Assembly: GCA_026195895.1 (NCBI GenBank) | Contig: JAPHRO010000067.1 | Coordinates: 1 to 54,329 of the forward strand | Direction: 5' to 3' | Length of the DNA stretch: 54,329 nt | From: Gammaproteobacteria bacterium | GTDB taxonomy: Bacteria; Pseudomonadota; Gammaproteobacteria; SZUA-229 | Shown: one piece after another, positions 1 through 54,329 of the stretch | Layout of the letters: every line of letters begins with the position of its first letter | Position numbering within the stretch: the stretch's first letter is position 1 | Made by a program: the position numbers and the translations under genes | Notes under the pieces: model-generated | Told to the model about the DNA's origin: nothing | Seen by the model: only the letters and a program-made list of their open reading frames with translations | Databases searched by the model: none

Positions 1-179
1 GCCTGGGATTGCGCAATTAAATTACTTTGAGTCTTCGAATAGTCCTTGATTTGTGGTTCCAGATAAATAATCCAGTAGGTAGCCACTAATATAATTAAAG
101 TAACCGCCAGAAACAGGAACACCAGTCCAAAATGCGCCAATGTTAAGCTGGATGAATTATTATTCCGCCAATTAGTCAT
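1..179 (-). CDS. Membrane sensor protein, N-terminal part only (cut by window edge)
   Basis: The reading frame starts at an ATG (179..177) that overlaps the stop of the preceding gene by 8 bases, so the two are probably translationally coupled. The visible ~59 residues begin with a short polar stretch, then one strong hydrophobic segment (about residues 14-38), then a charged region that would lie in the periplasm. This is the usual beginning of an inner-membrane histidine kinase or GGDEF/EAL enzyme with a periplasmic sensor domain. Position after a TonB receptor and a YfiR-like gene supports a signalling role. The catalytic part is outside the window, so the output domain cannot be named. 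Confidence 0.7.
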   Translation of the reverse strand, partial: MTNWRNNNSSSLTLAHFGLVFLFLAVTLIILVATYWIIYLEPQIKDYSKTQSNLIAQSQ

Positions 180-711
180 AATGCCTTGATACTCTTAAAA
201 AGAATGCTTTCAGTTTAATTCGAGACTGCTCTATAGTTTTTAAATTAACGTGAGGCAGAATCCGATCACTTACGACGAAGCCTGAGTGAATCCCTTTTTC
301 GACATCGCCCTTAAATGGAGAAAATAGTAGAACTGAAGAAGAAGTTGCTCGATCCAGAATTTTATTTATCTTGTTATCAGGTGACTGGGCCAGAAACACA
401 GCTATGCTGGCAGATGTTTTCCCATTGATAAAATCATCAAATGTAGACACTTCTACTTTGACAGGAAGGTCTCTGATTTTTTTAATATGAGTTAGCCGAT
501 CAGCCAGATCCTCTGCCAGCATGGGCTTATCCTGATGAAGAATCAACAAAGATAAATAGCCTTGCCCGTCTATTTTTTCTGCCAGCTGGTAATCTGCTGC
601 AATGACTGCAGGAAACAGTTTTATCCCAACCATGATACGGCGCGATTTCTTCTCATCCGCACCAATGCTGATTGTTATTAAGCACAATAATAAAAGTAGC
701 AAACTTTTCAT
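172..711 (-). CDS. YfiR/DUF4154-like periplasmic protein
   Basis: The protein has a cleavable-looking signal peptide (MKSLLLLLLCLITISIGA) and about 160 further residues with no other membrane segment, so it should be periplasmic. The end, with SGFVVSDRILPHVNLKTIE followed by a basic FFLRV stretch, resembles the end of YfiR/DUF4154 proteins, which repress membrane-bound cyclic-di-GMP cyclases or sensor kinases; this is a pattern judgement, not a profile hit. The start at 711 is chosen because it puts the signal peptide at the N-terminus; an ATG ten codons upstream (741) is also open but has a Shine-Dalgarno-like AAGGA touching the start codon. It lies between the TonB receptor gene and a coupled membrane sensor gene, so it may relay an outer-membrane or periplasmic signal. 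Confidence 0.6.
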   Translation of the reverse strand: MKSLLLLLLCLITISIGADEKKSRRIMVGIKLFPAVIAADYQLAEKIDGQGYLSLLILHQDKPMLAEDLADRLTHIKKIRDLPVKVEVSTFDDFINGKTSASIAVFLAQSPDNKINKILDRATSSSVLLFSPFKGDVEKGIHSGFVVSDRILPHVNLKTIEQSRIKLKAFFLRVSRHYD

Positions 712-780
712 TACTATGCCGCTTTTTCCATCCCTATTCATTCCTTACTCATTCCCTAACACTTTATCCTTCGTAGAAGA

Positions 781-2799
781 TCAAAAACCGTACTCAAACT
801 GAAGCCACCACTGGCGACCTGCTCTTGGATGATCATCGACATACGATAACATCGGCGCTGGATATTTCACATCCTGATCAAACAGGTTTTTAATACCTGC
901 TCTAAAGCCAGTATTTTTTCCGAAAAAATCAGTCAAACTAAGTGTAAAGTCAGTTGTGGAATAGGCATCAAGCCTGTCACGGGTATCCGTAGCTTCGCGA
1001 TATGACTCGCCAGTGTAATGGTACTGTAATGCAAGATTTGTACGTGACACGGGCTGATAATTAATTCCCAGGTTGCCTATCCAGTCAGTTGATCCAGCTA
1101 AAGCCTGCCCGGTATTATTATCTTCGGAATCAAGATATGAAATATTCGCATCAATATCCAGCTTTTTACTTATCTGTTGAGTCAACTCAAATTCAATACC
1201 AAGCATATTGGCACTCTCAGTATTCCTGAATCCCTGCTGGTCAACAAATACGATGAACTGATCGATTTTAGAATTAAATAAAGTAACACCATATTCAGAA
1301 TCATTATTTTTATAAATGTAGCCCAACTCGAAAGTATTTATGGTTGAACCTTCAACTTCGGTAATTGCCGCAGCCATTTCATAAAATGTTGGTGGACGAA
1401 AAGCACGCGCATACTGGGCTTTAAAAATATTACTCTGATCTATGCGCCAGACGGATGCCAGTCTGGGTGACAGTTCAGAGTCAATATCATTATAGTTATC
1501 GTGCCGCAAACCAAACGTTACGGTAAATTCATCATTAGGACGAAATTCTTCCTGAAATGTTGTGCTTCTAATACGCCGTCTTTTATCCGGTTCAACGAAA
1601 TACCAGTCAAACAAAACTACACCCGACTCTTTATATTCGTTTAATTCATGATCAACGTTGATATCCACATATTCAATACCAAGTAGAACCTGGTGCATCT
1701 GGTTATCCGTCCACTTGAAATCAACGCCGGCATTACTGCGTTGCTCCCGATAAAACACATCGACATAACCATCGATAGCAGGCGATGTAAATTGACTAGG
1801 CCCTACAAACAAGTCATTTTTATTCTGCTCTTTATCCTGCCAGCCCGCATAAATTTCTGAACTCCAGTTTGTATCTATGGTCAGTAGCTGCCTGGCTTCA
1901 AGTGTTCGATATTCATTGCTGGTAACAATTCTTTTTTCATCCGGTGGCAGAATCTGGTTTCTACCAAAGTGGTCACCATAGCCATCTTTCAACCATTGCG
2001 CTGTCAGTGAAAACTTATGGTAATTCATCGATAAGATAGCGGTTTTATCTTCTGCGGCTTCGTTGGTCGGACCGGGCGCATTAGAATAGGTTGAGTTAAC
2101 AACGCCACTTTCATAATACAGTTCATCTTCACCTGCAATAATATCCGGGCCATCCGTTTCCCAGCCTGCCAGGTTCAGATTCATACTGAAAGGCGTTGTT
2201 TTATCATTATAGGTCAGCATCATACCTGCCCCGAGCAGACCGTTTTCTCCAGCCGTAACAAACACAGCATTTTCATCTGTTCTGGTTATGACATTAATCA
2301 CACCCGCCAGGGCAAATTCGCCATGCACAGCGGAACCTGGCCCACGAATAACTTCAATGCGCTCCACCTGCTCTACCGGTATATTCATTACAGGATCCGC
2401 ATGGGCCTGATTAGCAGTGTTCATCGATGTGCCATTCAACAGTATCTTGCTGTTACCCGATGCATAAGTTCGACCGATACCCCGAATGACCACCTGTTTA
2501 CGGCCAGTCTCTTCAATAGAAAGATCAACACCGGGTACCAGTGACAGCGCCTCCCAGACTGTGCGTATACCTTTATTGCTCAGCTCATGCCCCTGCAGCA
2601 CAGTAATCATACCGGGTACATAGTCGGCATTGAGACGGCTTTTGGTGGCCAGGGTGGTTTGTTCCTGCAGGAGCTCGAGTAACTGCTCCAGTTCCTGCGT
2701 TTCATCGACTGCGGAAGAATCTAATGTGCCATCCTGGGCATATATTGACAGTGGGACGGATAATAAACTTATTATTATATACTTCTTAAAGCCATGCAT
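781..2799 (-). CDS. TonB-dependent outer-membrane receptor
   Basis: The 672-residue product begins with a signal peptide (MHGFKKYIIISLLSVPLSIYA) and then a plug domain (about residues 55-180) with the typical VPGVDLS, VVIRGIG, ILLNGTSMN and VERIEVIRGPGSAVHGE motifs. The remainder is a beta-barrel rich in alternating aromatic residues and ends in ...LQFEYGF with a terminal Phe, as expected for outer-membrane insertion. AGGAG lies 11 bases before the ATG. Such receptors import siderophores, cobalamin or other scarce ligands using TonB energy; the ligand cannot be read from sequence. Together with the downstream YfiR-like and sensor genes it forms a likely operon, so ligand sensing is as plausible as simple import. 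Confidence 0.93.
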   Translation of the reverse strand: MHGFKKYIIISLLSVPLSIYAQDGTLDSSAVDETQELEQLLELLQEQTTLATKSRLNADYVPGMITVLQGHELSNKGIRTVWEALSLVPGVDLSIEETGRKQVVIRGIGRTYASGNSKILLNGTSMNTANQAHADPVMNIPVEQVERIEVIRGPGSAVHGEFALAGVINVITRTDENAVFVTAGENGLLGAGMMLTYNDKTTPFSMNLNLAGWETDGPDIIAGEDELYYESGVVNSTYSNAPGPTNEAAEDKTAILSMNYHKFSLTAQWLKDGYGDHFGRNQILPPDEKRIVTSNEYRTLEARQLLTIDTNWSSEIYAGWQDKEQNKNDLFVGPSQFTSPAIDGYVDVFYREQRSNAGVDFKWTDNQMHQVLLGIEYVDINVDHELNEYKESGVVLFDWYFVEPDKRRRIRSTTFQEEFRPNDEFTVTFGLRHDNYNDIDSELSPRLASVWRIDQSNIFKAQYARAFRPPTFYEMAAAITEVEGSTINTFELGYIYKNNDSEYGVTLFNSKIDQFIVFVDQQGFRNTESANMLGIEFELTQQISKKLDIDANISYLDSEDNNTGQALAGSTDWIGNLGINYQPVSRTNLALQYHYTGESYREATDTRDRLDAYSTTDFTLSLTDFFGKNTGFRAGIKNLFDQDVKYPAPMLSYVDDHPRAGRQWWLQFEYGF

Positions 2800-3003
2800 G
2801 CTGGCGCTAACTCCTGCATTTATTGTAAGTCAGTAAATAATTAACACTTGAGTGCTGGTATAGAATTATTACTGGTGTTTAAAATTAGATTGAGATTATC
2901 ACAAATATTTGGCTGCATAGCTGGGAATTAGCCACGATAAATTTCGCTCAATTCAACCCTCTACATTACATTTACCTTCAGGGGTGACTAAGACACCAGT
3001 GCC

Positions 3004-3258
3004 ATGGGACAGGCAAGCCGTCAACATCAACACCGGGAACCTGCCAGGCAGGTAAAGATCATCCATATTTTGCTCATTCGGTTACGAATAGAGTCCCAAT
3101 TGCCGACTTCAAGCGACATACTATGCCCGGCACTCCTGGACAAACTGCCAAATCAGGCGTGGGACAAAAATAACTGGCTGTCATCACCACTTCGATACGC
3201 AATTGCCCAGTGCTCAGGGCTTTTTGATCATTTACTTGTATTTGAAACCTTCCTGTGA
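3004..3258 (+). pseudogene. Possible IS66-type transposase fragment
   Basis: An 84-codon open frame contains LDKLPNQAW, then SPLRYAIAQCSGLFDHLL, which resembles the stretch near the end of IS66-family transposases (SPLxxAixYAlxxWxxLxxFLxDG). No upstream or downstream transposase domains and no terminal inverted repeats are visible, so at most this is an eroded scrap. The resemblance is weak and could be chance. Confidence 0.3.
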
Positions 3259-3310
3259 GCCGGGAATATATCAGACGGTCTAATAGCGATGAGCAGGCTT
3301 TACTATGTTT

Positions 3311-3342
3311 TCACTATCATAGATTAATGTCTATGATAGTGA
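3311..3342. repeat. Perfect 13-bp inverted repeat, 6-base loop
   Basis: TCACTATCATAGA (3311-3323) is followed by TTAATG and then its exact reverse complement (3330-3342). There is no T-run on either side, so a regulatory-protein site or an RNA hairpin is more likely than an intrinsic terminator. It lies about 255 bases upstream of the 185-aa gene. Confidence 0.8.
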
Positions 3343-3597
3343 TTATTAATATCGATTATTACTTATCCTCCTTATCGCTATACTTTCATCCATTCCTGAG
3401 TAAATTACTCAGGTATTAAGCATGAACCACGGATGACAAGTCTATGAATATATTCGAACTCGTTTTATGGCAATCACTCTACATGTTTGCAGAGTGAAGT
3501 CAGGCCAAATCAGCGGGGTTTATAGATTTAGCGACTTAAGCAGGAACTGCCGACTAGCACGCTTCTTCTGATTGATGATGTAAGGTGAAGGCGCGGC

Positions 3598-4155
3598 ATG
3601 TATCTCAATGAAAATAAGCAAGAGGATATTGTTATGCCAGACAAATGGTTACAGATAAAAGGTGATCCTTCAGTAAGAGATTTTCTGTTTCAGCAATGTC
3701 GAGTTGAAAGCCTGTTCGACACCGAATTGGAGCGTATTCAGGTCATAGTATTTGAACTATTAACTTTAAAGGGCGCATTCCACGTCAAGGTACATTATTC
3801 GTCAAACCAGTTAACTTGCTGGTTTGCAGATGATGCTTATCGTTATCGTGTTTTCGTTATGGACGAAGTACTCAGCCCAGGTTTTCTCGATCAGTTTCGT
3901 GATTGCAAGATAGATCATCTGCAACCGGTTATTGATACGGAAAATACTTTTAAAATATTGAAAGAGTTCGAACGCCTGCGCACCACGGATCAGACCATTT
4001 ACATGCGCGACGGCTCGATTAATCGAATCAATGGTTTGATTGGTATGAACTTCTCCTGTGATGGCGCTCATTATATTGATCACAAAACATTTTTCGATAA
4101 ATTAGAAACTTTTGCCACCAGTGAGGAAGAAACGCCGTTAGCGGCAACTGCATAG
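3598..4155 (+). CDS. Hypothetical protein, 185 aa, first gene of a small-protein operon
   Basis: I do not recognise a family. The protein is soluble-looking, acidic and mixed alpha/beta, with no signal peptide or membrane segment. Its central part includes LTCWFADDAYRYRVFVMDE and later TIYMRDGSINRINGLIGMN. Two starts are plausible: ATG 3598 with AAGG six bases ahead, and ATG 3634 (MPDKWLQIKG) with GAGG eight bases ahead; the second gives a more compact N-terminus. A 38-aa membrane protein follows 44 bases after the stop and a 42-aa membrane protein a little later, so all three may be co-transcribed. Codon use and composition look like the surrounding chromosome. Confidence 0.75.
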   Translation: MYLNENKQEDIVMPDKWLQIKGDPSVRDFLFQQCRVESLFDTELERIQVIVFELLTLKGAFHVKVHYSSNQLTCWFADDAYRYRVFVMDEVLSPGFLDQFRDCKIDHLQPVIDTENTFKILKEFERLRTTDQTIYMRDGSINRINGLIGMNFSCDGAHYIDHKTFFDKLETFATSEEETPLAATA

Positions 4156-4199
4156 GTAAAGAAATTTTCTTTAATTTAAAAAAACATGAGGAGAACCTT

Positions 4200-4316
4200 A
4201 TGAGCTTTTCAGTAATTGATAAATTAAGCTGTAGAACTTTAGCCGCATTAAAATGGTCGTTGACTGCGCTATCGGGCGTGGTCACCACAGGAATGATAGT
4301 TATTCTGGAGTCTTAA
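4200..4316 (+). CDS. Small single-span membrane protein (38 aa), KW-LTAL-G-TT family
   Basis: The frame opens with ATG at 4200, preceded by AGGAG at ideal spacing (7 bases). The 38 residues are a short polar head, then LKWSLTALSGVVTTGMIVI and a final LES, forming one hydrophobic helix. About half of the last 24 residues are identical to the 30-aa protein at 47516-47608 on the other strand, with the KW pair, LTAL, G, TT and LE all kept. Two copies sharing a pattern and each with a strong ribosome-binding site argue strongly that this is a real gene. Function is unknown; membrane location is inferred from hydrophobicity. Confidence 0.75.
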   Translation: MSFSVIDKLSCRTLAALKWSLTALSGVVTTGMIVILES

Positions 4317-4324
4317 CTGCTTGC

Positions 4325-4351
4325 TTCATTGTTGTTTTTTACCACAATGAA
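4325..4351 (+). terminator. Hairpin between two small genes
   Basis: TTCATTGT (4325-4332) pairs with ACAATGAA (4344-4351) across an 11-base T-rich loop, just after the stop of the 38-aa gene. There is no U-tract after the stem, so it may be a weak terminator or a processing or stability element between this gene and the 42-aa gene. Confidence 0.3.
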
Positions 4352-4411
4352 ACACACATTTAATTTGTATCAGAGTAATACATTTTAATAACTTATATGG
4401 AGAATAGAGCG

Positions 4412-4540
4412 ATGGCAGTATCAACCTTAACTATACTCGGTATAACAGCATCTATCATTGTGTTTAAACTTGCCATTTTTGCAATTATCGTCACACTGGT
4501 AGCTAAAGCACTTGCCCCCGTTTATAGGGTTACTAAATAA
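4412..4540 (+). CDS. Small membrane protein, 42 aa
   Basis: ATG at 4412 is preceded by GGAG nine bases upstream. The 42 residues are almost wholly hydrophobic from about residue 4 to 36 (LTILGITASIIVFKLAIFA, then IIVTLVA) with a basic tail (YRVTK), so a one- or two-pass inner-membrane peptide is likely. It follows the 38-aa membrane peptide by 95 bases and is itself followed by a long stem-loop (4558-4620) that could end the transcript. No family is recognised. Small size makes it easy for gene finders to miss. Confidence 0.65.
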   Translation: MAVSTLTILGITASIIVFKLAIFAIIVTLVAKALAPVYRVTK

Positions 4541-4557
4541 ACAACTGGAGCCTGTAT

Positions 4558-4620
4558 ATATTTGGGGGATGATCAGAGTAAAAAATAGCTGGGCTGGATT
4601 TTTACTTTGCCCCCAAATAT
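4558..4620. repeat. Long imperfect stem-loop after the small-protein genes
   Basis: ATATTTGGGGG (4558-4568) pairs perfectly with CCCCCAAATAT (4610-4620). Inside, AGTAAAAA pairs with TTTTTACT around a GC-richer loop, giving a two-part hairpin of about 63 bases. It may be a transcript-end structure, a small RNA or a miniature mobile repeat. Confidence 0.7.
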
Positions 4621-4787
4621 TATTATCTCTATTTTTAAACAGAGCTGTTTTTACAATATCTTTTTTACATTCCTGATTGAAACGCTTAGTTCAGATTCTG
4701 ATTTTAGATAAACTACGTAGATAATCGAGGGCCAATCTTCTGCAAGTTATTTAAGATATAGCGACTCAAGTTTAACAATCATAAAAC

Positions 4788-6278
4788 TCAGGTGCCGCAA
4801 AAGGTCTGTTGCACCACTTCGTCCGGTGCCGGTGGCAGCAGGTAACTATCCTTGCCCTGCTGACGCTGAAAGGGATTCTGTAGCACATCATGTAGCGCAT
4901 GAAACGGAGCAAAATCGTTATCATCTTCAGCAGCTCGGATCACCGCCTCAATTTGATGATTGCGCGGAATATACACCGGGTTGACTGATTGCATGCTGGC
5001 CTGTCGTTCGGCATCTGTCATCGACTCAAATGCCAGCCGCTGACGCCAGCGAACCAGCCAGGCATCCATGGCTTCGCGGTTAACGAACAAATCACGCAGC
5101 TTCGTGTCTTTTTCATCGGCCTGCGAATTTAATTGCGACAAATAATAAAACGTCAGCGTAAAGTCGGCCTGATTTTCAGCCATAGTATCCAGTAGAGATT
5201 CAAACAGCGCCTTATCGTCTTCCGGTTTAACACCGGCCGCTGCGGTTAATCCGCATTTGGCTCTAAAGCCTGCAAGCCATTCATTGCCATAGCGATGAAC
5301 ATATTGTTCCAGAATATCCTGCGCCAGGCTTACCGCCACATCACTATTTTCGGCAAACAACGGCAACAGGGCTTCTGCGAGTCGTGATAAATTCCACACA
5401 CCCATATTGGGCTGGTTGCTATAGGCATAACGCCCCTGATGATCAATAAAGCTGTACACCTGCCCGTGATTATAAAAATCCATAAACGCACAGGGGCCAT
5501 AATCGATGGTTTCACCGGCAATCGACATATTATCGGTATTCATCACACCATGAATAAAACCAAGATGCATCCATTGTGCGATCAGCCTGGCCTGACGTAG
5601 CACCACCGCTTCGAATAAAGCGAGACAGGGATTTTCGGCCTCCCGTACTTCGGGATAATTACGTTCGATAACATAGTCTGCCAGTTTTTTCACCGAGGCA
5701 TCATCCTCCTGCGAGGCAAAATATTGAAAACTGCCCACCCGAATAAAACTGGCAGCGGCACGGGTAATTACTCCACCCGGTAACAACCGTTCCCGCGCCA
5801 CCTGCTCACCAGTAGTCACCGCCGCCAGCGCACGAGTTGTCGGCACATGGAGTTTATGCATTGCCTCACTGACCAGGTATTCACGCAGCACTGGCCCTAA
5901 CGCCGCACGGCCGTCACCGTTACGAGAATAGCGGGTACGCCCGGAACCTTTTAACTGAATATCAAGGGAACCGCCATCGGCACAATCCAGCTCCCCCAGA
6001 TAAATCGCGCGACCATCCCCCAGTTGCGGATTGAAGTGCCCAAACTGATGGCCCGCATAGGCCATCGCCAGCGGCTCACTGGACTCATGAATCAGGTTAC
6101 CGGAAAACACGCCAGCGAGAAAACTCTCATCCATGCCATTAGCAGGCAATCCAAAATCCACTGCCAGCTCATGATTGAATTTGATTAGCTCGGGTTTTGC
6201 GACAGGTGTGGGTTTTATTTTTTCGTAGAAACCCTCACCCAGTGCCAGGTAGCGGTTTTTAAAAGTTAGATTGATCAA
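4788..6278 (-). CDS. selO: SelO-family protein adenylyltransferase (YdiU)
   Basis: At 496 residues it matches the usual bacterial SelO length. SelO is a pseudokinase-fold enzyme that transfers AMP from ATP to Ser, Thr or Tyr of proteins, with a role in redox stress (known for the family). Visible motifs are GHQFGHFNPQLGDGRA, LKGSGRTRYSRNGDGRAA with the nucleotide-binding Lys, GVMNTDNMSI with catalytic Asn/Asp, and IDYGPCAFMDF with the metal-binding Asp. The C-terminus is TFCGT, keeping the conserved near-terminal Cys that is selenocysteine in eukaryotic homologues. The start is TTG at 6278: the conserved N-terminal region begins at once, and an in-frame stop lies two codons upstream with no ATG available. 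It is transcribed alone or with its leftward-reading neighbours. Confidence 0.93.
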   Translation of the reverse strand: MINLTFKNRYLALGEGFYEKIKPTPVAKPELIKFNHELAVDFGLPANGMDESFLAGVFSGNLIHESSEPLAMAYAGHQFGHFNPQLGDGRAIYLGELDCADGGSLDIQLKGSGRTRYSRNGDGRAALGPVLREYLVSEAMHKLHVPTTRALAAVTTGEQVARERLLPGGVITRAAASFIRVGSFQYFASQEDDASVKKLADYVIERNYPEVREAENPCLALFEAVVLRQARLIAQWMHLGFIHGVMNTDNMSIAGETIDYGPCAFMDFYNHGQVYSFIDHQGRYAYSNQPNMGVWNLSRLAEALLPLFAENSDVAVSLAQDILEQYVHRYGNEWLAGFRAKCGLTAAAGVKPEDDKALFESLLDTMAENQADFTLTFYYLSQLNSQADEKDTKLRDLFVNREAMDAWLVRWRQRLAFESMTDAERQASMQSVNPVYIPRNHQIEAVIRAAEDDNDFAPFHALHDVLQNPFQRQQGKDSYLLPPAPDEVVQQTFCGT

Positions 6279-6437
6279 AGCTTATCTCAAAACATAAAGG
6301 GGGCCACTAGCTTAACGTAAATCGTATGAATAATTGCCCGAAAATATTTGTGGAATCGCATCAGCTCGCATCACCTTAAAAACATTCGAAGCAACTATAA
6401 TCTGACACCATGTATTCAATAGCGAAGCGAATAAAAG

Positions 6438-7256
6438 CTAAAACCACTCAACTGGGTTTAAACGATAGAATTTTCTGAGTTCTTCATACAGTTCAGGATG
6501 CTCTTTTTCCAGTAATACAGGTCGCTCAAAAAACAACTCGGTAACAACCGCGAAAAACTCACCCTCAGATACAGCGCCATAGTCATCAATTAAGGTTTTT
6601 TTATTAGCTGCGATCTTATCCCTGAGCCGGGTATATTCCTCACTGAATACTTTTGACCAGGACGCATAATTTTCTGCTGAATCCAGTACTGGCGTGCCAT
6701 CGATAGCGCCATCCGCATGATCCAGTTGATGGGCAAACTCATGATATACCACATTCTGACCATCAGCGCTGTTCATAGCACCCTGCATGGAATGCTGCCA
6801 CGATAAAACAACCTGACCGAGTTGCCACGACTCACCAATACGCACTGTTTCTTCGACCGTATTAACCATGCCGTCGGAACGGGTCTGCATGGATTTAAAA
6901 GCACCGGGATAAACAAATATATTTTTCAGCGAGGGATAAAAATCATCATCACGATTAAGCAGTAACATGCAGGCCTGGGCGGCAATAGTAACTCGTATCT
7001 CATCGTTTATTTCCAGGCCATTAAAACCACTGAAGGTTTTTTCATACAAAAACGCGTTAATCAAACCATGCAACTTGTGCTTAAGCGTATCAGGCAAGCT
7101 ACTATACAGCGCAAGATTATTTTGCAATATTAAAACCCATGCCGGATTAAAAGCAGCCGCCTGTAATTTTTCACGGGTACGTTTACGTTGAAACCTTATT
7201 CCCAGCACAACTAACAAAATAACTAAAATGAGAATAATGAGTAATATTATGGGCAT
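6438..7256 (-). CDS. mtfA: MtfA-like zinc metallopeptidase
   Basis: The 272-residue protein has one N-terminal hydrophobic segment (about residues 2-20), then basic residues, then a domain containing YHEFAHQLDHADGAIDG, i.e. HExxH with the nearby conserved Asp/His pattern of MtfA. A downstream AVVTELFFERP segment supplies the expected third Zn-ligand Glu. In E. coli MtfA (about 265 aa) binds the repressor Mlc and so influences glucose PTS expression, and it has peptidase activity. No Mlc is visible here, so only the peptidase role is a safe inference. The N-terminal anchor is common in homologues from aquatic gammaproteobacteria. Confidence 0.88.
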   Translation of the reverse strand: MPIILLIILILVILLVVLGIRFQRKRTREKLQAAAFNPAWVLILQNNLALYSSLPDTLKHKLHGLINAFLYEKTFSGFNGLEINDEIRVTIAAQACMLLLNRDDDFYPSLKNIFVYPGAFKSMQTRSDGMVNTVEETVRIGESWQLGQVVLSWQHSMQGAMNSADGQNVVYHEFAHQLDHADGAIDGTPVLDSAENYASWSKVFSEEYTRLRDKIAANKKTLIDDYGAVSEGEFFAVVTELFFERPVLLEKEHPELYEELRKFYRLNPVEWF

Positions 7257-7312
7257 GGTATTTATTTAATTTAATGGCTTGTTGATTTTATATATTATAC
7301 GGGATCAGTCAT

Positions 7313-10300
7313 TCATGACCTACCTGCCCAAACCATTGCTTTAGCAGATAATGCATGTTCAAGCTCCCAGACAAACGATATAGGCTTAGAACCTTCATGC
7401 CTTGTATATTTGAGCGGACCAGCATAATAGTATGGAGCTGTCATTTTGTTTTCTAATTTCTTCCTATTTCGTATGAAAAGCAACGGTGTGTAACCTTGCT
7501 CAGCATGGTTAATATATCGTTGACCTACTGACGAACTATCTCCTGTATTAGACTGACTTTGCCAATGAAATAACTTATCGGTTATCGCATAGTCCTCATA
7601 CATTGTGGTTGGTGAGAAATCATTTTCGCTTTTATTGATATCCGCAAAGAACACATCCAGCTTTCTATCGGGTACGTGTAATACCCCCTCTCTTGAGGCT
7701 CTTGGACTCTCAAATGAGCCTAGCCCTAGAGACAGTAGCACCTGTTCACGTGTATATGATGCATGTAAATTTAATGACTCTGTGAAGCCATTAAACTGTT
7801 TTTCTGGCAATGGCACTTTAGCTGTTAATAGCCAATCTAGTAGTTCTACAAGGTCATGCTTCAAGGCTGAGTGATCTGCAAAATACGCATGCACCTGCTC
7901 AAGCCTGCCTTCAGCTGGCTTATTAACACCCCATAACACACTATGTAATAATTCCTTAATTCGTACTCCCTCACAAGTCCCCGACTCAACCAACAACTTA
8001 GCATCCGCTATCAAATTAGTATCATCCATTAACATAAAACGTCTAAAGCCTTTATTTAACTTATAGGTTTCAGATGCTTCAGCAATAACATTATCATCCC
8101 CTGTTGCACGCGCCTTTGCCAACAACTCATGTGGCAAACCTTTTTTGTAAATTTCATCCGGTGAATCTAAATGCAAGTAATCAATCATTTGTTGCAGGCT
8201 AACATCACCATCAACTGCACTTTGTAATTGACGTAACTCACTTAATAATCTTTCACCCCGTAAACTCGCCGCAGCAGCTCTTATGTTTTCAAGCACATAC
8301 TCTTTTGCCTGCTTTTCTAAATGCACTAAACAACCCGCTGGCATATAGGGCATATCGGCGGTGATTTGTTTATCTATACGAAGCTCAGGCCGGCTGGTTA
8401 ATGACTGAAAGCGTTTGGCGAAGTTGAACTTTCTATTTTGCGGTGCGATAAAATCTAACACGGTGAGATGCGACTTTTCGTCATGTAGGCGTAAACCTCG
8501 TCCAAGTTGTTGTAAAAACAGGGTTAGGCTTTCGGTTGGGCGTAAAAACACCACGGTATCGACACTGGGTATATCGACCCCTTCATTATATAAATCGACG
8601 GTGAATATAATTTGAATCTCACGTCGCTCTAAACGCCTCTGTGCCTGTTGTCGTTCAACTTTCGGTGTGTCTGCACTTAAGGCGATAGCCGATAAATCAT
8701 TATCATTGCAGTAATTAACCATAAACTCTGCATGGGCTACGCTCACACAAAACCCCAGGGCACGTATCTGTTTAATATTTGCCACATAGCGATCTACTTG
8801 GCTAAGCACCCAGTTAGCCCGTGCTGCATTACCTTCTAACAGATTGTTTAGTTGGGACTTATCATAGCCTCCTTTTTTCCAGGCTACAGATGTAAAGTCT
8901 AGGCCTTCTAAATCGGGCACACCGTAATAATGAAACGGGCTTAATAAAGCTCTCTCAATGGCTTCGGATAAACGTATTTCGTGAGTAAAAGCACCACCAA
9001 AATCATTTCGAATATCCCTACCATCGGTTCGCTCTGGCGTAGCGGTTAAGCCCAGTAATGATTGTGGAACGATATGATCAATTAATGCCTGATAAGTACT
9101 GGCGGATGCATGATGCGCTTCGTCTAATACCACATAGTCAAAGTGATCGGGTGATAACTGATCGAAGTTGCGACTGCGGCTATTCCAGCTTTGTACCGTG
9201 CAAAATAAATGATCCATCTGTACTTGCTGTGCACCACCAGCCACTAAATCACCAAAGCTGCCATCCCGTAACACTTGACGAAAAGCTGAGCGTGCCTGTT
9301 TTAAAATTTCTTCTCTATGTGCCACAAACAATAAACGTGGTCGACCACCTTCAGGCCCACAGAAATATTTATAGTCAAAGGCGGCGATCATGGTTTTGCC
9401 GGTGCCCGTGGCGGCAATCACTAAATGCTTGCGCTTACCTGCACTTCTCTCTGCTGCAATATCATCTAAAATAGCCTGTTGATAACCATAGGGTCGTAAA
9501 TCAAAGAAAGAGAGTGTTTCGCCCATACCCCCTTCACCCTGACTTTCACCTCGCTCTTGTGAAAGCGCCTGTCCCAACTCTTCCAGATTATCTATTCCAC
9601 AGGGGGTAAATTCAGTTTGATCTTCCCAATGGGATTCAAAGGTCGCCAGAGCATGCTGCCACAGGTGTTCGGTTTCATACTGGCTTACCTTGGCCGTCCA
9701 CTCCAAGCCTTCATCGAGTGCCGCCTTAGACACATTCGCAGAGCCAATATAGGCAGAACCAAAACCGCTATTACGATGAAACAAATATGCCTTGGCATGT
9801 AAACGGGTACGCTTAGTATCATAAGACACCCGTATCTCAGTATTAGGTAAAGCCAATAACTCACTAATCGCCTTTAAATCCGTCGCCCCCATGTATGAAG
9901 TAGTGGCTATGCGCAAACGTGGCCCACCATCATCCGCGGGTGTTTGGGTAAACTCACGCAGTGCAGGCAATAAAGGCACAATGCCAGCGAATTTAATAAA
10001 CGACACCAACCAGTCGGCTTTATCACAGCTAGCCAGTTCTTTAATAATTTGTGAGCGTAAGGCAGGGCTTCTGGATGAACCCGTAAGCAATGATGAAACA
10101 GACACGGGTGTATCAGGCCGAACAGTTAATTCAGGCAGTGGCGCTTCAGGTTTAATTTGGTGCAGCACTTCAATTGAAAGTGGTTTAATGGATTCTATTA
10201 AAACGAGCCATAAGGCGGGTGAATCAAATGCTTTGTTTAATGCGGCTTCAAATTCACTGCGTTTACTGCCTAAAATGTTTTCACTAATAAACTGTGCAAT

Positions 10301-10453
10301 TTCGCGTGCCAGTGGCACCGCTAAATGAGCTTTTAATTCTTCTGGCTCAAACTTTTCCCACACGGCTTTATCTAGTAGGCCCGCATCCTCTAATTGCTTG
10401 TGTAGCTTTTGGGTGTGGAGAATGTCGTATAGGCCTGGTGGGAATTGTTTCAT
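7313..10453 (-). CDS. PLD-nuclease/SF2 helicase with DUF3427 C-terminus
   Basis: This 1046-residue protein has three parts. The N-terminal ~300 residues contain a phospholipase-D-type nuclease motif (LHAKAYLFHRNSGFGSAYIG, an HxK...GSAN pattern). Residues ~315-650 are a superfamily 2 helicase with Walker A AATGTGKT, DEAH (VVLDEAHHA), GLTATPER and a helicase-C part ending QQLGRGLRL. The last ~400 residues match the DUF3427 type that usually follows such helicases. The architecture resembles restriction-like single-polypeptide enzymes and is often seen among phage-defence or accessory genes, but no methyltransferase or specificity subunit lies beside it. The function is therefore DNA or RNA remodelling with possible nuclease activity; defence is an inference. 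Confidence 0.9.
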   Translation of the reverse strand: MKQFPPGLYDILHTQKLHKQLEDAGLLDKAVWEKFEPEELKAHLAVPLAREIAQFISENILGSKRSEFEAALNKAFDSPALWLVLIESIKPLSIEVLHQIKPEAPLPELTVRPDTPVSVSSLLTGSSRSPALRSQIIKELASCDKADWLVSFIKFAGIVPLLPALREFTQTPADDGGPRLRIATTSYMGATDLKAISELLALPNTEIRVSYDTKRTRLHAKAYLFHRNSGFGSAYIGSANVSKAALDEGLEWTAKVSQYETEHLWQHALATFESHWEDQTEFTPCGIDNLEELGQALSQERGESQGEGGMGETLSFFDLRPYGYQQAILDDIAAERSAGKRKHLVIAATGTGKTMIAAFDYKYFCGPEGGRPRLLFVAHREEILKQARSAFRQVLRDGSFGDLVAGGAQQVQMDHLFCTVQSWNSRSRNFDQLSPDHFDYVVLDEAHHASASTYQALIDHIVPQSLLGLTATPERTDGRDIRNDFGGAFTHEIRLSEAIERALLSPFHYYGVPDLEGLDFTSVAWKKGGYDKSQLNNLLEGNAARANWVLSQVDRYVANIKQIRALGFCVSVAHAEFMVNYCNDNDLSAIALSADTPKVERQQAQRRLERREIQIIFTVDLYNEGVDIPSVDTVVFLRPTESLTLFLQQLGRGLRLHDEKSHLTVLDFIAPQNRKFNFAKRFQSLTSRPELRIDKQITADMPYMPAGCLVHLEKQAKEYVLENIRAAAASLRGERLLSELRQLQSAVDGDVSLQQMIDYLHLDSPDEIYKKGLPHELLAKARATGDDNVIAEASETYKLNKGFRRFMLMDDTNLIADAKLLVESGTCEGVRIKELLHSVLWGVNKPAEGRLEQVHAYFADHSALKHDLVELLDWLLTAKVPLPEKQFNGFTESLNLHASYTREQVLLSLGLGSFESPRASREGVLHVPDRKLDVFFADINKSENDFSPTTMYEDYAITDKLFHWQSQSNTGDSSSVGQRYINHAEQGYTPLLFIRNRKKLENKMTAPYYYAGPLKYTRHEGSKPISFVWELEHALSAKAMVWAGRS

Positions 10454-10637
10454 ACTGTGTATTTATCTTGGTTTATGGTTATAGTTATGTATTATTTCCA
10501 ATCATCAACTCACTAATTATGAATGATTATCGATTGGCACCGTCGCCTTTAATTATTTTAATTAATATCGTGACTTGCTGGGCATAGTTATCCATCATAG
10601 GGCATAATCAATTTATAAACTCTGACACCATTTCGAA

Positions 10638-10658
10638 TGAAGGGCTCTGCCCCCTTCA
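10638..10658 (-). terminator. Hairpin after acetolactate synthase
   Basis: TGAAGGG (10638-10644) and CCCTTCA (10652-10658) form a 7-bp GC-containing stem about 10 bases past the stop of the leftward acetolactate synthase gene. A clear U-tract is missing, so termination is plausible but not certain. Confidence 0.4.
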
Positions 10659-10667
10659 GGCAACCGC

Positions 10668-12350
10668 CTAAATTTGCCGACTTTTCTGTTTAATTTCCTG
10701 GTTAAGGATTCGGTCATTATCGCTGTAATCCACCGGTACATCGACCAGGTGGACTCCGGGGGTGTTGAAACATTTCTCCAGCAGCGGCACTAATGAGGCT
10801 GTTGCTTCCAGCCGATGTCCGTGCGCGCCGTAACTGCGCGCATACTGAACAAAATCCGGATTGCCATAGTCGAGTCCGAAATCATCAAAGCCCATATTCG
10901 CCTGTTTCCATTTGATCATACCGTAGGCATCATCCCGCAGAATGAGCACCACTAAATCCAGTCCCAGCCTGACCGCTGTTTCCATTTCCTGGGAGTTCAT
11001 CATGAAACCGCCGTCGCCGCAGATTGCCATTACCTGCCGCTCGGGATGTACGATCTTCACCGCGATGGCCGAAGGCAGGCCCGCCCCCATCGAGGCCAGT
11101 GCGTTATCCAGCAGTACGGTATTGGTCTGGTATGCCCGATAGTTGCGCGCGAACCAGATTTTATAAATACCGTTATCGAGCGCGATAATGCCATCGTCGG
11201 GCATCACCTTGCGTACATCGGCCACCAGGCGTTGCGGGTATACTGGAAAACGATCATCATCCACAGCTTCAAGCAAGTGCGAATCAAGGTGCTGCTTCAC
11301 GGCCATAAAACGGGCAAAGTCCCAGTGTTTCTGAACCGAGATAGACTCGGTCAGGCGCTCAATACTGTCGGCAATATCACCAATGACACCCTGCTGGGGA
11401 TAATACACGGCATCGATGGCCGCAGTGGTGTAATTCAGATGAATCACCCGTGCCGTACCCGCGTATGCAGCACCCTCAACATCCTGGCCTCCCTGTTCAT
11501 GCTGACCCATAATAAATGGCGGTTTCTCCACCACATCGTGACCCACATTGATGATCAAATCAGCCGCTTCAATGGCTCTGTGCAGATAGTCGTCACTGGA
11601 GAGTGAGGCATTACCCAGAAATAATGGATGGCGCTCATCCACCACGCCTTTACCCATCTGGGTACTAAAAAAGGGTATACCGGTTTTTTCGATAAACGCC
11701 GGCAAGGCACGGCAGGTATGCTTTCGGTTGGCGCCAGCGCCAATCAGCAACAGGGGATGCCGGGCCGATTCAATCGCCGTGACCGCTTCTGCGACTGAAT
11801 TTTTACTGGAACGTGGTGTATGGAAATTACTCGGCTCAATAACCGGGACCTCTGTCTGTTCGCGGGCAATATCTTCGGGTAGCTCCAGATGCACCGCGCC
11901 GGGACGTTCGTCCTGTGCCCGTCGAAAGGCCTCACGTACACGGGCAGGAATGTTGTGGGCACTGCTGATCTGACGTGTGTACTTGGTGAGCGGGTTCATC
12001 ATATCCACCACGTCGACAATCTGAAACTCCCCCTGTTTGCTGGCCTTGATCGGTTTTTGTCCCGTGATCATCATCATCGGCATGGCACCGAGCTGGGCAT
12101 AGGCCGCTGCTGTCACCAGATTGGTCGCACCAGGGCCAAGGGTCGCCAGACACACGCCGGTTTTACCCGTTAACCTGCCATAGGTGGCAGCCATAAAACC
12201 CGCCGCCTGCTCATGGCGGGTCAGCACAAGCTGTATTGAAGAATCTTTGACTGAGTTAAGCAAGTCGAGGTTTTCCTCACCCGGAATACCAAAGATATAC
12301 TCCACCCCCTCCGCCTCAAGCGCCTTAACGAATAGATCTGATGCCTTCAT
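10668..12350 (-). CDS. Acetolactate synthase large subunit, catabolic (AlsS-like) type
   Basis: The 560-residue protein is a thiamine-diphosphate enzyme with the family's three domains. The N-terminal part has the catalytic Glu in TRHEQAA (E47) and GPGATNLVTAAAYAQLGAMP. The C-terminal part has the ThDP/Mg motif GDGGFMMNSQEMETAVRLGL, ending in DDAYGM instead of the usual NN. It condenses two pyruvates to 2-acetolactate. No small regulatory subunit gene (ilvH/ilvN) adjoins it, which with the sequence style favours the AlsS-like form over the biosynthetic enzyme; glyoxylate carboligase or another ThDP enzyme is a less likely alternative. GGAG lies nine bases before ATG 12350. Upstream lies a decayed methyltransferase gene. 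Confidence 0.87.
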   Translation of the reverse strand: MKASDLFVKALEAEGVEYIFGIPGEENLDLLNSVKDSSIQLVLTRHEQAAGFMAATYGRLTGKTGVCLATLGPGATNLVTAAAYAQLGAMPMMMITGQKPIKASKQGEFQIVDVVDMMNPLTKYTRQISSAHNIPARVREAFRRAQDERPGAVHLELPEDIAREQTEVPVIEPSNFHTPRSSKNSVAEAVTAIESARHPLLLIGAGANRKHTCRALPAFIEKTGIPFFSTQMGKGVVDERHPLFLGNASLSSDDYLHRAIEAADLIINVGHDVVEKPPFIMGQHEQGGQDVEGAAYAGTARVIHLNYTTAAIDAVYYPQQGVIGDIADSIERLTESISVQKHWDFARFMAVKQHLDSHLLEAVDDDRFPVYPQRLVADVRKVMPDDGIIALDNGIYKIWFARNYRAYQTNTVLLDNALASMGAGLPSAIAVKIVHPERQVMAICGDGGFMMNSQEMETAVRLGLDLVVLILRDDAYGMIKWKQANMGFDDFGLDYGNPDFVQYARSYGAHGHRLEATASLVPLLEKCFNTPGVHLVDVPVDYSDNDRILNQEIKQKSRQI

Positions 12351-12381
12351 TCAATATTTCTCCCGCTGCGACCTAATTGTA

Positions 12382-12655
12382 TCAATCAGTTGCTGAATCA
12401 GTAATTTTTAAAGCATTTTCTTCTGCCTGACTCAAACGATCTGTATTTTTTCCCAGTAACAATAACTGTATTTATTGTGTTTACCAAGAACGGCAGCATA
12501 AAATCTGGCAGGTACTGCATAGTACTGTTCATTTGCTTTATATGGAGACAGCGCAATAGCTTCATGCTTTCTATAAAAAGTTGCTTAATATCATTGGTCT
12601 TTTCTATATTATCCGCACTTATTTCTTCTAATCTCTTTGTAAGGAGACTACGAAT
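12382..12655 (-). pseudogene. Decayed CFA-synthase-like SAM methyltransferase, N-terminal remnant
   Basis: Reading leftward from about 12655, three overlapping frames give consecutive pieces: RSLLTKRLEEISADNIEKTN, then HEAIALSPYKANEQYYAVPA with FYAAVLGKHNKYSYCYW, then NTDRLSQAEENALKIT. These are the successive N-terminal segments of cyclopropane-fatty-acid-synthase-like methyltransferases found next to photolyase genes. Frame changes fall at an A5 run (12575-12579) and an A6 run (12446-12451). No start codon is visible and the SAM-binding and catalytic domains are absent, the next gene starting 32 bases later. So this is a truncated relic even if one frameshift were a sequencing error. Confidence 0.7.
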
Positions 12656-12658
12656 ACC

Positions 12659-13011
12659 TTAACGAACAATTGCATCCGGAACATGGCCCTGTTCTACCCA
12701 GTTAATACTACCTTGTGCAAACGACCCGAATAATTTTGTAATGGCAGGGTTTTTAATAAATCAGGATTCCACCCTGTAATCAATTCACCCGATCTAAAAT
12801 GATGGTTACCGCCTCTACCTGTTCCCTGATGAAGAATGTCCTGCATAATTTCATCGGGCAATAAATCCATATCACTCCAGACATTGAATTTTTCAATATG
12901 CTGGATAGCGGTATGTTCTCCATTTTCATCATGCCATTTTGCCGTCAGTTTAAGATGAACAATACTGTGCTCGTGAACAATACACTCATCAACTTTTAAT
13001 ACCTAATTCAT
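12659..13011 (-). pseudogene. Frameshifted small gene of the light-response cluster (unknown family)
   Basis: An ATG at 13011 overlaps the stop of the DUF523/DUF1722 gene (ATGA), so the gene was translationally coupled. The third codon is TAG, after which the frame stays open and reads VLKVDECIVHEHSIVHLKLT ... HIEKFNVWSDMDLLPDEIMQ ... FRSGELITGWNPDLL. A one-base loss in a T5 run (12750-12754, plus strand) then shifts it; in the other frame it continues PAITKLFGSFAQGSINWVEQ and ends GHVPDAIVR. Restoring both defects gives a protein of about 117 residues of no family I recognise. Two lesions in 350 bases favour true decay over error. Confidence 0.65.
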
Positions 13012-14009
13012 AGTGTCGACCTCAATGCTAGCTGTTCTGGATAGGGATTAAGATAATGCTGATTCACAATATAGTTTTGCGGATTAATTCTCAGGTGATG
13101 ACTCAACAGGGTGACGGGTGTAATCAGTGGCGTTTGCTTATTACGATACGCCTCAAATACAGAAAGCAGTTCCTGTTTATCTGCTGAACTTATGGTTTTT
13201 TTCAGGTAACCCATGATGTGCTGTAACACATTTACCTGTCGTCCAGGTTTGCTAACTATCTGCATTACTTCCATAAATCTTTTTATATATGCATTACGCC
13301 GGTGCTGTAGATCCTTTTTAGTTGTGCCTGACACCATCCGTCCAAGCTGCTGATAATATTCACTACCGCGAGCCATTAGCATAAATTTATGCTGCGCATG
13401 AAATTCAATAAGCGCCTGTACATTTTGTCCGGCTGATTCAATCCCTTTCCAGCGACGATATGCATATACGCGTTCAAAAAAGTTTTCTCTGAGCGCCGGA
13501 TCATTCAGGCGCCCTTCTTCTTCTACAGGAATCAGTGGGTAATTCTGTTGAAATAGCTGAGCAAATATACCCGTACCCGTTCGTTCTCTTATGCCATCTT
13601 TATGCACCACCACAGGAACTCTGAATACACCACAACTTGGCGAATTACTTTTAAATATAAAGCCGTCCAGATCTGCCAGCTGTGCAAGCCTGTTTTCTGC
13701 ATACTGTGTCATCTGCTGTGTGATATCCACATCGGGCTGTTTGCTAAACACCAGACGAATTTCATCCTGCTGCTTTCTAAGCTGCATTGCCGGCCTGGGT
13801 ACTCCAAATCCCGCTTCAAGCTCCGGGCACATTTCCACGAAATCCATATATCGTGACAAATCATTCAGAATATATTTATTTTTCTTATGCCCTTTATCGA
13901 ACCTCACCGGCTTACCTGAAAGGCAGGCGCTTACACCCAGTAACGGGCGCGTGTGTCGTGGCTTTACATATACTTTTTCGGAAATTAGATCTGGCTTGCT
14001 TCGCATCAT
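13008..14009 (-). CDS. DUF523 + DUF1722 fusion protein (YbgA-like)
   Basis: The first ~150 residues are DUF523: LLGVSACLSGKPVRFDKGHK, then VEMCPELEAGFGVPRP and FIFKSNSPSCGVFRV with conserved Cys residues. The remainder is DUF1722: EFHAQHKFMLMARGSEYYQQ, then HIMGYLKK and a final LNPYP motif. Fusions of these domains are commonly found beside DNA photolyase genes, and here the gene is divergent from a LitR-like regulator plus phrB. The biochemical role is not known. Two adjacent ATG codons start the gene, with AGGTGA close ahead. The promoter lies in the TTGTACAA-rich intergenic region, so light-dependent control is likely. Confidence 0.9.
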   Translation of the reverse strand: MMRSKPDLISEKVYVKPRHTRPLLGVSACLSGKPVRFDKGHKKNKYILNDLSRYMDFVEMCPELEAGFGVPRPAMQLRKQQDEIRLVFSKQPDVDITQQMTQYAENRLAQLADLDGFIFKSNSPSCGVFRVPVVVHKDGIRERTGTGIFAQLFQQNYPLIPVEEEGRLNDPALRENFFERVYAYRRWKGIESAGQNVQALIEFHAQHKFMLMARGSEYYQQLGRMVSGTTKKDLQHRRNAYIKRFMEVMQIVSKPGRQVNVLQHIMGYLKKTISSADKQELLSVFEAYRNKQTPLITPVTLLSHHLRINPQNYIVNQHYLNPYPEQLALRSTL

Positions 14010-14077
14010 CTCGTCACCTGTTTATGCATCAGCCTCAGTCAATTCAGGACGCTGAATACTGTTCAATACATTTATTC

Positions 14078-14163
14078 CTGTACAACATACTTCTACAGGA
14101 TACTTGTACAATGATGCGATTATTCTACTTTTTACTTGTACATGTCAATATTTCTTGTACAAT
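14078..14163. promoter_or_regulatory. LitR/CarH-type operator array and divergent promoter
   Basis: Four copies of a palindromic TTGTACAA-like box are seen at 14078-14085, 14102-14111, 14134-14142 and 14154-14162. The rightmost two overlap a good promoter: TTGTAC (14136-14141), 16 bases, then TACAAT (14158-14163). The last box covers the -10 element, so a repressor bound there would block transcription of the regulator-photolyase operon. The two leftward boxes are placed to control the divergent DUF523/DUF1722 gene. Assignment to the adjacent MerR-family regulator is an inference from position. Confidence 0.75.
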
Positions 14164-14169
14164 ACGTTC

Positions 14170-15195
14170 ATGAATACAACCAAGCCAGAAACCTTGATGC
14201 AAACAGATAAATTAAATAAAACCCAGTCAGACAGCGACTTAGAGCGTTTTCCTATACGGGTCCTGGCTGAAAAAACCAGCGTAGGAACTTCTACAATAAG
14301 AGCCTGGGAACGACGTTATGGCCTGTTACAGCCGGAACGCACCCCCAAAGGGCACCGCCTGTACAGTGAAAATGACGTGAAACGTATACGTAAAATTATG
14401 GATCTGCTGGATGACGGACATTCACTGCCTAACATAGCGCAAATGCTGGCCGCGCCTGATCAGAATGCAAAGCAATCGGACAGTATTCAGCTTGCGATTG
14501 CAGCAGGTGACGACACCAGCCTTTCCAGCACCTGGGATAGCTTCATACAGAAAACACTGGAGGCCACAGGCGACTTTAATGTTGAGCGAATTGATGCGAT
14601 ATACAATGAAGCATCATCGCTCTATCCACTTGATATGGTGACCGACCGCCTGATACAGCCCACTATAAAAATACTCGGTGAAGCCTGGAAAACCCGGCCA
14701 GATCGAGGCGTTGCAGAAGAACACTTTTATACCAGCTGGCTGAAGAACAGATTAGGCGCCCGCTTTCATCATGCCTATAACCACGCGCGAGGTGCACGCA
14801 TCATCTGTGCCTGTATGCCCGGTTCATTTCACGAAATTGGCCTTATGCTATTTTCGTTATCAGCCCTGGCAAGGGGCTATCGAGTCCTCTACTTTGGTGC
14901 TGACCTTCCGCTTGATCAACTGCCCTATATTGCAAAGCGCTCTGCAGCGAAAGCCGTTGTCCTTGGTGCCCAATCAGAACTTGACTCAAGCGTAAATTCA
15001 GAGCTTCCAGCGTTGATTAAAAAACTTGATACCCCCCTGTTTATCGGCGGTAACCATGAATCAATTGATAGCGATAGATTTGAACAGGCAGGCGGTATTT
15101 TACTGGGCAACAATATTTCAGTTGCTATAAAAGTTTTTGAAAGTCATCTGCCTGTGTATTCAGCAATGCAGGCAAAAGCCCAAACCCGTGAATAG
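14170..15195 (+). CDS. MerR-family, B12-binding light-responsive regulator (LitR/CarH-like)
   Basis: The N-terminal MerR helix-turn-helix (LAEKTSVGTSTIRAWERRYG, then RTPKGHRLYSENDVKRI) is followed by a cobalamin-binding region. That region has AWKTRPDRGVAEEHF, close to the W-x9-EH motif, and PGSFHEIGLMLFSL with the axial His of the ExHxxG-type motif. LitR/CarH proteins hold adenosylcobalamin, repress in the dark and release DNA in light. Start at 14170 is chosen because the operators and -10 box lie directly upstream; the transcript would then begin almost at the ATG (leaderless). A later ATG at 14197 is possible. It is followed by photolyase one base after its stop. Confidence 0.88.
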   Translation: MNTTKPETLMQTDKLNKTQSDSDLERFPIRVLAEKTSVGTSTIRAWERRYGLLQPERTPKGHRLYSENDVKRIRKIMDLLDDGHSLPNIAQMLAAPDQNAKQSDSIQLAIAAGDDTSLSSTWDSFIQKTLEATGDFNVERIDAIYNEASSLYPLDMVTDRLIQPTIKILGEAWKTRPDRGVAEEHFYTSWLKNRLGARFHHAYNHARGARIICACMPGSFHEIGLMLFSLSALARGYRVLYFGADLPLDQLPYIAKRSAAKAVVLGAQSELDSSVNSELPALIKKLDTPLFIGGNHESIDSDRFEQAGGILLGNNISVAIKVFESHLPVYSAMQAKAQTRE

Positions 15196-15196
15196 C

Positions 15197-16579
15197 ATGA
15201 AAACTCTGCTCTGGTTTCAACGTGATTTACGTACTCAGGATAATCCATGCCTGCAGTGGGCTTTACAAAAGGGCCAGCCAGTTATTGCCGTATATATATA
15301 CAGCCCTGATGAAGACGCACCCTGGTCTGAGGGCTCGGCTTCTCGATGGTGGTTACACCATAGCTTGCAGAAATTATCAGCCCAACTGGCAGAATTTAAT
15401 ATCAAATTACATTTTTTTAAAGCAAATTCACGCGATGTACTCAATGGTCTTTTTAAAACTGGGGAGTTTAGTGATATTGCCTGGGGTAACCGAATCGAGC
15501 CTTATCGCAGAAAGTACGAAACACAAATTGAAAAACTCGCGCAGGATAATGGCATACAGGTAAAGCGTTTCAATCATGACCTGTTAAAAACACCAGCAAA
15601 TTTCTTAACCGCCAGCCAGCAAACACCTTACAAAGTATTTACACCATTTTACAAAAAGTTACGCTATGAATTAGATTTAAATTCTGTAACTAATTTACAG
15701 CATAGACAATGCAGTCCCTGCTCACATTTTGATTCATCGCCATTACAAAACTCCTGTGCTTTACAGGAACTGAGCCTGCTTGATAAACATGCATGGCATG
15801 AAAAACTTCATAGATACTGGAATCCTGGTGAAACATCCGCGCTTAATCAGCTAGATCACTTTATAGAGACAGCACTGAATCAGTATACTGAACAACGAGA
15901 TTTTCCTGCGCTTGATGGCACATCCAATTTATCACCGCATCTGCATTTTGGTGAAATTAGTCCAGCACAAATTGTGCAACAGATAATGCCACTAATCCTT
16001 GATTCCAGTAATAAAAATTATACTGAAGCAGAAAGTTTTTTACGCCAGCTAATCTGGCGTGAATTTGCCAGATATATTTTATGGCACTTTCCTCAGACAA
16101 TAGATCAACCCATGAACAGGAAATTCAATGCCGGATTCTGGCATGCTGATAACGCATTATTAAAAACCTGGCAACAGGGTAAAACCGGTATAAAAATCGT
16201 TGACGCTGGTATGAAACAGCTTTGGGAAACAGGTAGTATGCATAATCGTGTCCGTATGCTGGCTGCTTCGCTATTAACAAAAAACATGGGGGCTTCATGG
16301 CAACAGGGTGCCCGCTGGTTCTGGGATACGCTGGTAGATGCTGATCTTGCCAATAACAGTATGGGCTGGCAGTGGGTTGCGGGTTGCGGTGTTGATGCGG
16401 CCCCCTACTTCAGAATATTTAATCCAGAAACTCAGGCCAGTAAATTTGATAAACAGAATAGTTACACAGATAAGTGGTTAAAAGAAAAAAATACCGTCAA
16501 TGAACCCATCATCGATATTAGTTCAAGCCGAAAACAGGCACTTGAACGATACAACACATATATCAGACATTCTGTTTAA
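15197..16579 (+). CDS. phrB: Deoxyribodipyrimidine photolyase (class I CPD)
   Basis: The 460-residue protein begins MKTLLWFQRDLRTQDNPCL, the standard start of the photolyase alpha/beta domain, so ATG 15197 is preferred over the upstream in-frame start. The C-terminal FAD domain has NRVRMLAASLLTKNMG, WFWDTLVDADLANNSMGWQW and PYFRIFNPETQASKFD, including the conserved Trp and Asn residues. It repairs cyclobutane pyrimidine dimers using blue light and FAD. The gene follows the LitR-like regulator by one base and is followed 13 bases later by a CbiX gene, forming a light-controlled operon. Confidence 0.95.
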   Translation: MKTLLWFQRDLRTQDNPCLQWALQKGQPVIAVYIYSPDEDAPWSEGSASRWWLHHSLQKLSAQLAEFNIKLHFFKANSRDVLNGLFKTGEFSDIAWGNRIEPYRRKYETQIEKLAQDNGIQVKRFNHDLLKTPANFLTASQQTPYKVFTPFYKKLRYELDLNSVTNLQHRQCSPCSHFDSSPLQNSCALQELSLLDKHAWHEKLHRYWNPGETSALNQLDHFIETALNQYTEQRDFPALDGTSNLSPHLHFGEISPAQIVQQIMPLILDSSNKNYTEAESFLRQLIWREFARYILWHFPQTIDQPMNRKFNAGFWHADNALLKTWQQGKTGIKIVDAGMKQLWETGSMHNRVRMLAASLLTKNMGASWQQGARWFWDTLVDADLANNSMGWQWVAGCGVDAAPYFRIFNPETQASKFDKQNSYTDKWLKEKNTVNEPIIDISSSRKQALERYNTYIRHSV

Positions 16580-16592
16580 AAGAGGATTAACA

Positions 16593-16967
16593 ATGAAAGC
16601 ACTTGTTCTTGTTGCTCATGGTAGCCGGCGTCAGGCGTCGAATGACGAAGTAAGGGCATTATCAAAAGCGATAGCAATTGAAATGGCTGATGAATACCCG
16701 ATAATTGAAGCCGGTTTTCTAGAACTGGCAGAACCGTTAATACCGGATGCAATTGACTGTTGCGTAAAACAGGGTGCTACTGGTGTCTGTGTCATGCCCT
16801 ATTTCTTGTCCGCCGGGCGTCATGTGCGGGAAGATGTACCAGCAGAAGTTAATAAAGCACGACAAATGCATAATAATATACCCATTGAGGTGCTAGCTCA
16901 TATTGGTGGCGCGCCAATGATGATTGACCTGATTCGCGATACAGTGATGGATAGTAGAGAAAAATGA
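16593..16967 (+). CDS. cbiX: Small CbiX/SirB-type sirohydrochlorin chelatase
   Basis: The 124-residue product starts MKALVLVAHGSRRQASNDEV and has MPYFLSAGRHVREDVP, both hallmark His motifs of the short CbiX family. These proteins insert cobalt (or Fe or Ni) into sirohydrochlorin, working as homodimers. AGAGGA precedes ATG 16593 at seven bases; an upstream in-frame start at 16500 lies inside phrB and is unlikely. Co-transcription with photolyase and a B12-dependent regulator suggests, but does not prove, a link to cobalamin supply; siroheme synthesis is the alternative. Confidence 0.88.
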   Translation: MKALVLVAHGSRRQASNDEVRALSKAIAIEMADEYPIIEAGFLELAEPLIPDAIDCCVKQGATGVCVMPYFLSAGRHVREDVPAEVNKARQMHNNIPIEVLAHIGGAPMMIDLIRDTVMDSREK

Positions 16968-17184
16968 ACCGACTTGTTTGGCCTGACCGATTGACATATT
17001 TTGTCTGTTTATAATAGAGATTCAGGCACAAAAAACCTGCACTTATCGGTGAAAAGTTGACGATGAAATTTTTAATTTTTCTGCAACTTTGTGTGAACTG
17101 ATATTAAAAGATGCATAAATACGATGTTTCTAAATATGCTTAAATATATAATGGCTAAAGGTTTCGGGCACTTTTGTTCAGGTG

Positions 17185-17874
17185 CTAAATAAAAAAAGTA
17201 CTGCCGCCCATCAAAATCAGCAAAACTGCACTTGTTTTCTCCAGTCCTGCACGCCAGTCTCTCAGTTGTGACCTTATCTGCTCACCAAAATAAGCAATCC
17301 CCACACCAAAGATGATGGCTGGCATCAGGATCGCTCCAAAGCCGAAACCAAATCCCAGGGTAAGCCCCAGCATGGCACTGGCTGTTGCGGATGAAGCAAG
17401 CATTATTGCGCCCAATGGAGCACAGGGATTCAGGGCCATTCCCAGGCCCATAAAAAACAGGCCGCCCGGTAGTAAGTTTTGCAAACGAAGCTTATCGCCA
17501 AAACGCTTAAAGAATCCAGATGTGGAAGTTGCATGACATTGCTTATGTTGTTTTTTTGCCGTTAAAAAAAGCAGGCCAATTCCGACCATGATGGTTGCAC
17601 TACCTAAAAACATACGCACCCATGAAGCATCTAAACTATCCCCCATTACCTGTCCCAGCATTCCGGACAAAAGGCCAAGAGCGGAGTAGCCACTCATTCT
17701 ACCGAGTGAAAAAGGAACAATTGTTCGCCATGAGTTACGTACACCACCTTCACGGGCAAAAAAAACGGGGCCAAGATAGGGTAAACATGACAGATTGCAG
17801 GGACCAAGACCAAAGATAAGCCCCATGGCAACGGCCAGAGAGAAAGTCATCATTGAAGGATCGACTTGCAGCAT
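17185..17874 (-). CDS. CcdA/DsbD-like polytopic membrane protein
   Basis: The 229-residue protein has about six hydrophobic helices. Helix 1 carries GLGPCNLSCLPYLGP (C26, C30) and a central helix carries GMALNPCAPLG (C151), a paired Cys/Pro arrangement like that of CcdA/DsbD-type thiol-electron transporters and the related TauE/SafE-annotated heavy-metal-associated membrane proteins. A cytoplasmic loop carries KKQHKQCHAT (C113). It starts two bases after the stop of the ATPase gene, so it belongs to the five-gene reductase operon. It may move reducing equivalents across the membrane or help maturation of the complex; transport of a small anion is an alternative. Confidence 0.75.
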   Translation of the reverse strand: MLQVDPSMMTFSLAVAMGLIFGLGPCNLSCLPYLGPVFFAREGGVRNSWRTIVPFSLGRMSGYSALGLLSGMLGQVMGDSLDASWVRMFLGSATIMVGIGLLFLTAKKQHKQCHATSTSGFFKRFGDKLRLQNLLPGGLFFMGLGMALNPCAPLGAIMLASSATASAMLGLTLGFGFGFGAILMPAIIFGVGIAYFGEQIRSQLRDWRAGLEKTSAVLLILMGGSTFFI

Positions 17875-17876
17875 TG

Positions 17877-18686
17877 TTACTCTTCTTCCATCTCATCGTA
17901 ATAAGCTTCAAGCGCCAGAACAGCGGCACCCAGTGCCGTTGTGATCTGGGGATGCTCCGGAATCACCAGTTCTTTTCCAAGCTCATCTTCCATCGCCGCA
18001 ACCAGTCCTTTATTCATTGCAGGACCACCATCAAAGTAGACATTCCCCTCAAGTCCAACACGTTTTGCCAGGCGAACTGTTCGTTTGGCAATAGAATAAT
18101 GAATACCCGCTACGATTTCTTCTTTGTTATGTCCATCGGCAAGCAGGCCGATAATTTCTGATTCTGCGAAGACCACACAAGTACTATTGATAGGAAGCGG
18201 TGCGCCTTTAATGTTAAAGTGATAATCTCCCAGCTCTTCAAGTTCTATCTCAAGATTCATTGCTGTCACATCAAGAAATTTTCCCGTACCGGCTGCACAT
18301 TTATCATTCATGGCAAAGTTGGTTACGGTTCCCATATCATCAATCTGTATTGCCTTGGTATCTTGCCCGCCAATATTAATAATGGTTTTTATATCTCCAT
18401 GCTGCCGTCCTGCCTCAATAGCACCGATAGCATTGGCAGTGATTTCACTAACAGATTCATCTGATTCTTTCATCAGCTTCCTGCCATAACCGGTCGATAT
18501 CATATAGGAAAGATCATCCATGCTGATGTTTATTTCAGAGAGTGTTGTCTCAAGTGCTGTAATGGCATTTTTTCTAAAGTGGCTGCCCGTCGGAGTTACT
18601 CTGGATGCAAGGATCTTTTTTTCTTCATCTATAAGAGCAATTTTTATTGCGGTCGAACCGATATCGATTCCTGCAAAATACTTCAT
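17877..18686 (-). CDS. ASKHA-family ATPase activator of a dehydratase-type reductase (HgdC/BadF-like)
   Basis: The 269-residue protein shows the HgdC fold and motifs: FAGIDIGSTAIKIALID, STGYGR, NIGGQDTKAI, then NDKCAAGTGKFLDVTAMN (C130) and NSTCVVFAESEIIGLLADG (C170), the two Cys that hold a [4Fe-4S] cluster between subunits of a homodimer, and FDGGPAMNKGL. Such proteins use ATP to send one very low-potential electron to a partner (2-hydroxyacyl-CoA dehydratase, benzoyl-CoA reductase or double-cubane protein). It overlaps the partner gene upstream by four bases. The stop lies two bases before the CcdA-like gene. Confidence 0.92.
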   Translation of the reverse strand: MKYFAGIDIGSTAIKIALIDEEKKILASRVTPTGSHFRKNAITALETTLSEINISMDDLSYMISTGYGRKLMKESDESVSEITANAIGAIEAGRQHGDIKTIINIGGQDTKAIQIDDMGTVTNFAMNDKCAAGTGKFLDVTAMNLEIELEELGDYHFNIKGAPLPINSTCVVFAESEIIGLLADGHNKEEIVAGIHYSIAKRTVRLAKRVGLEGNVYFDGGPAMNKGLVAAMEDELGKELVIPEHPQITTALGAAVLALEAYYDEMEEE

Positions 18687-19963
18687 TTTCTGTTTCTTCT
18701 TCGCTTGGCTTTAAGTGATTCGATAAATGCCTCAATGCGCGTGGAAAGCTGCCCCATGTCATCAGGACTATAGTCAGACTCGATAAAGAGTACAGGTATG
18801 TCTTCATCATTAAGAGCTTTGGTAATACTGGCCTGTTCCATGGAATAAACCTGGCAACCTGAAAAAGACTGATAGACCACTCCCTCTGCTGCAAACTCTT
18901 TTGCCATATGCAGTAACTTACGTTTACGATCATCATTTTTGGTAAAAATAGGACAGGTACAGGGCTTAAGGTAGTTATCAGCAATACCATCAACCATCGC
19001 ATTAAGATGCCATTCATCTGAAGAGACCATATCATAGAGCATACGATTGGATGAGCAGGTCTCATCGCCTACAATAACCCCACCGGATTCTTCGATAAGC
19101 ATAGGTATTTTCAAATTGGGGAAAATAGCAGGCGATCCGGTAAAGAGCAATCGTGGGGCCCGTCTCTGTGCTGCAGAATATTTTTCTTCTACACGCTTTT
19201 CAAGTTCTACGTTAAGCCTGTTAACCGCTTCAGTCCAGCTTTCAATTTCATCGAAAAAATAAGCATTGGTGACCATGAAAACATCTTTGCCAAGAATAAC
19301 TGAATTCTTCTGTTTACGTAATTCGTATAATTTCCTATATGCTTTTTGTGCCCTGGATATTTTGGCCATGGCCTCTTTCAAAGAGCTTTTGCTAAGTTTT
19401 TTTCCCGTAATCTGTTTAAGTTCACCAGCAAATTTTCTTATAGAGCGCCGCCAGTAAATACGTGCCTCTTCACTCTCTTTAACTGGAGGTACTTCCATAT
19501 CATAAACAGAGTAACCCATGTCGGCAATCATACTTCCTGCCTTGCGCTTCTGATCGCAGGTAGCAGGCAGTACAATATCATCCAGGCGATTAATAAACGG
19601 TAGCGTTGATTTACTATCAAGCATACCGAGCGTAGCCTTGACAAGCGAACACGATTTAGCCGGCATAAAGTCCGCACCATTATGGTCATCAGTGTAAAAA
19701 CCATTGCATAGCCTTACAGGAACTGCACCCGAGGCATAAATAAGTTCTTCGGGAACCTGTACACACATAGTGCCGACAATTTTCTTATTCTCATGCAGCG
19801 ATACACCTTCACAATAAACCTTTTTATAAAGATCATAAAAATAGTTCATTGCTTCCGGGTTATCAGGAAAGTCATCTGTAATTGAGCGGAGCATTCTGGT
19901 TGCTTCACTTGCCTGATGGGTAAGATTAAAAGGATGTTTTATCTCATCTTTATGATTAGCCAT
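18683..19963 (-). CDS. Double-cubane / 2-hydroxyacyl-CoA dehydratase-like iron-sulfur protein
   Basis: The 426-residue protein matches the HgdB/FldBC/BcrBC superfamily: GTMCVQVPEELIYASGAVPV near the N-terminus and DIPVLFIESDYSPDDMGQLS followed by TRIEAFIE at the C-terminus. Cysteines at 67, 86, 105, 136, 303, 335, 337 and 370 are candidates for cluster ligands, more than the three expected for one dehydratase [4Fe-4S] cluster. Only one such subunit is encoded, with its own ATPase and no CoA-transferase, acyl-CoA or benzoyl-CoA genes nearby. This favours the double-cubane cluster protein group (an [8Fe-9S] cluster reducing small molecules) over a dehydratase. Substrate unknown. Confidence 0.82.
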   Translation of the reverse strand: MANHKDEIKHPFNLTHQASEATRMLRSITDDFPDNPEAMNYFYDLYKKVYCEGVSLHENKKIVGTMCVQVPEELIYASGAVPVRLCNGFYTDDHNGADFMPAKSCSLVKATLGMLDSKSTLPFINRLDDIVLPATCDQKRKAGSMIADMGYSVYDMEVPPVKESEEARIYWRRSIRKFAGELKQITGKKLSKSSLKEAMAKISRAQKAYRKLYELRKQKNSVILGKDVFMVTNAYFFDEIESWTEAVNRLNVELEKRVEEKYSAAQRRAPRLLFTGSPAIFPNLKIPMLIEESGGVIVGDETCSSNRMLYDMVSSDEWHLNAMVDGIADNYLKPCTCPIFTKNDDRKRKLLHMAKEFAAEGVVYQSFSGCQVYSMEQASITKALNDEDIPVLFIESDYSPDDMGQLSTRIEAFIESLKAKRRRNRK

Positions 19964-20954
19964 TTTTATTTTCCTTTTCCATCCGTTTGATGTAGCCCTC
20001 TACTGTTGCTTCAAAAACTGGTATACCCATAAATTTCACTTCGAGAGCACCTTCTTCAGGACAGGCAGAAACGCATTTTAAACACATGATACAGTCATCC
20101 TGTAATATGTTTTTACTTTCAACATCATCGGCAATCTCCTTAATCTGCATATCACAGACGGTGTAGCAATCACCACATTTAGTGCATTTAGAACCATCTT
20201 TCTTTAACTTGAGGAAAGCCAGTTTTGAAAGCATGAAGTGCAGAGCACTCATGGGACAGAAAAAACAGAAAAATCGTTTTTTAAAAAAAGAGCCCGCAAG
20301 AAAAATACCGGTTATCAACATACCAAGTGTTGTAAGTATCATTTTTGTTTTTGAAGAGAAATCTATTGTCAGTTGTGAAAAGTCACCAGTAAATATCGGG
20401 ATAAGAGTTCTACCCGGACATATCATGCAAAAAGGGGTGCTCATATCATGTGAAAAGAAACCTGCACCAATGCCCATCGGTATAACAACCATCAGTACAA
20501 GCAGAATATATTTGATCTTTTTAAGATGTTTGAACTGTTCCCAGGTATAGCTTGCGTAAGGAATTCCCAGGCGGCTGCGAAGTGATGTAATCCAGTCCTG
20601 AATTGTACCTAATGGACAGGCATAGCCACACCACCCCTTGTTAAGCACCAGAAACCAGAGTACAAAATAAGAAAAACCAATTAGTACAGCAATACCCGCC
20701 ATACTGAACAGTGTCGATGATGATAGTGCCAGTTGGTGCTGCAGCGGTATAAGATAGCATGTCGCTCCCTGCCCTTCGCTATTAAAGCCGCATGCAAAGG
20801 TAGGAATATTCTGACCAAGGTTTATAGACAGATAACCGCCATAGACAAATAACAGGAAAAAGAATATCTGTAACCAGAATCTGAAACGCCTTAAATCCCC
20901 ATTATTGATTTTCTTTCGGATGTTCTTAATCAAGTCGTTGCTCCTGATAAACAT
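19956..20954 (-). CDS. NapH-like membrane polyferredoxin
   Basis: Of 332 residues, the first ~245 form several membrane helices with CxxxCP-type motifs GWCGYACPLG (C109, C113), FCMICPGRTL (C176, C179) and FFCFFCPMSA (C230, C233). The C-terminal part has two classical [4Fe-4S] ferredoxin motifs, CTKCGDCYTVC (C257-C267) and CIMCLKCVSACP (C288-C298). This is the layout of NapH/NosR/CcoG-type proteins that carry electrons between quinol and soluble partners. It overlaps both neighbours (8 and 29 bases), so tight coupling with the double-cubane-like protein is likely; it would be the natural electron source for the ATPase-reductase. Confidence 0.9.
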   Translation of the reverse strand: MFIRSNDLIKNIRKKINNGDLRRFRFWLQIFFFLLFVYGGYLSINLGQNIPTFACGFNSEGQGATCYLIPLQHQLALSSSTLFSMAGIAVLIGFSYFVLWFLVLNKGWCGYACPLGTIQDWITSLRSRLGIPYASYTWEQFKHLKKIKYILLVLMVVIPMGIGAGFFSHDMSTPFCMICPGRTLIPIFTGDFSQLTIDFSSKTKMILTTLGMLITGIFLAGSFFKKRFFCFFCPMSALHFMLSKLAFLKLKKDGSKCTKCGDCYTVCDMQIKEIADDVESKNILQDDCIMCLKCVSACPEEGALEVKFMGIPVFEATVEGYIKRMEKENKNG

Positions 20955-21927
20955 TCAGACGTCTTCTGCGATAGAGATACACACTCAGGAATGTTGCAAA
21001 GAAAGCAAACAGACCAATTAGCAAGCCGTAGAGATAAGACTGATAATCTTTTGTTGATGGGTAATAACTTCCCGATGCTGTCGCTTTGTAGCTGATCGTA
21101 TCGTATGTCATATCATCTAATGTGCCTGATTGCGCCTGAACATATTCGACAATAACCAGAAAATTTTCCCGTGTACGTCGTTTGAACTCATGCCACTCTG
21201 GGTAGTAGTCACGGATCATCTCAAATGTTACATGACCGTTTTCATCTGTTTTAAGTGTTTTTTTCCAGCCTTTTTGCGTAACCAATGTTACTGAAGCATC
21301 CGCTAATGGCTTACCCTTTTGTAATATCCGGTAGCTTACGATATCGCCTGAAGTCACATGGGTATGGAATCTTTCTCTGGGCATGCGTTCACGTATAATA
21401 TCGACAGGAGCTGCTTCATAAGCGTTAGGAGGCATCTTCTCTTTGATATTGTCATGTCCTTCTCGACAGCTATGGTTAAGAACCTCTTTTTTTGCAGTGA
21501 TGCTGTACAAGGTATTATCTTCAACAAAACGCTTAATCATAAAAAGATTGTAAAATCCTTCATCGGGCATTTTAAAAATTGCCTCAGCATAGCTTTTGTT
21601 TTTGAAAGCAACAGTTTTCAGATTCTTTTTTGCATCAAGCAAAATCAGCGGCGCATCAGCTTCTTTGACATAAGTGGATGTAAGAGGATCTTCACCCTCT
21701 CGTAGCCAGAGAAGTTTTGACGTGCCATCACGTCTACTTTTTAGCACTAAGCCATCATGAGATGAGCTCAATTTTTTTGCAAACTCCCTGTCTGGAGGCG
21801 TATCTGAAAACCAGTAAGTTTGAGACGCCAATAGTTCGCTATTTAGTAGTAGCCCAAAAGTGAATATCGCAACTATTTTATAATACTTCGAAAATAACAG
21901 CATGCTAGAGTTCCTGATTTCTGTCAT
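20926..21927 (-). CDS. DUF4198-like periplasmic protein with C-terminal membrane anchor
   Basis: The 333-residue protein has an N-terminal hydrophobic signal (about residues 14-34, FTFGLLLNSELLAS) and one membrane helix near the end (LLIGLFAFFATFLSVYLY) followed by a basic tail, so most of it faces the periplasm. Residues ~195-265 read ISYRILQKGKPLADASVTLV-like into TDENGHVTFEMIRDYYPEW, a prealbumin/Ig-like module as in DUF4198 proteins, often tied to metal handling. It is the first gene of the five-gene operon and overlaps the polyferredoxin gene by 29 bases. It may present a ligand or metal to the membrane module; its exact role is not known. Confidence 0.7.
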   Translation of the reverse strand: MTEIRNSSMLLFSKYYKIVAIFTFGLLLNSELLASQTYWFSDTPPDREFAKKLSSSHDGLVLKSRRDGTSKLLWLREGEDPLTSTYVKEADAPLILLDAKKNLKTVAFKNKSYAEAIFKMPDEGFYNLFMIKRFVEDNTLYSITAKKEVLNHSCREGHDNIKEKMPPNAYEAAPVDIIRERMPRERFHTHVTSGDIVSYRILQKGKPLADASVTLVTQKGWKKTLKTDENGHVTFEMIRDYYPEWHEFKRRTRENFLVIVEYVQAQSGTLDDMTYDTISYKATASGSYYPSTKDYQSYLYGLLIGLFAFFATFLSVYLYRRRRLNVYQEQRLD

Positions 21928-22436
21928 TATGGATACTTCTGCTGAAAAATATGTAATTTATTAAGATTCACTAAAACATTCTTTTTTTGTATAAGACCAT
22001 TAACTAAATTAAATTTACTGGTGTCGCTATGAGAATATTAATTCTTCATATACGACAATAGATAATTTCATATCTATTTAAAAATGAATGAGATTCTATC
22101 GCTACGAAACAATTTATTAATAAAATATAAATACGACCTAATCACTCACGTATCCATCACTTTTATTTGCCAGAAACTTATACATACCAGGCAATGATCA
22201 ATTGATAATATAGTAATTATTTTATATTTATATTTATATTGCGCAATGAGTTAAATAACCCATTTTAGTGTGTGATATAACACAATACAGAAGGAAAGAA
22301 GGAGAAGATGAAGAAGCGGCAGGAAGCTCTGATATTAATGTCAGCTATATCGCTGAATTAATGAGCATCAACAGATTAGTGACCCTGCCTTTTGGGGTGA
22401 TGGCAAGCTGACACCCGAGCAGGTAGAGATTGTCGT
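21928..22436. other. AT-rich intergenic region with a possible gene remnant
   Basis: Both flanking genes read leftward, so this region carries the promoter of the reductase operon and the end of the glycolate operon. At about 22276-22440 the plus strand shows coding-like pieces in two frames: EDEEAAGSSDINVSYIAEL, then after a one-base shift NEHQQISDPAFWGDGKLTPE followed by QVEIVV and a stop. It may be the tail of a lost gene; no family is recognised. The rest is very AT-rich and has nothing identifiable. Confidence 0.4.
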
Positions 22437-23654
22437 TTAAACAAGGTTTTTATCTATCAATTCCAGCCAGTGTTTTACCGGTATCTGTGCTTTGCTCGCT
22501 ATATGCATCTGACAGCCAATATTAGCAGTGGCAATCAGATCAGGCTGTTCGCTTTGCAAAGCTGATAATTTATTGTTCAGTAATTGCTGGGATAATCTGG
22601 GCTGTAAGATGGAATAAGTACCTGCCGAGCCGCAGCATAAGTGTGAGTCCTCCACATGAGTGAGCGTGAAGCCCGCATTCTGTAGAATCTGTTCCACCAC
22701 TCCGTTAATTTTTTGCCCATGTTGTAAGGTACAGGGACTATGAAATGCCACTTTGTCTGTCGATTGTTTTGTAGTGACTGCAGCAAGATTTTCCCCGTGC
22801 AATATCTCACTGATGTCTTTGGCCAGCGCGCTCACCTGTCTGGCCTTGTCCGCATAATGGGTATCGTGTTTCAGCAGCTCAGCATAGTCTTTCACCACGG
22901 CGCCACAACCGCTGGCAGTGACCACGATCGCTTCCACGCCCTGTTCAATAACTGGCCACCAGGCATCAATATTGCGACGCATGAAGTCCCGTCCTTCTTC
23001 AGGCGCCGATAAATGATGACTCACGGCACCACAACAACCTGCCTCTGGTGCGGCAATTAATTCAATATCCAGTTTCTGTAAAATACGTGTAGCCGCCTGA
23101 TTGGTTTGCGGTGTCACCACCGATTGCACACAACCCTGCAACACCAGCATCTTACGAGCTTTCGAGGCGACTACGATATTACTGGCTGACTGTGGCAATG
23201 GCAGTTTGCGTTTTAAAGTCGCGGGCAACACCGGGCGAAATAACAGACCCAGTTTATACAACATGGCAAAGCGTTGTGGATAAGGCACAATTTTACGTAA
23301 CAGTGTTCGAGACATACGTTGCAGCAAATTACGCGGCACCTGCTGATCAACAATCTCACGACCTATCTCGACCAGCCGGCCATAACGCACACCGGAAGGA
23401 CAGGTGGTTTCACAGGAACAACAGCTCAGGCAACGATCCAGATGAGTTTGAGTTCGGCTGCTGAGTTCATTTCCTTCGAGCACCTGCTTGATAAGATAAA
23501 TTCGACCACGCGGCCCATCGAGTTCATCGCCCAGTAACTGGTAAGTCGGACAGGTTGCCGTGCAAAAACCACAATGCACACAGGACCTTAAAATCGACTC
23601 CGCGTCTTCGATATCTGGATTAGTTAAAAATTTATGACTGATCGTGGTCTGCAT
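22437..23654 (-). CDS. glcF: Glycolate oxidase iron-sulfur subunit
   Basis: The 405-residue protein has two N-terminal [4Fe-4S] motifs (CVHCGFCTATCPTYQ and CLSCCSCETTCPSG), then two CCG domains with GCCGAVSHH and CCGSAGTYS. This is the standard GlcF layout and length. It passes electrons from the flavin subunits GlcD/GlcE towards the quinone pool, at the inner membrane. It begins six bases after the glcE stop and is the last gene of the six-gene operon. Confidence 0.94.
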   Translation of the reverse strand: MQTTISHKFLTNPDIEDAESILRSCVHCGFCTATCPTYQLLGDELDGPRGRIYLIKQVLEGNELSSRTQTHLDRCLSCCSCETTCPSGVRYGRLVEIGREIVDQQVPRNLLQRMSRTLLRKIVPYPQRFAMLYKLGLLFRPVLPATLKRKLPLPQSASNIVVASKARKMLVLQGCVQSVVTPQTNQAATRILQKLDIELIAAPEAGCCGAVSHHLSAPEEGRDFMRRNIDAWWPVIEQGVEAIVVTASGCGAVVKDYAELLKHDTHYADKARQVSALAKDISEILHGENLAAVTTKQSTDKVAFHSPCTLQHGQKINGVVEQILQNAGFTLTHVEDSHLCCGSAGTYSILQPRLSQQLLNNKLSALQSEQPDLIATANIGCQMHIASKAQIPVKHWLELIDKNLV

Positions 23655-23660
23655 GGGGGA

Positions 23661-24749
23661 TTACAGCTCCGGGTAAAGTTTGCCGGGGTTTAAAATATTA
23701 TTCGGATCGAACGCCTGTTTTAAATTTTTATGGATGCGCATTAATCCTGGCGTTAAGGGCTGAAAAATAGTCGATTGTTCGCCATCCCGGAACACACCGG
23801 CAGGTCGAAATAAACTTGCATGACCATCAAGCTCAGCGACAGCCGCCTGAATGATTTCCGCAGGCACATCACTTTTTAGCCAACGTAAAGCGCCGCCCCA
23901 CTCATACAGAAAATCATCTTCATCAGTATTTTCTACAATTACAGACTCGACGTCCGATGCCAGGGACAATCGCCACAAATTTTTTTCAGTATTAAAATAT
24001 TCCAGTCGCTGTTCTTTTAGATCCTGCCAGTATTGATCTGCATTCTCCATAGCATCACCACCTATATGATTGACTGCGGCAATAACGGCTTTACCTGCAC
24101 CTGAAAGACGAACTCGCAGCATCGAATCGTGAAAACTGGTAGCGGATACGGGCAAAGGCGTTTGCGACCAGCTATGCATTTTGTCGATAGCTTCAGCAGA
24201 GGAGCAATGAAACAGCTGCGTGGCTTCTGTTTCAGCTTTTGGTAACACTTTTAATGACACTTCCAGTAACACTCCAAGTGATCCCATGGCGCCCGCCATC
24301 AAACGAGAAACATCATAACCGGCAACATTTTTCATCACTTCGCCACCAAAAGTCAGTATCTCACCCTTACCATTAATAATTTTGCAGCCCAAAAGATAAT
24401 CTCGTGCTGCACCGGCGTAAGCACGACGCGGCCCGGATAAATTGCATGCTATAATGCCGCCGAGGGTTGCGTGTTCGCTAAAGGCTGGCGGTTCAAACGG
24501 CAACATCTGGCCTTCATCATCAAGCAATGTTTCAATTTCTTTTAACGGTGTACCTGCACGAACAGTAATCACCAACTCTGTTGGCTCATAATTAAGTACG
24601 CCACGATGCTCGGCAACAGACAATGTTTCAGCTGAAACGGGACAGCCATAAAAGGCTTTGCTATTGCCACCAACAATACGTAGTGCAAGCTTTTCTTCAA
24701 AGGCGCGCTGTACCTGTTGCTGTAATTGCAGACTTATATCAGCGTTCAT
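23661..24749 (-). CDS. glcE: Glycolate oxidase FAD-binding subunit GlcE
   Basis: The 362-residue protein has a PCMH-type FAD domain with LVITVRAGTPLKEIETLLDD, ATLGGIIACNLSGPRRAYAG and MKNVAGYDVSRLMAGAMGSL, and a short C-terminal domain ending NILNPGKLYPEL. This shorter form of the GlcD fold identifies GlcE. It acts with GlcD and GlcF in oxidising glycolate (or a similar 2-hydroxy acid) to the 2-oxo acid. It is 44 bases from glcD and six from glcF in one operon. Confidence 0.94.
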   Translation of the reverse strand: MNADISLQLQQQVQRAFEEKLALRIVGGNSKAFYGCPVSAETLSVAEHRGVLNYEPTELVITVRAGTPLKEIETLLDDEGQMLPFEPPAFSEHATLGGIIACNLSGPRRAYAGAARDYLLGCKIINGKGEILTFGGEVMKNVAGYDVSRLMAGAMGSLGVLLEVSLKVLPKAETEATQLFHCSSAEAIDKMHSWSQTPLPVSATSFHDSMLRVRLSGAGKAVIAAVNHIGGDAMENADQYWQDLKEQRLEYFNTEKNLWRLSLASDVESVIVENTDEDDFLYEWGGALRWLKSDVPAEIIQAAVAELDGHASLFRPAGVFRDGEQSTIFQPLTPGLMRIHKNLKQAFDPNNILNPGKLYPEL

Positions 24750-24793
24750 GTTTGTTTCCAGAATAATTACTTTTCATTTTAGAGACAGGCCTG

Positions 24794-26278
24794 TTAAAAC
24801 CTTTCCAGTTCAGGGAATGGCAATTCACCTTTATGTACATGCATGGCACCAAACTCGGCGCAGCGATGTAATGTCGGTACCGCTTTACCGGGGTTCAACA
24901 AACCCAGTGGATCAAATGCTGCTTTCACTGCGTGAAACTGAGTCAGTTCAAGAGAGTTAAACTGCACACACATCTGGTTGATCTTTTCTATCCCCACACC
25001 GTGCTCACCGGTAATCGTGCCACCCACTTCGACGCATAACTCGAGAATTTTTCCACCAAATTCTTCGGTTCGCTCCAGCTCTCCTTCAATATTTGCATCA
25101 TATAAAATCAATGGATGTAAGTTGCCATCACCGGCGTGAAAAACATTGGCCACGGGCAAATCATATTCTTTAGATAAGTCAGCCATGGTCTTCAGCACCC
25201 GGGGTAATTGTTTGCGGGGAATGGTACCATCCATGCAATAATAATCAGGTGATAAACGCCCCACTGCTGGAAACGCGGCTTTGCGACCTTTCCAGAATGT
25301 AAGTCGCTCCGCTTCATCTTTTGCTGTGCGCACTTCTGTCGCACCATTGTTTTGCAAAACTTCGCGTACTTTCAATACATGTTCTGACACCTCTTCAGTA
25401 GTGCCATCCAGTTCACAAAGTAAAATAGCTTCAGCATCCAGGGGATAACCGGCATGCACAAAATCTTCGGCCGCACTGATCGCCAGCTTATCCATCATTT
25501 CCAGACCGGCTGGAATAATACCGGCGGCAATAATATTACCTACTGCTTCGCCCGCTTTCACCACATCATCAAAGGCTGCAAGTAAAACCTGAGCACTTTC
25601 CGGCCTGGGTAATAATTTAACCGTGACCTCAACAATCACGCCGAGCATACCTTCGGAGCCGGTCATCAATGCCAGTAAATCATAACCTGCACTATCGAGA
25701 CCGCTACCGCCAATCGTCAGTAGTTCGCCTTCAATAGTAATAATTTTTAACTGTTGAATATTGTGCACCGTTAAACCGTATTTCAGGCAATGCACACCAC
25801 CGGAATTTTCCGCTACATTACCACCGATGGTGCAGGCAATTTGAGACGAAGGGTCCGGTGCGTAATACAGACCGAACTGATCGACCGCCTGTGAAATAGC
25901 CAGGTTACGCACCCCGGGTTGAACGCGAGCAATACGACGTTTTGCATCGATATTAATAATATCTTTAAACTTTGCGAGACTTAACAAAACACCATTGTCT
26001 AATGGTAATGCGCCACCTGATAGACCAGTTCCTGCACCACGCGCAACAACAGGCACCTTACGTTCATAACACAAACGAAGAATTGATTGAACTTGATCAA
26101 CGGTATCTGGCAATACAACGATCATTGGCAAATGCCGATACGCAGATAGCCCATCACATTCATAAGGATGTAAATCTTCGGCCTGGTGTAATACGGCATC
26201 TTCAGGCAGGAACTTTAGTAATTCCTTTAGCAATGATACTTTGTTGCCTGATTGCATATTATTATCATTCATATTCAT
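24794..26278 (-). CDS. glcD: Glycolate oxidase FAD subunit GlcD
   Basis: At 494 residues it has the GlcD length and motifs: PVVARGAGTGLSGGALPLDN, YYAPDPSSQIACTIGGNVAE, GSEGMLGVIVEVTVKLLPRP and GTITGEHGVGIEK. It is the main catalytic flavoprotein that oxidises glycolate or D-lactate-like 2-hydroxy acids. The start codon overlaps the aldolase stop by one base (TAATG), indicating coupling. In this operon the partner genes suggest the true substrate could be a longer 2-hydroxy acid such as a tetronate; this is an inference. Confidence 0.95.
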   Translation of the reverse strand: MNMNDNNMQSGNKVSLLKELLKFLPEDAVLHQAEDLHPYECDGLSAYRHLPMIVVLPDTVDQVQSILRLCYERKVPVVARGAGTGLSGGALPLDNGVLLSLAKFKDIINIDAKRRIARVQPGVRNLAISQAVDQFGLYYAPDPSSQIACTIGGNVAENSGGVHCLKYGLTVHNIQQLKIITIEGELLTIGGSGLDSAGYDLLALMTGSEGMLGVIVEVTVKLLPRPESAQVLLAAFDDVVKAGEAVGNIIAAGIIPAGLEMMDKLAISAAEDFVHAGYPLDAEAILLCELDGTTEEVSEHVLKVREVLQNNGATEVRTAKDEAERLTFWKGRKAAFPAVGRLSPDYYCMDGTIPRKQLPRVLKTMADLSKEYDLPVANVFHAGDGNLHPLILYDANIEGELERTEEFGGKILELCVEVGGTITGEHGVGIEKINQMCVQFNSLELTQFHAVKAAFDPLGLLNPGKAVPTLHRCAEFGAMHVHKGELPFPELERF

Positions 26279-27153
26279 TACACATTATTCTGCCTGTTTA
26301 TATTTTTAACAGGTAAGTTTGCATAAAGCTCTATTTGTTCAGTAATAAGCTTATGCCACTGTTTTTTCATCAGCTGTTTAAACTGATAAAAATCATTACT
26401 TTGCGAAGCGTAGCTCCTGACTTCATCCATGGCCACCTGTAACAATCCTGAAAAATAATTTATTTTTCGTATACCGTTAGTAACAGCATTTTGTATCGCT
26501 GCATCTGAAACACCCGTTGCCCCATGCATAACCAGAGGAACATCTATCATGGATGAAATTTCTTTAATAACATCAAAGTTAATATGCGGCTCCGAATGAT
26601 AAATACCATGAGCAGTACCAACCGCGATCGCTAAAGCATCGACATTAGTTGCAGCAACAAATTGCTGTGCTTCTATCGGGTCGGTATAAGGAATATGTTC
26701 TGGACTATCTCGTTGAGTATCAGCAACGCCTTCTTCTCCCGCGATTCCACCTATCTCCCCTTCAACACTTGCATTATAACGATGACTGATTTCAACAACT
26801 TTTTGAGTGATGTCAATATTTTCCTCGAACGGCAATAAGGAACCATCAATCATGATACTACTAAAACCCAGATCGAGTGCCTGTTTAATCATGTCAAATT
26901 GCTGCGGGGCAGCATGGTCCAGGTGCAGCGCCACCGGTATATCAGTTGATTCGATGGCTTTTAATATAGAGGGAACCAATAAAGGTGCGCGAATGTCATC
27001 AAAGTGACGACTCGCAATACCTATTATTGCAGGCGTTTGTAATGCTTCTGCACAATCAATAATGCTAAACGCCATATCGAGGTCAAGAATGTTAAATGAA
27101 CCCGTTGCAGAAGCAGAGTCATTAGTTAATAACTGGTTAAGATTTTTTTTCAT
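26278..27153 (-). CDS. Class II (zinc) ketose-bisphosphate aldolase family protein
   Basis: The 291-residue protein belongs to the FbaA/GatY/KbaY fold: PVALHLDHAAP with the catalytic Asp and Zn ligand, SSIMIDGSLLPFEENI, ASVEGEIGGIAGEE, AIAVGTAHGIY and PLVMHGATGVSD with the remaining Zn His. It cleaves or forms a C-C bond to dihydroxyacetone phosphate or a similar unit. Since the next gene upstream encodes a four-carbon acid sugar kinase, a phosphorylated C4 acid or its keto form is a likely substrate rather than fructose bisphosphate. It lies nine bases from the kinase gene and overlaps glcD. Confidence 0.9.
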   Translation of the reverse strand: MKKNLNQLLTNDSASATGSFNILDLDMAFSIIDCAEALQTPAIIGIASRHFDDIRAPLLVPSILKAIESTDIPVALHLDHAAPQQFDMIKQALDLGFSSIMIDGSLLPFEENIDITQKVVEISHRYNASVEGEIGGIAGEEGVADTQRDSPEHIPYTDPIEAQQFVAATNVDALAIAVGTAHGIYHSEPHINFDVIKEISSMIDVPLVMHGATGVSDAAIQNAVTNGIRKINYFSGLLQVAMDEVRSYASQSNDFYQFKQLMKKQWHKLITEQIELYANLPVKNINRQNNV

Positions 27154-27162
27154 AACATGACC

Positions 27163-28479
27163 TTAGGCAATAAGTCGCTTGTAAGCGGTTGTTATGCCAG
27201 TCTCATCACCGACGTTTCCAGGAAAAATAACCACTGGCATATCAGGATAACGCGGATGATTGTGCGGACAGCGCACCACTGAACAGCCTGCAAGAATTTG
27301 CCCAACCACCCGCGAAGTACGTAAGGCCAGACCATCACTCAATACATCATTCGATGTAATGCCGCCCTTGCTTATCAAAAAACCGGTGCTAACAGGTAGA
27401 TTTCTTACCACGTCCATCAAAAAAGCAGATACCTGCTCACCAAAGGCAAGGCGTGTTTGCTGATCATCAAATTGTAATTCTGTGCGGCTGGTATAAATGA
27501 CCGGTGTGATATTGTTTGCATGACAATCTTCTGCATTAGCAATAATGTCAGCGAGTAACTGATCACGTTGTCCTGCAATTTTTGCAACATCAATTTCAAT
27601 GCCATGTATACCGTCCTGTTGCAACAGATGCATTAACTGTTGCGTGGTTTTGGAAACATGTGAGCCCACAATAACTGCACCGGCTCTGTCATCACGCACA
27701 TACTCACGCATTTTTTCTGCTGCGATGGGTTGTGGTGGCAATTGTGCCAATGCGGTTAACAGGCTTGCGGCACTGCGGAACAGGAAACGTTTCCCTTCTG
27801 CTGCCGCCTGCATTAACTGTGAGCAGAAATGATTAAGATCATCCTGTGTCTCGCCATCCACTACACAACATTGATTATCTTTCAGCGTTAATAAACGCGA
27901 CAAAGAATCAGCGCGCACATCCTGCACAACAAAACGCTCAACCTGTGAAGCCTTAATGCGCCCGCCAGTTTTTTCTTCGACATAATCTGGCAGGTAGCTG
28001 TGTGAATAACCGAATACAGAGTCACGAGCAAACTCTGTTTCATGCACGGGCACCGGCTTACCATCCATCATTAGATAATGGATACTATCGATGGTAATAC
28101 GTCCACCTTCAAAAAATGCGGGGACCATAAAATGCGCATCAAATGGCCCCAGCTCTTCGGCGATGATATCCGTTTCTACCGGATAGTGGCCACGTAAAGT
28201 TGAATCCGATCGACTGACCAGCAATGGATTTATGTTATCCCCCTCTGCAGCCAGCTGTTCCAGTGCCTTGCGTAGATTAACGCAAACTTCACGGGTTAAA
28301 TCAGCCGCATCAGTTGCACTCATACCCCGTGTATTGGTAAGTACAAAAAACAACGGCGCTGCATCGGTTAAACCCTGCTTTAATGTTTCCACATCCCAAC
28401 GAGTCAACAACAGACAGCTATGTACCGTCTGTGAACCTGTTGGATCATCATCAAGCACAATGATTTTTGTTTTACTCAT
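27163..28479 (-). CDS. Four-carbon acid sugar kinase (DUF1537/OtnK-DtnK family)
   Basis: The 438-residue protein has the family N-terminus VLDDDPTGSQTVHSCLLLTR, the SRSDSTLRGHYPVETD motif, and the C-terminal nucleotide-binding part with ISKGGITSNDVL, LALRTSRVVGQILAGCSVVR and VVIFPGNVGDETGI. Characterised members phosphorylate D-threonate, D-erythronate or 3-oxo-tetronate at C4. No PdxA2, OtnC or OtnI homologue is in the operon; instead a class II aldolase follows at nine bases, so the downstream chemistry differs from the best-known pathways. A 32-bp palindrome lies in the gap ahead of this gene. Confidence 0.92.
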   Translation of the reverse strand: MSKTKIIVLDDDPTGSQTVHSCLLLTRWDVETLKQGLTDAAPLFFVLTNTRGMSATDAADLTREVCVNLRKALEQLAAEGDNINPLLVSRSDSTLRGHYPVETDIIAEELGPFDAHFMVPAFFEGGRITIDSIHYLMMDGKPVPVHETEFARDSVFGYSHSYLPDYVEEKTGGRIKASQVERFVVQDVRADSLSRLLTLKDNQCCVVDGETQDDLNHFCSQLMQAAAEGKRFLFRSAASLLTALAQLPPQPIAAEKMREYVRDDRAGAVIVGSHVSKTTQQLMHLLQQDGIHGIEIDVAKIAGQRDQLLADIIANAEDCHANNITPVIYTSRTELQFDDQQTRLAFGEQVSAFLMDVVRNLPVSTGFLISKGGITSNDVLSDGLALRTSRVVGQILAGCSVVRCPHNHPRYPDMPVVIFPGNVGDETGITTAYKRLIA

Positions 28480-28494
28480 TAAAAACCCTCCGTT

Positions 28495-28526
28495 GATTTC
28501 ACTGTTACTTTAGTAACAGTGAAATC
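28495..28526. promoter_or_regulatory. Perfect 32-bp palindrome between transketolase-like and kinase genes
   Basis: GATTTCACTGTTACT (28495-28509), TT, then its exact 15-base reverse complement (28512-28526). Its outer half-sites TTTCAC/GTGAAA are the same as those in the IclR promoter region at 30830-30959, but the spacing differs. It may be an internal operator, an RNA hairpin that uncouples expression within the operon, or both. Confidence 0.75.
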
Positions 28527-28551
28527 ACCCGGTATAATTATGCCGGTTTAA

Positions 28552-30777
28552 TTATGCAGCAGATTTATTTGCCGAAAAAAAACCATTGATAGAGGCCAGC
28601 ATTGCATCGGCAGTAATGCCATTAAATGCCATGATTTCTGCAGGTGTCGCCGTCGTTTCACCACGTTTCCAGCAGAAAGTATCGCGTTTTGGTGCACGTG
28701 TACGAAGTAATACAGGCTCCAGTGCGGCACTCGGGCCACCACTCACCGCCAGTAAGGCATCACCATCAAACAATGCGTTAAACTGGTTATCATCCATAAA
28801 TTTATTGTCTGGTTGCGACACTGTGTCCCAGGCAATATCAGACGGACGATACAGGCGGCGCGGATTAACGACGGCAACAATGCGTACCTTGTAACCTTCA
28901 CTTTCCAGTTTATCTTTTGCTTCAAAAACTGGCAGGAAGATCATGTCTCCGGTTACCGCAAACACCACCGTGCCTTTACTACCCGACTCGGACTCGTAAA
29001 TAGTCGCGGCACCTGCTTCCATCACCTGACGTGATTCTTCAATCGTCATGTATACAGGTAAGGGACTTTTCGACGCAATAATTACCATGCTCTTGTTATA
29101 ACTGGCCGTGGCATATTCATAAGCTGCCTGTATGCTATTTGCATCACAGGGAAACAGCGGATATGAATTTCCATTACGCATCATCGCGGAGAAATAGTTT
29201 TCAATTTCCGGCCGTTGATGGGTCCAGCCATTACGACCCTGCTCTAAGGCACCGGCGGTAAACATACAAACAGTCGACGGTGTTTTACGACGTAACTCAG
29301 CCATAGCCTGAGCAACCGTTTGCATAATCGGCCAGCCATTGATCGCGAAAGATTCATACGACAACCAGATAGAACGTGAACCAAACAATGCCAGACCTGC
29401 CGCAAAACCGGCACAGGCATCTTCATTCAATGGCTCATACACCTGACCGTCAGGTTGCTGGTTATAGAGCGAATCCTGAGTTGGATGACGAATTTTCAAT
29501 GCATCGTTAATATTTTTCATTGCCGAGGCTTCGTTACCATCCGCATTGGTTACTACATAACGCGCATCCGATTTACCCACCTGAGCAACCAGTTCGCCCA
29601 TAGCAGTGGAAGGTACGGCCTTATCACCTTTAGCGAACTCATTCATCTTCAGCTCAGGTAACGGGGTAAATTCCAGTTCACCTTCTGTTACCACGGTTTT
29701 CGCAGCTGGACCACCACCGGCACGGTATAAATTATCACGCACCAGTTGCCAGGCTTCAGTCGGCAATGCGCGACGCTTCAAACCTTCAATGATATGTGGC
29801 TGATCCAGTGTATCGGCCGGATATAAATTGTGTGACTTGGCACCAACTGTATGCACACCGGTACCTTTTAACTGCTTAATAATGAAAGCGGTCAACTTGC
29901 CACCCATGGCTGATTTTGCAGCCGCATCAACACCCTGTAACACTGCTTTGGTAAACGCCAGTCGCTGTGCCAAAGAAAAATAACTGCTGTCGACATAGGC
30001 ACCTTGCTGATCACTGTCATCAAAGTCTTTGGCATCAATCAAAACCACTTCTTCAAAGCCATGACCTGTCCAGTAATCGATCATTTGCTGATTATCATGC
30101 AGAGACACCATAGAATGGTGTTCCTGCGAATAACCATTCCAGATCAAACAGGGTAAAAAATTGGTCACTTCCGGGTAGGCGGTGTGGAAGTGCATCATCG
30201 AATTCAATACATAGGGCTCGCCCATGCCGCCATCACCGATGGTCACCGGAAATAATTTATCTCGATGCAGATAAGCACCCGCCATGGCAAAGTGCTGTCC
30301 CTGCCCCAGTGGACCCGCTGGCGCTAACAAACCTGGAATCGCACCTGACAGATGCCCCAGCAGACCGTCCTGTTCACGGAAGCGCTGCATCATGTCATCC
30401 ATGTTATAAATGCCCATGTCTTCCAGCGAGCTGTCGAGGAACATAGAAGAATAAAAGCCGGGGGCGTGATGCCCTACCTCGGTCACAATATTGGTATGCC
30501 CAAGCATCATCAGTGAGGCATGGACTTCGGCACTTGAAGCAAAGCCACCTGGATGACCACTTCCCTTAGCACCCGTCACCTGAAGCGTCAGATATCGCAA
30601 TGCATCGGCCGCCAGTAAGGTCTGATAAACACTGTCGTCGTCAGCACTGTTAGCTATGGCGCTCTGGCCTTCAGCAATGACTGCCTGAGCAGCATGCTTG
30701 TCGAAATCAGGCCACTTCTCGCCGAAGTGCTGAATACCCTGACAAAAATCTGGAATATTTGAATTGTTGCTACTCAT
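28552..30777 (-). CDS. Transketolase/phosphoketolase-like thiamine-diphosphate enzyme
   Basis: The 741-residue protein has the transketolase N-terminal pattern (AKGSGHPGGFASSAEVHASL, PAGPLGQGQHFAMAGAYLHR) and ThDP motif GDGGMGEPYVLNSM. It departs from ordinary transketolase in the middle and at the C-terminus, where FMDDNQFNALFDGDA and RGETTATPAEIMAFNGI recall phosphoketolases. It therefore probably transfers or cleaves a two-carbon ketol unit, but the substrate is not evident. It is the first gene of the operon, preceded by a promoter with IclR-type palindromes. The final residues NKSAA suggest no extra domain. Confidence 0.85.
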   Translation of the reverse strand: MSSNNSNIPDFCQGIQHFGEKWPDFDKHAAQAVIAEGQSAIANSADDDSVYQTLLAADALRYLTLQVTGAKGSGHPGGFASSAEVHASLMMLGHTNIVTEVGHHAPGFYSSMFLDSSLEDMGIYNMDDMMQRFREQDGLLGHLSGAIPGLLAPAGPLGQGQHFAMAGAYLHRDKLFPVTIGDGGMGEPYVLNSMMHFHTAYPEVTNFLPCLIWNGYSQEHHSMVSLHDNQQMIDYWTGHGFEEVVLIDAKDFDDSDQQGAYVDSSYFSLAQRLAFTKAVLQGVDAAAKSAMGGKLTAFIIKQLKGTGVHTVGAKSHNLYPADTLDQPHIIEGLKRRALPTEAWQLVRDNLYRAGGGPAAKTVVTEGELEFTPLPELKMNEFAKGDKAVPSTAMGELVAQVGKSDARYVVTNADGNEASAMKNINDALKIRHPTQDSLYNQQPDGQVYEPLNEDACAGFAAGLALFGSRSIWLSYESFAINGWPIMQTVAQAMAELRRKTPSTVCMFTAGALEQGRNGWTHQRPEIENYFSAMMRNGNSYPLFPCDANSIQAAYEYATASYNKSMVIIASKSPLPVYMTIEESRQVMEAGAATIYESESGSKGTVVFAVTGDMIFLPVFEAKDKLESEGYKVRIVAVVNPRRLYRPSDIAWDTVSQPDNKFMDDNQFNALFDGDALLAVSGGPSAALEPVLLRTRAPKRDTFCWKRGETTATPAEIMAFNGITADAMLASINGFFSANKSAA

Positions 30778-30829
30778 GGGGAAACCCTCATTTAATTAAA
30801 TGTCCAAATATTTCATAATGCAATCAATG

Positions 30830-30959
30830 TTTCACATTATGAAATCTGGATAATCAAAAAAAACGGTGAGCACCTGTTCACCGCTACATATAATACTTGC
30901 GCAAACCTTATCCCAGACTTTATAATTTTACAATACATAATCGTTTTCACATTGTGAAA
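30830..30959. promoter_or_regulatory. IclR-type operators in the divergent promoter
   Basis: TTTCACATTGTGAAA (30945-30959) is a perfect palindrome around a central T, ending 11 bases before the iclR-like ATG. TTTCACATTATGAAA (30830-30844) is the same site with one mismatch, placed for the leftward operon, and a half-site TTTCATAATG lies at 30811-30820. Binding by the adjacent IclR protein is inferred from location and from the TTTCA/TGAAA style of the family. Confidence 0.7.
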
Positions 30960-30970
30960 TATGGAGCCCC

Positions 30971-31708
30971 ATGTCATCAATACAAGTCATCGATCGCAGT
31001 GCCAGCTTACTCGACGCTATTAGCCAATATGAAGACCCCGTTAGCCTGAAAATGCTGTCTGCCGACAGTGGCCTGCATCCATCCACCGCGTTTCGTATTC
31101 TGTCCGCGTTAATGGAAGCCGGTTTTGTAGACAAGGATACCGCCGGACATTATATGCTGGGGAATAAGCTGGTTCGCCTTGCGAGCAAAGTCCGGCGCGG
31201 TGTTGACCTCAGGGAACTGGCACTGGACATTATGCAAACACTGCGTGATGAAATTCGTGAAACCGTTAATCTCACTGTGCGTGAAGGTGATGAAGTCGTC
31301 TATATCGAACGTGTCACAGCCAAGCGCATGATGCGCGTCGAACAGGTTATCGGCAGCCGCGCCCCGTTACATGTCACCGCGGTAGGTAAACTAATGCTGG
31401 CTGAACTGGGTGAGCATTTTATTCACGCCTACGCCAGTCGTACCGGACTTAAGTCCTATACACCACACACTGTTACCACCGAAGCTGATTTAATCAATAT
31501 TGCTCAGCAAGTGCATAACCAGGGTTTTGCGTACGATAATGAAGAAGCCGAAGAAGGCGTCGGCTGTATTGGTGTATTGATTTATGACAGTAGCAACAAT
31601 GTGGTAGCCGGATTATCGATATCAGCACCGATTGAGCGCCGCAAAGAGGAATGGGTAAAACTGGTGAAAGACGCGGGTAAGAAAATTTCTGAACGACTGG
31701 GTGGATGA
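30971..31708 (+). CDS. IclR-family transcriptional regulator
   Basis: The 245-residue protein has an N-terminal winged helix-turn-helix (LDAISQYEDPVSLKMLSADS, then LHPSTAFRILSALMEAGFVD) and a C-terminal effector domain with APLHVTAVGKLMLAEL and a final GLSISAPIER stretch. GGAG precedes the ATG closely. It reads away from the six-gene catabolic operon, sharing a 193-base promoter with two palindromic sites, so it most likely represses that operon and itself until a pathway intermediate binds. Confidence 0.93.
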   Translation: MSSIQVIDRSASLLDAISQYEDPVSLKMLSADSGLHPSTAFRILSALMEAGFVDKDTAGHYMLGNKLVRLASKVRRGVDLRELALDIMQTLRDEIRETVNLTVREGDEVVYIERVTAKRMMRVEQVIGSRAPLHVTAVGKLMLAELGEHFIHAYASRTGLKSYTPHTVTTEADLINIAQQVHNQGFAYDNEEAEEGVGCIGVLIYDSSNNVVAGLSISAPIERRKEEWVKLVKDAGKKISERLGG

Positions 31709-32013
31709 CGCAGTAAACACTTTATTGAAAACTCCCCTGTGAAGCTATGCTGATATACCGCACACTTAAAAGACCGGAAACTGTCTCTTGTAGCACGGGC
31801 ATTTCTGAACTCTATCCCTGAACAAAGCCATTGTGTGCCAGGTGTAAAATACGAATAATAAAAAAATGAAATATCTATGAAAACCTGTCGATATTGATTT
31901 TCATTCATTTACTCACTTAGTACAAAGATACGCGGTCAGGCTGAATGGTTCATATAGTGATTACAGGGTACAATCCAGTTAATAACAAAACAGTTTTTTA
32001 AGGGCCAATATAA
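31709..32013. other. Intergenic region, no gene seen
   Basis: About 305 bases between the IclR gene and the kinase gene, both rightward. No terminator with a T-run and no convincing small ORF was found. AAGGG before ATG 32014 is the ribosome-binding site of the kinase gene. Confidence 0.5.
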
Positions 32014-35000
32014 ATGTTCGCCGAAAGTCTGGAACAGTACAGCCTGGGAGAAATCGATTACGAAGATATAAAAACCGTGCTTAACAGCATACTCACCTCC
32101 TCACCTGAAATGACTACAGATATAGTAGTTCTGCTAAATGGAGAACAGGCACAGTCATTATTCACCTCTACTGAACGGCAGGAACTTCTTGCTCTGGTCG
32201 AAGCAATCAGCAAAAACGGTGATAATTCCAGCACACGCCTTGTTAACCAGACCGATAATGTAGTGCCTGCCACTGAAGCAGAAGAAATATCGGATGACAA
32301 GCCAGACTCCGGCGCCACAGTGCTGGCCGAAACAGTAATAGCACCGCCACCCGATCCTTCCACTGTACGCACCATCGGGCAAAAAAGCCCCGACCAGCTC
32401 AAACCCGGTGACATAATCAAAGGACGTTTTGTTCTTGAAAGTCTGATCGGCCAGGGTGGTATGGGAATCGTGTTCAAGGCCCGCGACATGCGAAAAGAAG
32501 AGGCCATGGATCGTAACCCCTATGTTGCTATCAAAGTTCTGGGGGAGGCATTAAAAGACAGTCCTCAGGCACTGATTGCCCTGCAGCGCGAGTCGCGAAA
32601 AGCACAAACCCTCGCCCACCCTAACATTGTAACGGTGTTCGACTTCGATCGTGATGGCGATATCGTCTATATGACCATGGAGTATCTGGAAGGCGACCCA
32701 CTCGATAAACTCATTAAGAAACACTACCCGAATCCATTTGAAAAGGAACAGGCGCTTAAAATTATTGATGGCATCTGTAACGGCCTTGCCTATGCCCATA
32801 GTTTTAACATTATTCACTCGGATCTCAAACCAGGCAATATTTACATTACCAAAAATAACAAGGTAAAAATATTTGATTTTGGTATTGCCCGAGCCATGAA
32901 AAAGAAGGAAGGCGATAAAATCGTCGACGAACTGACGGGAGAAACAACACTTTTTGATGCTGGCGATCTGGGCGGCCTGACCCCCGCATATGCCAGTTAT
33001 GAAATGCTGACAGGAGATGTGCCCGATGTGCGAGATGATATTTATGCGCTGGCCTGCATATCATATGAATTATTAACGGGAAAACACCCCTTTAACAAGC
33101 TACCCGCAAACCAGGCAAAAAATCGTAATCTTCTACCGCCGCCTGTTCCCAGTCTTAATCGCAGGCAAGCCCGTGGTTTAAGACAGGCACTGAGTTTTGA
33201 ACGTAAACGTCGCTGCCCTTCAGTGATTAAATTCCAGAAAGACCTGAGTGGCAAATTTAATTTTTTCAAAGCTTTAATTAGCGCGACTATTGTCGCCTCG
33301 ATCACGGCCCTGATAATCGCCTCTGTACAACTAATGAACTATCTTGAGCAGCAGAAAATTTCGCATATTGTTAATACGCTTAAAAGCGGGAGCGAACAAA
33401 CTATCCTGAGAACCCTCGCCTCACTGGAAAACATGGAGGAAGAATTTAGAGAAGGTGTTCTGACAGGTGGTAAAGAAGCCGTCATAAAATATTACGAACA
33501 AAAAGTAGAACAGCAAACCGATACTGATAATAATAAATATAATTTCAAAGCAGCCGACTCACTACTTGATGAGGCCAAAAGACTTTATCCGGATTCCGCG
33601 CATATTGAATCTATCATCTGGCGCATTAATAATCGCAAAAACATGCTGCTTAACGACATTACCAGTCGCTTTAATCGACACCTCGAAGAAGAAAAACTGA
33701 TTAGTGACGCAAAGTCCGATGACATCATCGATACACTTTCGGAAGTGGCTCTAATTGATACAGACCATCCCTTGCTGAAAGATCCGCGCATTCCGATCGC
33801 CTATACTCAGGCCGCGCAAAAAGCTGCGCGGATCAATAATCTTCGCTATGCAGAACAACTGATAACTACTGGTCTGGCACTGTTCCCTTCTGACGTGAGT
33901 CTTATAAACATGCAGGATGCCATTGAGGCAGCAAAAGAAATCAGCACTGACGATGCAAATAAACTCGCAATATTACAGCGGTCGCTGGAAAAATCGATTC
34001 CAGCTGAACAACGCAAACAAACCATCGAAAAATTACTGGAAAAACCCTTCAAAGATCGGCAATGGAATGGATCTCTGACTGTTCAGTTCAATTACCTGAA
34101 AGAGTCTGTTAAATCCGATGATCCCTGGCTCATCCAGCACAATGACATTATTGCTAACATCTATCTCAAACAGGCACAAACAATGCGTAAGGCAGCTCGC
34201 TACACCGAGGCAAGCAATATTATCCGTAACGTAAAAAAAATAATTCCAGCAAATTCATTACTCCTCAGTGAAGAAAAACAAATAATCTCGGCAAAAATGC
34301 AATACGAAAAAGAGCAGAAGGAACAAGCCGAAATAGCGCGTATTAAAGGCACAAAACAGACACTACTGACACAGGCACAGGCAAACGATGTAAAGGCCGC
34401 CAGGAACAGTTACTTCACACTGCGCAAGGCCCTGCCCGCCAGCGATGTATTTATATCTACAGAAGCGCCCAAAGTTATTGCAGATGCCTATTTAAGACTT
34501 GCTCAAACCTCGGCCCGCAGCGGTGATTATAATACAGCAACCGATCTGGTTAAGGCGGGACTGCAAATTTCACCCGATCACACCACTTTACAAATAGCCC
34601 TTGATAGTTATGAACCCAAAGTTTCCAGGAGCACGAGCAACGCTGCTTTACACTCGGATGATCCCTGTCAGCTAAGTTTTGCTGGACACGGCAAACATGC
34701 GCGAGCCACCTGTAGTGATACCCTGACTGATAATGCCAAAGGCCCGACAATGATCGTCATTCCGCCTGGCTCATCAATCAACAGCGCCTACGCGATTAGC
34801 AAATATGAAATATCAATTGCCGACTACAACCTGTATTGCAACCTGAGTAAAAACTGTACGGAAAAAACCGCTAAAAAAGATTTACCCGTTACCGACATCA
34901 GTTATTCAGAAGCCGTACAATACAGTCAATGGTTAAGCCAGTCGTCCGGATATATATACAGAATCCCAACCGAATCCGAATGGCTTCATGCGGCCAATGC

Positions 35001-35301
35001 AGATGGCAAACAGGCACAGAAAGACTTCAACTGTCAGGTATCTCTTGGTGGCAACCTGGTAAAAGGTCTGGCACTGTTGAACATTCACTCAGGCAAAGCT
35101 AATGGCTGGGGATTAACTAACTATATCGGTAACGCACAGGAATGGGTACTGGCTGAGCAATCGGTATTAAAAGCCCGTGGGGGTTCGTATAAAGATCCAC
35201 TTTCCAGTTGCAAAATAACGCTTAGCCGCAACCATAAAGGCACGCCAGATAATTACACGGGTTTTCGTCTGGTGCGTGAACTCAAGGCGGGCACATCGTG
35301 A
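32014..35301 (+). CDS. Membrane Ser/Thr protein kinase with C-terminal FGE-sulfatase-like domain
   Basis: The 1095-residue protein has a cytoplasmic Hanks-type kinase domain (about residues 135-405): GQGGMGIVF glycine loop, VAIKV with Lys174, HSDLKPGN with catalytic Asp270 and DFG at 288-290. A single membrane helix follows (about 420-442, ATIVASITALIIASVQL). The extracytoplasmic half is helical and repeat-like (about 450-880). The last ~180 residues are an FGE-sulfatase/C-type-lectin-like fold with MIVIPPGSSI, YRIPTESEWLHAAN, GNAQEWV, ARGGSYKDP and GFRLVRE. This suggests a receptor kinase sensing an envelope ligand. The ~130-residue N-terminal extension is unassigned. It faces the tpsA gene tail to tail. 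Confidence 0.92.
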   Translation: MFAESLEQYSLGEIDYEDIKTVLNSILTSSPEMTTDIVVLLNGEQAQSLFTSTERQELLALVEAISKNGDNSSTRLVNQTDNVVPATEAEEISDDKPDSGATVLAETVIAPPPDPSTVRTIGQKSPDQLKPGDIIKGRFVLESLIGQGGMGIVFKARDMRKEEAMDRNPYVAIKVLGEALKDSPQALIALQRESRKAQTLAHPNIVTVFDFDRDGDIVYMTMEYLEGDPLDKLIKKHYPNPFEKEQALKIIDGICNGLAYAHSFNIIHSDLKPGNIYITKNNKVKIFDFGIARAMKKKEGDKIVDELTGETTLFDAGDLGGLTPAYASYEMLTGDVPDVRDDIYALACISYELLTGKHPFNKLPANQAKNRNLLPPPVPSLNRRQARGLRQALSFERKRRCPSVIKFQKDLSGKFNFFKALISATIVASITALIIASVQLMNYLEQQKISHIVNTLKSGSEQTILRTLASLENMEEEFREGVLTGGKEAVIKYYEQKVEQQTDTDNNKYNFKAADSLLDEAKRLYPDSAHIESIIWRINNRKNMLLNDITSRFNRHLEEEKLISDAKSDDIIDTLSEVALIDTDHPLLKDPRIPIAYTQAAQKAARINNLRYAEQLITTGLALFPSDVSLINMQDAIEAAKEISTDDANKLAILQRSLEKSIPAEQRKQTIEKLLEKPFKDRQWNGSLTVQFNYLKESVKSDDPWLIQHNDIIANIYLKQAQTMRKAARYTEASNIIRNVKKIIPANSLLLSEEKQIISAKMQYEKEQKEQAEIARIKGTKQTLLTQAQANDVKAARNSYFTLRKALPASDVFISTEAPKVIADAYLRLAQTSARSGDYNTATDLVKAGLQISPDHTTLQIALDSYEPKVSRSTSNAALHSDDPCQLSFAGHGKHARATCSDTLTDNAKGPTMIVIPPGSSINSAYAISKYEISIADYNLYCNLSKNCTEKTAKKDLPVTDISYSEAVQYSQWLSQSSGYIYRIPTESEWLHAANADGKQAQKDFNCQVSLGGNLVKGLALLNIHSGKANGWGLTNYIGNAQEWVLAEQSVLKARGGSYKDPLSSCKITLSRNHKGTPDNYTGFRLVRELKAGTS

Positions 35302-35380
35302 GCAACAGGTTTCAGTGCGCAGAATAAAAAACACTCGTCACTCGCAACTGGCTTATTAAGATATCGAAACATCCGGCAAG

Positions 35381-38300
35381 CTAATTCCCCGGTGTTTCTT
35401 CCTCTTCTAACAACTTCACACCTGCATCAACGACCTCAACAAAACTGATAGTTAAATCAAATAAAGCCGGATCAATAAATCGATCCTGAGATGCCATCGC
35501 ATTCTGGCTCCGGCTTACATCCTGCGTAACTCTGCCAGCATCAATGATAGAGCCGCTACCTGAAATAACACCTGGATCACCGACATACACGATCCTCGAT
35601 CCGGCATTTGATAACAATGTAGTGCCTTCTATGTCCAGGGAAATTGCGTTGCCCACCTGTCCAATATCACCAGTACCGCTGACCAGGAAATTGCTGGACT
35701 TTATATTTGGATTGACTGCATTACTGTTATCGCCGTTAATCTGGCCGCCATTCCCAAGGTCAAGATCCACTTCATTTTCAGTCCACAATTGCCCAAGCTG
35801 TAATTGGCCGCCATTAACATCAAGCGAGATTTTACCCGCCGCCATTACACTTAGTTTGCCTGTTATGGCTAAGGATCCCAGTGAAATATCGTCAACATCC
35901 CGTAAGCTGACATTGGCGCCATTGATAGACACATTATTAAAATCATTGCCTGCGCCATCCAGCGTGATGTCATAGCCTGTGGCACTGACCGAGGTCAGAC
36001 CGCCAACATCAAGGCTGCCATTCTGGGTGACTGCACCGCCGGCGGTTACCGTGAGATTTCTACTTAAGCTTAAGGTCTCAAGTGTCAGCGCACTGGCATC
36101 GACAATACTCACATCACGCAAGGTGCCTGTTGCTGCTGTAAACACGACCGCACCATTAAAGTTATTGCCTGCGGTATCGAGCAGAATATCGTCACCGTTG
36201 GCACCGGTGAAGCTGGCATTACCGTTAACAGTCAACGCACCGCTATCAGTAATGGCGCCACCCGCTGTGACATTCAACTGACCATTGATAGTGGAGCCGG
36301 CAAAATCAATATTGTCATTGTCTCGCAAAGTGACATTGGCACCACTGACAGCGACACTGTGGAAATCATTGCCCACGGCATCCAGGGTGATGTCATATCC
36401 GGGTGTACTTACTGTGGCGAGACCATTCACCTGGATAGCATCACTCTGGCTCACCGCGCCGCCACTGGTTAACAGGAAGTTCCCCGTAATCGACGAGGCG
36501 CCGAGACTGAGTTCATTGCTGTCCCGTAAGCTGACGTTGGCACCATTGATAGAAACATTATTGAAATCATTGCCTGCGTTATCCAGCGTGATGTCATAGC
36601 CTGACGCGGTCACGCTGGTGAGTCCGGCAATATTAAAATTACCAATCTGGGTCACCGCACCACCGGCGGTTAGGGTGAGATTTCTACCCAGATTTAAGGC
36701 ACCGAGTACCAGGTCACTGTCGTCGGTAATCGTCACATCACGCAAGGTGCCTGAAGCGGCGCTCAAGATCACTATGCCACCAAAGTTATTACCTGCGGTG
36801 TCGAGCAGAATGTCATTGCCATCTGCCCCGGTGAAGCTGGCATTGCCGTTTACAGTCAGCACGCCGCTATCGGTTATTGCGCCACCCGCCGTGACGTTTA
36901 ACTGACCACTGAGCGTGGCACTGGCAAAATCGATATTATCATCGTCGCGCAAAGTAGCATTTGCACCACTGATAGTGACACTGTTGAAATCATTACCCAT
37001 GGCATCCAGGGTGATGTCATAACCAGCCGCGCTCACTGTGGTGAGGCCATTCACCTGGATTGCATTACTCTGGGTCACTGCTCCGCCACTGGTTAGCAGC
37101 AGATTGCCGGTGATCGATGAAGTGCCCAGACTGAGTTCATTGCTATCCCGCAGGCTGACATTGGCAGCGTGAATTGATACGCCGGTGAAATCATTACCCG
37201 GATCATCCAGAGTAACATCATAACCGGCTGCGCTTACCGTAGTAAGGCCGCTTACATCTACACTGCCACTTTGTGTAATTGCTCCGCCACTGGTTAGCAG
37301 CAGGTTACCCGTGATCGAGGAGATGCCCAGACTGAGTTCATTGCTATCCCGCAGGCTGACATTAGCAGCATTGATTGATACGCCGTTGAAATCATTACCC
37401 AGGTCATCCAGATCAACGTCATAACCGGCTGCACTTACCGTGGTAAGTCCACCAATATCAAGACTGCCACTTTGTGTAATCGCTCCGCCACTGATTAGCA
37501 GCAGGTTACCCGTGACCGATGAGCTACCCAGGCTGAGTTCGTTGCTGTCCCGCAAGCTGACATTGGCCCCATTGATCGATACGCCATTGAAATCATTACC
37601 CATGGCATCCAGATCGATGTCGTAGCCAGCCGCGCTAACGCTGGTGATGCCGGCAATATTCAAATCGCCATTCTGGGTCACCGCACCGCCCGCGTTTATT
37701 GTCAGGTCCCGGGTCAGAGTAATTGCCCCCAGTTCCAGCGCGGTATCGTCAGTAATATGCACATCACGCAGGGTTCCGGATGCCGCGGCAAAGTTTACCA
37801 CTCCACCAAAACTGTTATTGCTGCTATCAAGCAGGATGTCACTGCCCCCGGCCGCGGTAAATGCCACACTGCCGCTGGCATTGATTTCACCACTGTCGGT
37901 GATGCTACCGGCCGCTGCAATGGTTAGCGCCGTGGTATTCACCGTACCGAGATCAATGGCATCGGTCAGATTGGTCACGCTGGTGGTCCCCGTGCCATGG
38001 GTGGTGACAGACAGGGCACCATCGATATCACTTAACTGATCGAGTATCACCGAGCCGTTGCCCTGGGTGGTGATGAAGCTGGCATCGCCGGCAATGTCGA
38101 GCACGCCACTGTCGGTCAGATCACCGCCGGCCCTCACCGTCAGATCCCGGCTCAGAGTAATTGCCCCCAGTTCCAGCGCGGTATCGTCAGTAATATGCAC
38201 ATCTCGCAGGGTCCCGGACACAGCGGCAAAGCTCACTGTGCCACCGAAACTGTTACTGGCGCTATCGAGCAGGATGTCACTGCCCCCGGCTCCGGTAAAC

Positions 38301-40729
38301 GTGGCAGTACCACCAGCATTGATTTCACCACTGTCGGTAATATTTCCCCCGGCAGTGAGGTTCAAAATGCCACCGACATTGACGTTATCAAGATCAATAG
38401 CATCGTTCTCCTGCACATAAAGATTACCGCTGACATTGACGACCTCAAGGGATGCGACATCGATATCCACATCATTATTTCCCCCTGAATCACCCACATT
38501 GGCCGCGCCTGTAACAATCAAAGTGGTGGCTGAGATATCCGTTGCCTGATCGGTATCCAGGTCCGTAATGTCTCCCCCGGCATTAAGCGTTACCGTACCT
38601 GCGCCTACGTCAATAACACCGATTTCCAGATTGCCATCAGCATCATTATTGGACACTGACAAATTCAGAGATAAGCTTGGACCAACGGTAATATCTGTCA
38701 GCTCAAGGTCGTCCTCTGGATCATCTATCGAGAATGAGAGGCCGGGCGCTGTGAGGTTATAGGAGTAACTTCCATCGGGATTCAGGCCAAGGGTCAGATC
38801 AGTCAGGGTGGTGGTGGAGCTAACATCGAATGAGTCGACCGTATCAATATCAAGACGGGTAAAACTGTTGCCGGCATGGGTAAGCGTCGTATCACCCCCG
38901 GTGTTGATAATGCTTAATTCCGTTGTTGTGATAGCCGCGCCCTGGGTCACCGCACCGGCCGCCTGTAGATTGACCGAACCGCCCTGTGCACCCCCGGCAC
39001 CCGTCGTGTTCAGCCCGCCCAGAATGAGATCACCGCCCAGTGCCTGCAGGGTAATGGTGCCGCCTTCGGTACGAATAACATCATTCGTATCATCGAACTG
39101 AATAGCACCTCCGGTTGAGCTTATTGTCAGGCTACCCGCTGCCAGGTCCAGCTCTACCAGGTCATTCGATGTTATGCCGGATCCGGCAGCTCCGGTGATA
39201 TCGCTGATGGTAATAAGGCCGCTGGCCTCCAGCACCACGTTTGCTGCTGCGCCCAGCGCATCGATGGCGCCCCATGAGACGGTATTGCCGCCGATGTCAA
39301 CAGCACCTGAAAGTATGTCGGGAAGATCGGCATCATGATCACCGCCTGAAGCCGCATCAACAATCGTCAACGTGGCCGGATCTAATAGCAGGGTTCCAAA
39401 GGAACCATTTTGCGCACCAAGATCTACTGTTCCATCAAAATCCAGTATGTCTTTACCCGACACCTCGACAAAGCCGCCATTCCCTGACTCGGCACCGCCC
39501 CGAGCACTGATATCGCCATAAAAACCGGTAACCTCATCGGCCCACACGATTACCTTACCGCCATCGCCCGCCTGGGTGGCATCCGCCCGTATGGACGCTT
39601 CTGGCCCGATATAAGTACGACTCGCATTTATTACCTCGGGATTAGCACCCTGGTAGTCTCCACCTATCAATACCCGGCCACCGCCGGATGGCCCTGATGC
39701 ATCAATGCTTGCGTTGCCGATGACGCCAACAACATCCCCCAGCATCGATACCGTACCGCCATCGGTATCGCCCACTCCGGATACATCGATCGAGCCACTG
39801 TTTATCACCGGCGCCCCCGTTCCTACCAGACGCACTTTACCGCCACTACGATCGATACGATTTGCCCGGATAATGCCGGCATTGTTAACCGATTGACTAA
39901 ACACATCCTGCGCCACCGTTGCCGCCATCAGCACCTGCCCACCATCTGCACGAATTTGCCCGGTATTACTAACCGCAGATTCAAGATTTTGCAGGTTTTG
40001 CACGATGTCATCACTCACGGCAAAACCAATCAAACCATCGCCATCGAAATCGAGTACTGCTGAACGACCACTACCCAGGTTAACCTGGCCCAGCTCAGCA
40101 ACAATTACGCCTTCATTGGCCACAGCACCACCGAGCAGATTTATCGATCCGCCGGTTGCCGCCTGCAACAAACCGCGATTCACTACAATGCCGGGTGAAT
40201 CACCGGCCTCGGTATACAGGCGGTAATCACCGTTCATAAAACTGTCGGGATCTATGTTTAATCCACTGGCCAGAAGACTGCCGACATTCACGATAGAACC
40301 TTGACCAAAAATAATGCCATTGGGATTGGCAAGAAACACGCGACCATTGGCGTCGATGCGCCCGAAGATTTCGCTGGGGCTTTGACCTACGATGTGATTG
40401 AGAACAGTGGCCGAGGTAGACGGCTGATAAAACCTGACTGCTTCGTCAATGGCAATGTTAAAACTGTCCCAGTCAATGGCAAGCAACCGGCTATGCTGGT
40501 TAATCAGCAGCGAGTTATCCGCCTGCTGGATAGCACCCTGGCCACCGACTACGACACCACCCTCGGGTAAAGCCATAACAGGCCCGGTCATGCCGCCTAA
40601 CAGAAATGCCACCAGACATGATAGAAACACTTTTGTCTGTTTTGTTCGTTTAAGCTTCAACAACAATCGCGCCATGCCAGTGATGGTATTTGACGAAAAT
40701 AAAGTCTCTTTGTGTTTAACTGGCATCAT
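35381..40729 (-). CDS. TpsA-type filamentous-haemagglutinin-like exoprotein
   Basis: The 1782-residue protein has an extended signal region (about residues 30-53, FLSCLVAFLLGGMTGPVMA) and the TPS/haemagglutination N-domain with LLINQHSRLLAIDWDSFNI and RVFLANPNGIIFGQGSIVNV. The rest is a beta-helix of Gly/Asn/Thr-rich repeats: AGGAITQSG-, NDFNGVSI- and LRDSNELSLG-type modules of about 67 residues. The C-terminus ends in acidic EEEETPGN with no anchor domain, so it is released or held by its partner. It is transcribed after tpsB (gap 49 bases), the cognate outer-membrane transporter. An adhesive or biofilm role is likely; no toxin domain is visible. Confidence 0.93.
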   Translation of the reverse strand: MMPVKHKETLFSSNTITGMARLLLKLKRTKQTKVFLSCLVAFLLGGMTGPVMALPEGGVVVGGQGAIQQADNSLLINQHSRLLAIDWDSFNIAIDEAVRFYQPSTSATVLNHIVGQSPSEIFGRIDANGRVFLANPNGIIFGQGSIVNVGSLLASGLNIDPDSFMNGDYRLYTEAGDSPGIVVNRGLLQAATGGSINLLGGAVANEGVIVAELGQVNLGSGRSAVLDFDGDGLIGFAVSDDIVQNLQNLESAVSNTGQIRADGGQVLMAATVAQDVFSQSVNNAGIIRANRIDRSGGKVRLVGTGAPVINSGSIDVSGVGDTDGGTVSMLGDVVGVIGNASIDASGPSGGGRVLIGGDYQGANPEVINASRTYIGPEASIRADATQAGDGGKVIVWADEVTGFYGDISARGGAESGNGGFVEVSGKDILDFDGTVDLGAQNGSFGTLLLDPATLTIVDAASGGDHDADLPDILSGAVDIGGNTVSWGAIDALGAAANVVLEASGLITISDITGAAGSGITSNDLVELDLAAGSLTISSTGGAIQFDDTNDVIRTEGGTITLQALGGDLILGGLNTTGAGGAQGGSVNLQAAGAVTQGAAITTTELSIINTGGDTTLTHAGNSFTRLDIDTVDSFDVSSTTTLTDLTLGLNPDGSYSYNLTAPGLSFSIDDPEDDLELTDITVGPSLSLNLSVSNNDADGNLEIGVIDVGAGTVTLNAGGDITDLDTDQATDISATTLIVTGAANVGDSGGNNDVDIDVASLEVVNVSGNLYVQENDAIDLDNVNVGGILNLTAGGNITDSGEINAGGTATFTGAGGSDILLDSASNSFGGTVSFAAVSGTLRDVHITDDTALELGAITLSRDLTVRAGGDLTDSGVLDIAGDASFITTQGNGSVILDQLSDIDGALSVTTHGTGTTSVTNLTDAIDLGTVNTTALTIAAAGSITDSGEINASGSVAFTAAGGSDILLDSSNNSFGGVVNFAAASGTLRDVHITDDTALELGAITLTRDLTINAGGAVTQNGDLNIAGITSVSAAGYDIDLDAMGNDFNGVSINGANVSLRDSNELSLGSSSVTGNLLLISGGAITQSGSLDIGGLTTVSAAGYDVDLDDLGNDFNGVSINAANVSLRDSNELSLGISSITGNLLLTSGGAITQSGSVDVSGLTTVSAAGYDVTLDDPGNDFTGVSIHAANVSLRDSNELSLGTSSITGNLLLTSGGAVTQSNAIQVNGLTTVSAAGYDITLDAMGNDFNSVTISGANATLRDDDNIDFASATLSGQLNVTAGGAITDSGVLTVNGNASFTGADGNDILLDTAGNNFGGIVILSAASGTLRDVTITDDSDLVLGALNLGRNLTLTAGGAVTQIGNFNIAGLTSVTASGYDITLDNAGNDFNNVSINGANVSLRDSNELSLGASSITGNFLLTSGGAVSQSDAIQVNGLATVSTPGYDITLDAVGNDFHSVAVSGANVTLRDNDNIDFAGSTINGQLNVTAGGAITDSGALTVNGNASFTGANGDDILLDTAGNNFNGAVVFTAATGTLRDVSIVDASALTLETLSLSRNLTVTAGGAVTQNGSLDVGGLTSVSATGYDITLDGAGNDFNNVSINGANVSLRDVDDISLGSLAITGKLSVMAAGKISLDVNGGQLQLGQLWTENEVDLDLGNGGQINGDNSNAVNPNIKSSNFLVSGTGDIGQVGNAISLDIEGTTLLSNAGSRIVYVGDPGVISGSGSIIDAGRVTQDVSRSQNAMASQDRFIDPALFDLTISFVEVVDAGVKLLEEEETPGN
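35870..38440 (-). repeat. Nested coding repeats inside tpsA (201, 438 and 624 bp periods)
   Basis: The motif ctgagttcattgct recurs at 37131, 37332 and 37533, exactly 201 bases apart (67 codons). A larger unit recurs at exactly 624 bases (for example 36241 and 36865; 36507 and 37131). A third segment containing agttccagcgcggtatcgt recurs 438 bases apart (37731 and 38169). All periods are multiples of three, so the reading frame is preserved and copy number can change without disrupting the gene. Confidence 0.85.
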
Positions 40730-40778
40730 GACAGCTGTCCTGATATTAATTGGGAGTACATTAGTTAATTATCACAAC

Positions 40779-42707
40779 TTAAAATCCATAATTGAGCCTG
40801 AAAAAGACCTGGCTGTCTTTCCCATTGCTCGCTTCTTCATCGCTCAGCGGCCTGGCGATATCGATGTGCGCAGAAAAGTTCTTCACTTTAATTCTGGCAC
40901 CAATACCCGCGCCACTCACCGAAATTTTGCCGACCTCATTAAGCAGGGGATCATTCAGACGACCACCGGCTGCATCGGCAAATAAAACCAGTTGCAGCAC
41001 CTGCCCCCAGGTTGAACCAAACACGGGTTTATCGACAATACCCGGTGCTTTAATAATCCACTCCACAGAAGCGAAGTAACCTTTATCCATTAAATATTCA
41101 GAAGCAGGATAGGCACGCACACTGCCCGGCCCGCCAATCGGCATCTGTTCAGTAGAGGTAAGCAGATCGCCGGAATACTGGCCATACAAGGACAGCAAAA
41201 GCGACTGGTTGGTGGATAAAGTCTGTAAACGATCATAACGCACTTCCAGCCTGCCAAATTCAGAACCTACGTTAACACCGGCACTAGTTTGTCGACTGGA
41301 AAGTGGCGCGCTTTCCGCTTCCATAGCGCCGAGCAATCCGCTTAATCCCTGACTGTATTTAATCCAGGCAATATTGACCCCGGAAAAACGAAAATCAAAA
41401 GCATCGTAACCATACTCTAACGAGGCAATGGCAAGTTCATCCAGTGACATGAGCGGCTCGCTCAATTCTGCTTTCTTTTGGGTTAGCCTGAATGTTCCGT
41501 AGGCATTTTTTGTGCGACTGCGAATAAAAGTATGTTGCCAGGCCAGTGAAGCATTATCACTGGTACCATCCATATTAAAATCGGCAAGACTGGCACCGAG
41601 ATCGAATGCATTATGGCTGGCTTCGGCAATAATTTTGTTATGGCGGTTAAATACAGGACGCTGGTATTCCAGTGACCAGTAAACACTATTATCCGGTTTA
41701 TAGTTATGCATTAGCCGGAGATTAATGCTATCGGCGGCACGGCTTAAATTATTATAGGTGTACGATAATTGCGGCCGATATTTCCCGGTATAATCTGAAC
41801 CGTGATTGTCCAGTTGCAGATCAATCTCGTAGAATTTTTCTTCGCGAACATTCAGCCACAGCTCTGTACTGCCTACCTCTTCGCCAGGGCGAAACACACC
41901 ATACACTGACAGGCCCGGATAATCTGAGAGTTGCAACAGGCTGCTTTCAATACTGTTTTTGTAGGCGGGTTGCCCCATGCTTTCTACAAATGGCTCTTTG
42001 ATTAACGCCTCGCTATAGCGCCTGTTATTCTCAACCGTAATGTTGCCGATAATACCTTCCATAATCTGCAGCACGACCTCGCCATCACGCACTTCCTGCG
42101 CAGGCAGATAAACCTGTGCAAGAATAAAACCCTTGCGACGATAATAAAGGGAAACCTCGTCTGCAATCCGCTGCAGGTGGCCAATGGTTAACCAGCGTTC
42201 CTTCATTTTAAAGCGCAAATCTGAAACCAGTTGTTCGACGATAAACTCTTTGCTGATCTCAAACTTTTCTGGATCATCGATCAGTTTGCGTAAGAATTCC
42301 GCACCATATTCAAGCTCTTCTTTGGTAAAGCCGGAAGTGACTTCACTATCCAGTTTCTGACTTTTGAATCGCAGACCCTCGACCAGCTCGCGTACCTCCT
42401 GTAATCGGATGCCTGCCTCTGGCCTGTCAATCGCGCCTCGCAGTACAATGGATTTAACAAACAGGCGTTCCCCCTCATCAACGCCCAGGGGACGACTAAT
42501 GAGTGGAGGAACCATAAAGACTTCGGCGGGTGGCTCAGTAAATTCAGGGCGGGATTCGCGGCCCGGATCTACTGCGCCGGGTAAGGCACTGGCGGGTAAA
42601 TCAGCAGCGGATACGCCCCATGCCATAACAGAAATATAGCCAGCAAGCACCAGCACAGTACCCAGACGAATGTAATTTCTCACTCTCATTCCCGGCGCTT
42701 TGTTCAT
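40779..42707 (-). CDS. TpsB/ShlB-FhaC-type outer-membrane transporter with POTRA domains
   Basis: The 642-residue protein has a signal peptide (VLVLAGYISVMAWGVSAA), a proline-rich linker, then POTRA domains (RIADEVSLYYRRKGFILAQV, then VYLPAQEVRDGEVVLQIMEG) and a C-terminal beta-barrel with the conserved GGPGSVRAYPASEY-type loop motif and a final FFRLNYGF. It secretes the TpsA encoded just downstream. The region between signal and POTRA is longer than in FhaC and includes ~100 residues of charged helix (LRKLIDDPEKFEISKEFIVE), which is unassigned. Confidence 0.93.
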   Translation of the reverse strand: MNKAPGMRVRNYIRLGTVLVLAGYISVMAWGVSAADLPASALPGAVDPGRESRPEFTEPPAEVFMVPPLISRPLGVDEGERLFVKSIVLRGAIDRPEAGIRLQEVRELVEGLRFKSQKLDSEVTSGFTKEELEYGAEFLRKLIDDPEKFEISKEFIVEQLVSDLRFKMKERWLTIGHLQRIADEVSLYYRRKGFILAQVYLPAQEVRDGEVVLQIMEGIIGNITVENNRRYSEALIKEPFVESMGQPAYKNSIESSLLQLSDYPGLSVYGVFRPGEEVGSTELWLNVREEKFYEIDLQLDNHGSDYTGKYRPQLSYTYNNLSRAADSINLRLMHNYKPDNSVYWSLEYQRPVFNRHNKIIAEASHNAFDLGASLADFNMDGTSDNASLAWQHTFIRSRTKNAYGTFRLTQKKAELSEPLMSLDELAIASLEYGYDAFDFRFSGVNIAWIKYSQGLSGLLGAMEAESAPLSSRQTSAGVNVGSEFGRLEVRYDRLQTLSTNQSLLLSLYGQYSGDLLTSTEQMPIGGPGSVRAYPASEYLMDKGYFASVEWIIKAPGIVDKPVFGSTWGQVLQLVLFADAAGGRLNDPLLNEVGKISVSGAGIGARIKVKNFSAHIDIARPLSDEEASNGKDSQVFFRLNYGF

Positions 42708-43090
42708 GAGGCCCCTAAGTTTTTTTACCGACCTGATTTGTATACCATGAAACTAAAAGATGAATATTCATACATATCAAGCACTAAGTCATTTATTGTT
42801 TGAAAACTTACTCATTCCTGCTGCTGAAATGGAACATTATAAGCACCCTTATACAAAGCAATGCTTATTGATAAAAATTAACATCTAATCACCTTAATAC
42901 GATATCATTTTATTTAATATTCAAGGTAAGTTCAGCTATAAATGCTCATATTAGTTTTGCTTATTGGCCGGACTTGCGCCATCGATAGAAGATCACTGAT
43001 GGGCTTTTTAATAGAGGGATTCCAGATTGGTAATCAAATATTATCTGGCATCCGATTACCATAAAATGACAAAAACCCTGTGCTAATCTT
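42708..43090. other. Divergent intergenic region, nothing specific seen
   Basis: About 380 AT-rich bases between the leftward tpsBA operon and the rightward lipoprotein gene. It must hold both promoters. No ORF with a ribosome-binding site, strong palindrome or terminator was recognised. Confidence 0.5.
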
Positions 43091-44692
43091 ATGCTCCTGA
43101 GACGTCATAAAAATCAATATTTGTTACAGGTTCTACTGGTAATGGCCAGTGGATTGATGATTATCATCTCCGGATGTTCGGATGACGCCAGTCAAACCGC
43201 AATTGATCAAAAACCGATAATTACTATTCCTTTGCCAGAGCCACCCCAAAGCATTAACACCGTTCCAGCCGACAGCCAGGTGATATTAACCTGGACACAT
43301 GTTGAGTATGCTAATAGTTACAACCTTTATATGGCAACGGAACCGGGTGTAAATCAACAAACATATGCAACTCTTCCTGGAGGCAGCTATCAGGAGAACA
43401 TCACCAGCCCCCACATCATCAAAGACCTGCAAAATGGTAAAACCTATTACCTGGTTCTGACCAGCGCGAATGATGCTGGCGAGAGTAAACCTGGCCAGGA
43501 AATTTCCGTATCTCCCATTTCGTCAATTCCACCACCAGCCACCCCGGTATTGAAGAAGGCGAGGACCGGCGCGAACAAAGTCACCCTGTCCTGGGATACC
43601 GTTCCGGATGCACTGAAATATCACGTTTATATTACTTATCCTGACGATGTCGAACAGAAGCTAAGAGGCAGCACGCAACAATACTCTACAAAAAATAACA
43701 GCTATGTCATCAAAGACCTGGAAAATGGAAAAAGCTATTTTTTTGCAGTAAGTGCCGTTAACGAGTCCGGGGAAAGTAGCCTGAGTCAGGTATTGAGCGC
43801 CAAACCTGCTCGCCCCATTGTGCGCCCATCACCACCGAGCGGCCTAACTGCAAGCACTGATGATAAAGGCAATATTACGATCAACTGGAAAGTAGAAGAC
43901 AGCATTATTCAGTACAACCTGTTTATCAGTACTGAACCAGGCCTAAGCTCAGGAAACTATAAGAAACTATCTGGCGGAAAAGTACTGCGCGATATCACAC
44001 CTCCCTACACCCTCAAAAATCAGTATCCCAACACCTATTACTTTGTGCTTAATGCAAAAAACAGTGATACTACCAGCCGCGACTCTAAAGTCACCAGCAT
44101 CAAAGTTGTAAAACAAATTGAAAAACCTGAAACACCAGAAGCACCTGTTGTGCAACAGCCTGAACCTCGGACGATAGTAAGCAAAGAAGACAACACCCGA
44201 CTGCCTTACGAAAAACTTGCTATTGACGGTGAACCACTAAAAGATCAACGGGCCGATTACGACGCACAAGCCTGGCATTGTGTGCGCCATAAAAAAACCG
44301 GTAAAGTGTGGGAAATAAAAACACTGGACAATACATTCCGTGACTGGCAAAAAAGTTATCCCTTCCAACGCTCAGAAAATAGTGATTGCCAGAACCCGGT
44401 GTGTGACACGCAGGATTATATAGAACAGATAAACCAGATGCGCCTGTGTAGCTTCAATGACTGGCGCCTGCCAACGCGGGAAGAATTATCATCGTTGCTG
44501 GACAAAAAACAGCGATATCCCAATCCAAAAGTCAACAACGATTTTTTTCCCAATACCGGCAATCATTATTACTGGACCGGAACCTCATATAAATACAATA
44601 ACGACCTGGCATGGTTTGTTTATTTTTCCAGCGGCTATGTGTACTTTGATATCAAGACAAATCCCATGCATATTCGGCTAGTCAGGGATTAA
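43091..44692 (+). CDS. Lipoprotein with fibronectin type III-like repeats and DUF1566 domain
   Basis: The N-terminus is a lipoprotein signal with lipobox IISGC (Cys29). Three modules follow (about residues 50-142, 149-240 and 246-338), each with the Fn3-like pattern VxLxW...Y.ly...Y.i.dL.nGktYy..v.a.N..GeS; for example LQNGKTYYLVLTSANDAGES. The last ~140 residues are DUF1566 (Lcl C-terminal, C-type-lectin-like): WHCVRHKKTGKVWEIKTLD, CSFNDWRLPTREELSSLLD, YYWTGTSY and HIRLVRD. It is a surface or periplasmic lipoprotein, probably ligand-binding. It is divergent from the TPS operon and shares the lectin-like theme with the kinase at 32014. Confidence 0.88.
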   Translation: MLLRRHKNQYLLQVLLVMASGLMIIISGCSDDASQTAIDQKPIITIPLPEPPQSINTVPADSQVILTWTHVEYANSYNLYMATEPGVNQQTYATLPGGSYQENITSPHIIKDLQNGKTYYLVLTSANDAGESKPGQEISVSPISSIPPPATPVLKKARTGANKVTLSWDTVPDALKYHVYITYPDDVEQKLRGSTQQYSTKNNSYVIKDLENGKSYFFAVSAVNESGESSLSQVLSAKPARPIVRPSPPSGLTASTDDKGNITINWKVEDSIIQYNLFISTEPGLSSGNYKKLSGGKVLRDITPPYTLKNQYPNTYYFVLNAKNSDTTSRDSKVTSIKVVKQIEKPETPEAPVVQQPEPRTIVSKEDNTRLPYEKLAIDGEPLKDQRADYDAQAWHCVRHKKTGKVWEIKTLDNTFRDWQKSYPFQRSENSDCQNPVCDTQDYIEQINQMRLCSFNDWRLPTREELSSLLDKKQRYPNPKVNNDFFPNTGNHYYWTGTSYKYNNDLAWFVYFSSGYVYFDIKTNPMHIRLVRD

Positions 44693-44715
44693 AAATAAAT
44701 AGACATTCCAATAAA

Positions 44716-44733
44716 AAAGTGAGAACCCACTTT
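44716..44733. terminator. Weak bidirectional hairpin after the lipoprotein gene
   Basis: AAAGTG (44716-44721) and CACTTT (44728-44733) form a short stem 24 bases after the stop. The minus strand has a T-run after the stem; the plus strand has only TTTATTAT. It could end transcription in either direction but is short. Confidence 0.35.
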
Positions 44734-45067
44734 ATTATCGAGGGCGTTTATAATTCCGTGCTCGCATAAATAGAAACATTCCTGAACTATAACTACCAGT
44801 TCTGAATACAGGATGGATTCAATATAGCTCTTCCCACAAGCGTGCTCTCTATTTCTGTCATTCCGTCATCGTCACACACTTCTGACCAATGATCATGTAT
44901 GACGGAAATTAGAGATTCAATTATTTCTTTTGCATTATGTTTATTATTTTAAAACATCGATGCGATGGATAAAAAACTGGTTAGCGTAGAGTGATTTCCT
45001 TTAATACCTCCAGAGGCCATTGCCTGCGTTGCCTCTAATCCTGTTCTTAATTGTGGGCAGATGTCAT

Positions 45068-45330
45068 ATGCGGTCGTTTGTATTAATTCTTTTCCATGCT
45101 AAAGCCTCATTGGAAGCATGGCACGAAGAAATTAGTGAAGCTAGCTGGGGGAACCCCTCAACAAGTTAAAGGTCAACATTAGAAATGCCAGTATCTTCAA
45201 AAATAGTCGTGTTGTATTTAATATTAATGGCAGCCATTATCGATTGATCGCTAAGTTTAACTATCCATACAAAGCTCTATATATTCGCTTTATAGGTACT
45301 CATCAACAATATGGTGAGATAGATGTGTAG
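45068..45330 (+). pseudogene. higB: higB-like toxin gene, frameshifted
   Basis: From ATG 45068 one frame reads LILFHAKASLEAWHEEISEA followed by SWG and soon hits TAA. In another frame the sequence continues IRNASIFKNSRVVFNINGSH, then YRLIAKFNYPYKALYIRFIG and THQQYGEIDV with a TAG at 45328-45330. This is the body and end of a HigB/RelE-type mRNA interferase. The shift lies near the GGGGG-AA-CCCC run around 45147-45157. The N-terminus also lacks the usual first ~10 residues. The toxin is inactive as read. Confidence 0.75.
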
Positions 45331-45338
45331 ACAGTTTA

Positions 45339-45377
45339 ATGAATATCAAAGCCATTAAGTGCGAAGCAGATTATATG
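45339..45377 (+). pseudogene. higA: higA antitoxin, start only
   Basis: Nine bases after the higB stop an ATG opens MNIKAIKCEADYMAK, which matches the first residues of HigA antitoxins (MNIKPIKTEADY...). After about 14 codons the similarity ends and the sequence runs into the tail of the ceramidase gene on the other strand. The helix-turn-helix is absent, so the deletion removed nearly all of higA. Confidence 0.6.
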
Positions 45378-45416
45378 GCAAAGGGTTTAAATTTCAGCAA
45401 AATTAATTACCCAAAG

Positions 45417-46190
45417 CTAATTTTCATCAACAAGTTCCCGAGACTTACGCTGTTTTAAAGCCAGATAAAATAAATATGGCGCTACCGCTGATATTAAATG
45501 CTTTAAGCTATGTCCCGAAACAATACCCACTGTATCAAATACAAGCTGATCTGCCATTTCGAAACCCTTGGCTAATACATAACAGCCAATTATTAATGCA
45601 AAATAATAGCCATGAGTAAATCGAGTTGAAAACAACCTTAGTATAATTGGAATTAAAATAACCGGTAAAAATTGCACCAGGATATATAAACGTAAATCGC
45701 CCTCCCCAATCGTTTCGCTCCAGTACCAATAAATTACCGAAGCCATGCCTAATAACAATAAAGGAAAATAGAGTTGGCTAGCGGCTTTTTTATGGATATA
45801 TTCGCCAATAATAACGGTAAAAAAAGACATGAACGCCAGGCTCATAGGTAAACGATCCCAGAATAATGTGCTGTTGTCTGGATTTAAATGATAGTAAACA
45901 GACCCCATGAACACCAAAATGACTCCCATAAAAAACATCAAATAGACGATTTTTAGTGATTTTATGATTACAAGCTGGGACTCTTTGAATATGAGAAAAC
46001 ACCCAAATAATCCAAATACCAGGTATGGAATATTTGAAATAACATTTAAAAAGTTCGGAATACCAAACATTGCACGTTGATCAGCAAATTCATGATAACT
46101 TGCTTCCTGTGGAATAGCAGGAAAAAGCAACATCGTTATTACTGCAGCCATGCTAATAGTTAACAAAATTAAATATTTTTTTCTTAGCAT
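45417..46190 (-). CDS. Ceramidase-like membrane hydrolase (CREST superfamily)
   Basis: The 257-residue protein has about seven membrane helices. It shows SNIPYLVFGLFGCFL, GSVYYHLNPDNSTLFWDRLP with the conserved His and Asp, and near the end SGHSLKHLISAVAPY with the H-x3-H zinc motif. These are the CREST signatures (alkaline ceramidase, PAQR, Per1). Bacterial members are commonly annotated as ceramidase-domain proteins; the true substrate is often unknown and bacterial sphingolipids are not expected here. It stands alone between toxin-antitoxin remnants. Confidence 0.8.
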   Translation of the reverse strand: MLRKKYLILLTISMAAVITMLLFPAIPQEASYHEFADQRAMFGIPNFLNVISNIPYLVFGLFGCFLIFKESQLVIIKSLKIVYLMFFMGVILVFMGSVYYHLNPDNSTLFWDRLPMSLAFMSFFTVIIGEYIHKKAASQLYFPLLLLGMASVIYWYWSETIGEGDLRLYILVQFLPVILIPIILRLFSTRFTHGYYFALIIGCYVLAKGFEMADQLVFDTVGIVSGHSLKHLISAVAPYLFYLALKQRKSRELVDEN

Positions 46191-46459
46191 TAATTTTCCC
46201 GAAAAAATGAGATCTGCTCACCCTCTTCCTGGCGCTATAAATACAAAAATAATTAAACATTTAAGCAAAATAAATTCGTAATTAATTCGTAGTCAACAAG
46301 GATCAGGGCCGGAGATAAATAACATAATTATTTCAATTACTTAAAATCCTTAATTCGCATAAAATACTCTATTTCGCAGTAAAATTATTGATCAATAATA
46401 CAGCCTACGCCAACTAAAGAAAAAGCGGCTTTTCATCTTTATCAATCATGAGTTAATTT

Positions 46460-46798
46460 TTATGCAGCTTGATGGTTGTTATTAAGAGACGACAGTTTTT
46501 CAAGAGTATCGGGATACTGTCTCACCATCATGATAAGTGCCGCTGCTTGTGCATTAGGTCTAGCTCTACCTTGTTCCCAGTTTTCTAATGTTCGAGTAGA
46601 TACTCTGAGGCGACGAGCAAATACAGCTCGTGATACGTGTAAATGTTCACGAGTTTCACGAATTGTTTCGGCATCAATTACTAATGGCGGAAGATGATCT
46701 ACTTCATGTGTACGCAAAGTAATTTTGCCTTTGCGTTGCTGCTCCATAGAATCAACACCATCCATTAATTCATCAAATAATTTACGTTTCTTAGTCAT
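46460..46798 (-). CDS. XRE-family antitoxin (NadS/HigA2-like)
   Basis: The 112-residue protein has a basic N-terminus and a C-terminal helix-turn-helix: IRETREHLHVSRAVFARRLR, then VSTRTLENWEQGRARPNAQA. This is typical of antitoxins that follow RelE/HigB2-type toxins and repress their own operon. It overlaps the toxin gene by eight bases (toxin first, antitoxin second). The antitoxin frame is intact although the toxin frame is not. Confidence 0.87.
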   Translation of the reverse strand: MTKKRKLFDELMDGVDSMEQQRKGKITLRTHEVDHLPPLVIDAETIRETREHLHVSRAVFARRLRVSTRTLENWEQGRARPNAQAAALIMMVRQYPDTLEKLSSLNNNHQAA

Positions 46799-47142
46799 TG
46801 CCTTTTCCCCTCGAAGCCAGCTCTTTTTCGAGCGCCCTTTTTAACACCTTCTTCTCTTCAGAAGTTAAATCAATTGCTTCGTTTTTTTCATAGATAGTAA
46901 AAAACCAAATTTGATGATCAGTAGTCAGGTAATAATAAATAACCCTAAGACCACCTCTTTTACCTTTAGCTCGTTTGGAGTCACTCCAACGAACTGTTTT
47001 GAAACCTCCTGTTCCTGGCATCATATCGCCTAGCCTGGGGTTTTCCATTAAGGCCGTTTGCAATGCGCTATATTCCGGATCATTTAAATAATCCGGTAGC
47101 ATCTTTAGTGAATATCGGGGTTTCAAAAAAGACCAGTTTCAT
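46791..47142 (-). pseudogene. RelE/HigB2-type toxin with N-terminal frameshift
   Basis: From ATG 47142 the sequence reads MKLVFFETPIFTK, the conserved start of this toxin family, but then shifts. The body continues in another frame: MLPDYLNDPEYSALQTALME, GDMMPGTGGFKTVRW, GLRVIYYYLTTDHQIWFFTI and a Lys-rich end. Removing one A from the AAA at 47104-47106 joins the two parts as FTKMLPDYL, aligning exactly with the usual FTRxVLDYL spacing. As given, translation could only begin at TTG 47126 or the internal ATG, losing the first strand. Either the toxin is inactivated while the antitoxin persists, or there is a one-base sequencing error. Confidence 0.75.
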
Positions 47143-47309
47143 ATGTAATTCACTGTACGTTATTAACGTATAACAAGCAAATCATCTGCTTATTTCTAGT
47201 TAAAATAAGACAAAACAAAAAGAAACTTAAGTTATTGATTTTTTAGATATAAATAGTTATAAGACGATAGAATATCGATTAAAATACTGTAACTTATTAA
47301 TTGTTACAT

Positions 47310-47372
47310 TTAAAAATGGTGCCCAGTAGACTTTCCAGGTTGCATCACAGTTTTTGCATGAAGGTTTTCCAT
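47310..47372 (-). CDS. Putative 20-aa peptide with strong ribosome-binding site
   Basis: ATG at 47372 is preceded by AGGAG eight bases upstream. The frame encodes MENLHAKTVMQPGKSTGHHF and stops. It lies 143 bases downstream of the 30-aa membrane peptide on the same strand. It could be a real micropeptide or leader, or the start of a gene lost by a downstream frameshift; no homology is recognised. Confidence 0.35.
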   Translation of the reverse strand: MENLHAKTVMQPGKSTGHHF

Positions 47373-47515
47373 TAATATTCTCCTGTACTCACATCTATAG
47401 ATGCAGGTATGAAAGTAATATCTTCTGATTATTGGGCTTTAGGCTAAATAGCTAACATGCCTTAATGCCAGATTTTGTTGTTTGAAAGACTGCGCCGGCC
47501 TGTTTATATAAGCTA

Positions 47516-47608
47516 TCAGATTTCGAGAAAAATAATAAAAGCTGTTGTTAGCAGCCCTGTTAAAGCCGTTAATATCCATTTGATTGATGAGAATACTTTG
47601 TTACTCAT
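47516..47608 (-). CDS. Small single-span membrane protein (30 aa), paralogue of the 38-aa protein
   Basis: ATG 47608 is preceded by AGGAG eight bases upstream. The 30 residues read a short polar start, then IKWILTALTGLLTTAFIIFL and final E-I. The 24-residue core matches the protein at 4200-4316 at 12 positions (K, W, L, T, A, L, G, T, T, I, L, E), with conservative changes elsewhere. This makes chance unlikely. A G9 run lies about 73 bases upstream. A single inner-membrane helix is expected; function unknown. Confidence 0.72.
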   Translation of the reverse strand: MSNKVFSSIKWILTALTGLLTTAFIIFLEI

Positions 47609-47680
47609 AATGTAATCTCCTGGGTTGATCAATGAGCAATATTGCTCAGACCTGACTTTGAAGCCAACAACATTGACGAT

Positions 47681-47689
47681 GGGGGGGGG
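47681..47689. repeat. Homopolymer of nine Gs
   Basis: Nine consecutive Gs (nine Cs in the direction of the small membrane-peptide gene) lie 73 bases upstream of its ATG. Such tracts are prone to slippage and could vary promoter spacing; it is also a place where assemblies are often wrong. Confidence 0.9.
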
Positions 47690-48099
47690 TAAGGGCAGTA
47701 CAAATTAAGATTGCTCGGGATAGAAACACCTCGGCTAAAAATTACTATAGGCTGATCAAACTAGAATAGATTGTTATATTATTTACAATTAACCACTGTT
47801 TTTATAACAGTACTTTTTGAGTTACGTGGAGGACACATCCCCTTCCTTTCGTATTAAATTTATTAATGCTAATAAACACGAATATTCGCCTTCAGCTATG
47901 CTCTCAAACAATACCTGGTGCCTTGCCTATCAATTAATATGATTAGCTATTCATCCACAATAGGCCTATAGTGATTTTCTAACCTTCGCCACATTCTATG
48001 CGTCTATCTGGCAAACCATTAAAGAATGAAGCTTCCGCAGGGAATTACGCATAACGCATAATCTTACAAGCGGCAGGCGATGCGTCATAGGAGAACACC

Positions 48100-48402
48100 A
48101 TGTTTACTCCACTCAAAACCCCCAACTTACAACATTTCGACTGGCGAGCGACAGAAACCCTCCAACGTGACAAGGAACAAAGCCATCTTTTACATGAGCC
48201 CAGGTTTCGTATCATGACCACTGACCCCATTACAGGAAATGATGTCGAAAACTATATGGATCACTGCTCTTTGCTGGATGGAAATCTGAGCATTTATTTC
48301 GAGACAGAAGAAAATTGTAAGAAATACCAGAATATGGAGTTTAATCATCCAAATCTGCGTCTGCCTTTCCCCGCGACTAATGATGATGATCGTGGCGGCT
48401 GA
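48100..48402 (+). CDS. Hypothetical protein, 100 aa
   Basis: ATG 48100 has AGGAG six bases upstream, a strong site. The protein is soluble and acidic, with two Cys (DHCSLLDGNLSIYFETEENC) and a short acidic tail (DDDRGG). No family is recognised. It is followed by a GC-rich hairpin (48439-48465) and then the DsrC-like gene about 190 bases later, so it may be a separate unit. Confidence 0.7.
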   Translation: MFTPLKTPNLQHFDWRATETLQRDKEQSHLLHEPRFRIMTTDPITGNDVENYMDHCSLLDGNLSIYFETEENCKKYQNMEFNHPNLRLPFPATNDDDRGG

Positions 48403-48438
48403 TAGCCAGCTTATGCCTTTAAACTAACTGTAAACTGT

Positions 48439-48465
48439 GCGGGTTAATGGTTTTATATAACCCGC
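48439..48465 (+). terminator. Hairpin after the 100-aa gene
   Basis: GCGGGTTA (48439-48446) pairs with TAACCCGC (48458-48465) across an 11-base loop. The stem is strong and sits 37 bases after the stop, but no T-run follows, so it may be a weak or Rho-assisted terminator. Confidence 0.45.
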
Positions 48466-48590
48466 AAGCCCAGCATCATTACTTTTCATAAAACGTATAT
48501 ACGTTTTAACGAGGTTTGCAGTAGCATTTTAATGGAACCTTAACTTATCCAAAAAATGAAGCATTAACGAAAACAGATAAGGTCAATACC

Positions 48591-48962
48591 ATGAAACAAT
48601 ACATAATTAATGCACAGGATTCCGAAACATTCAGTTTAAACATTGATGAGCGTCGATCTGAACTGGTTAACCAAAACTGGAATCGTGACAAATCTCAGAA
48701 ACTCGCTGCATCTGAGGGCTTAACCTTTAATGATGAACACTGGGTGGTAATTAATTACCTGCGTGATTACTACCTGGAGCAAGGTGTACCAAGATATGCA
48801 CGGTCGCTTGCCAGAGACCTTAAGAAAAATTTTTCTACACAAGGTGGAAACAAATATCTTCGCAACCTGTTCCCAGGTGGAGCAGTTACGCAGGGTTGTC
48901 GCCTTGCTAACCTGCGGACACCGGCAAACGCCACTGATGTTTCGTTTGGAACCAGTTACTAA
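48591..48962 (+). CDS. DsrC/TusE-family protein lacking the C-terminal cysteine
   Basis: The 123-residue protein has the DsrC/TusE core: LAASEGLTFNDEHWVVINYL, RDYYLEQGVP, GGNKYLRNLFPGGAV and TQGCRLANLRTP. Cys103 corresponds to the inner conserved cysteine (CysB). The C-terminal arm that should carry the penultimate CysA instead reads PANATDVSFGTSY, with no Cys. DsrC carries sulfur as a trisulfide between these two cysteines, and TusE relays sulfur for tRNA thiolation using CysA, so this protein cannot do either in the usual way. It may be a regulatory or degenerate DsrC-like protein. AAGG lies eight bases ahead of the ATG. Confidence 0.87.
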   Translation: MKQYIINAQDSETFSLNIDERRSELVNQNWNRDKSQKLAASEGLTFNDEHWVVINYLRDYYLEQGVPRYARSLARDLKKNFSTQGGNKYLRNLFPGGAVTQGCRLANLRTPANATDVSFGTSY

Positions 48963-49142
48963 AGAGTATAGATTGCTTTAATTAATGAACGACAGATCAC
49001 GATGTTTTCCTATATTGGCAATGCTTTCTCTCTGATCGTGTTCAATATGGGGCTTTTATTATTTAAATAATAATTGAAGTCGTGAATTGTGGTCTTTTAT
49101 GAATGATATGGCAATCATGCCAATATTTTACGGAAGCTTATT

Positions 49143-49331
49143 ATGAACAAGACAGAAAAAGAACGAATGACAGAATACGGCATTACCTGCAAGGAAAAGA
49201 CCGTTTATTCCTACAAACAACATAACTATGAGAATCTCAGCGATGCCCTAAAATACGCTGAAATTGACTTGAGTCGTTGTCGAGAGGCCAGCCCACATTT
49301 TCCCGAAGAGAGTGATATTGTTTCCAGCTAA
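49143..49331 (+). CDS. Hypothetical small protein, 62 aa
   Basis: ATG 49143 follows GGAAG at six bases. The protein is charged and soluble, with two Cys (YGITCKEKTVYSYKQHNYEN and LSRCREASPHF). No family is recognised. It ends 14 bases before the MarC-family gene and reads in the same direction, so the two are probably co-transcribed. Confidence 0.6.
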   Translation: MNKTEKERMTEYGITCKEKTVYSYKQHNYENLSDALKYAEIDLSRCREASPHFPEESDIVSS

Positions 49332-49345
49332 CATCATGTCTGCTA

Positions 49346-49981
49346 ATGATGACTGAAACGGCCGCCGTTGCACTGGCCACTTTTTTTGCAACGATTGGTC
49401 CATTCGATATTGCTGCAATGTTTGTTGTCCTGACGGCAAATAATACTAAACAATACCGACGTTTGATGGCAATACGAGGCACCATAATAGCTGCAGTGGT
49501 TCTTTTGATATTTGCCTTATTTGGAAGCACTCTATTGTCGAGTATGGGAATATCGCTGGCAGCATTGAGTGCAGCTGGTGGTATTCTATTATTGCTCATT
49601 GGTATTGAAATGGTATTTGCGCGAGAACCTAGCGGGACCAAACCGACCAGCGAAGAAGAGCTTGAAGCTGCATCGAAACAGGATATTTCTGTTTTCCCTA
49701 TAGCATCCCCTCTTATTGCCGGCCCAGGTACCATGGGCGCAGTAATTTTGTTGATGGCAAATGCAGATGGTGATTTGGGACGTCAGATTATTGTTATTGG
49801 GTCGTTGCTGATTATTTTGTTCGTGACTTTTTTATCGCTGCTGTTAGCAAGTCAAATTCAGGGGCTTTTTGGTGTGACAGGTATGCGTGTTATCAGTCGA
49901 GTGATGGGTATCCTGTTATGCGCCCTGGCGATCCAGTTTTTATTTGACGGTATTGCACTCAGTGGTTTACTTAAAGCTTGA
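49346..49981 (+). CDS. MarC-family integral membrane protein
   Basis: The 211-residue protein has six hydrophobic helices and MarC motifs: FFATIGPFDIAAMFVVLT at the N-terminus, SAAGGILLLLIGIEMVF, and FPIASPLIAGPGTMGAVILL in the centre. MarC proteins are inner-membrane proteins once linked to multiple antibiotic resistance; their transport substrate is not established. Two Met codons open the frame (49346, 49349). The preceding 62-aa gene is close enough to share a transcript. Confidence 0.9.
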   Translation: MMTETAAVALATFFATIGPFDIAAMFVVLTANNTKQYRRLMAIRGTIIAAVVLLIFALFGSTLLSSMGISLAALSAAGGILLLLIGIEMVFAREPSGTKPTSEEELEAASKQDISVFPIASPLIAGPGTMGAVILLMANADGDLGRQIIVIGSLLIILFVTFLSLLLASQIQGLFGVTGMRVISRVMGILLCALAIQFLFDGIALSGLLKA

Positions 49982-50048
49982 GTGATATTGGCTATTTCTT
50001 AGCTGGACTCACATCGCAGCCGCGCGTTAGAGTTGACCACACCATGTC

Positions 50049-50285
50049 TTAATTGAGTGCTATTAAAACGACTGAAATTGTAAATGCAGAAAACAACAAT
50101 ACAAGCTGTTTACTGCTATACCACGAAACTATAATGATGGATAAAAAAACAATGGTTCGCAATACGAAATATCTCCAACAATTATACTGCTGATTGAGAT
50201 AACACATAGAATCAAAGAATTGAGAAGCATTATAGCCGAGGGCGTTCGCTTTTCGAATATATATAATAATGTTTTCATATATCAC
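50049..50285 (-). CDS. Possible small membrane protein, 78 aa
   Basis: An open frame from ATG 50285 (AAGG about seven bases ahead) encodes a polar first half and two hydrophobic segments (FVLRTIVFLSIIIVSW, then LVLLFSAFTISVVLIAL). No relatives are recognised. The region is AT-rich, where spurious hydrophobic ORFs are common, so support is limited. Confidence 0.3.
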   Translation of the reverse strand: MIYENIIIYIRKANALGYNASQFFDSMCYLNQQYNCWRYFVLRTIVFLSIIIVSWYSSKQLVLLFSAFTISVVLIALN

Positions 50286-50725
50286 CCTTGAAAGTAATAT
50301 AGCTGATGCACCCTATTACTTAATTTAACCCATTTTTAGACATCGTGCTGAGTGATTAGCTAATCTAGTTCAATCAGTATTTTAGTGGTGAAAATTAAGC
50401 GCTCAAACAATGACTTAAATTTTACCGCGTTAGTGTCTTATGGCATTTCGATAATAAAGGCATCTTCTCCCATCGATGTATGGTACCCTATTAATATCAG
50501 TGTATCTGAGCGCTGTTTTCATCTGCTCACCTCATTTCCGGTATATTTCCCCAGACATTGCCTGCTAGCTGATTAATCTTCAAATTTTTCCATAGTCTTT
50601 CTCTTTCAAACAGACCTGGACTAGTTCTTCGTTTTTTACTCTGTTGCCTGTAGTGTGCCCTGGATGTTTATACATCAGGTGTTTGTCATTCATACAATTT
50701 AAATACAGAGCCCAAGGAAACACCA
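50286..50725. other. Intergenic region, no gene seen
   Basis: About 440 bases. A 63-codon plus-strand frame (50385-50576) has no ribosome-binding site and an unnatural composition, so it is not called. The region contains the promoter of the ATP-grasp gene; AAGGA lies eight bases before its ATG. Confidence 0.5.
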
Positions 50726-51772
50726 ATGAATATAGAAATAATTACTACACCTAATGACGCGTTAAAAGAAAGCGGTTTCGGATCGCTAAAGGCCTGTAAA
50801 AGCGTTCTTGCTGCCATTCAGAAGATGGGCTATAAGGTCAGACTCAATGTTTGCAAGGCTCGTAGCGACCTGGAAGCCATCGTTGCAAGGAGGCCTGATC
50901 TGGTTGTTCTGGCTGTAAAGTACATTCCCCGAGAACAGGGAAATAATACTCTAAATGATAATATCTGGTTATCTGAATATTTTTCGGAACATGATATCAA
51001 TTTCACCGGTTCATCAAGAGAAGTTCTCGAATTTGATTCTAATAAAGTGCTTGCCAAAGTACATTTGAATAATAAAGGTATAAATACAGCAAAATATTTC
51101 TTAGCCATTCCGGGCGAGTATAAAACTGAAAGCGAATTACCCGTTTCTTTCCCACTTTTTTTAAAACCTCTGGATGCAGCGAACGGCAACGGAATTGATG
51201 ATTTGTCTTTTGTAACAGATTTTTCCGGTTATGAACGGAAAATTGCATCACTATTTAACTCGTTCAATCAACCTGTTTTAGTGGAAGAGTATCTGGATGG
51301 TCGTGAGTTTACCGTTGCCGTTTTTAAACCAGAGAACCAGGCTTTAATCGTATCGGCCGTTGAAGTTGTACCACCGACATCGACTCATGGCCTGCGAATT
51401 TTAGGCAAAAAAACTAAAATAGATGATTCAGAAAATATCATAGAAATCATAGATGACGAAGTAAAAAACAGAGTAAAATTACTCGCTATAGACGCTTTTT
51501 ATACTCTGGGTGCCAGGGACTTTGGTCGCATCGATATTAAAACGAACAATCATGGGAAATGCTTCTTTATGGAAGCAAACCTGGTTCCTGGCATGACCCG
51601 GGGTTCGAGTTATTTTCCTGAGGCCTGTAATATAGAAAATGCCTTTACCTACGATAGAGTAATTGAGTTACTGTTAGCCGGCGGACTTGCCAGAGCATCG
51701 GCAACTGTACCACCTCTCATCCACTCAGATACGAACCGCAAACATCTTGTGGCTCTGCCAAATATGCATTGA
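50726..51772 (+). CDS. ATP-grasp ligase, D-Ala-D-Ala-ligase-like
   Basis: The 348-residue protein follows the D-alanine-D-alanine ligase plan: an N-terminal substrate domain (LVVLAVKYIP, then FTGSSREVLEFDSNKVLAK), a central domain with FPLFLKPLDAANGNGIDD and VLVEEYLDGREFTVAVF, and a C-terminal part with ARDFGRIDIK and FFMEANLVPGMTRGSSYFP, which supplies Mg-binding Glu and Asn. It probably joins a carboxylate to an amine using ATP. No cell-wall genes adjoin it, so a stand-alone ligase of a peptide-like metabolite is as likely as Ddl. Confidence 0.87.
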   Translation: MNIEIITTPNDALKESGFGSLKACKSVLAAIQKMGYKVRLNVCKARSDLEAIVARRPDLVVLAVKYIPREQGNNTLNDNIWLSEYFSEHDINFTGSSREVLEFDSNKVLAKVHLNNKGINTAKYFLAIPGEYKTESELPVSFPLFLKPLDAANGNGIDDLSFVTDFSGYERKIASLFNSFNQPVLVEEYLDGREFTVAVFKPENQALIVSAVEVVPPTSTHGLRILGKKTKIDDSENIIEIIDDEVKNRVKLLAIDAFYTLGARDFGRIDIKTNNHGKCFFMEANLVPGMTRGSSYFPEACNIENAFTYDRVIELLLAGGLARASATVPPLIHSDTNRKHLVALPNMH

Positions 51773-51901
51773 TGATCTGGATAAGACTGTTAAACTTGAA
51801 ACAGATTTATTAAACATTCCACTCATCTAGAATGATGTTCGATTGTATGGTTAACGCCCAGCATTCATCCGAATACGATCGGACTTAAGAGTTCCCGCTA
51901 C

Positions 51902-52906
51902 ATGTCTTATGAACTTTTTGTTGATGTAACACGTAATGGTGTTGTAGAAAGTCGCCATTTTGGTGCCGCCGTCGTTAGTAATTATAACGGTCATGTTTTA
52001 GAAAGCTGGGGAACCATTGACCAGTTAATCTTCCCACGCTCAGCCCTTAAACCGATGCAGGCAATCCAGCTGGTTGAAAGTGGTGCCAGTGTCTCATACG
52101 CATTAAACGATGCCGAGTTATCCATGGCATGTTCATCTCATCAGGGTGAACAAATACATCAGGATCTAGTGGCCTCATGGCTAACACGCCTTGGATTAAC
52201 AGTGGATCATCTGGCCTGTGGACCCGTACTACCTGAGCATACAGAGAGTGCTCATCAGCTGCTAGCCTCCGGGCAGAAAGGCTGTCGAATTCATCACAAT
52301 TGCTCTGGTAAACACTGCGGATTTTTAACAACGGCACTGCACCTTAATATGTCCCTAGATGACTATCACCATCTGGAACATCCTCTACAACAACTATCCC
52401 TGGAAACACTTTCCGATCTGGCTGATTGTGACCTGACACAATACCCAATTGGCATTGATGGTTGTGGACTACCTGCACCCACAATGCCATTACGACAACT
52501 CGGGCATGCCATGGCCCGTTTTGCTAATCCTGTAGATTTGTCAGACTTGCGTGCACAGGCCATTTACCGTCTTCATAAAGCCATTACCAATGAACCTCTC
52601 TATATAGCAGGGCATGGAACAATGGTGAGTGAATTAAATGAAGTCACCAAAGGTGCCGTGCTCGCTAAAACCGGCGCCGAGGGCATCGTTACAGCAGCCA
52701 TCCCGGATCGAGGACTGGGTATAGCAATAAAAATAGCCGATGGCAGTGCCCGCGCACGCTCTGTAGCTTTGTTGGCAATCCTTGACCATTTAGATGTTCT
52801 ATCTGATGAACATAAAGACAAACTTCAGGCATATATCTGTCCGCCAGTAATAAATTCCAGTGGTCTTAAGGTAGGCGAAATTCGCCCTGCTGCATCCTGG
52901 CTGTGA
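51902..52906 (+). CDS. L-asparaginase, PF06089 (Rhizobium asparaginase II) type
   Basis: The 334-residue protein starts with ELFVDVTRNGVVESRHFGAA, has IFPRSALKPMQAIQLVESGA with the catalytic Ser-x-x-Lys, ACSSHQGEQIHQ, and IHHNCSGKHCGFL with the second Ser/Lys and the Cys of the metal site. This identifies the class 3 (ReAV-like) asparaginases, unrelated to the E. coli enzymes. It hydrolyses asparagine to aspartate and ammonia. No signal peptide is present, so it is cytoplasmic. Start at 51902 lacks a clear Shine-Dalgarno site. Confidence 0.92.
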   Translation: MSYELFVDVTRNGVVESRHFGAAVVSNYNGHVLESWGTIDQLIFPRSALKPMQAIQLVESGASVSYALNDAELSMACSSHQGEQIHQDLVASWLTRLGLTVDHLACGPVLPEHTESAHQLLASGQKGCRIHHNCSGKHCGFLTTALHLNMSLDDYHHLEHPLQQLSLETLSDLADCDLTQYPIGIDGCGLPAPTMPLRQLGHAMARFANPVDLSDLRAQAIYRLHKAITNEPLYIAGHGTMVSELNEVTKGAVLAKTGAEGIVTAAIPDRGLGIAIKIADGSARARSVALLAILDHLDVLSDEHKDKLQAYICPPVINSSGLKVGEIRPAASWL

Positions 52907-53261
52907 TGACGCAATAATTTTTGAGCTGAATGTACGTCGAAGAAATTTAAACTTAAAGAATTGATGTGCAACGATCCTATAAAATCAATGCTAGCAACAC
53001 CTGAAAGACAGGTGAACATGTAAACTATCGGAAAATCTTTATTTATTTTTCCTGACACAGAGGTTCAGTCCTCTCCGTTTAATTAAAAAGCAGCTACTTA
53101 AATACTTATCGAAGTACACAAAACTTTTCTACTATGTAAATCCTGCTATTTTTTAGAAGTTTAGCAACAAGTAAACTCAAGGAAGTATCTGTCTCTCGTT
53201 GAATCGAATCAATTATTTTACACTTATATACTCATTAAACTATTTGTATAGTTGTTCACTA
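52907..53261. other. Intergenic region before the IS30 transposase
   Basis: About 355 AT-rich bases. A short hairpin (CACCTG ... CAGGTG, near 52998-53014) lies after the asparaginase gene. The end of the IS element should lie near 53200-53262 but its inverted repeat could not be recognised without the opposite end. Confidence 0.4.
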
Positions 53262-54329
53262 TCAACTTCTTGTTTTCGCTGCGGTTTCAACTGGTCGATG
53301 CAACACATTGATTAAATCGCTCGCCGGTGTTTCATAGTTTAGCGTCTTCCTGGGTCGTTCGTTGAGTCTTCTTGCCACAGCATTGAGCTTTGCTTGTGAG
53401 TATACAGATAGGTCAGTGCCCTTGGGAAAGTATTGCCTCAGGAGTCCATTGGTATTTTCATTTGAGCCGCGTTGCCAGGGATTCTGTGGATCACAAAAAA
53501 AGACTTTGATATCTGTCGCCAGGGTAAATCGTTTGTGTTCCGCCATTTCTTTACCTCTATCCCAGGTTAACGATTTATATAATTCACGTGGTAGTTTATG
53601 CGCCTGTTTAATTAACGCATCAATCACTGTCTTACTGTCTTTGCCATTAACTTTAGCTAATAAAACATAACGCGTATTTCGTTCTACCAATGTTGCTATC
53701 TGGCTATTGTTACTTACCATTACTAAATCGTCTTCCCAATGACCAGGTACCGCACGATCTTCTGCAGATGCTGGACGCTCACTAATGGAGATGGCTTCTG
53801 TGATTTGACCGTGATCAGGTGTTTTCTGCGTATGGTGACGTGTACGGCGCATGACACGAGTTCGTCTTATATGCTGCAATAATTCCTTTTTCAAAGCCCC
53901 GCGAGCTTGTATATAAAGGCTGTGATAGATCGTCTCGTGTGACACCTGATAGTTCTCATCATCCGGATAAGCCTGTTTAAGCCACCCGGCAATTTGCTCG
54001 GGTGACCACTCCAACTGGAGTTTTCTTGCCACAATACGCGCAAGTGACCGGTGCTCAACGAGTTTACAGGTTTTAGGACGATGTGCACGATCCCAGGCGG
54101 CTTTATCAGCCTGACTGGCCCTGTATTTATCCAAGCCACCATTACGGCCGATTTCTCGACTGATGGTTGATGGTGCTCGATTCAATGAAGTTGCAATCGA
54201 TCGGAGTGAGTGGCCTATGGCAATACCACGTGTTATTTCTTCACGTTCCGTTAACGATAAACACCGCGATGATCGACAGCGAGGTGCGGGTCTGATACCA
54301 CCTGACTCAGCGATAATGCGTTGAATCGA
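53262..54329 (-). CDS. IS30-family transposase, 5' end beyond the window
   Basis: The frame is open from the window edge (54329) to a TGA at 53262-53264, so the true start lies outside. The visible ~355 residues include an N-terminal helix-turn-helix (TEREEITRGIAIGHSLRSIA, then TSLNRAPSTISREIGRNGG) and the DDE catalytic core: GHWEDDLVM, SLTWDRGKEMAEHKRF and RGSNENTNGLLRQYFPKGTD. This is the usual IS30 layout and the frame has no defects, so the element may still be active. The region 53281-53303 at the gene end resembles an IS30 terminal repeat but is unconfirmed. Confidence 0.93.
   Translation of the reverse strand, partial: SIQRIIAESGGIRPAPRCRSSRCLSLTEREEITRGIAIGHSLRSIATSLNRAPSTISREIGRNGGLDKYRASQADKAAWDRAHRPKTCKLVEHRSLARIVARKLQLEWSPEQIAGWLKQAYPDDENYQVSHETIYHSLYIQARGALKKELLQHIRRTRVMRRTRHHTQKTPDHGQITEAISISERPASAEDRAVPGHWEDDLVMVSNNSQIATLVERNTRYVLLAKVNGKDSKTVIDALIKQAHKLPRELYKSLTWDRGKEMAEHKRFTLATDIKVFFCDPQNPWQRGSNENTNGLLRQYFPKGTDLSVYSQAKLNAVARRLNERPRKTLNYETPASDLINVLHRPVETAAKTRS

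Follow-up and report, generated by a model that had tools for sequence, protein, structure and literature searches.

A conserved five-gene operon ties a double-cubane protein and its ATPase to a NapH-like membrane polyferredoxin and may move electrons out of the cytosol

Few relatives of nitrogenase-type chemistry are simpler than the double-cubane proteins, for most of which no substrate is known. In a stretch of 54,329 nucleotides from a gammaproteobacterium (contig JAPHRO010000067.1, hereafter the window), the gene for such a protein lies in a cluster with genes for membrane proteins, which raises the question of what this cluster reduces and in which direction electrons cross the membrane. 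An earlier note, made from the sequence alone, had described five overlapping or abutting genes encoding a membrane-fed, ATP-boosted reductase. All five open reading frames were found in the order described, with spacings of -29, -8, -4 and +2 bases from gene 1 to gene 5 (Table 1). The prediction that the genes would co-occur elsewhere was borne out by a neighbourhood check: the order DUF4198-like, NapH-like, double-cubane, ATPase, CcdA-like holds in the window and recurs in about 17 further genomes or loci, and the loci with kept gene order belong to Pseudomonadota, Nitrospirota, Krumholzibacteriota and Campylobacterota. Incomplete gene sets among the relatives reflect genes missing at contig ends and one rearrangement. 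The five-gene operon is thus real and beyond chance, and the core of the gene set is kept across bacteria and archaea. As had been claimed, no CoA-pathway genes are present in the operon or among the scanned genes of the window, and a search of the open-licence literature returned no description of this gene combination, in line with the view that it is not a characterised system.

Table 1. Positions of the operon genes and associated features in the window
Feature	Coordinates	Strand	Remarks
Gene 1, DUF4198-fold periplasmic protein	20926-21927	minus	333 aa; signal/anchor at the N-terminus, single TM helix at the C-terminus
Gene 2, NapH-like membrane polyferredoxin	19956-20954	minus	332 aa; four TM helices; 16 Cys; Fer4_5 and Fer4_10
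Gene 3, double-cubane-cluster reductase family protein	18683-19963	minus	426 aa; NF040772
Gene 4, HgdC/BadF-type activase ATPase	17877-18686	minus	269 aa; TIGR00241, BcrAD_BadFG
Gene 5, CcdA/DsbD_2-type membrane protein	17185-17874	minus	PF13386
Presumed promoter region, AT-rich (31% GC)	21928-22436	minus
Stretch coding C55...C66 of gene 2	20757-20792	minus	predicted periplasmic loop TM1-2; loop without K/R
Stretch coding C176-x-x-C179 (CxxCP) of gene 2	20418-20429	minus	predicted periplasmic loop TM3-4

The 426-aa protein matched the Pfam HGD-D profile (1.2e-96) and passed the NCBIfam double-cubane model NF040772 (360.2 bits for a cut-off of 350); with phmmer it matched PDB entries 7yyl (1.8e-71) and 6eno (4.8e-71). 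A 2-hydroxyacyl-CoA dehydratase or benzoyl-CoA reductase was rejected on the HadC (89.8 of 700 bits) and BzdN (101.7 of 453.8 bits) models, and a CoA dehydratase needs two paralogous D-component subunits, whereas the operon holds a single D-component gene and the genome no other. By these profile scores the protein is a member of the double-cubane family and not a CoA dehydratase, as the earlier note had supposed. That note had also singled out eight cysteines: in an alignment of 19 proteins, C67, C105, C136, C303, C337 and C370 were invariant and C86 nearly so, but C335 was not conserved. From established knowledge of the family, the six invariant cysteines would be the ligands of two cubanes, and since all six are kept, catalysis is predicted to be intact. 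The ATPase gene overlaps the double-cubane gene by 4 bases, and its product scored 237 bits with the activase model TIGR00241 (cut-off 125.4) and 176.6 bits with BcrAD_BadFG. Family, conserved cysteines and adjacent activase are all shared with 6eno, 7yyl, the NF040772 proteins and E. coli YjiM. In contrast, the known double-cubane proteins are soluble, and a membrane polyferredoxin, a DUF4198 protein and a TonB receptor are all lacking from those of their loci that were examined. The proteins with a NapH-like neighbour form their own clade: 21 of 21 fall on one side of a branch with 100% support and the 61 without this neighbour fall on the other, which upholds the proposal of a dedicated membrane polyferredoxin. 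Two archaea are included in this clade.

The polyferredoxin carries Fer4_5 and dicluster ferredoxin (Fer4_10) matches in Pfam, and four transmembrane helices were assigned from its hydrophobicity and charge pattern. With Fer4_5 motifs, four helices and a C-terminal 2[4Fe-4S] domain it is NapH-like in the broad sense; assignment to NapH/MauN proper was rejected (78.4 of 234 bits with NF007013, 78.1 of 213 with TIGR02163). The two cytosolic CxxxCP/CxxCP motifs are likewise shared with NapH, NosR, PceC and CcoG. Compared with these systems, the operon protein lies far below the NapH cut-offs, has four extra cysteines predicted to be periplasmic and is tied to an ATP-driven double-cubane protein, and the operon lacks an FMN-binding domain and NapG. 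The extra cysteines, C55, C66, C176 and C179, were kept in 21 of 22 aligned relatives with identities down to 26%, whereas E. coli NapH and YccM have none of them. The Bathyarchaeal NapH-like protein lacks all four. The 16 cysteines are predicted to make up four [4Fe-4S] sites, including a periplasmic one, and a transmembrane Fe-S wire is therefore likely. The structure model was poor in the periplasmic loop (pLDDT below 50 at residues 44-66), and a fold search with it gave no significant match.

The gene 1 product scored 23.6 bits with DUF4198, below the Pfam gathering score of 34. Its structure model (pLDDT 76) gave Z-scores of 18.8 to Zcp and 15.4 to the Ni-bound DUF4198 protein 9gcb, the next unrelated match being at 6.3; the modelled protein thus shares its fold with metal-binding DUF4198 proteins. 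Its C-terminal TM helix corresponds to a hydropathy peak at residues 297-320. The metal-binding nature of this family had been left unused by the earlier note. Binding of Ni, Zn and Co is described for one DUF4198 protein, and members of the family adjoin TonB receptors; an N-terminal histidine exposed by signal cleavage is found in 79% of the family and binds metal in known members (PMC12537917). Where the mature N-terminus of the window protein probably begins, no such histidine was seen, nor was one in most relatives, as judged by eye and without a signal-peptide predictor. DUF4198 proteins also occur in PepSY clusters for which iron reduction is proposed (PMC8238504). In Sulfurovum the DUF4198-like domain and a second membrane polyferredoxin form one fused protein; some alignments were rebuilt without the rows from the Sulfurovum plasmid. 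His/Met-rich stretches in the DUF proteins of loci L014 and L017 look copper-binding by eye.

The surroundings of the operon were then compared among relatives. A TonB receptor lies directly upstream of the operon in 10 loci, and 10 of the 12 receptors tested form one clade (100/99). The window operon has no such receptor or exporter adjacent, and the best match to the partner receptor elsewhere in its own genome had 23% identity, so that no close copy was found there. The receptor substrate could not be read from sequence: the nearest solved structures are PQQ, catecholate, metal-pseudopaline, B12 and ferrichrome receptors, a mixture that allows no call on specificity. RND exporters and MacB-type ABC exporters also lie near the operon in relatives. 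The RND permeases tested scored best with multidrug models, nearer to these than to CusA, yet below the multidrug cut-offs too; heavy-metal efflux was rejected on these scores. No inner-membrane importer, for iron or another substrate, was found in the cluster. Upstream of the operons tested no Fur box was found, the best sites being no better than shuffled sequence, and Rfam gave no riboswitch match (cobalamin reading) in the window or in ten loci; nothing there supports iron specifically.

In which direction do electrons flow? The earlier note had them enter from quinol or the periplasm, the polyferredoxin and the CcdA-like protein feeding the double-cubane/ATPase pair, which would reduce a small molecule in the cytosol. 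Characterised double-cubane proteins, the relatives of 6eno and 7yyl, do reduce small molecules themselves, and the six conserved cysteines are kept. For some NapH proteins, quinol is the proposed electron donor (PMC8238504). However, this direction is thermodynamically awkward because, from established knowledge, menaquinol is far too positive a donor for an HgdC-type ATPase without further energy input. It also provides no importer for the substrate and leaves the extra periplasmic cysteines and the DUF4198 protein unexplained, and we consider it unlikely. Outward flow fits the context at least as well, given the metal-binding DUF4198 fold, the dedicated TonB receptor and exporters of the organic-molecule type.

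We therefore favour, at a probability of roughly 40%, a reading in which ATP-boosted electrons pass outward through the wire and reduce an imported metal chelate, after which the ligand is recycled; the direction of flow, the metal and the substrate are what we infer from this context. Reduced ferredoxin would feed the ATPase (the genome has Rnf, with an RnfB match of 270.7 bits), and ATP hydrolysis would push low-potential electrons into the double-cubane protein, from which the polyferredoxin would carry them to the periplasm. In that compartment they would reduce a metal chelate, or a similar scarce compound, imported by the dedicated TonB receptor. The DUF4198 protein would handle the metal, the CcdA-like protein would supply thiol electrons or hand on the metal, and recycling of the emptied ligand would fall to RND or MacAB exporters. 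Counting against this reading are the archaeal members, which have no outer membrane, the Bathyarchaeal protein without the extra cysteines, the poor model of the periplasmic loop and the missing Fur box, riboswitch, inner-membrane iron importer, N-terminal histidine (by eye) and receptor copy in the own genome.

Two families of metal systems resemble such an arrangement. The PepSY/DUF2271/DUF4198 clusters for ferric reduction combine a secreted DUF4198 protein, a membrane electron carrier and, in some, a TonB receptor (PMC8238504, PMC12004947). Profile searches found no PepSY membrane protein or FMN-binding DUF2271 among the five operon proteins; a polyferredoxin and an ATP-driven double-cubane protein stand in place of PepSY and flavin. 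In the iron uptake system FetMP-FetABCDEF, a membrane redox-type protein is grouped for metal uptake with ABC permeases and thiol redox proteins (PMC10783030), whereas the operon has neither FetM nor FetP, its redox proteins are others and no Fur box accompanies it.

The product of gene 5 matched DsbD_2 (PF13386) with 77.1 bits (cut-off 24.9). C26, C30, C113 and C151 were invariant among 17 aligned relatives and, with helices numbered by eye, C26, C30 and C151 place cysteines in TM1 and TM4, as in CcdA/DsbD_2 proteins. This protein recalls the roxarsone system ArsEFG, in which ArsE belongs to the BadF family, ArsF to the HgdB family and the third protein is DsbD_2-like. By analogy, the pair might reduce a toxic organic compound, for instance a nitro-aromatic, with the DsbD_2 protein or RND/MacAB expelling the product, and the multidrug-like RND and MacB exporters of relatives would suit such a role. 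However, the match to the ArsG permease model NF040495 reached 30.8 of 200 bits and gene 5 was rejected as ArsG; no ars genes lie nearby, and ArsEFG has no known membrane wire or receptor. None of 369 gammaproteobacterial genomes held an ArsG above cut-off, and the literature searched mentions ArsEFG only in passing. A dedicated TonB receptor points to active uptake and not defence; we regard detoxification as very improbable.

A further possibility is that the pair and the wire serve a metal cofactor or metalloenzyme outside the cytosol, which they would recharge or assemble, much as an activation complex does for methyl-coenzyme M reductase inside methanogens; that complex reportedly holds double-cubane-type clusters. 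NosR/CcoG-type polyferredoxins serve copper enzymes, and the His/Met-rich stretches described above would agree with such a role. In methanogens the reductase is activated by an ATP-driven complex (PMC12176620). However, no gene for a shared target enzyme was seen to recur across the neighbourhoods, and the receptor and exporters would be unexplained; we regard reductive activation as quite improbable.

Within the reading of outward flow, a stronger claim is that the operon encodes an ATP-powered electron exporter with a nitrogenase-like ATPase and double-cubane protein, whose four-cluster wire would deliver electrons below the ferredoxin potential and so reduce chelates beyond the reach of flavin or NADH reductases. 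Ferric catecholates, for example, lie near -750 mV. We know of no system in which an HgdC-type ATPase hydrolyses ATP to send electrons from the cytosol outward, and this claim is doubtful. If outward flow is true, it would be the first case known to us of such ATP-boosted electrons leaving the cytosol, and it could account for the opening of very stable metal chelates by anaerobic or microaerobic bacteria with the ligand left intact. For the family, the clade described here links double-cubane proteins with the membrane, with a member of a periplasmic family that binds metal and with a dedicated receptor in the outer membrane, and thereby gives them testable partners and a testable class of substrate.

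The five genes overlap or abut on the minus strand (spacings -29, -8, -4 and +2), as the earlier note had read them. Its assignment of gene 3 to the double-cubane proteins rather than the CoA-dependent dehydratases was upheld by profile search, since the protein scored 360.2 bits against a double-cubane cut-off of 350 and fell well under all CoA-dehydratase and benzoyl-CoA-reductase cut-offs. A sequence search of solved structures returned 7yyl and 6eno, which we take to be the Carboxydothermus double-cubane protein. Profile searches also identified gene 2 as a Fer4_5 polyferredoxin, gene 4 as an acyl-CoA-dehydratase-type activase and gene 5 as DsbD_2, and gave a weak DUF4198 match for gene 1. 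Gene 3 is present in one copy in its own genome, where a PF01869 search found no second activase above cut-off.

Operon genes and other features
Feature	Position	Remark
Operon	window 17185-21927
Gene 1, DUF4198-like	window 20926-21927
Gene 2, NapH-like	window 19956-20954
Gene 3, double-cubane	window 18683-19963
Gene 4, ATPase	window 17877-18686
Gene 5, CcdA-like	window 17185-17874
TonB-dependent receptor	window 172-2799	adjoins YfiR/HmsC-like (DUF4154) gene; not in operon-linked receptor clade
CbiX-type sirohydrochlorin chelatase	window 16500-16967	convergent with operon; no sign of functional link
Glycolate-oxidase-like genes in a run with class II aldolase	window 22437-30777	includes D-threonate-kinase-like protein at 69.5 bits against a cut-off of 450, and distant 741-aa phosphoketolase/transketolase homologue at 107 bits against 777; together resemble an uncharacterised pathway for sugar acids
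Polyferredoxin-DUF4198-like fusion	L092:12840-15008	Sulfurovum mangrovi plasmid
Secreted proteins	L023:5316-6759; L031:5042-5941	adjoin distant NapH/double-cubane modules
Bathyarchaeal NapH-like protein	L024:1579-2568	adjoins double-cubane protein

The double-cubane protein is rare close to the source organism (one other match among 96 relatives, at 21% identity; three of 398 genomes of the phylum, its own included). A scan of genome contigs yielded 80 loci and bore out, far beyond the means of the earlier note, the co-occurrence of the five genes in other genomes. The closest sixteen loci (41-77% identity), from Gammaproteobacteria, Alphaproteobacteria, Magnetococcales, Nitrospirota, Krumholzibacteriota and unplaced MAGs, have the same gene order, which is also found on the Sulfurovum plasmid but with the CcdA-like gene upstream; absent members coincide with contig ends, Sulfurovum being the exception. 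NapH-like, double-cubane and ATPase genes also occur together in distant L023 (Firestonebacteria), L024 (Bathyarchaeota) and L031 (Diapherotrites). In a quick-search tree of 82 double-cubane proteins, from loci picked by similarity to the query and with L023, L024, L092 and L031 on long branches, the 21 with a NapH-like neighbour made up one whole side of a single branch (100% SH-aLRT). The operon is 92% nucleotide identical between an Acidobacteriota-labelled (L008) and a Sedimenticola (L010) MAG contig, and this identity across differently labelled MAGs suggests mis-binning or recent transfer.

Gene 2 has four TM helices, with 8, 7 and 17 K/R residues in the cytosolic segments and 0 and 3 in the two periplasmic loops. 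Its 16 cysteines group by fours: the ferredoxin domain contains two sets (eight cysteines), the CxxxCP/CxxCP motifs on the cytosolic side contain a third, and C55, C66, C176 and C179 make up the fourth, outside. In alignments the outer set was conserved in 21 of 22 relatives, L024 being the sole exception, whereas E. coli NapH and YccM have no equivalents. From cysteine counts and topology we infer that four clusters may lie in line; the outer cysteines could instead form redox disulfides, and the AlphaFold model (pLDDT 74.9) is too weak at residues 44-66 to judge the arrangement. The L024 protein may represent a state preceding gain of the periplasmic site, or a loss. In gene 5, invariant C26, C30, C113 and C151 are in keeping with a CcdA-like redox function; the protein could also serve transport.

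A structure search with the gene 1 model (pLDDT 76) matched Zcp (Z 18.8), whose structures contain zinc, copper or cobalt, as well as a DUF4198 protein with bound Ni (Z 15.4); the next rows stood far lower, at about 6. The DUF4198 family includes a protein that binds Ni, Zn and Co, and its members adjoin TonB receptors (PMC12537917). DUF4198 proteins are paired with PepSY electron carriers in 1500 clusters, their role being thought to be periplasmic iron reduction (PMC8238504), and a PepSY/DUF4198-type locus is important to Caulobacter in chelation stress (PMC12004947). The 722-aa Sulfurovum fusion unites a DUF4198-like domain with a second membrane polyferredoxin in a protein that also contains several TM helices and a His-rich linker; it is direct evidence that this domain acts together with membrane Fe-S electron transfer. 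The secreted L023 and L031 proteins, with GHACHDPWRP- or AHA-type motifs at the protein start near the signal-peptide end, could be N-terminal-His metal proteins.

A TonB receptor lies immediately upstream in ten loci (L011, L012, L014-L018, L020, L021, L074); the Sulfurovum operon has a split TonB receptor nearby. Operon-linked receptors resemble siderophore and vitamin receptors in sequence; ten of 12 receptors tested form one clade (support 100/99) separate from BtuB, CirA, FepA, PqqU and FhuA, a single clade of all 12 being neither shown nor rejected (p-AU 0.147). MacB-type (L014, L020, L022) or RND (L008, L009, L021, L092) exporters lie nearby, some assigned by eye; for the three RND permeases tested, multidrug models gave higher scores than CusA models. 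The window's organism has no adjacent receptor or exporter, and no close copy of an operon-linked receptor was found in its genome; the L009 and L010 genomes contain close relatives of the L008 receptor. No Fur box was found upstream of the operons tested. Some relatives (L014, L017) have stretches rich in His and Met, which would suit copper.

Transfer from ferredoxin through the ATPase to the double-cubane protein is established for the family and would operate here; RnfB, encoded in the genome of the window's organism, makes a source of reduced ferredoxin likely. For an HgdC-type ATPase, quinol, which the earlier note considered as a donor, is a poor choice on thermodynamic grounds. From the double-cubane protein, electrons would pass to the polyferredoxin and outward. 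The analysis shows the conserved unit, the arrangement of cysteines in gene 2, the metal-family fold of gene 1 and the genes alongside in relatives; outward flow would explain jointly the periplasmic cysteines, the DUF4198 protein, the receptor and the exporters. Direction and substrate are what we infer, and we give a probability of about 40% to ATP-boosted outward electron flow reducing an imported chelate. In pyoverdine uptake, periplasmic reduction frees the iron and the ligand is then recycled; the operon would act similarly, with reduction in the periplasm and recycling of the ligand.
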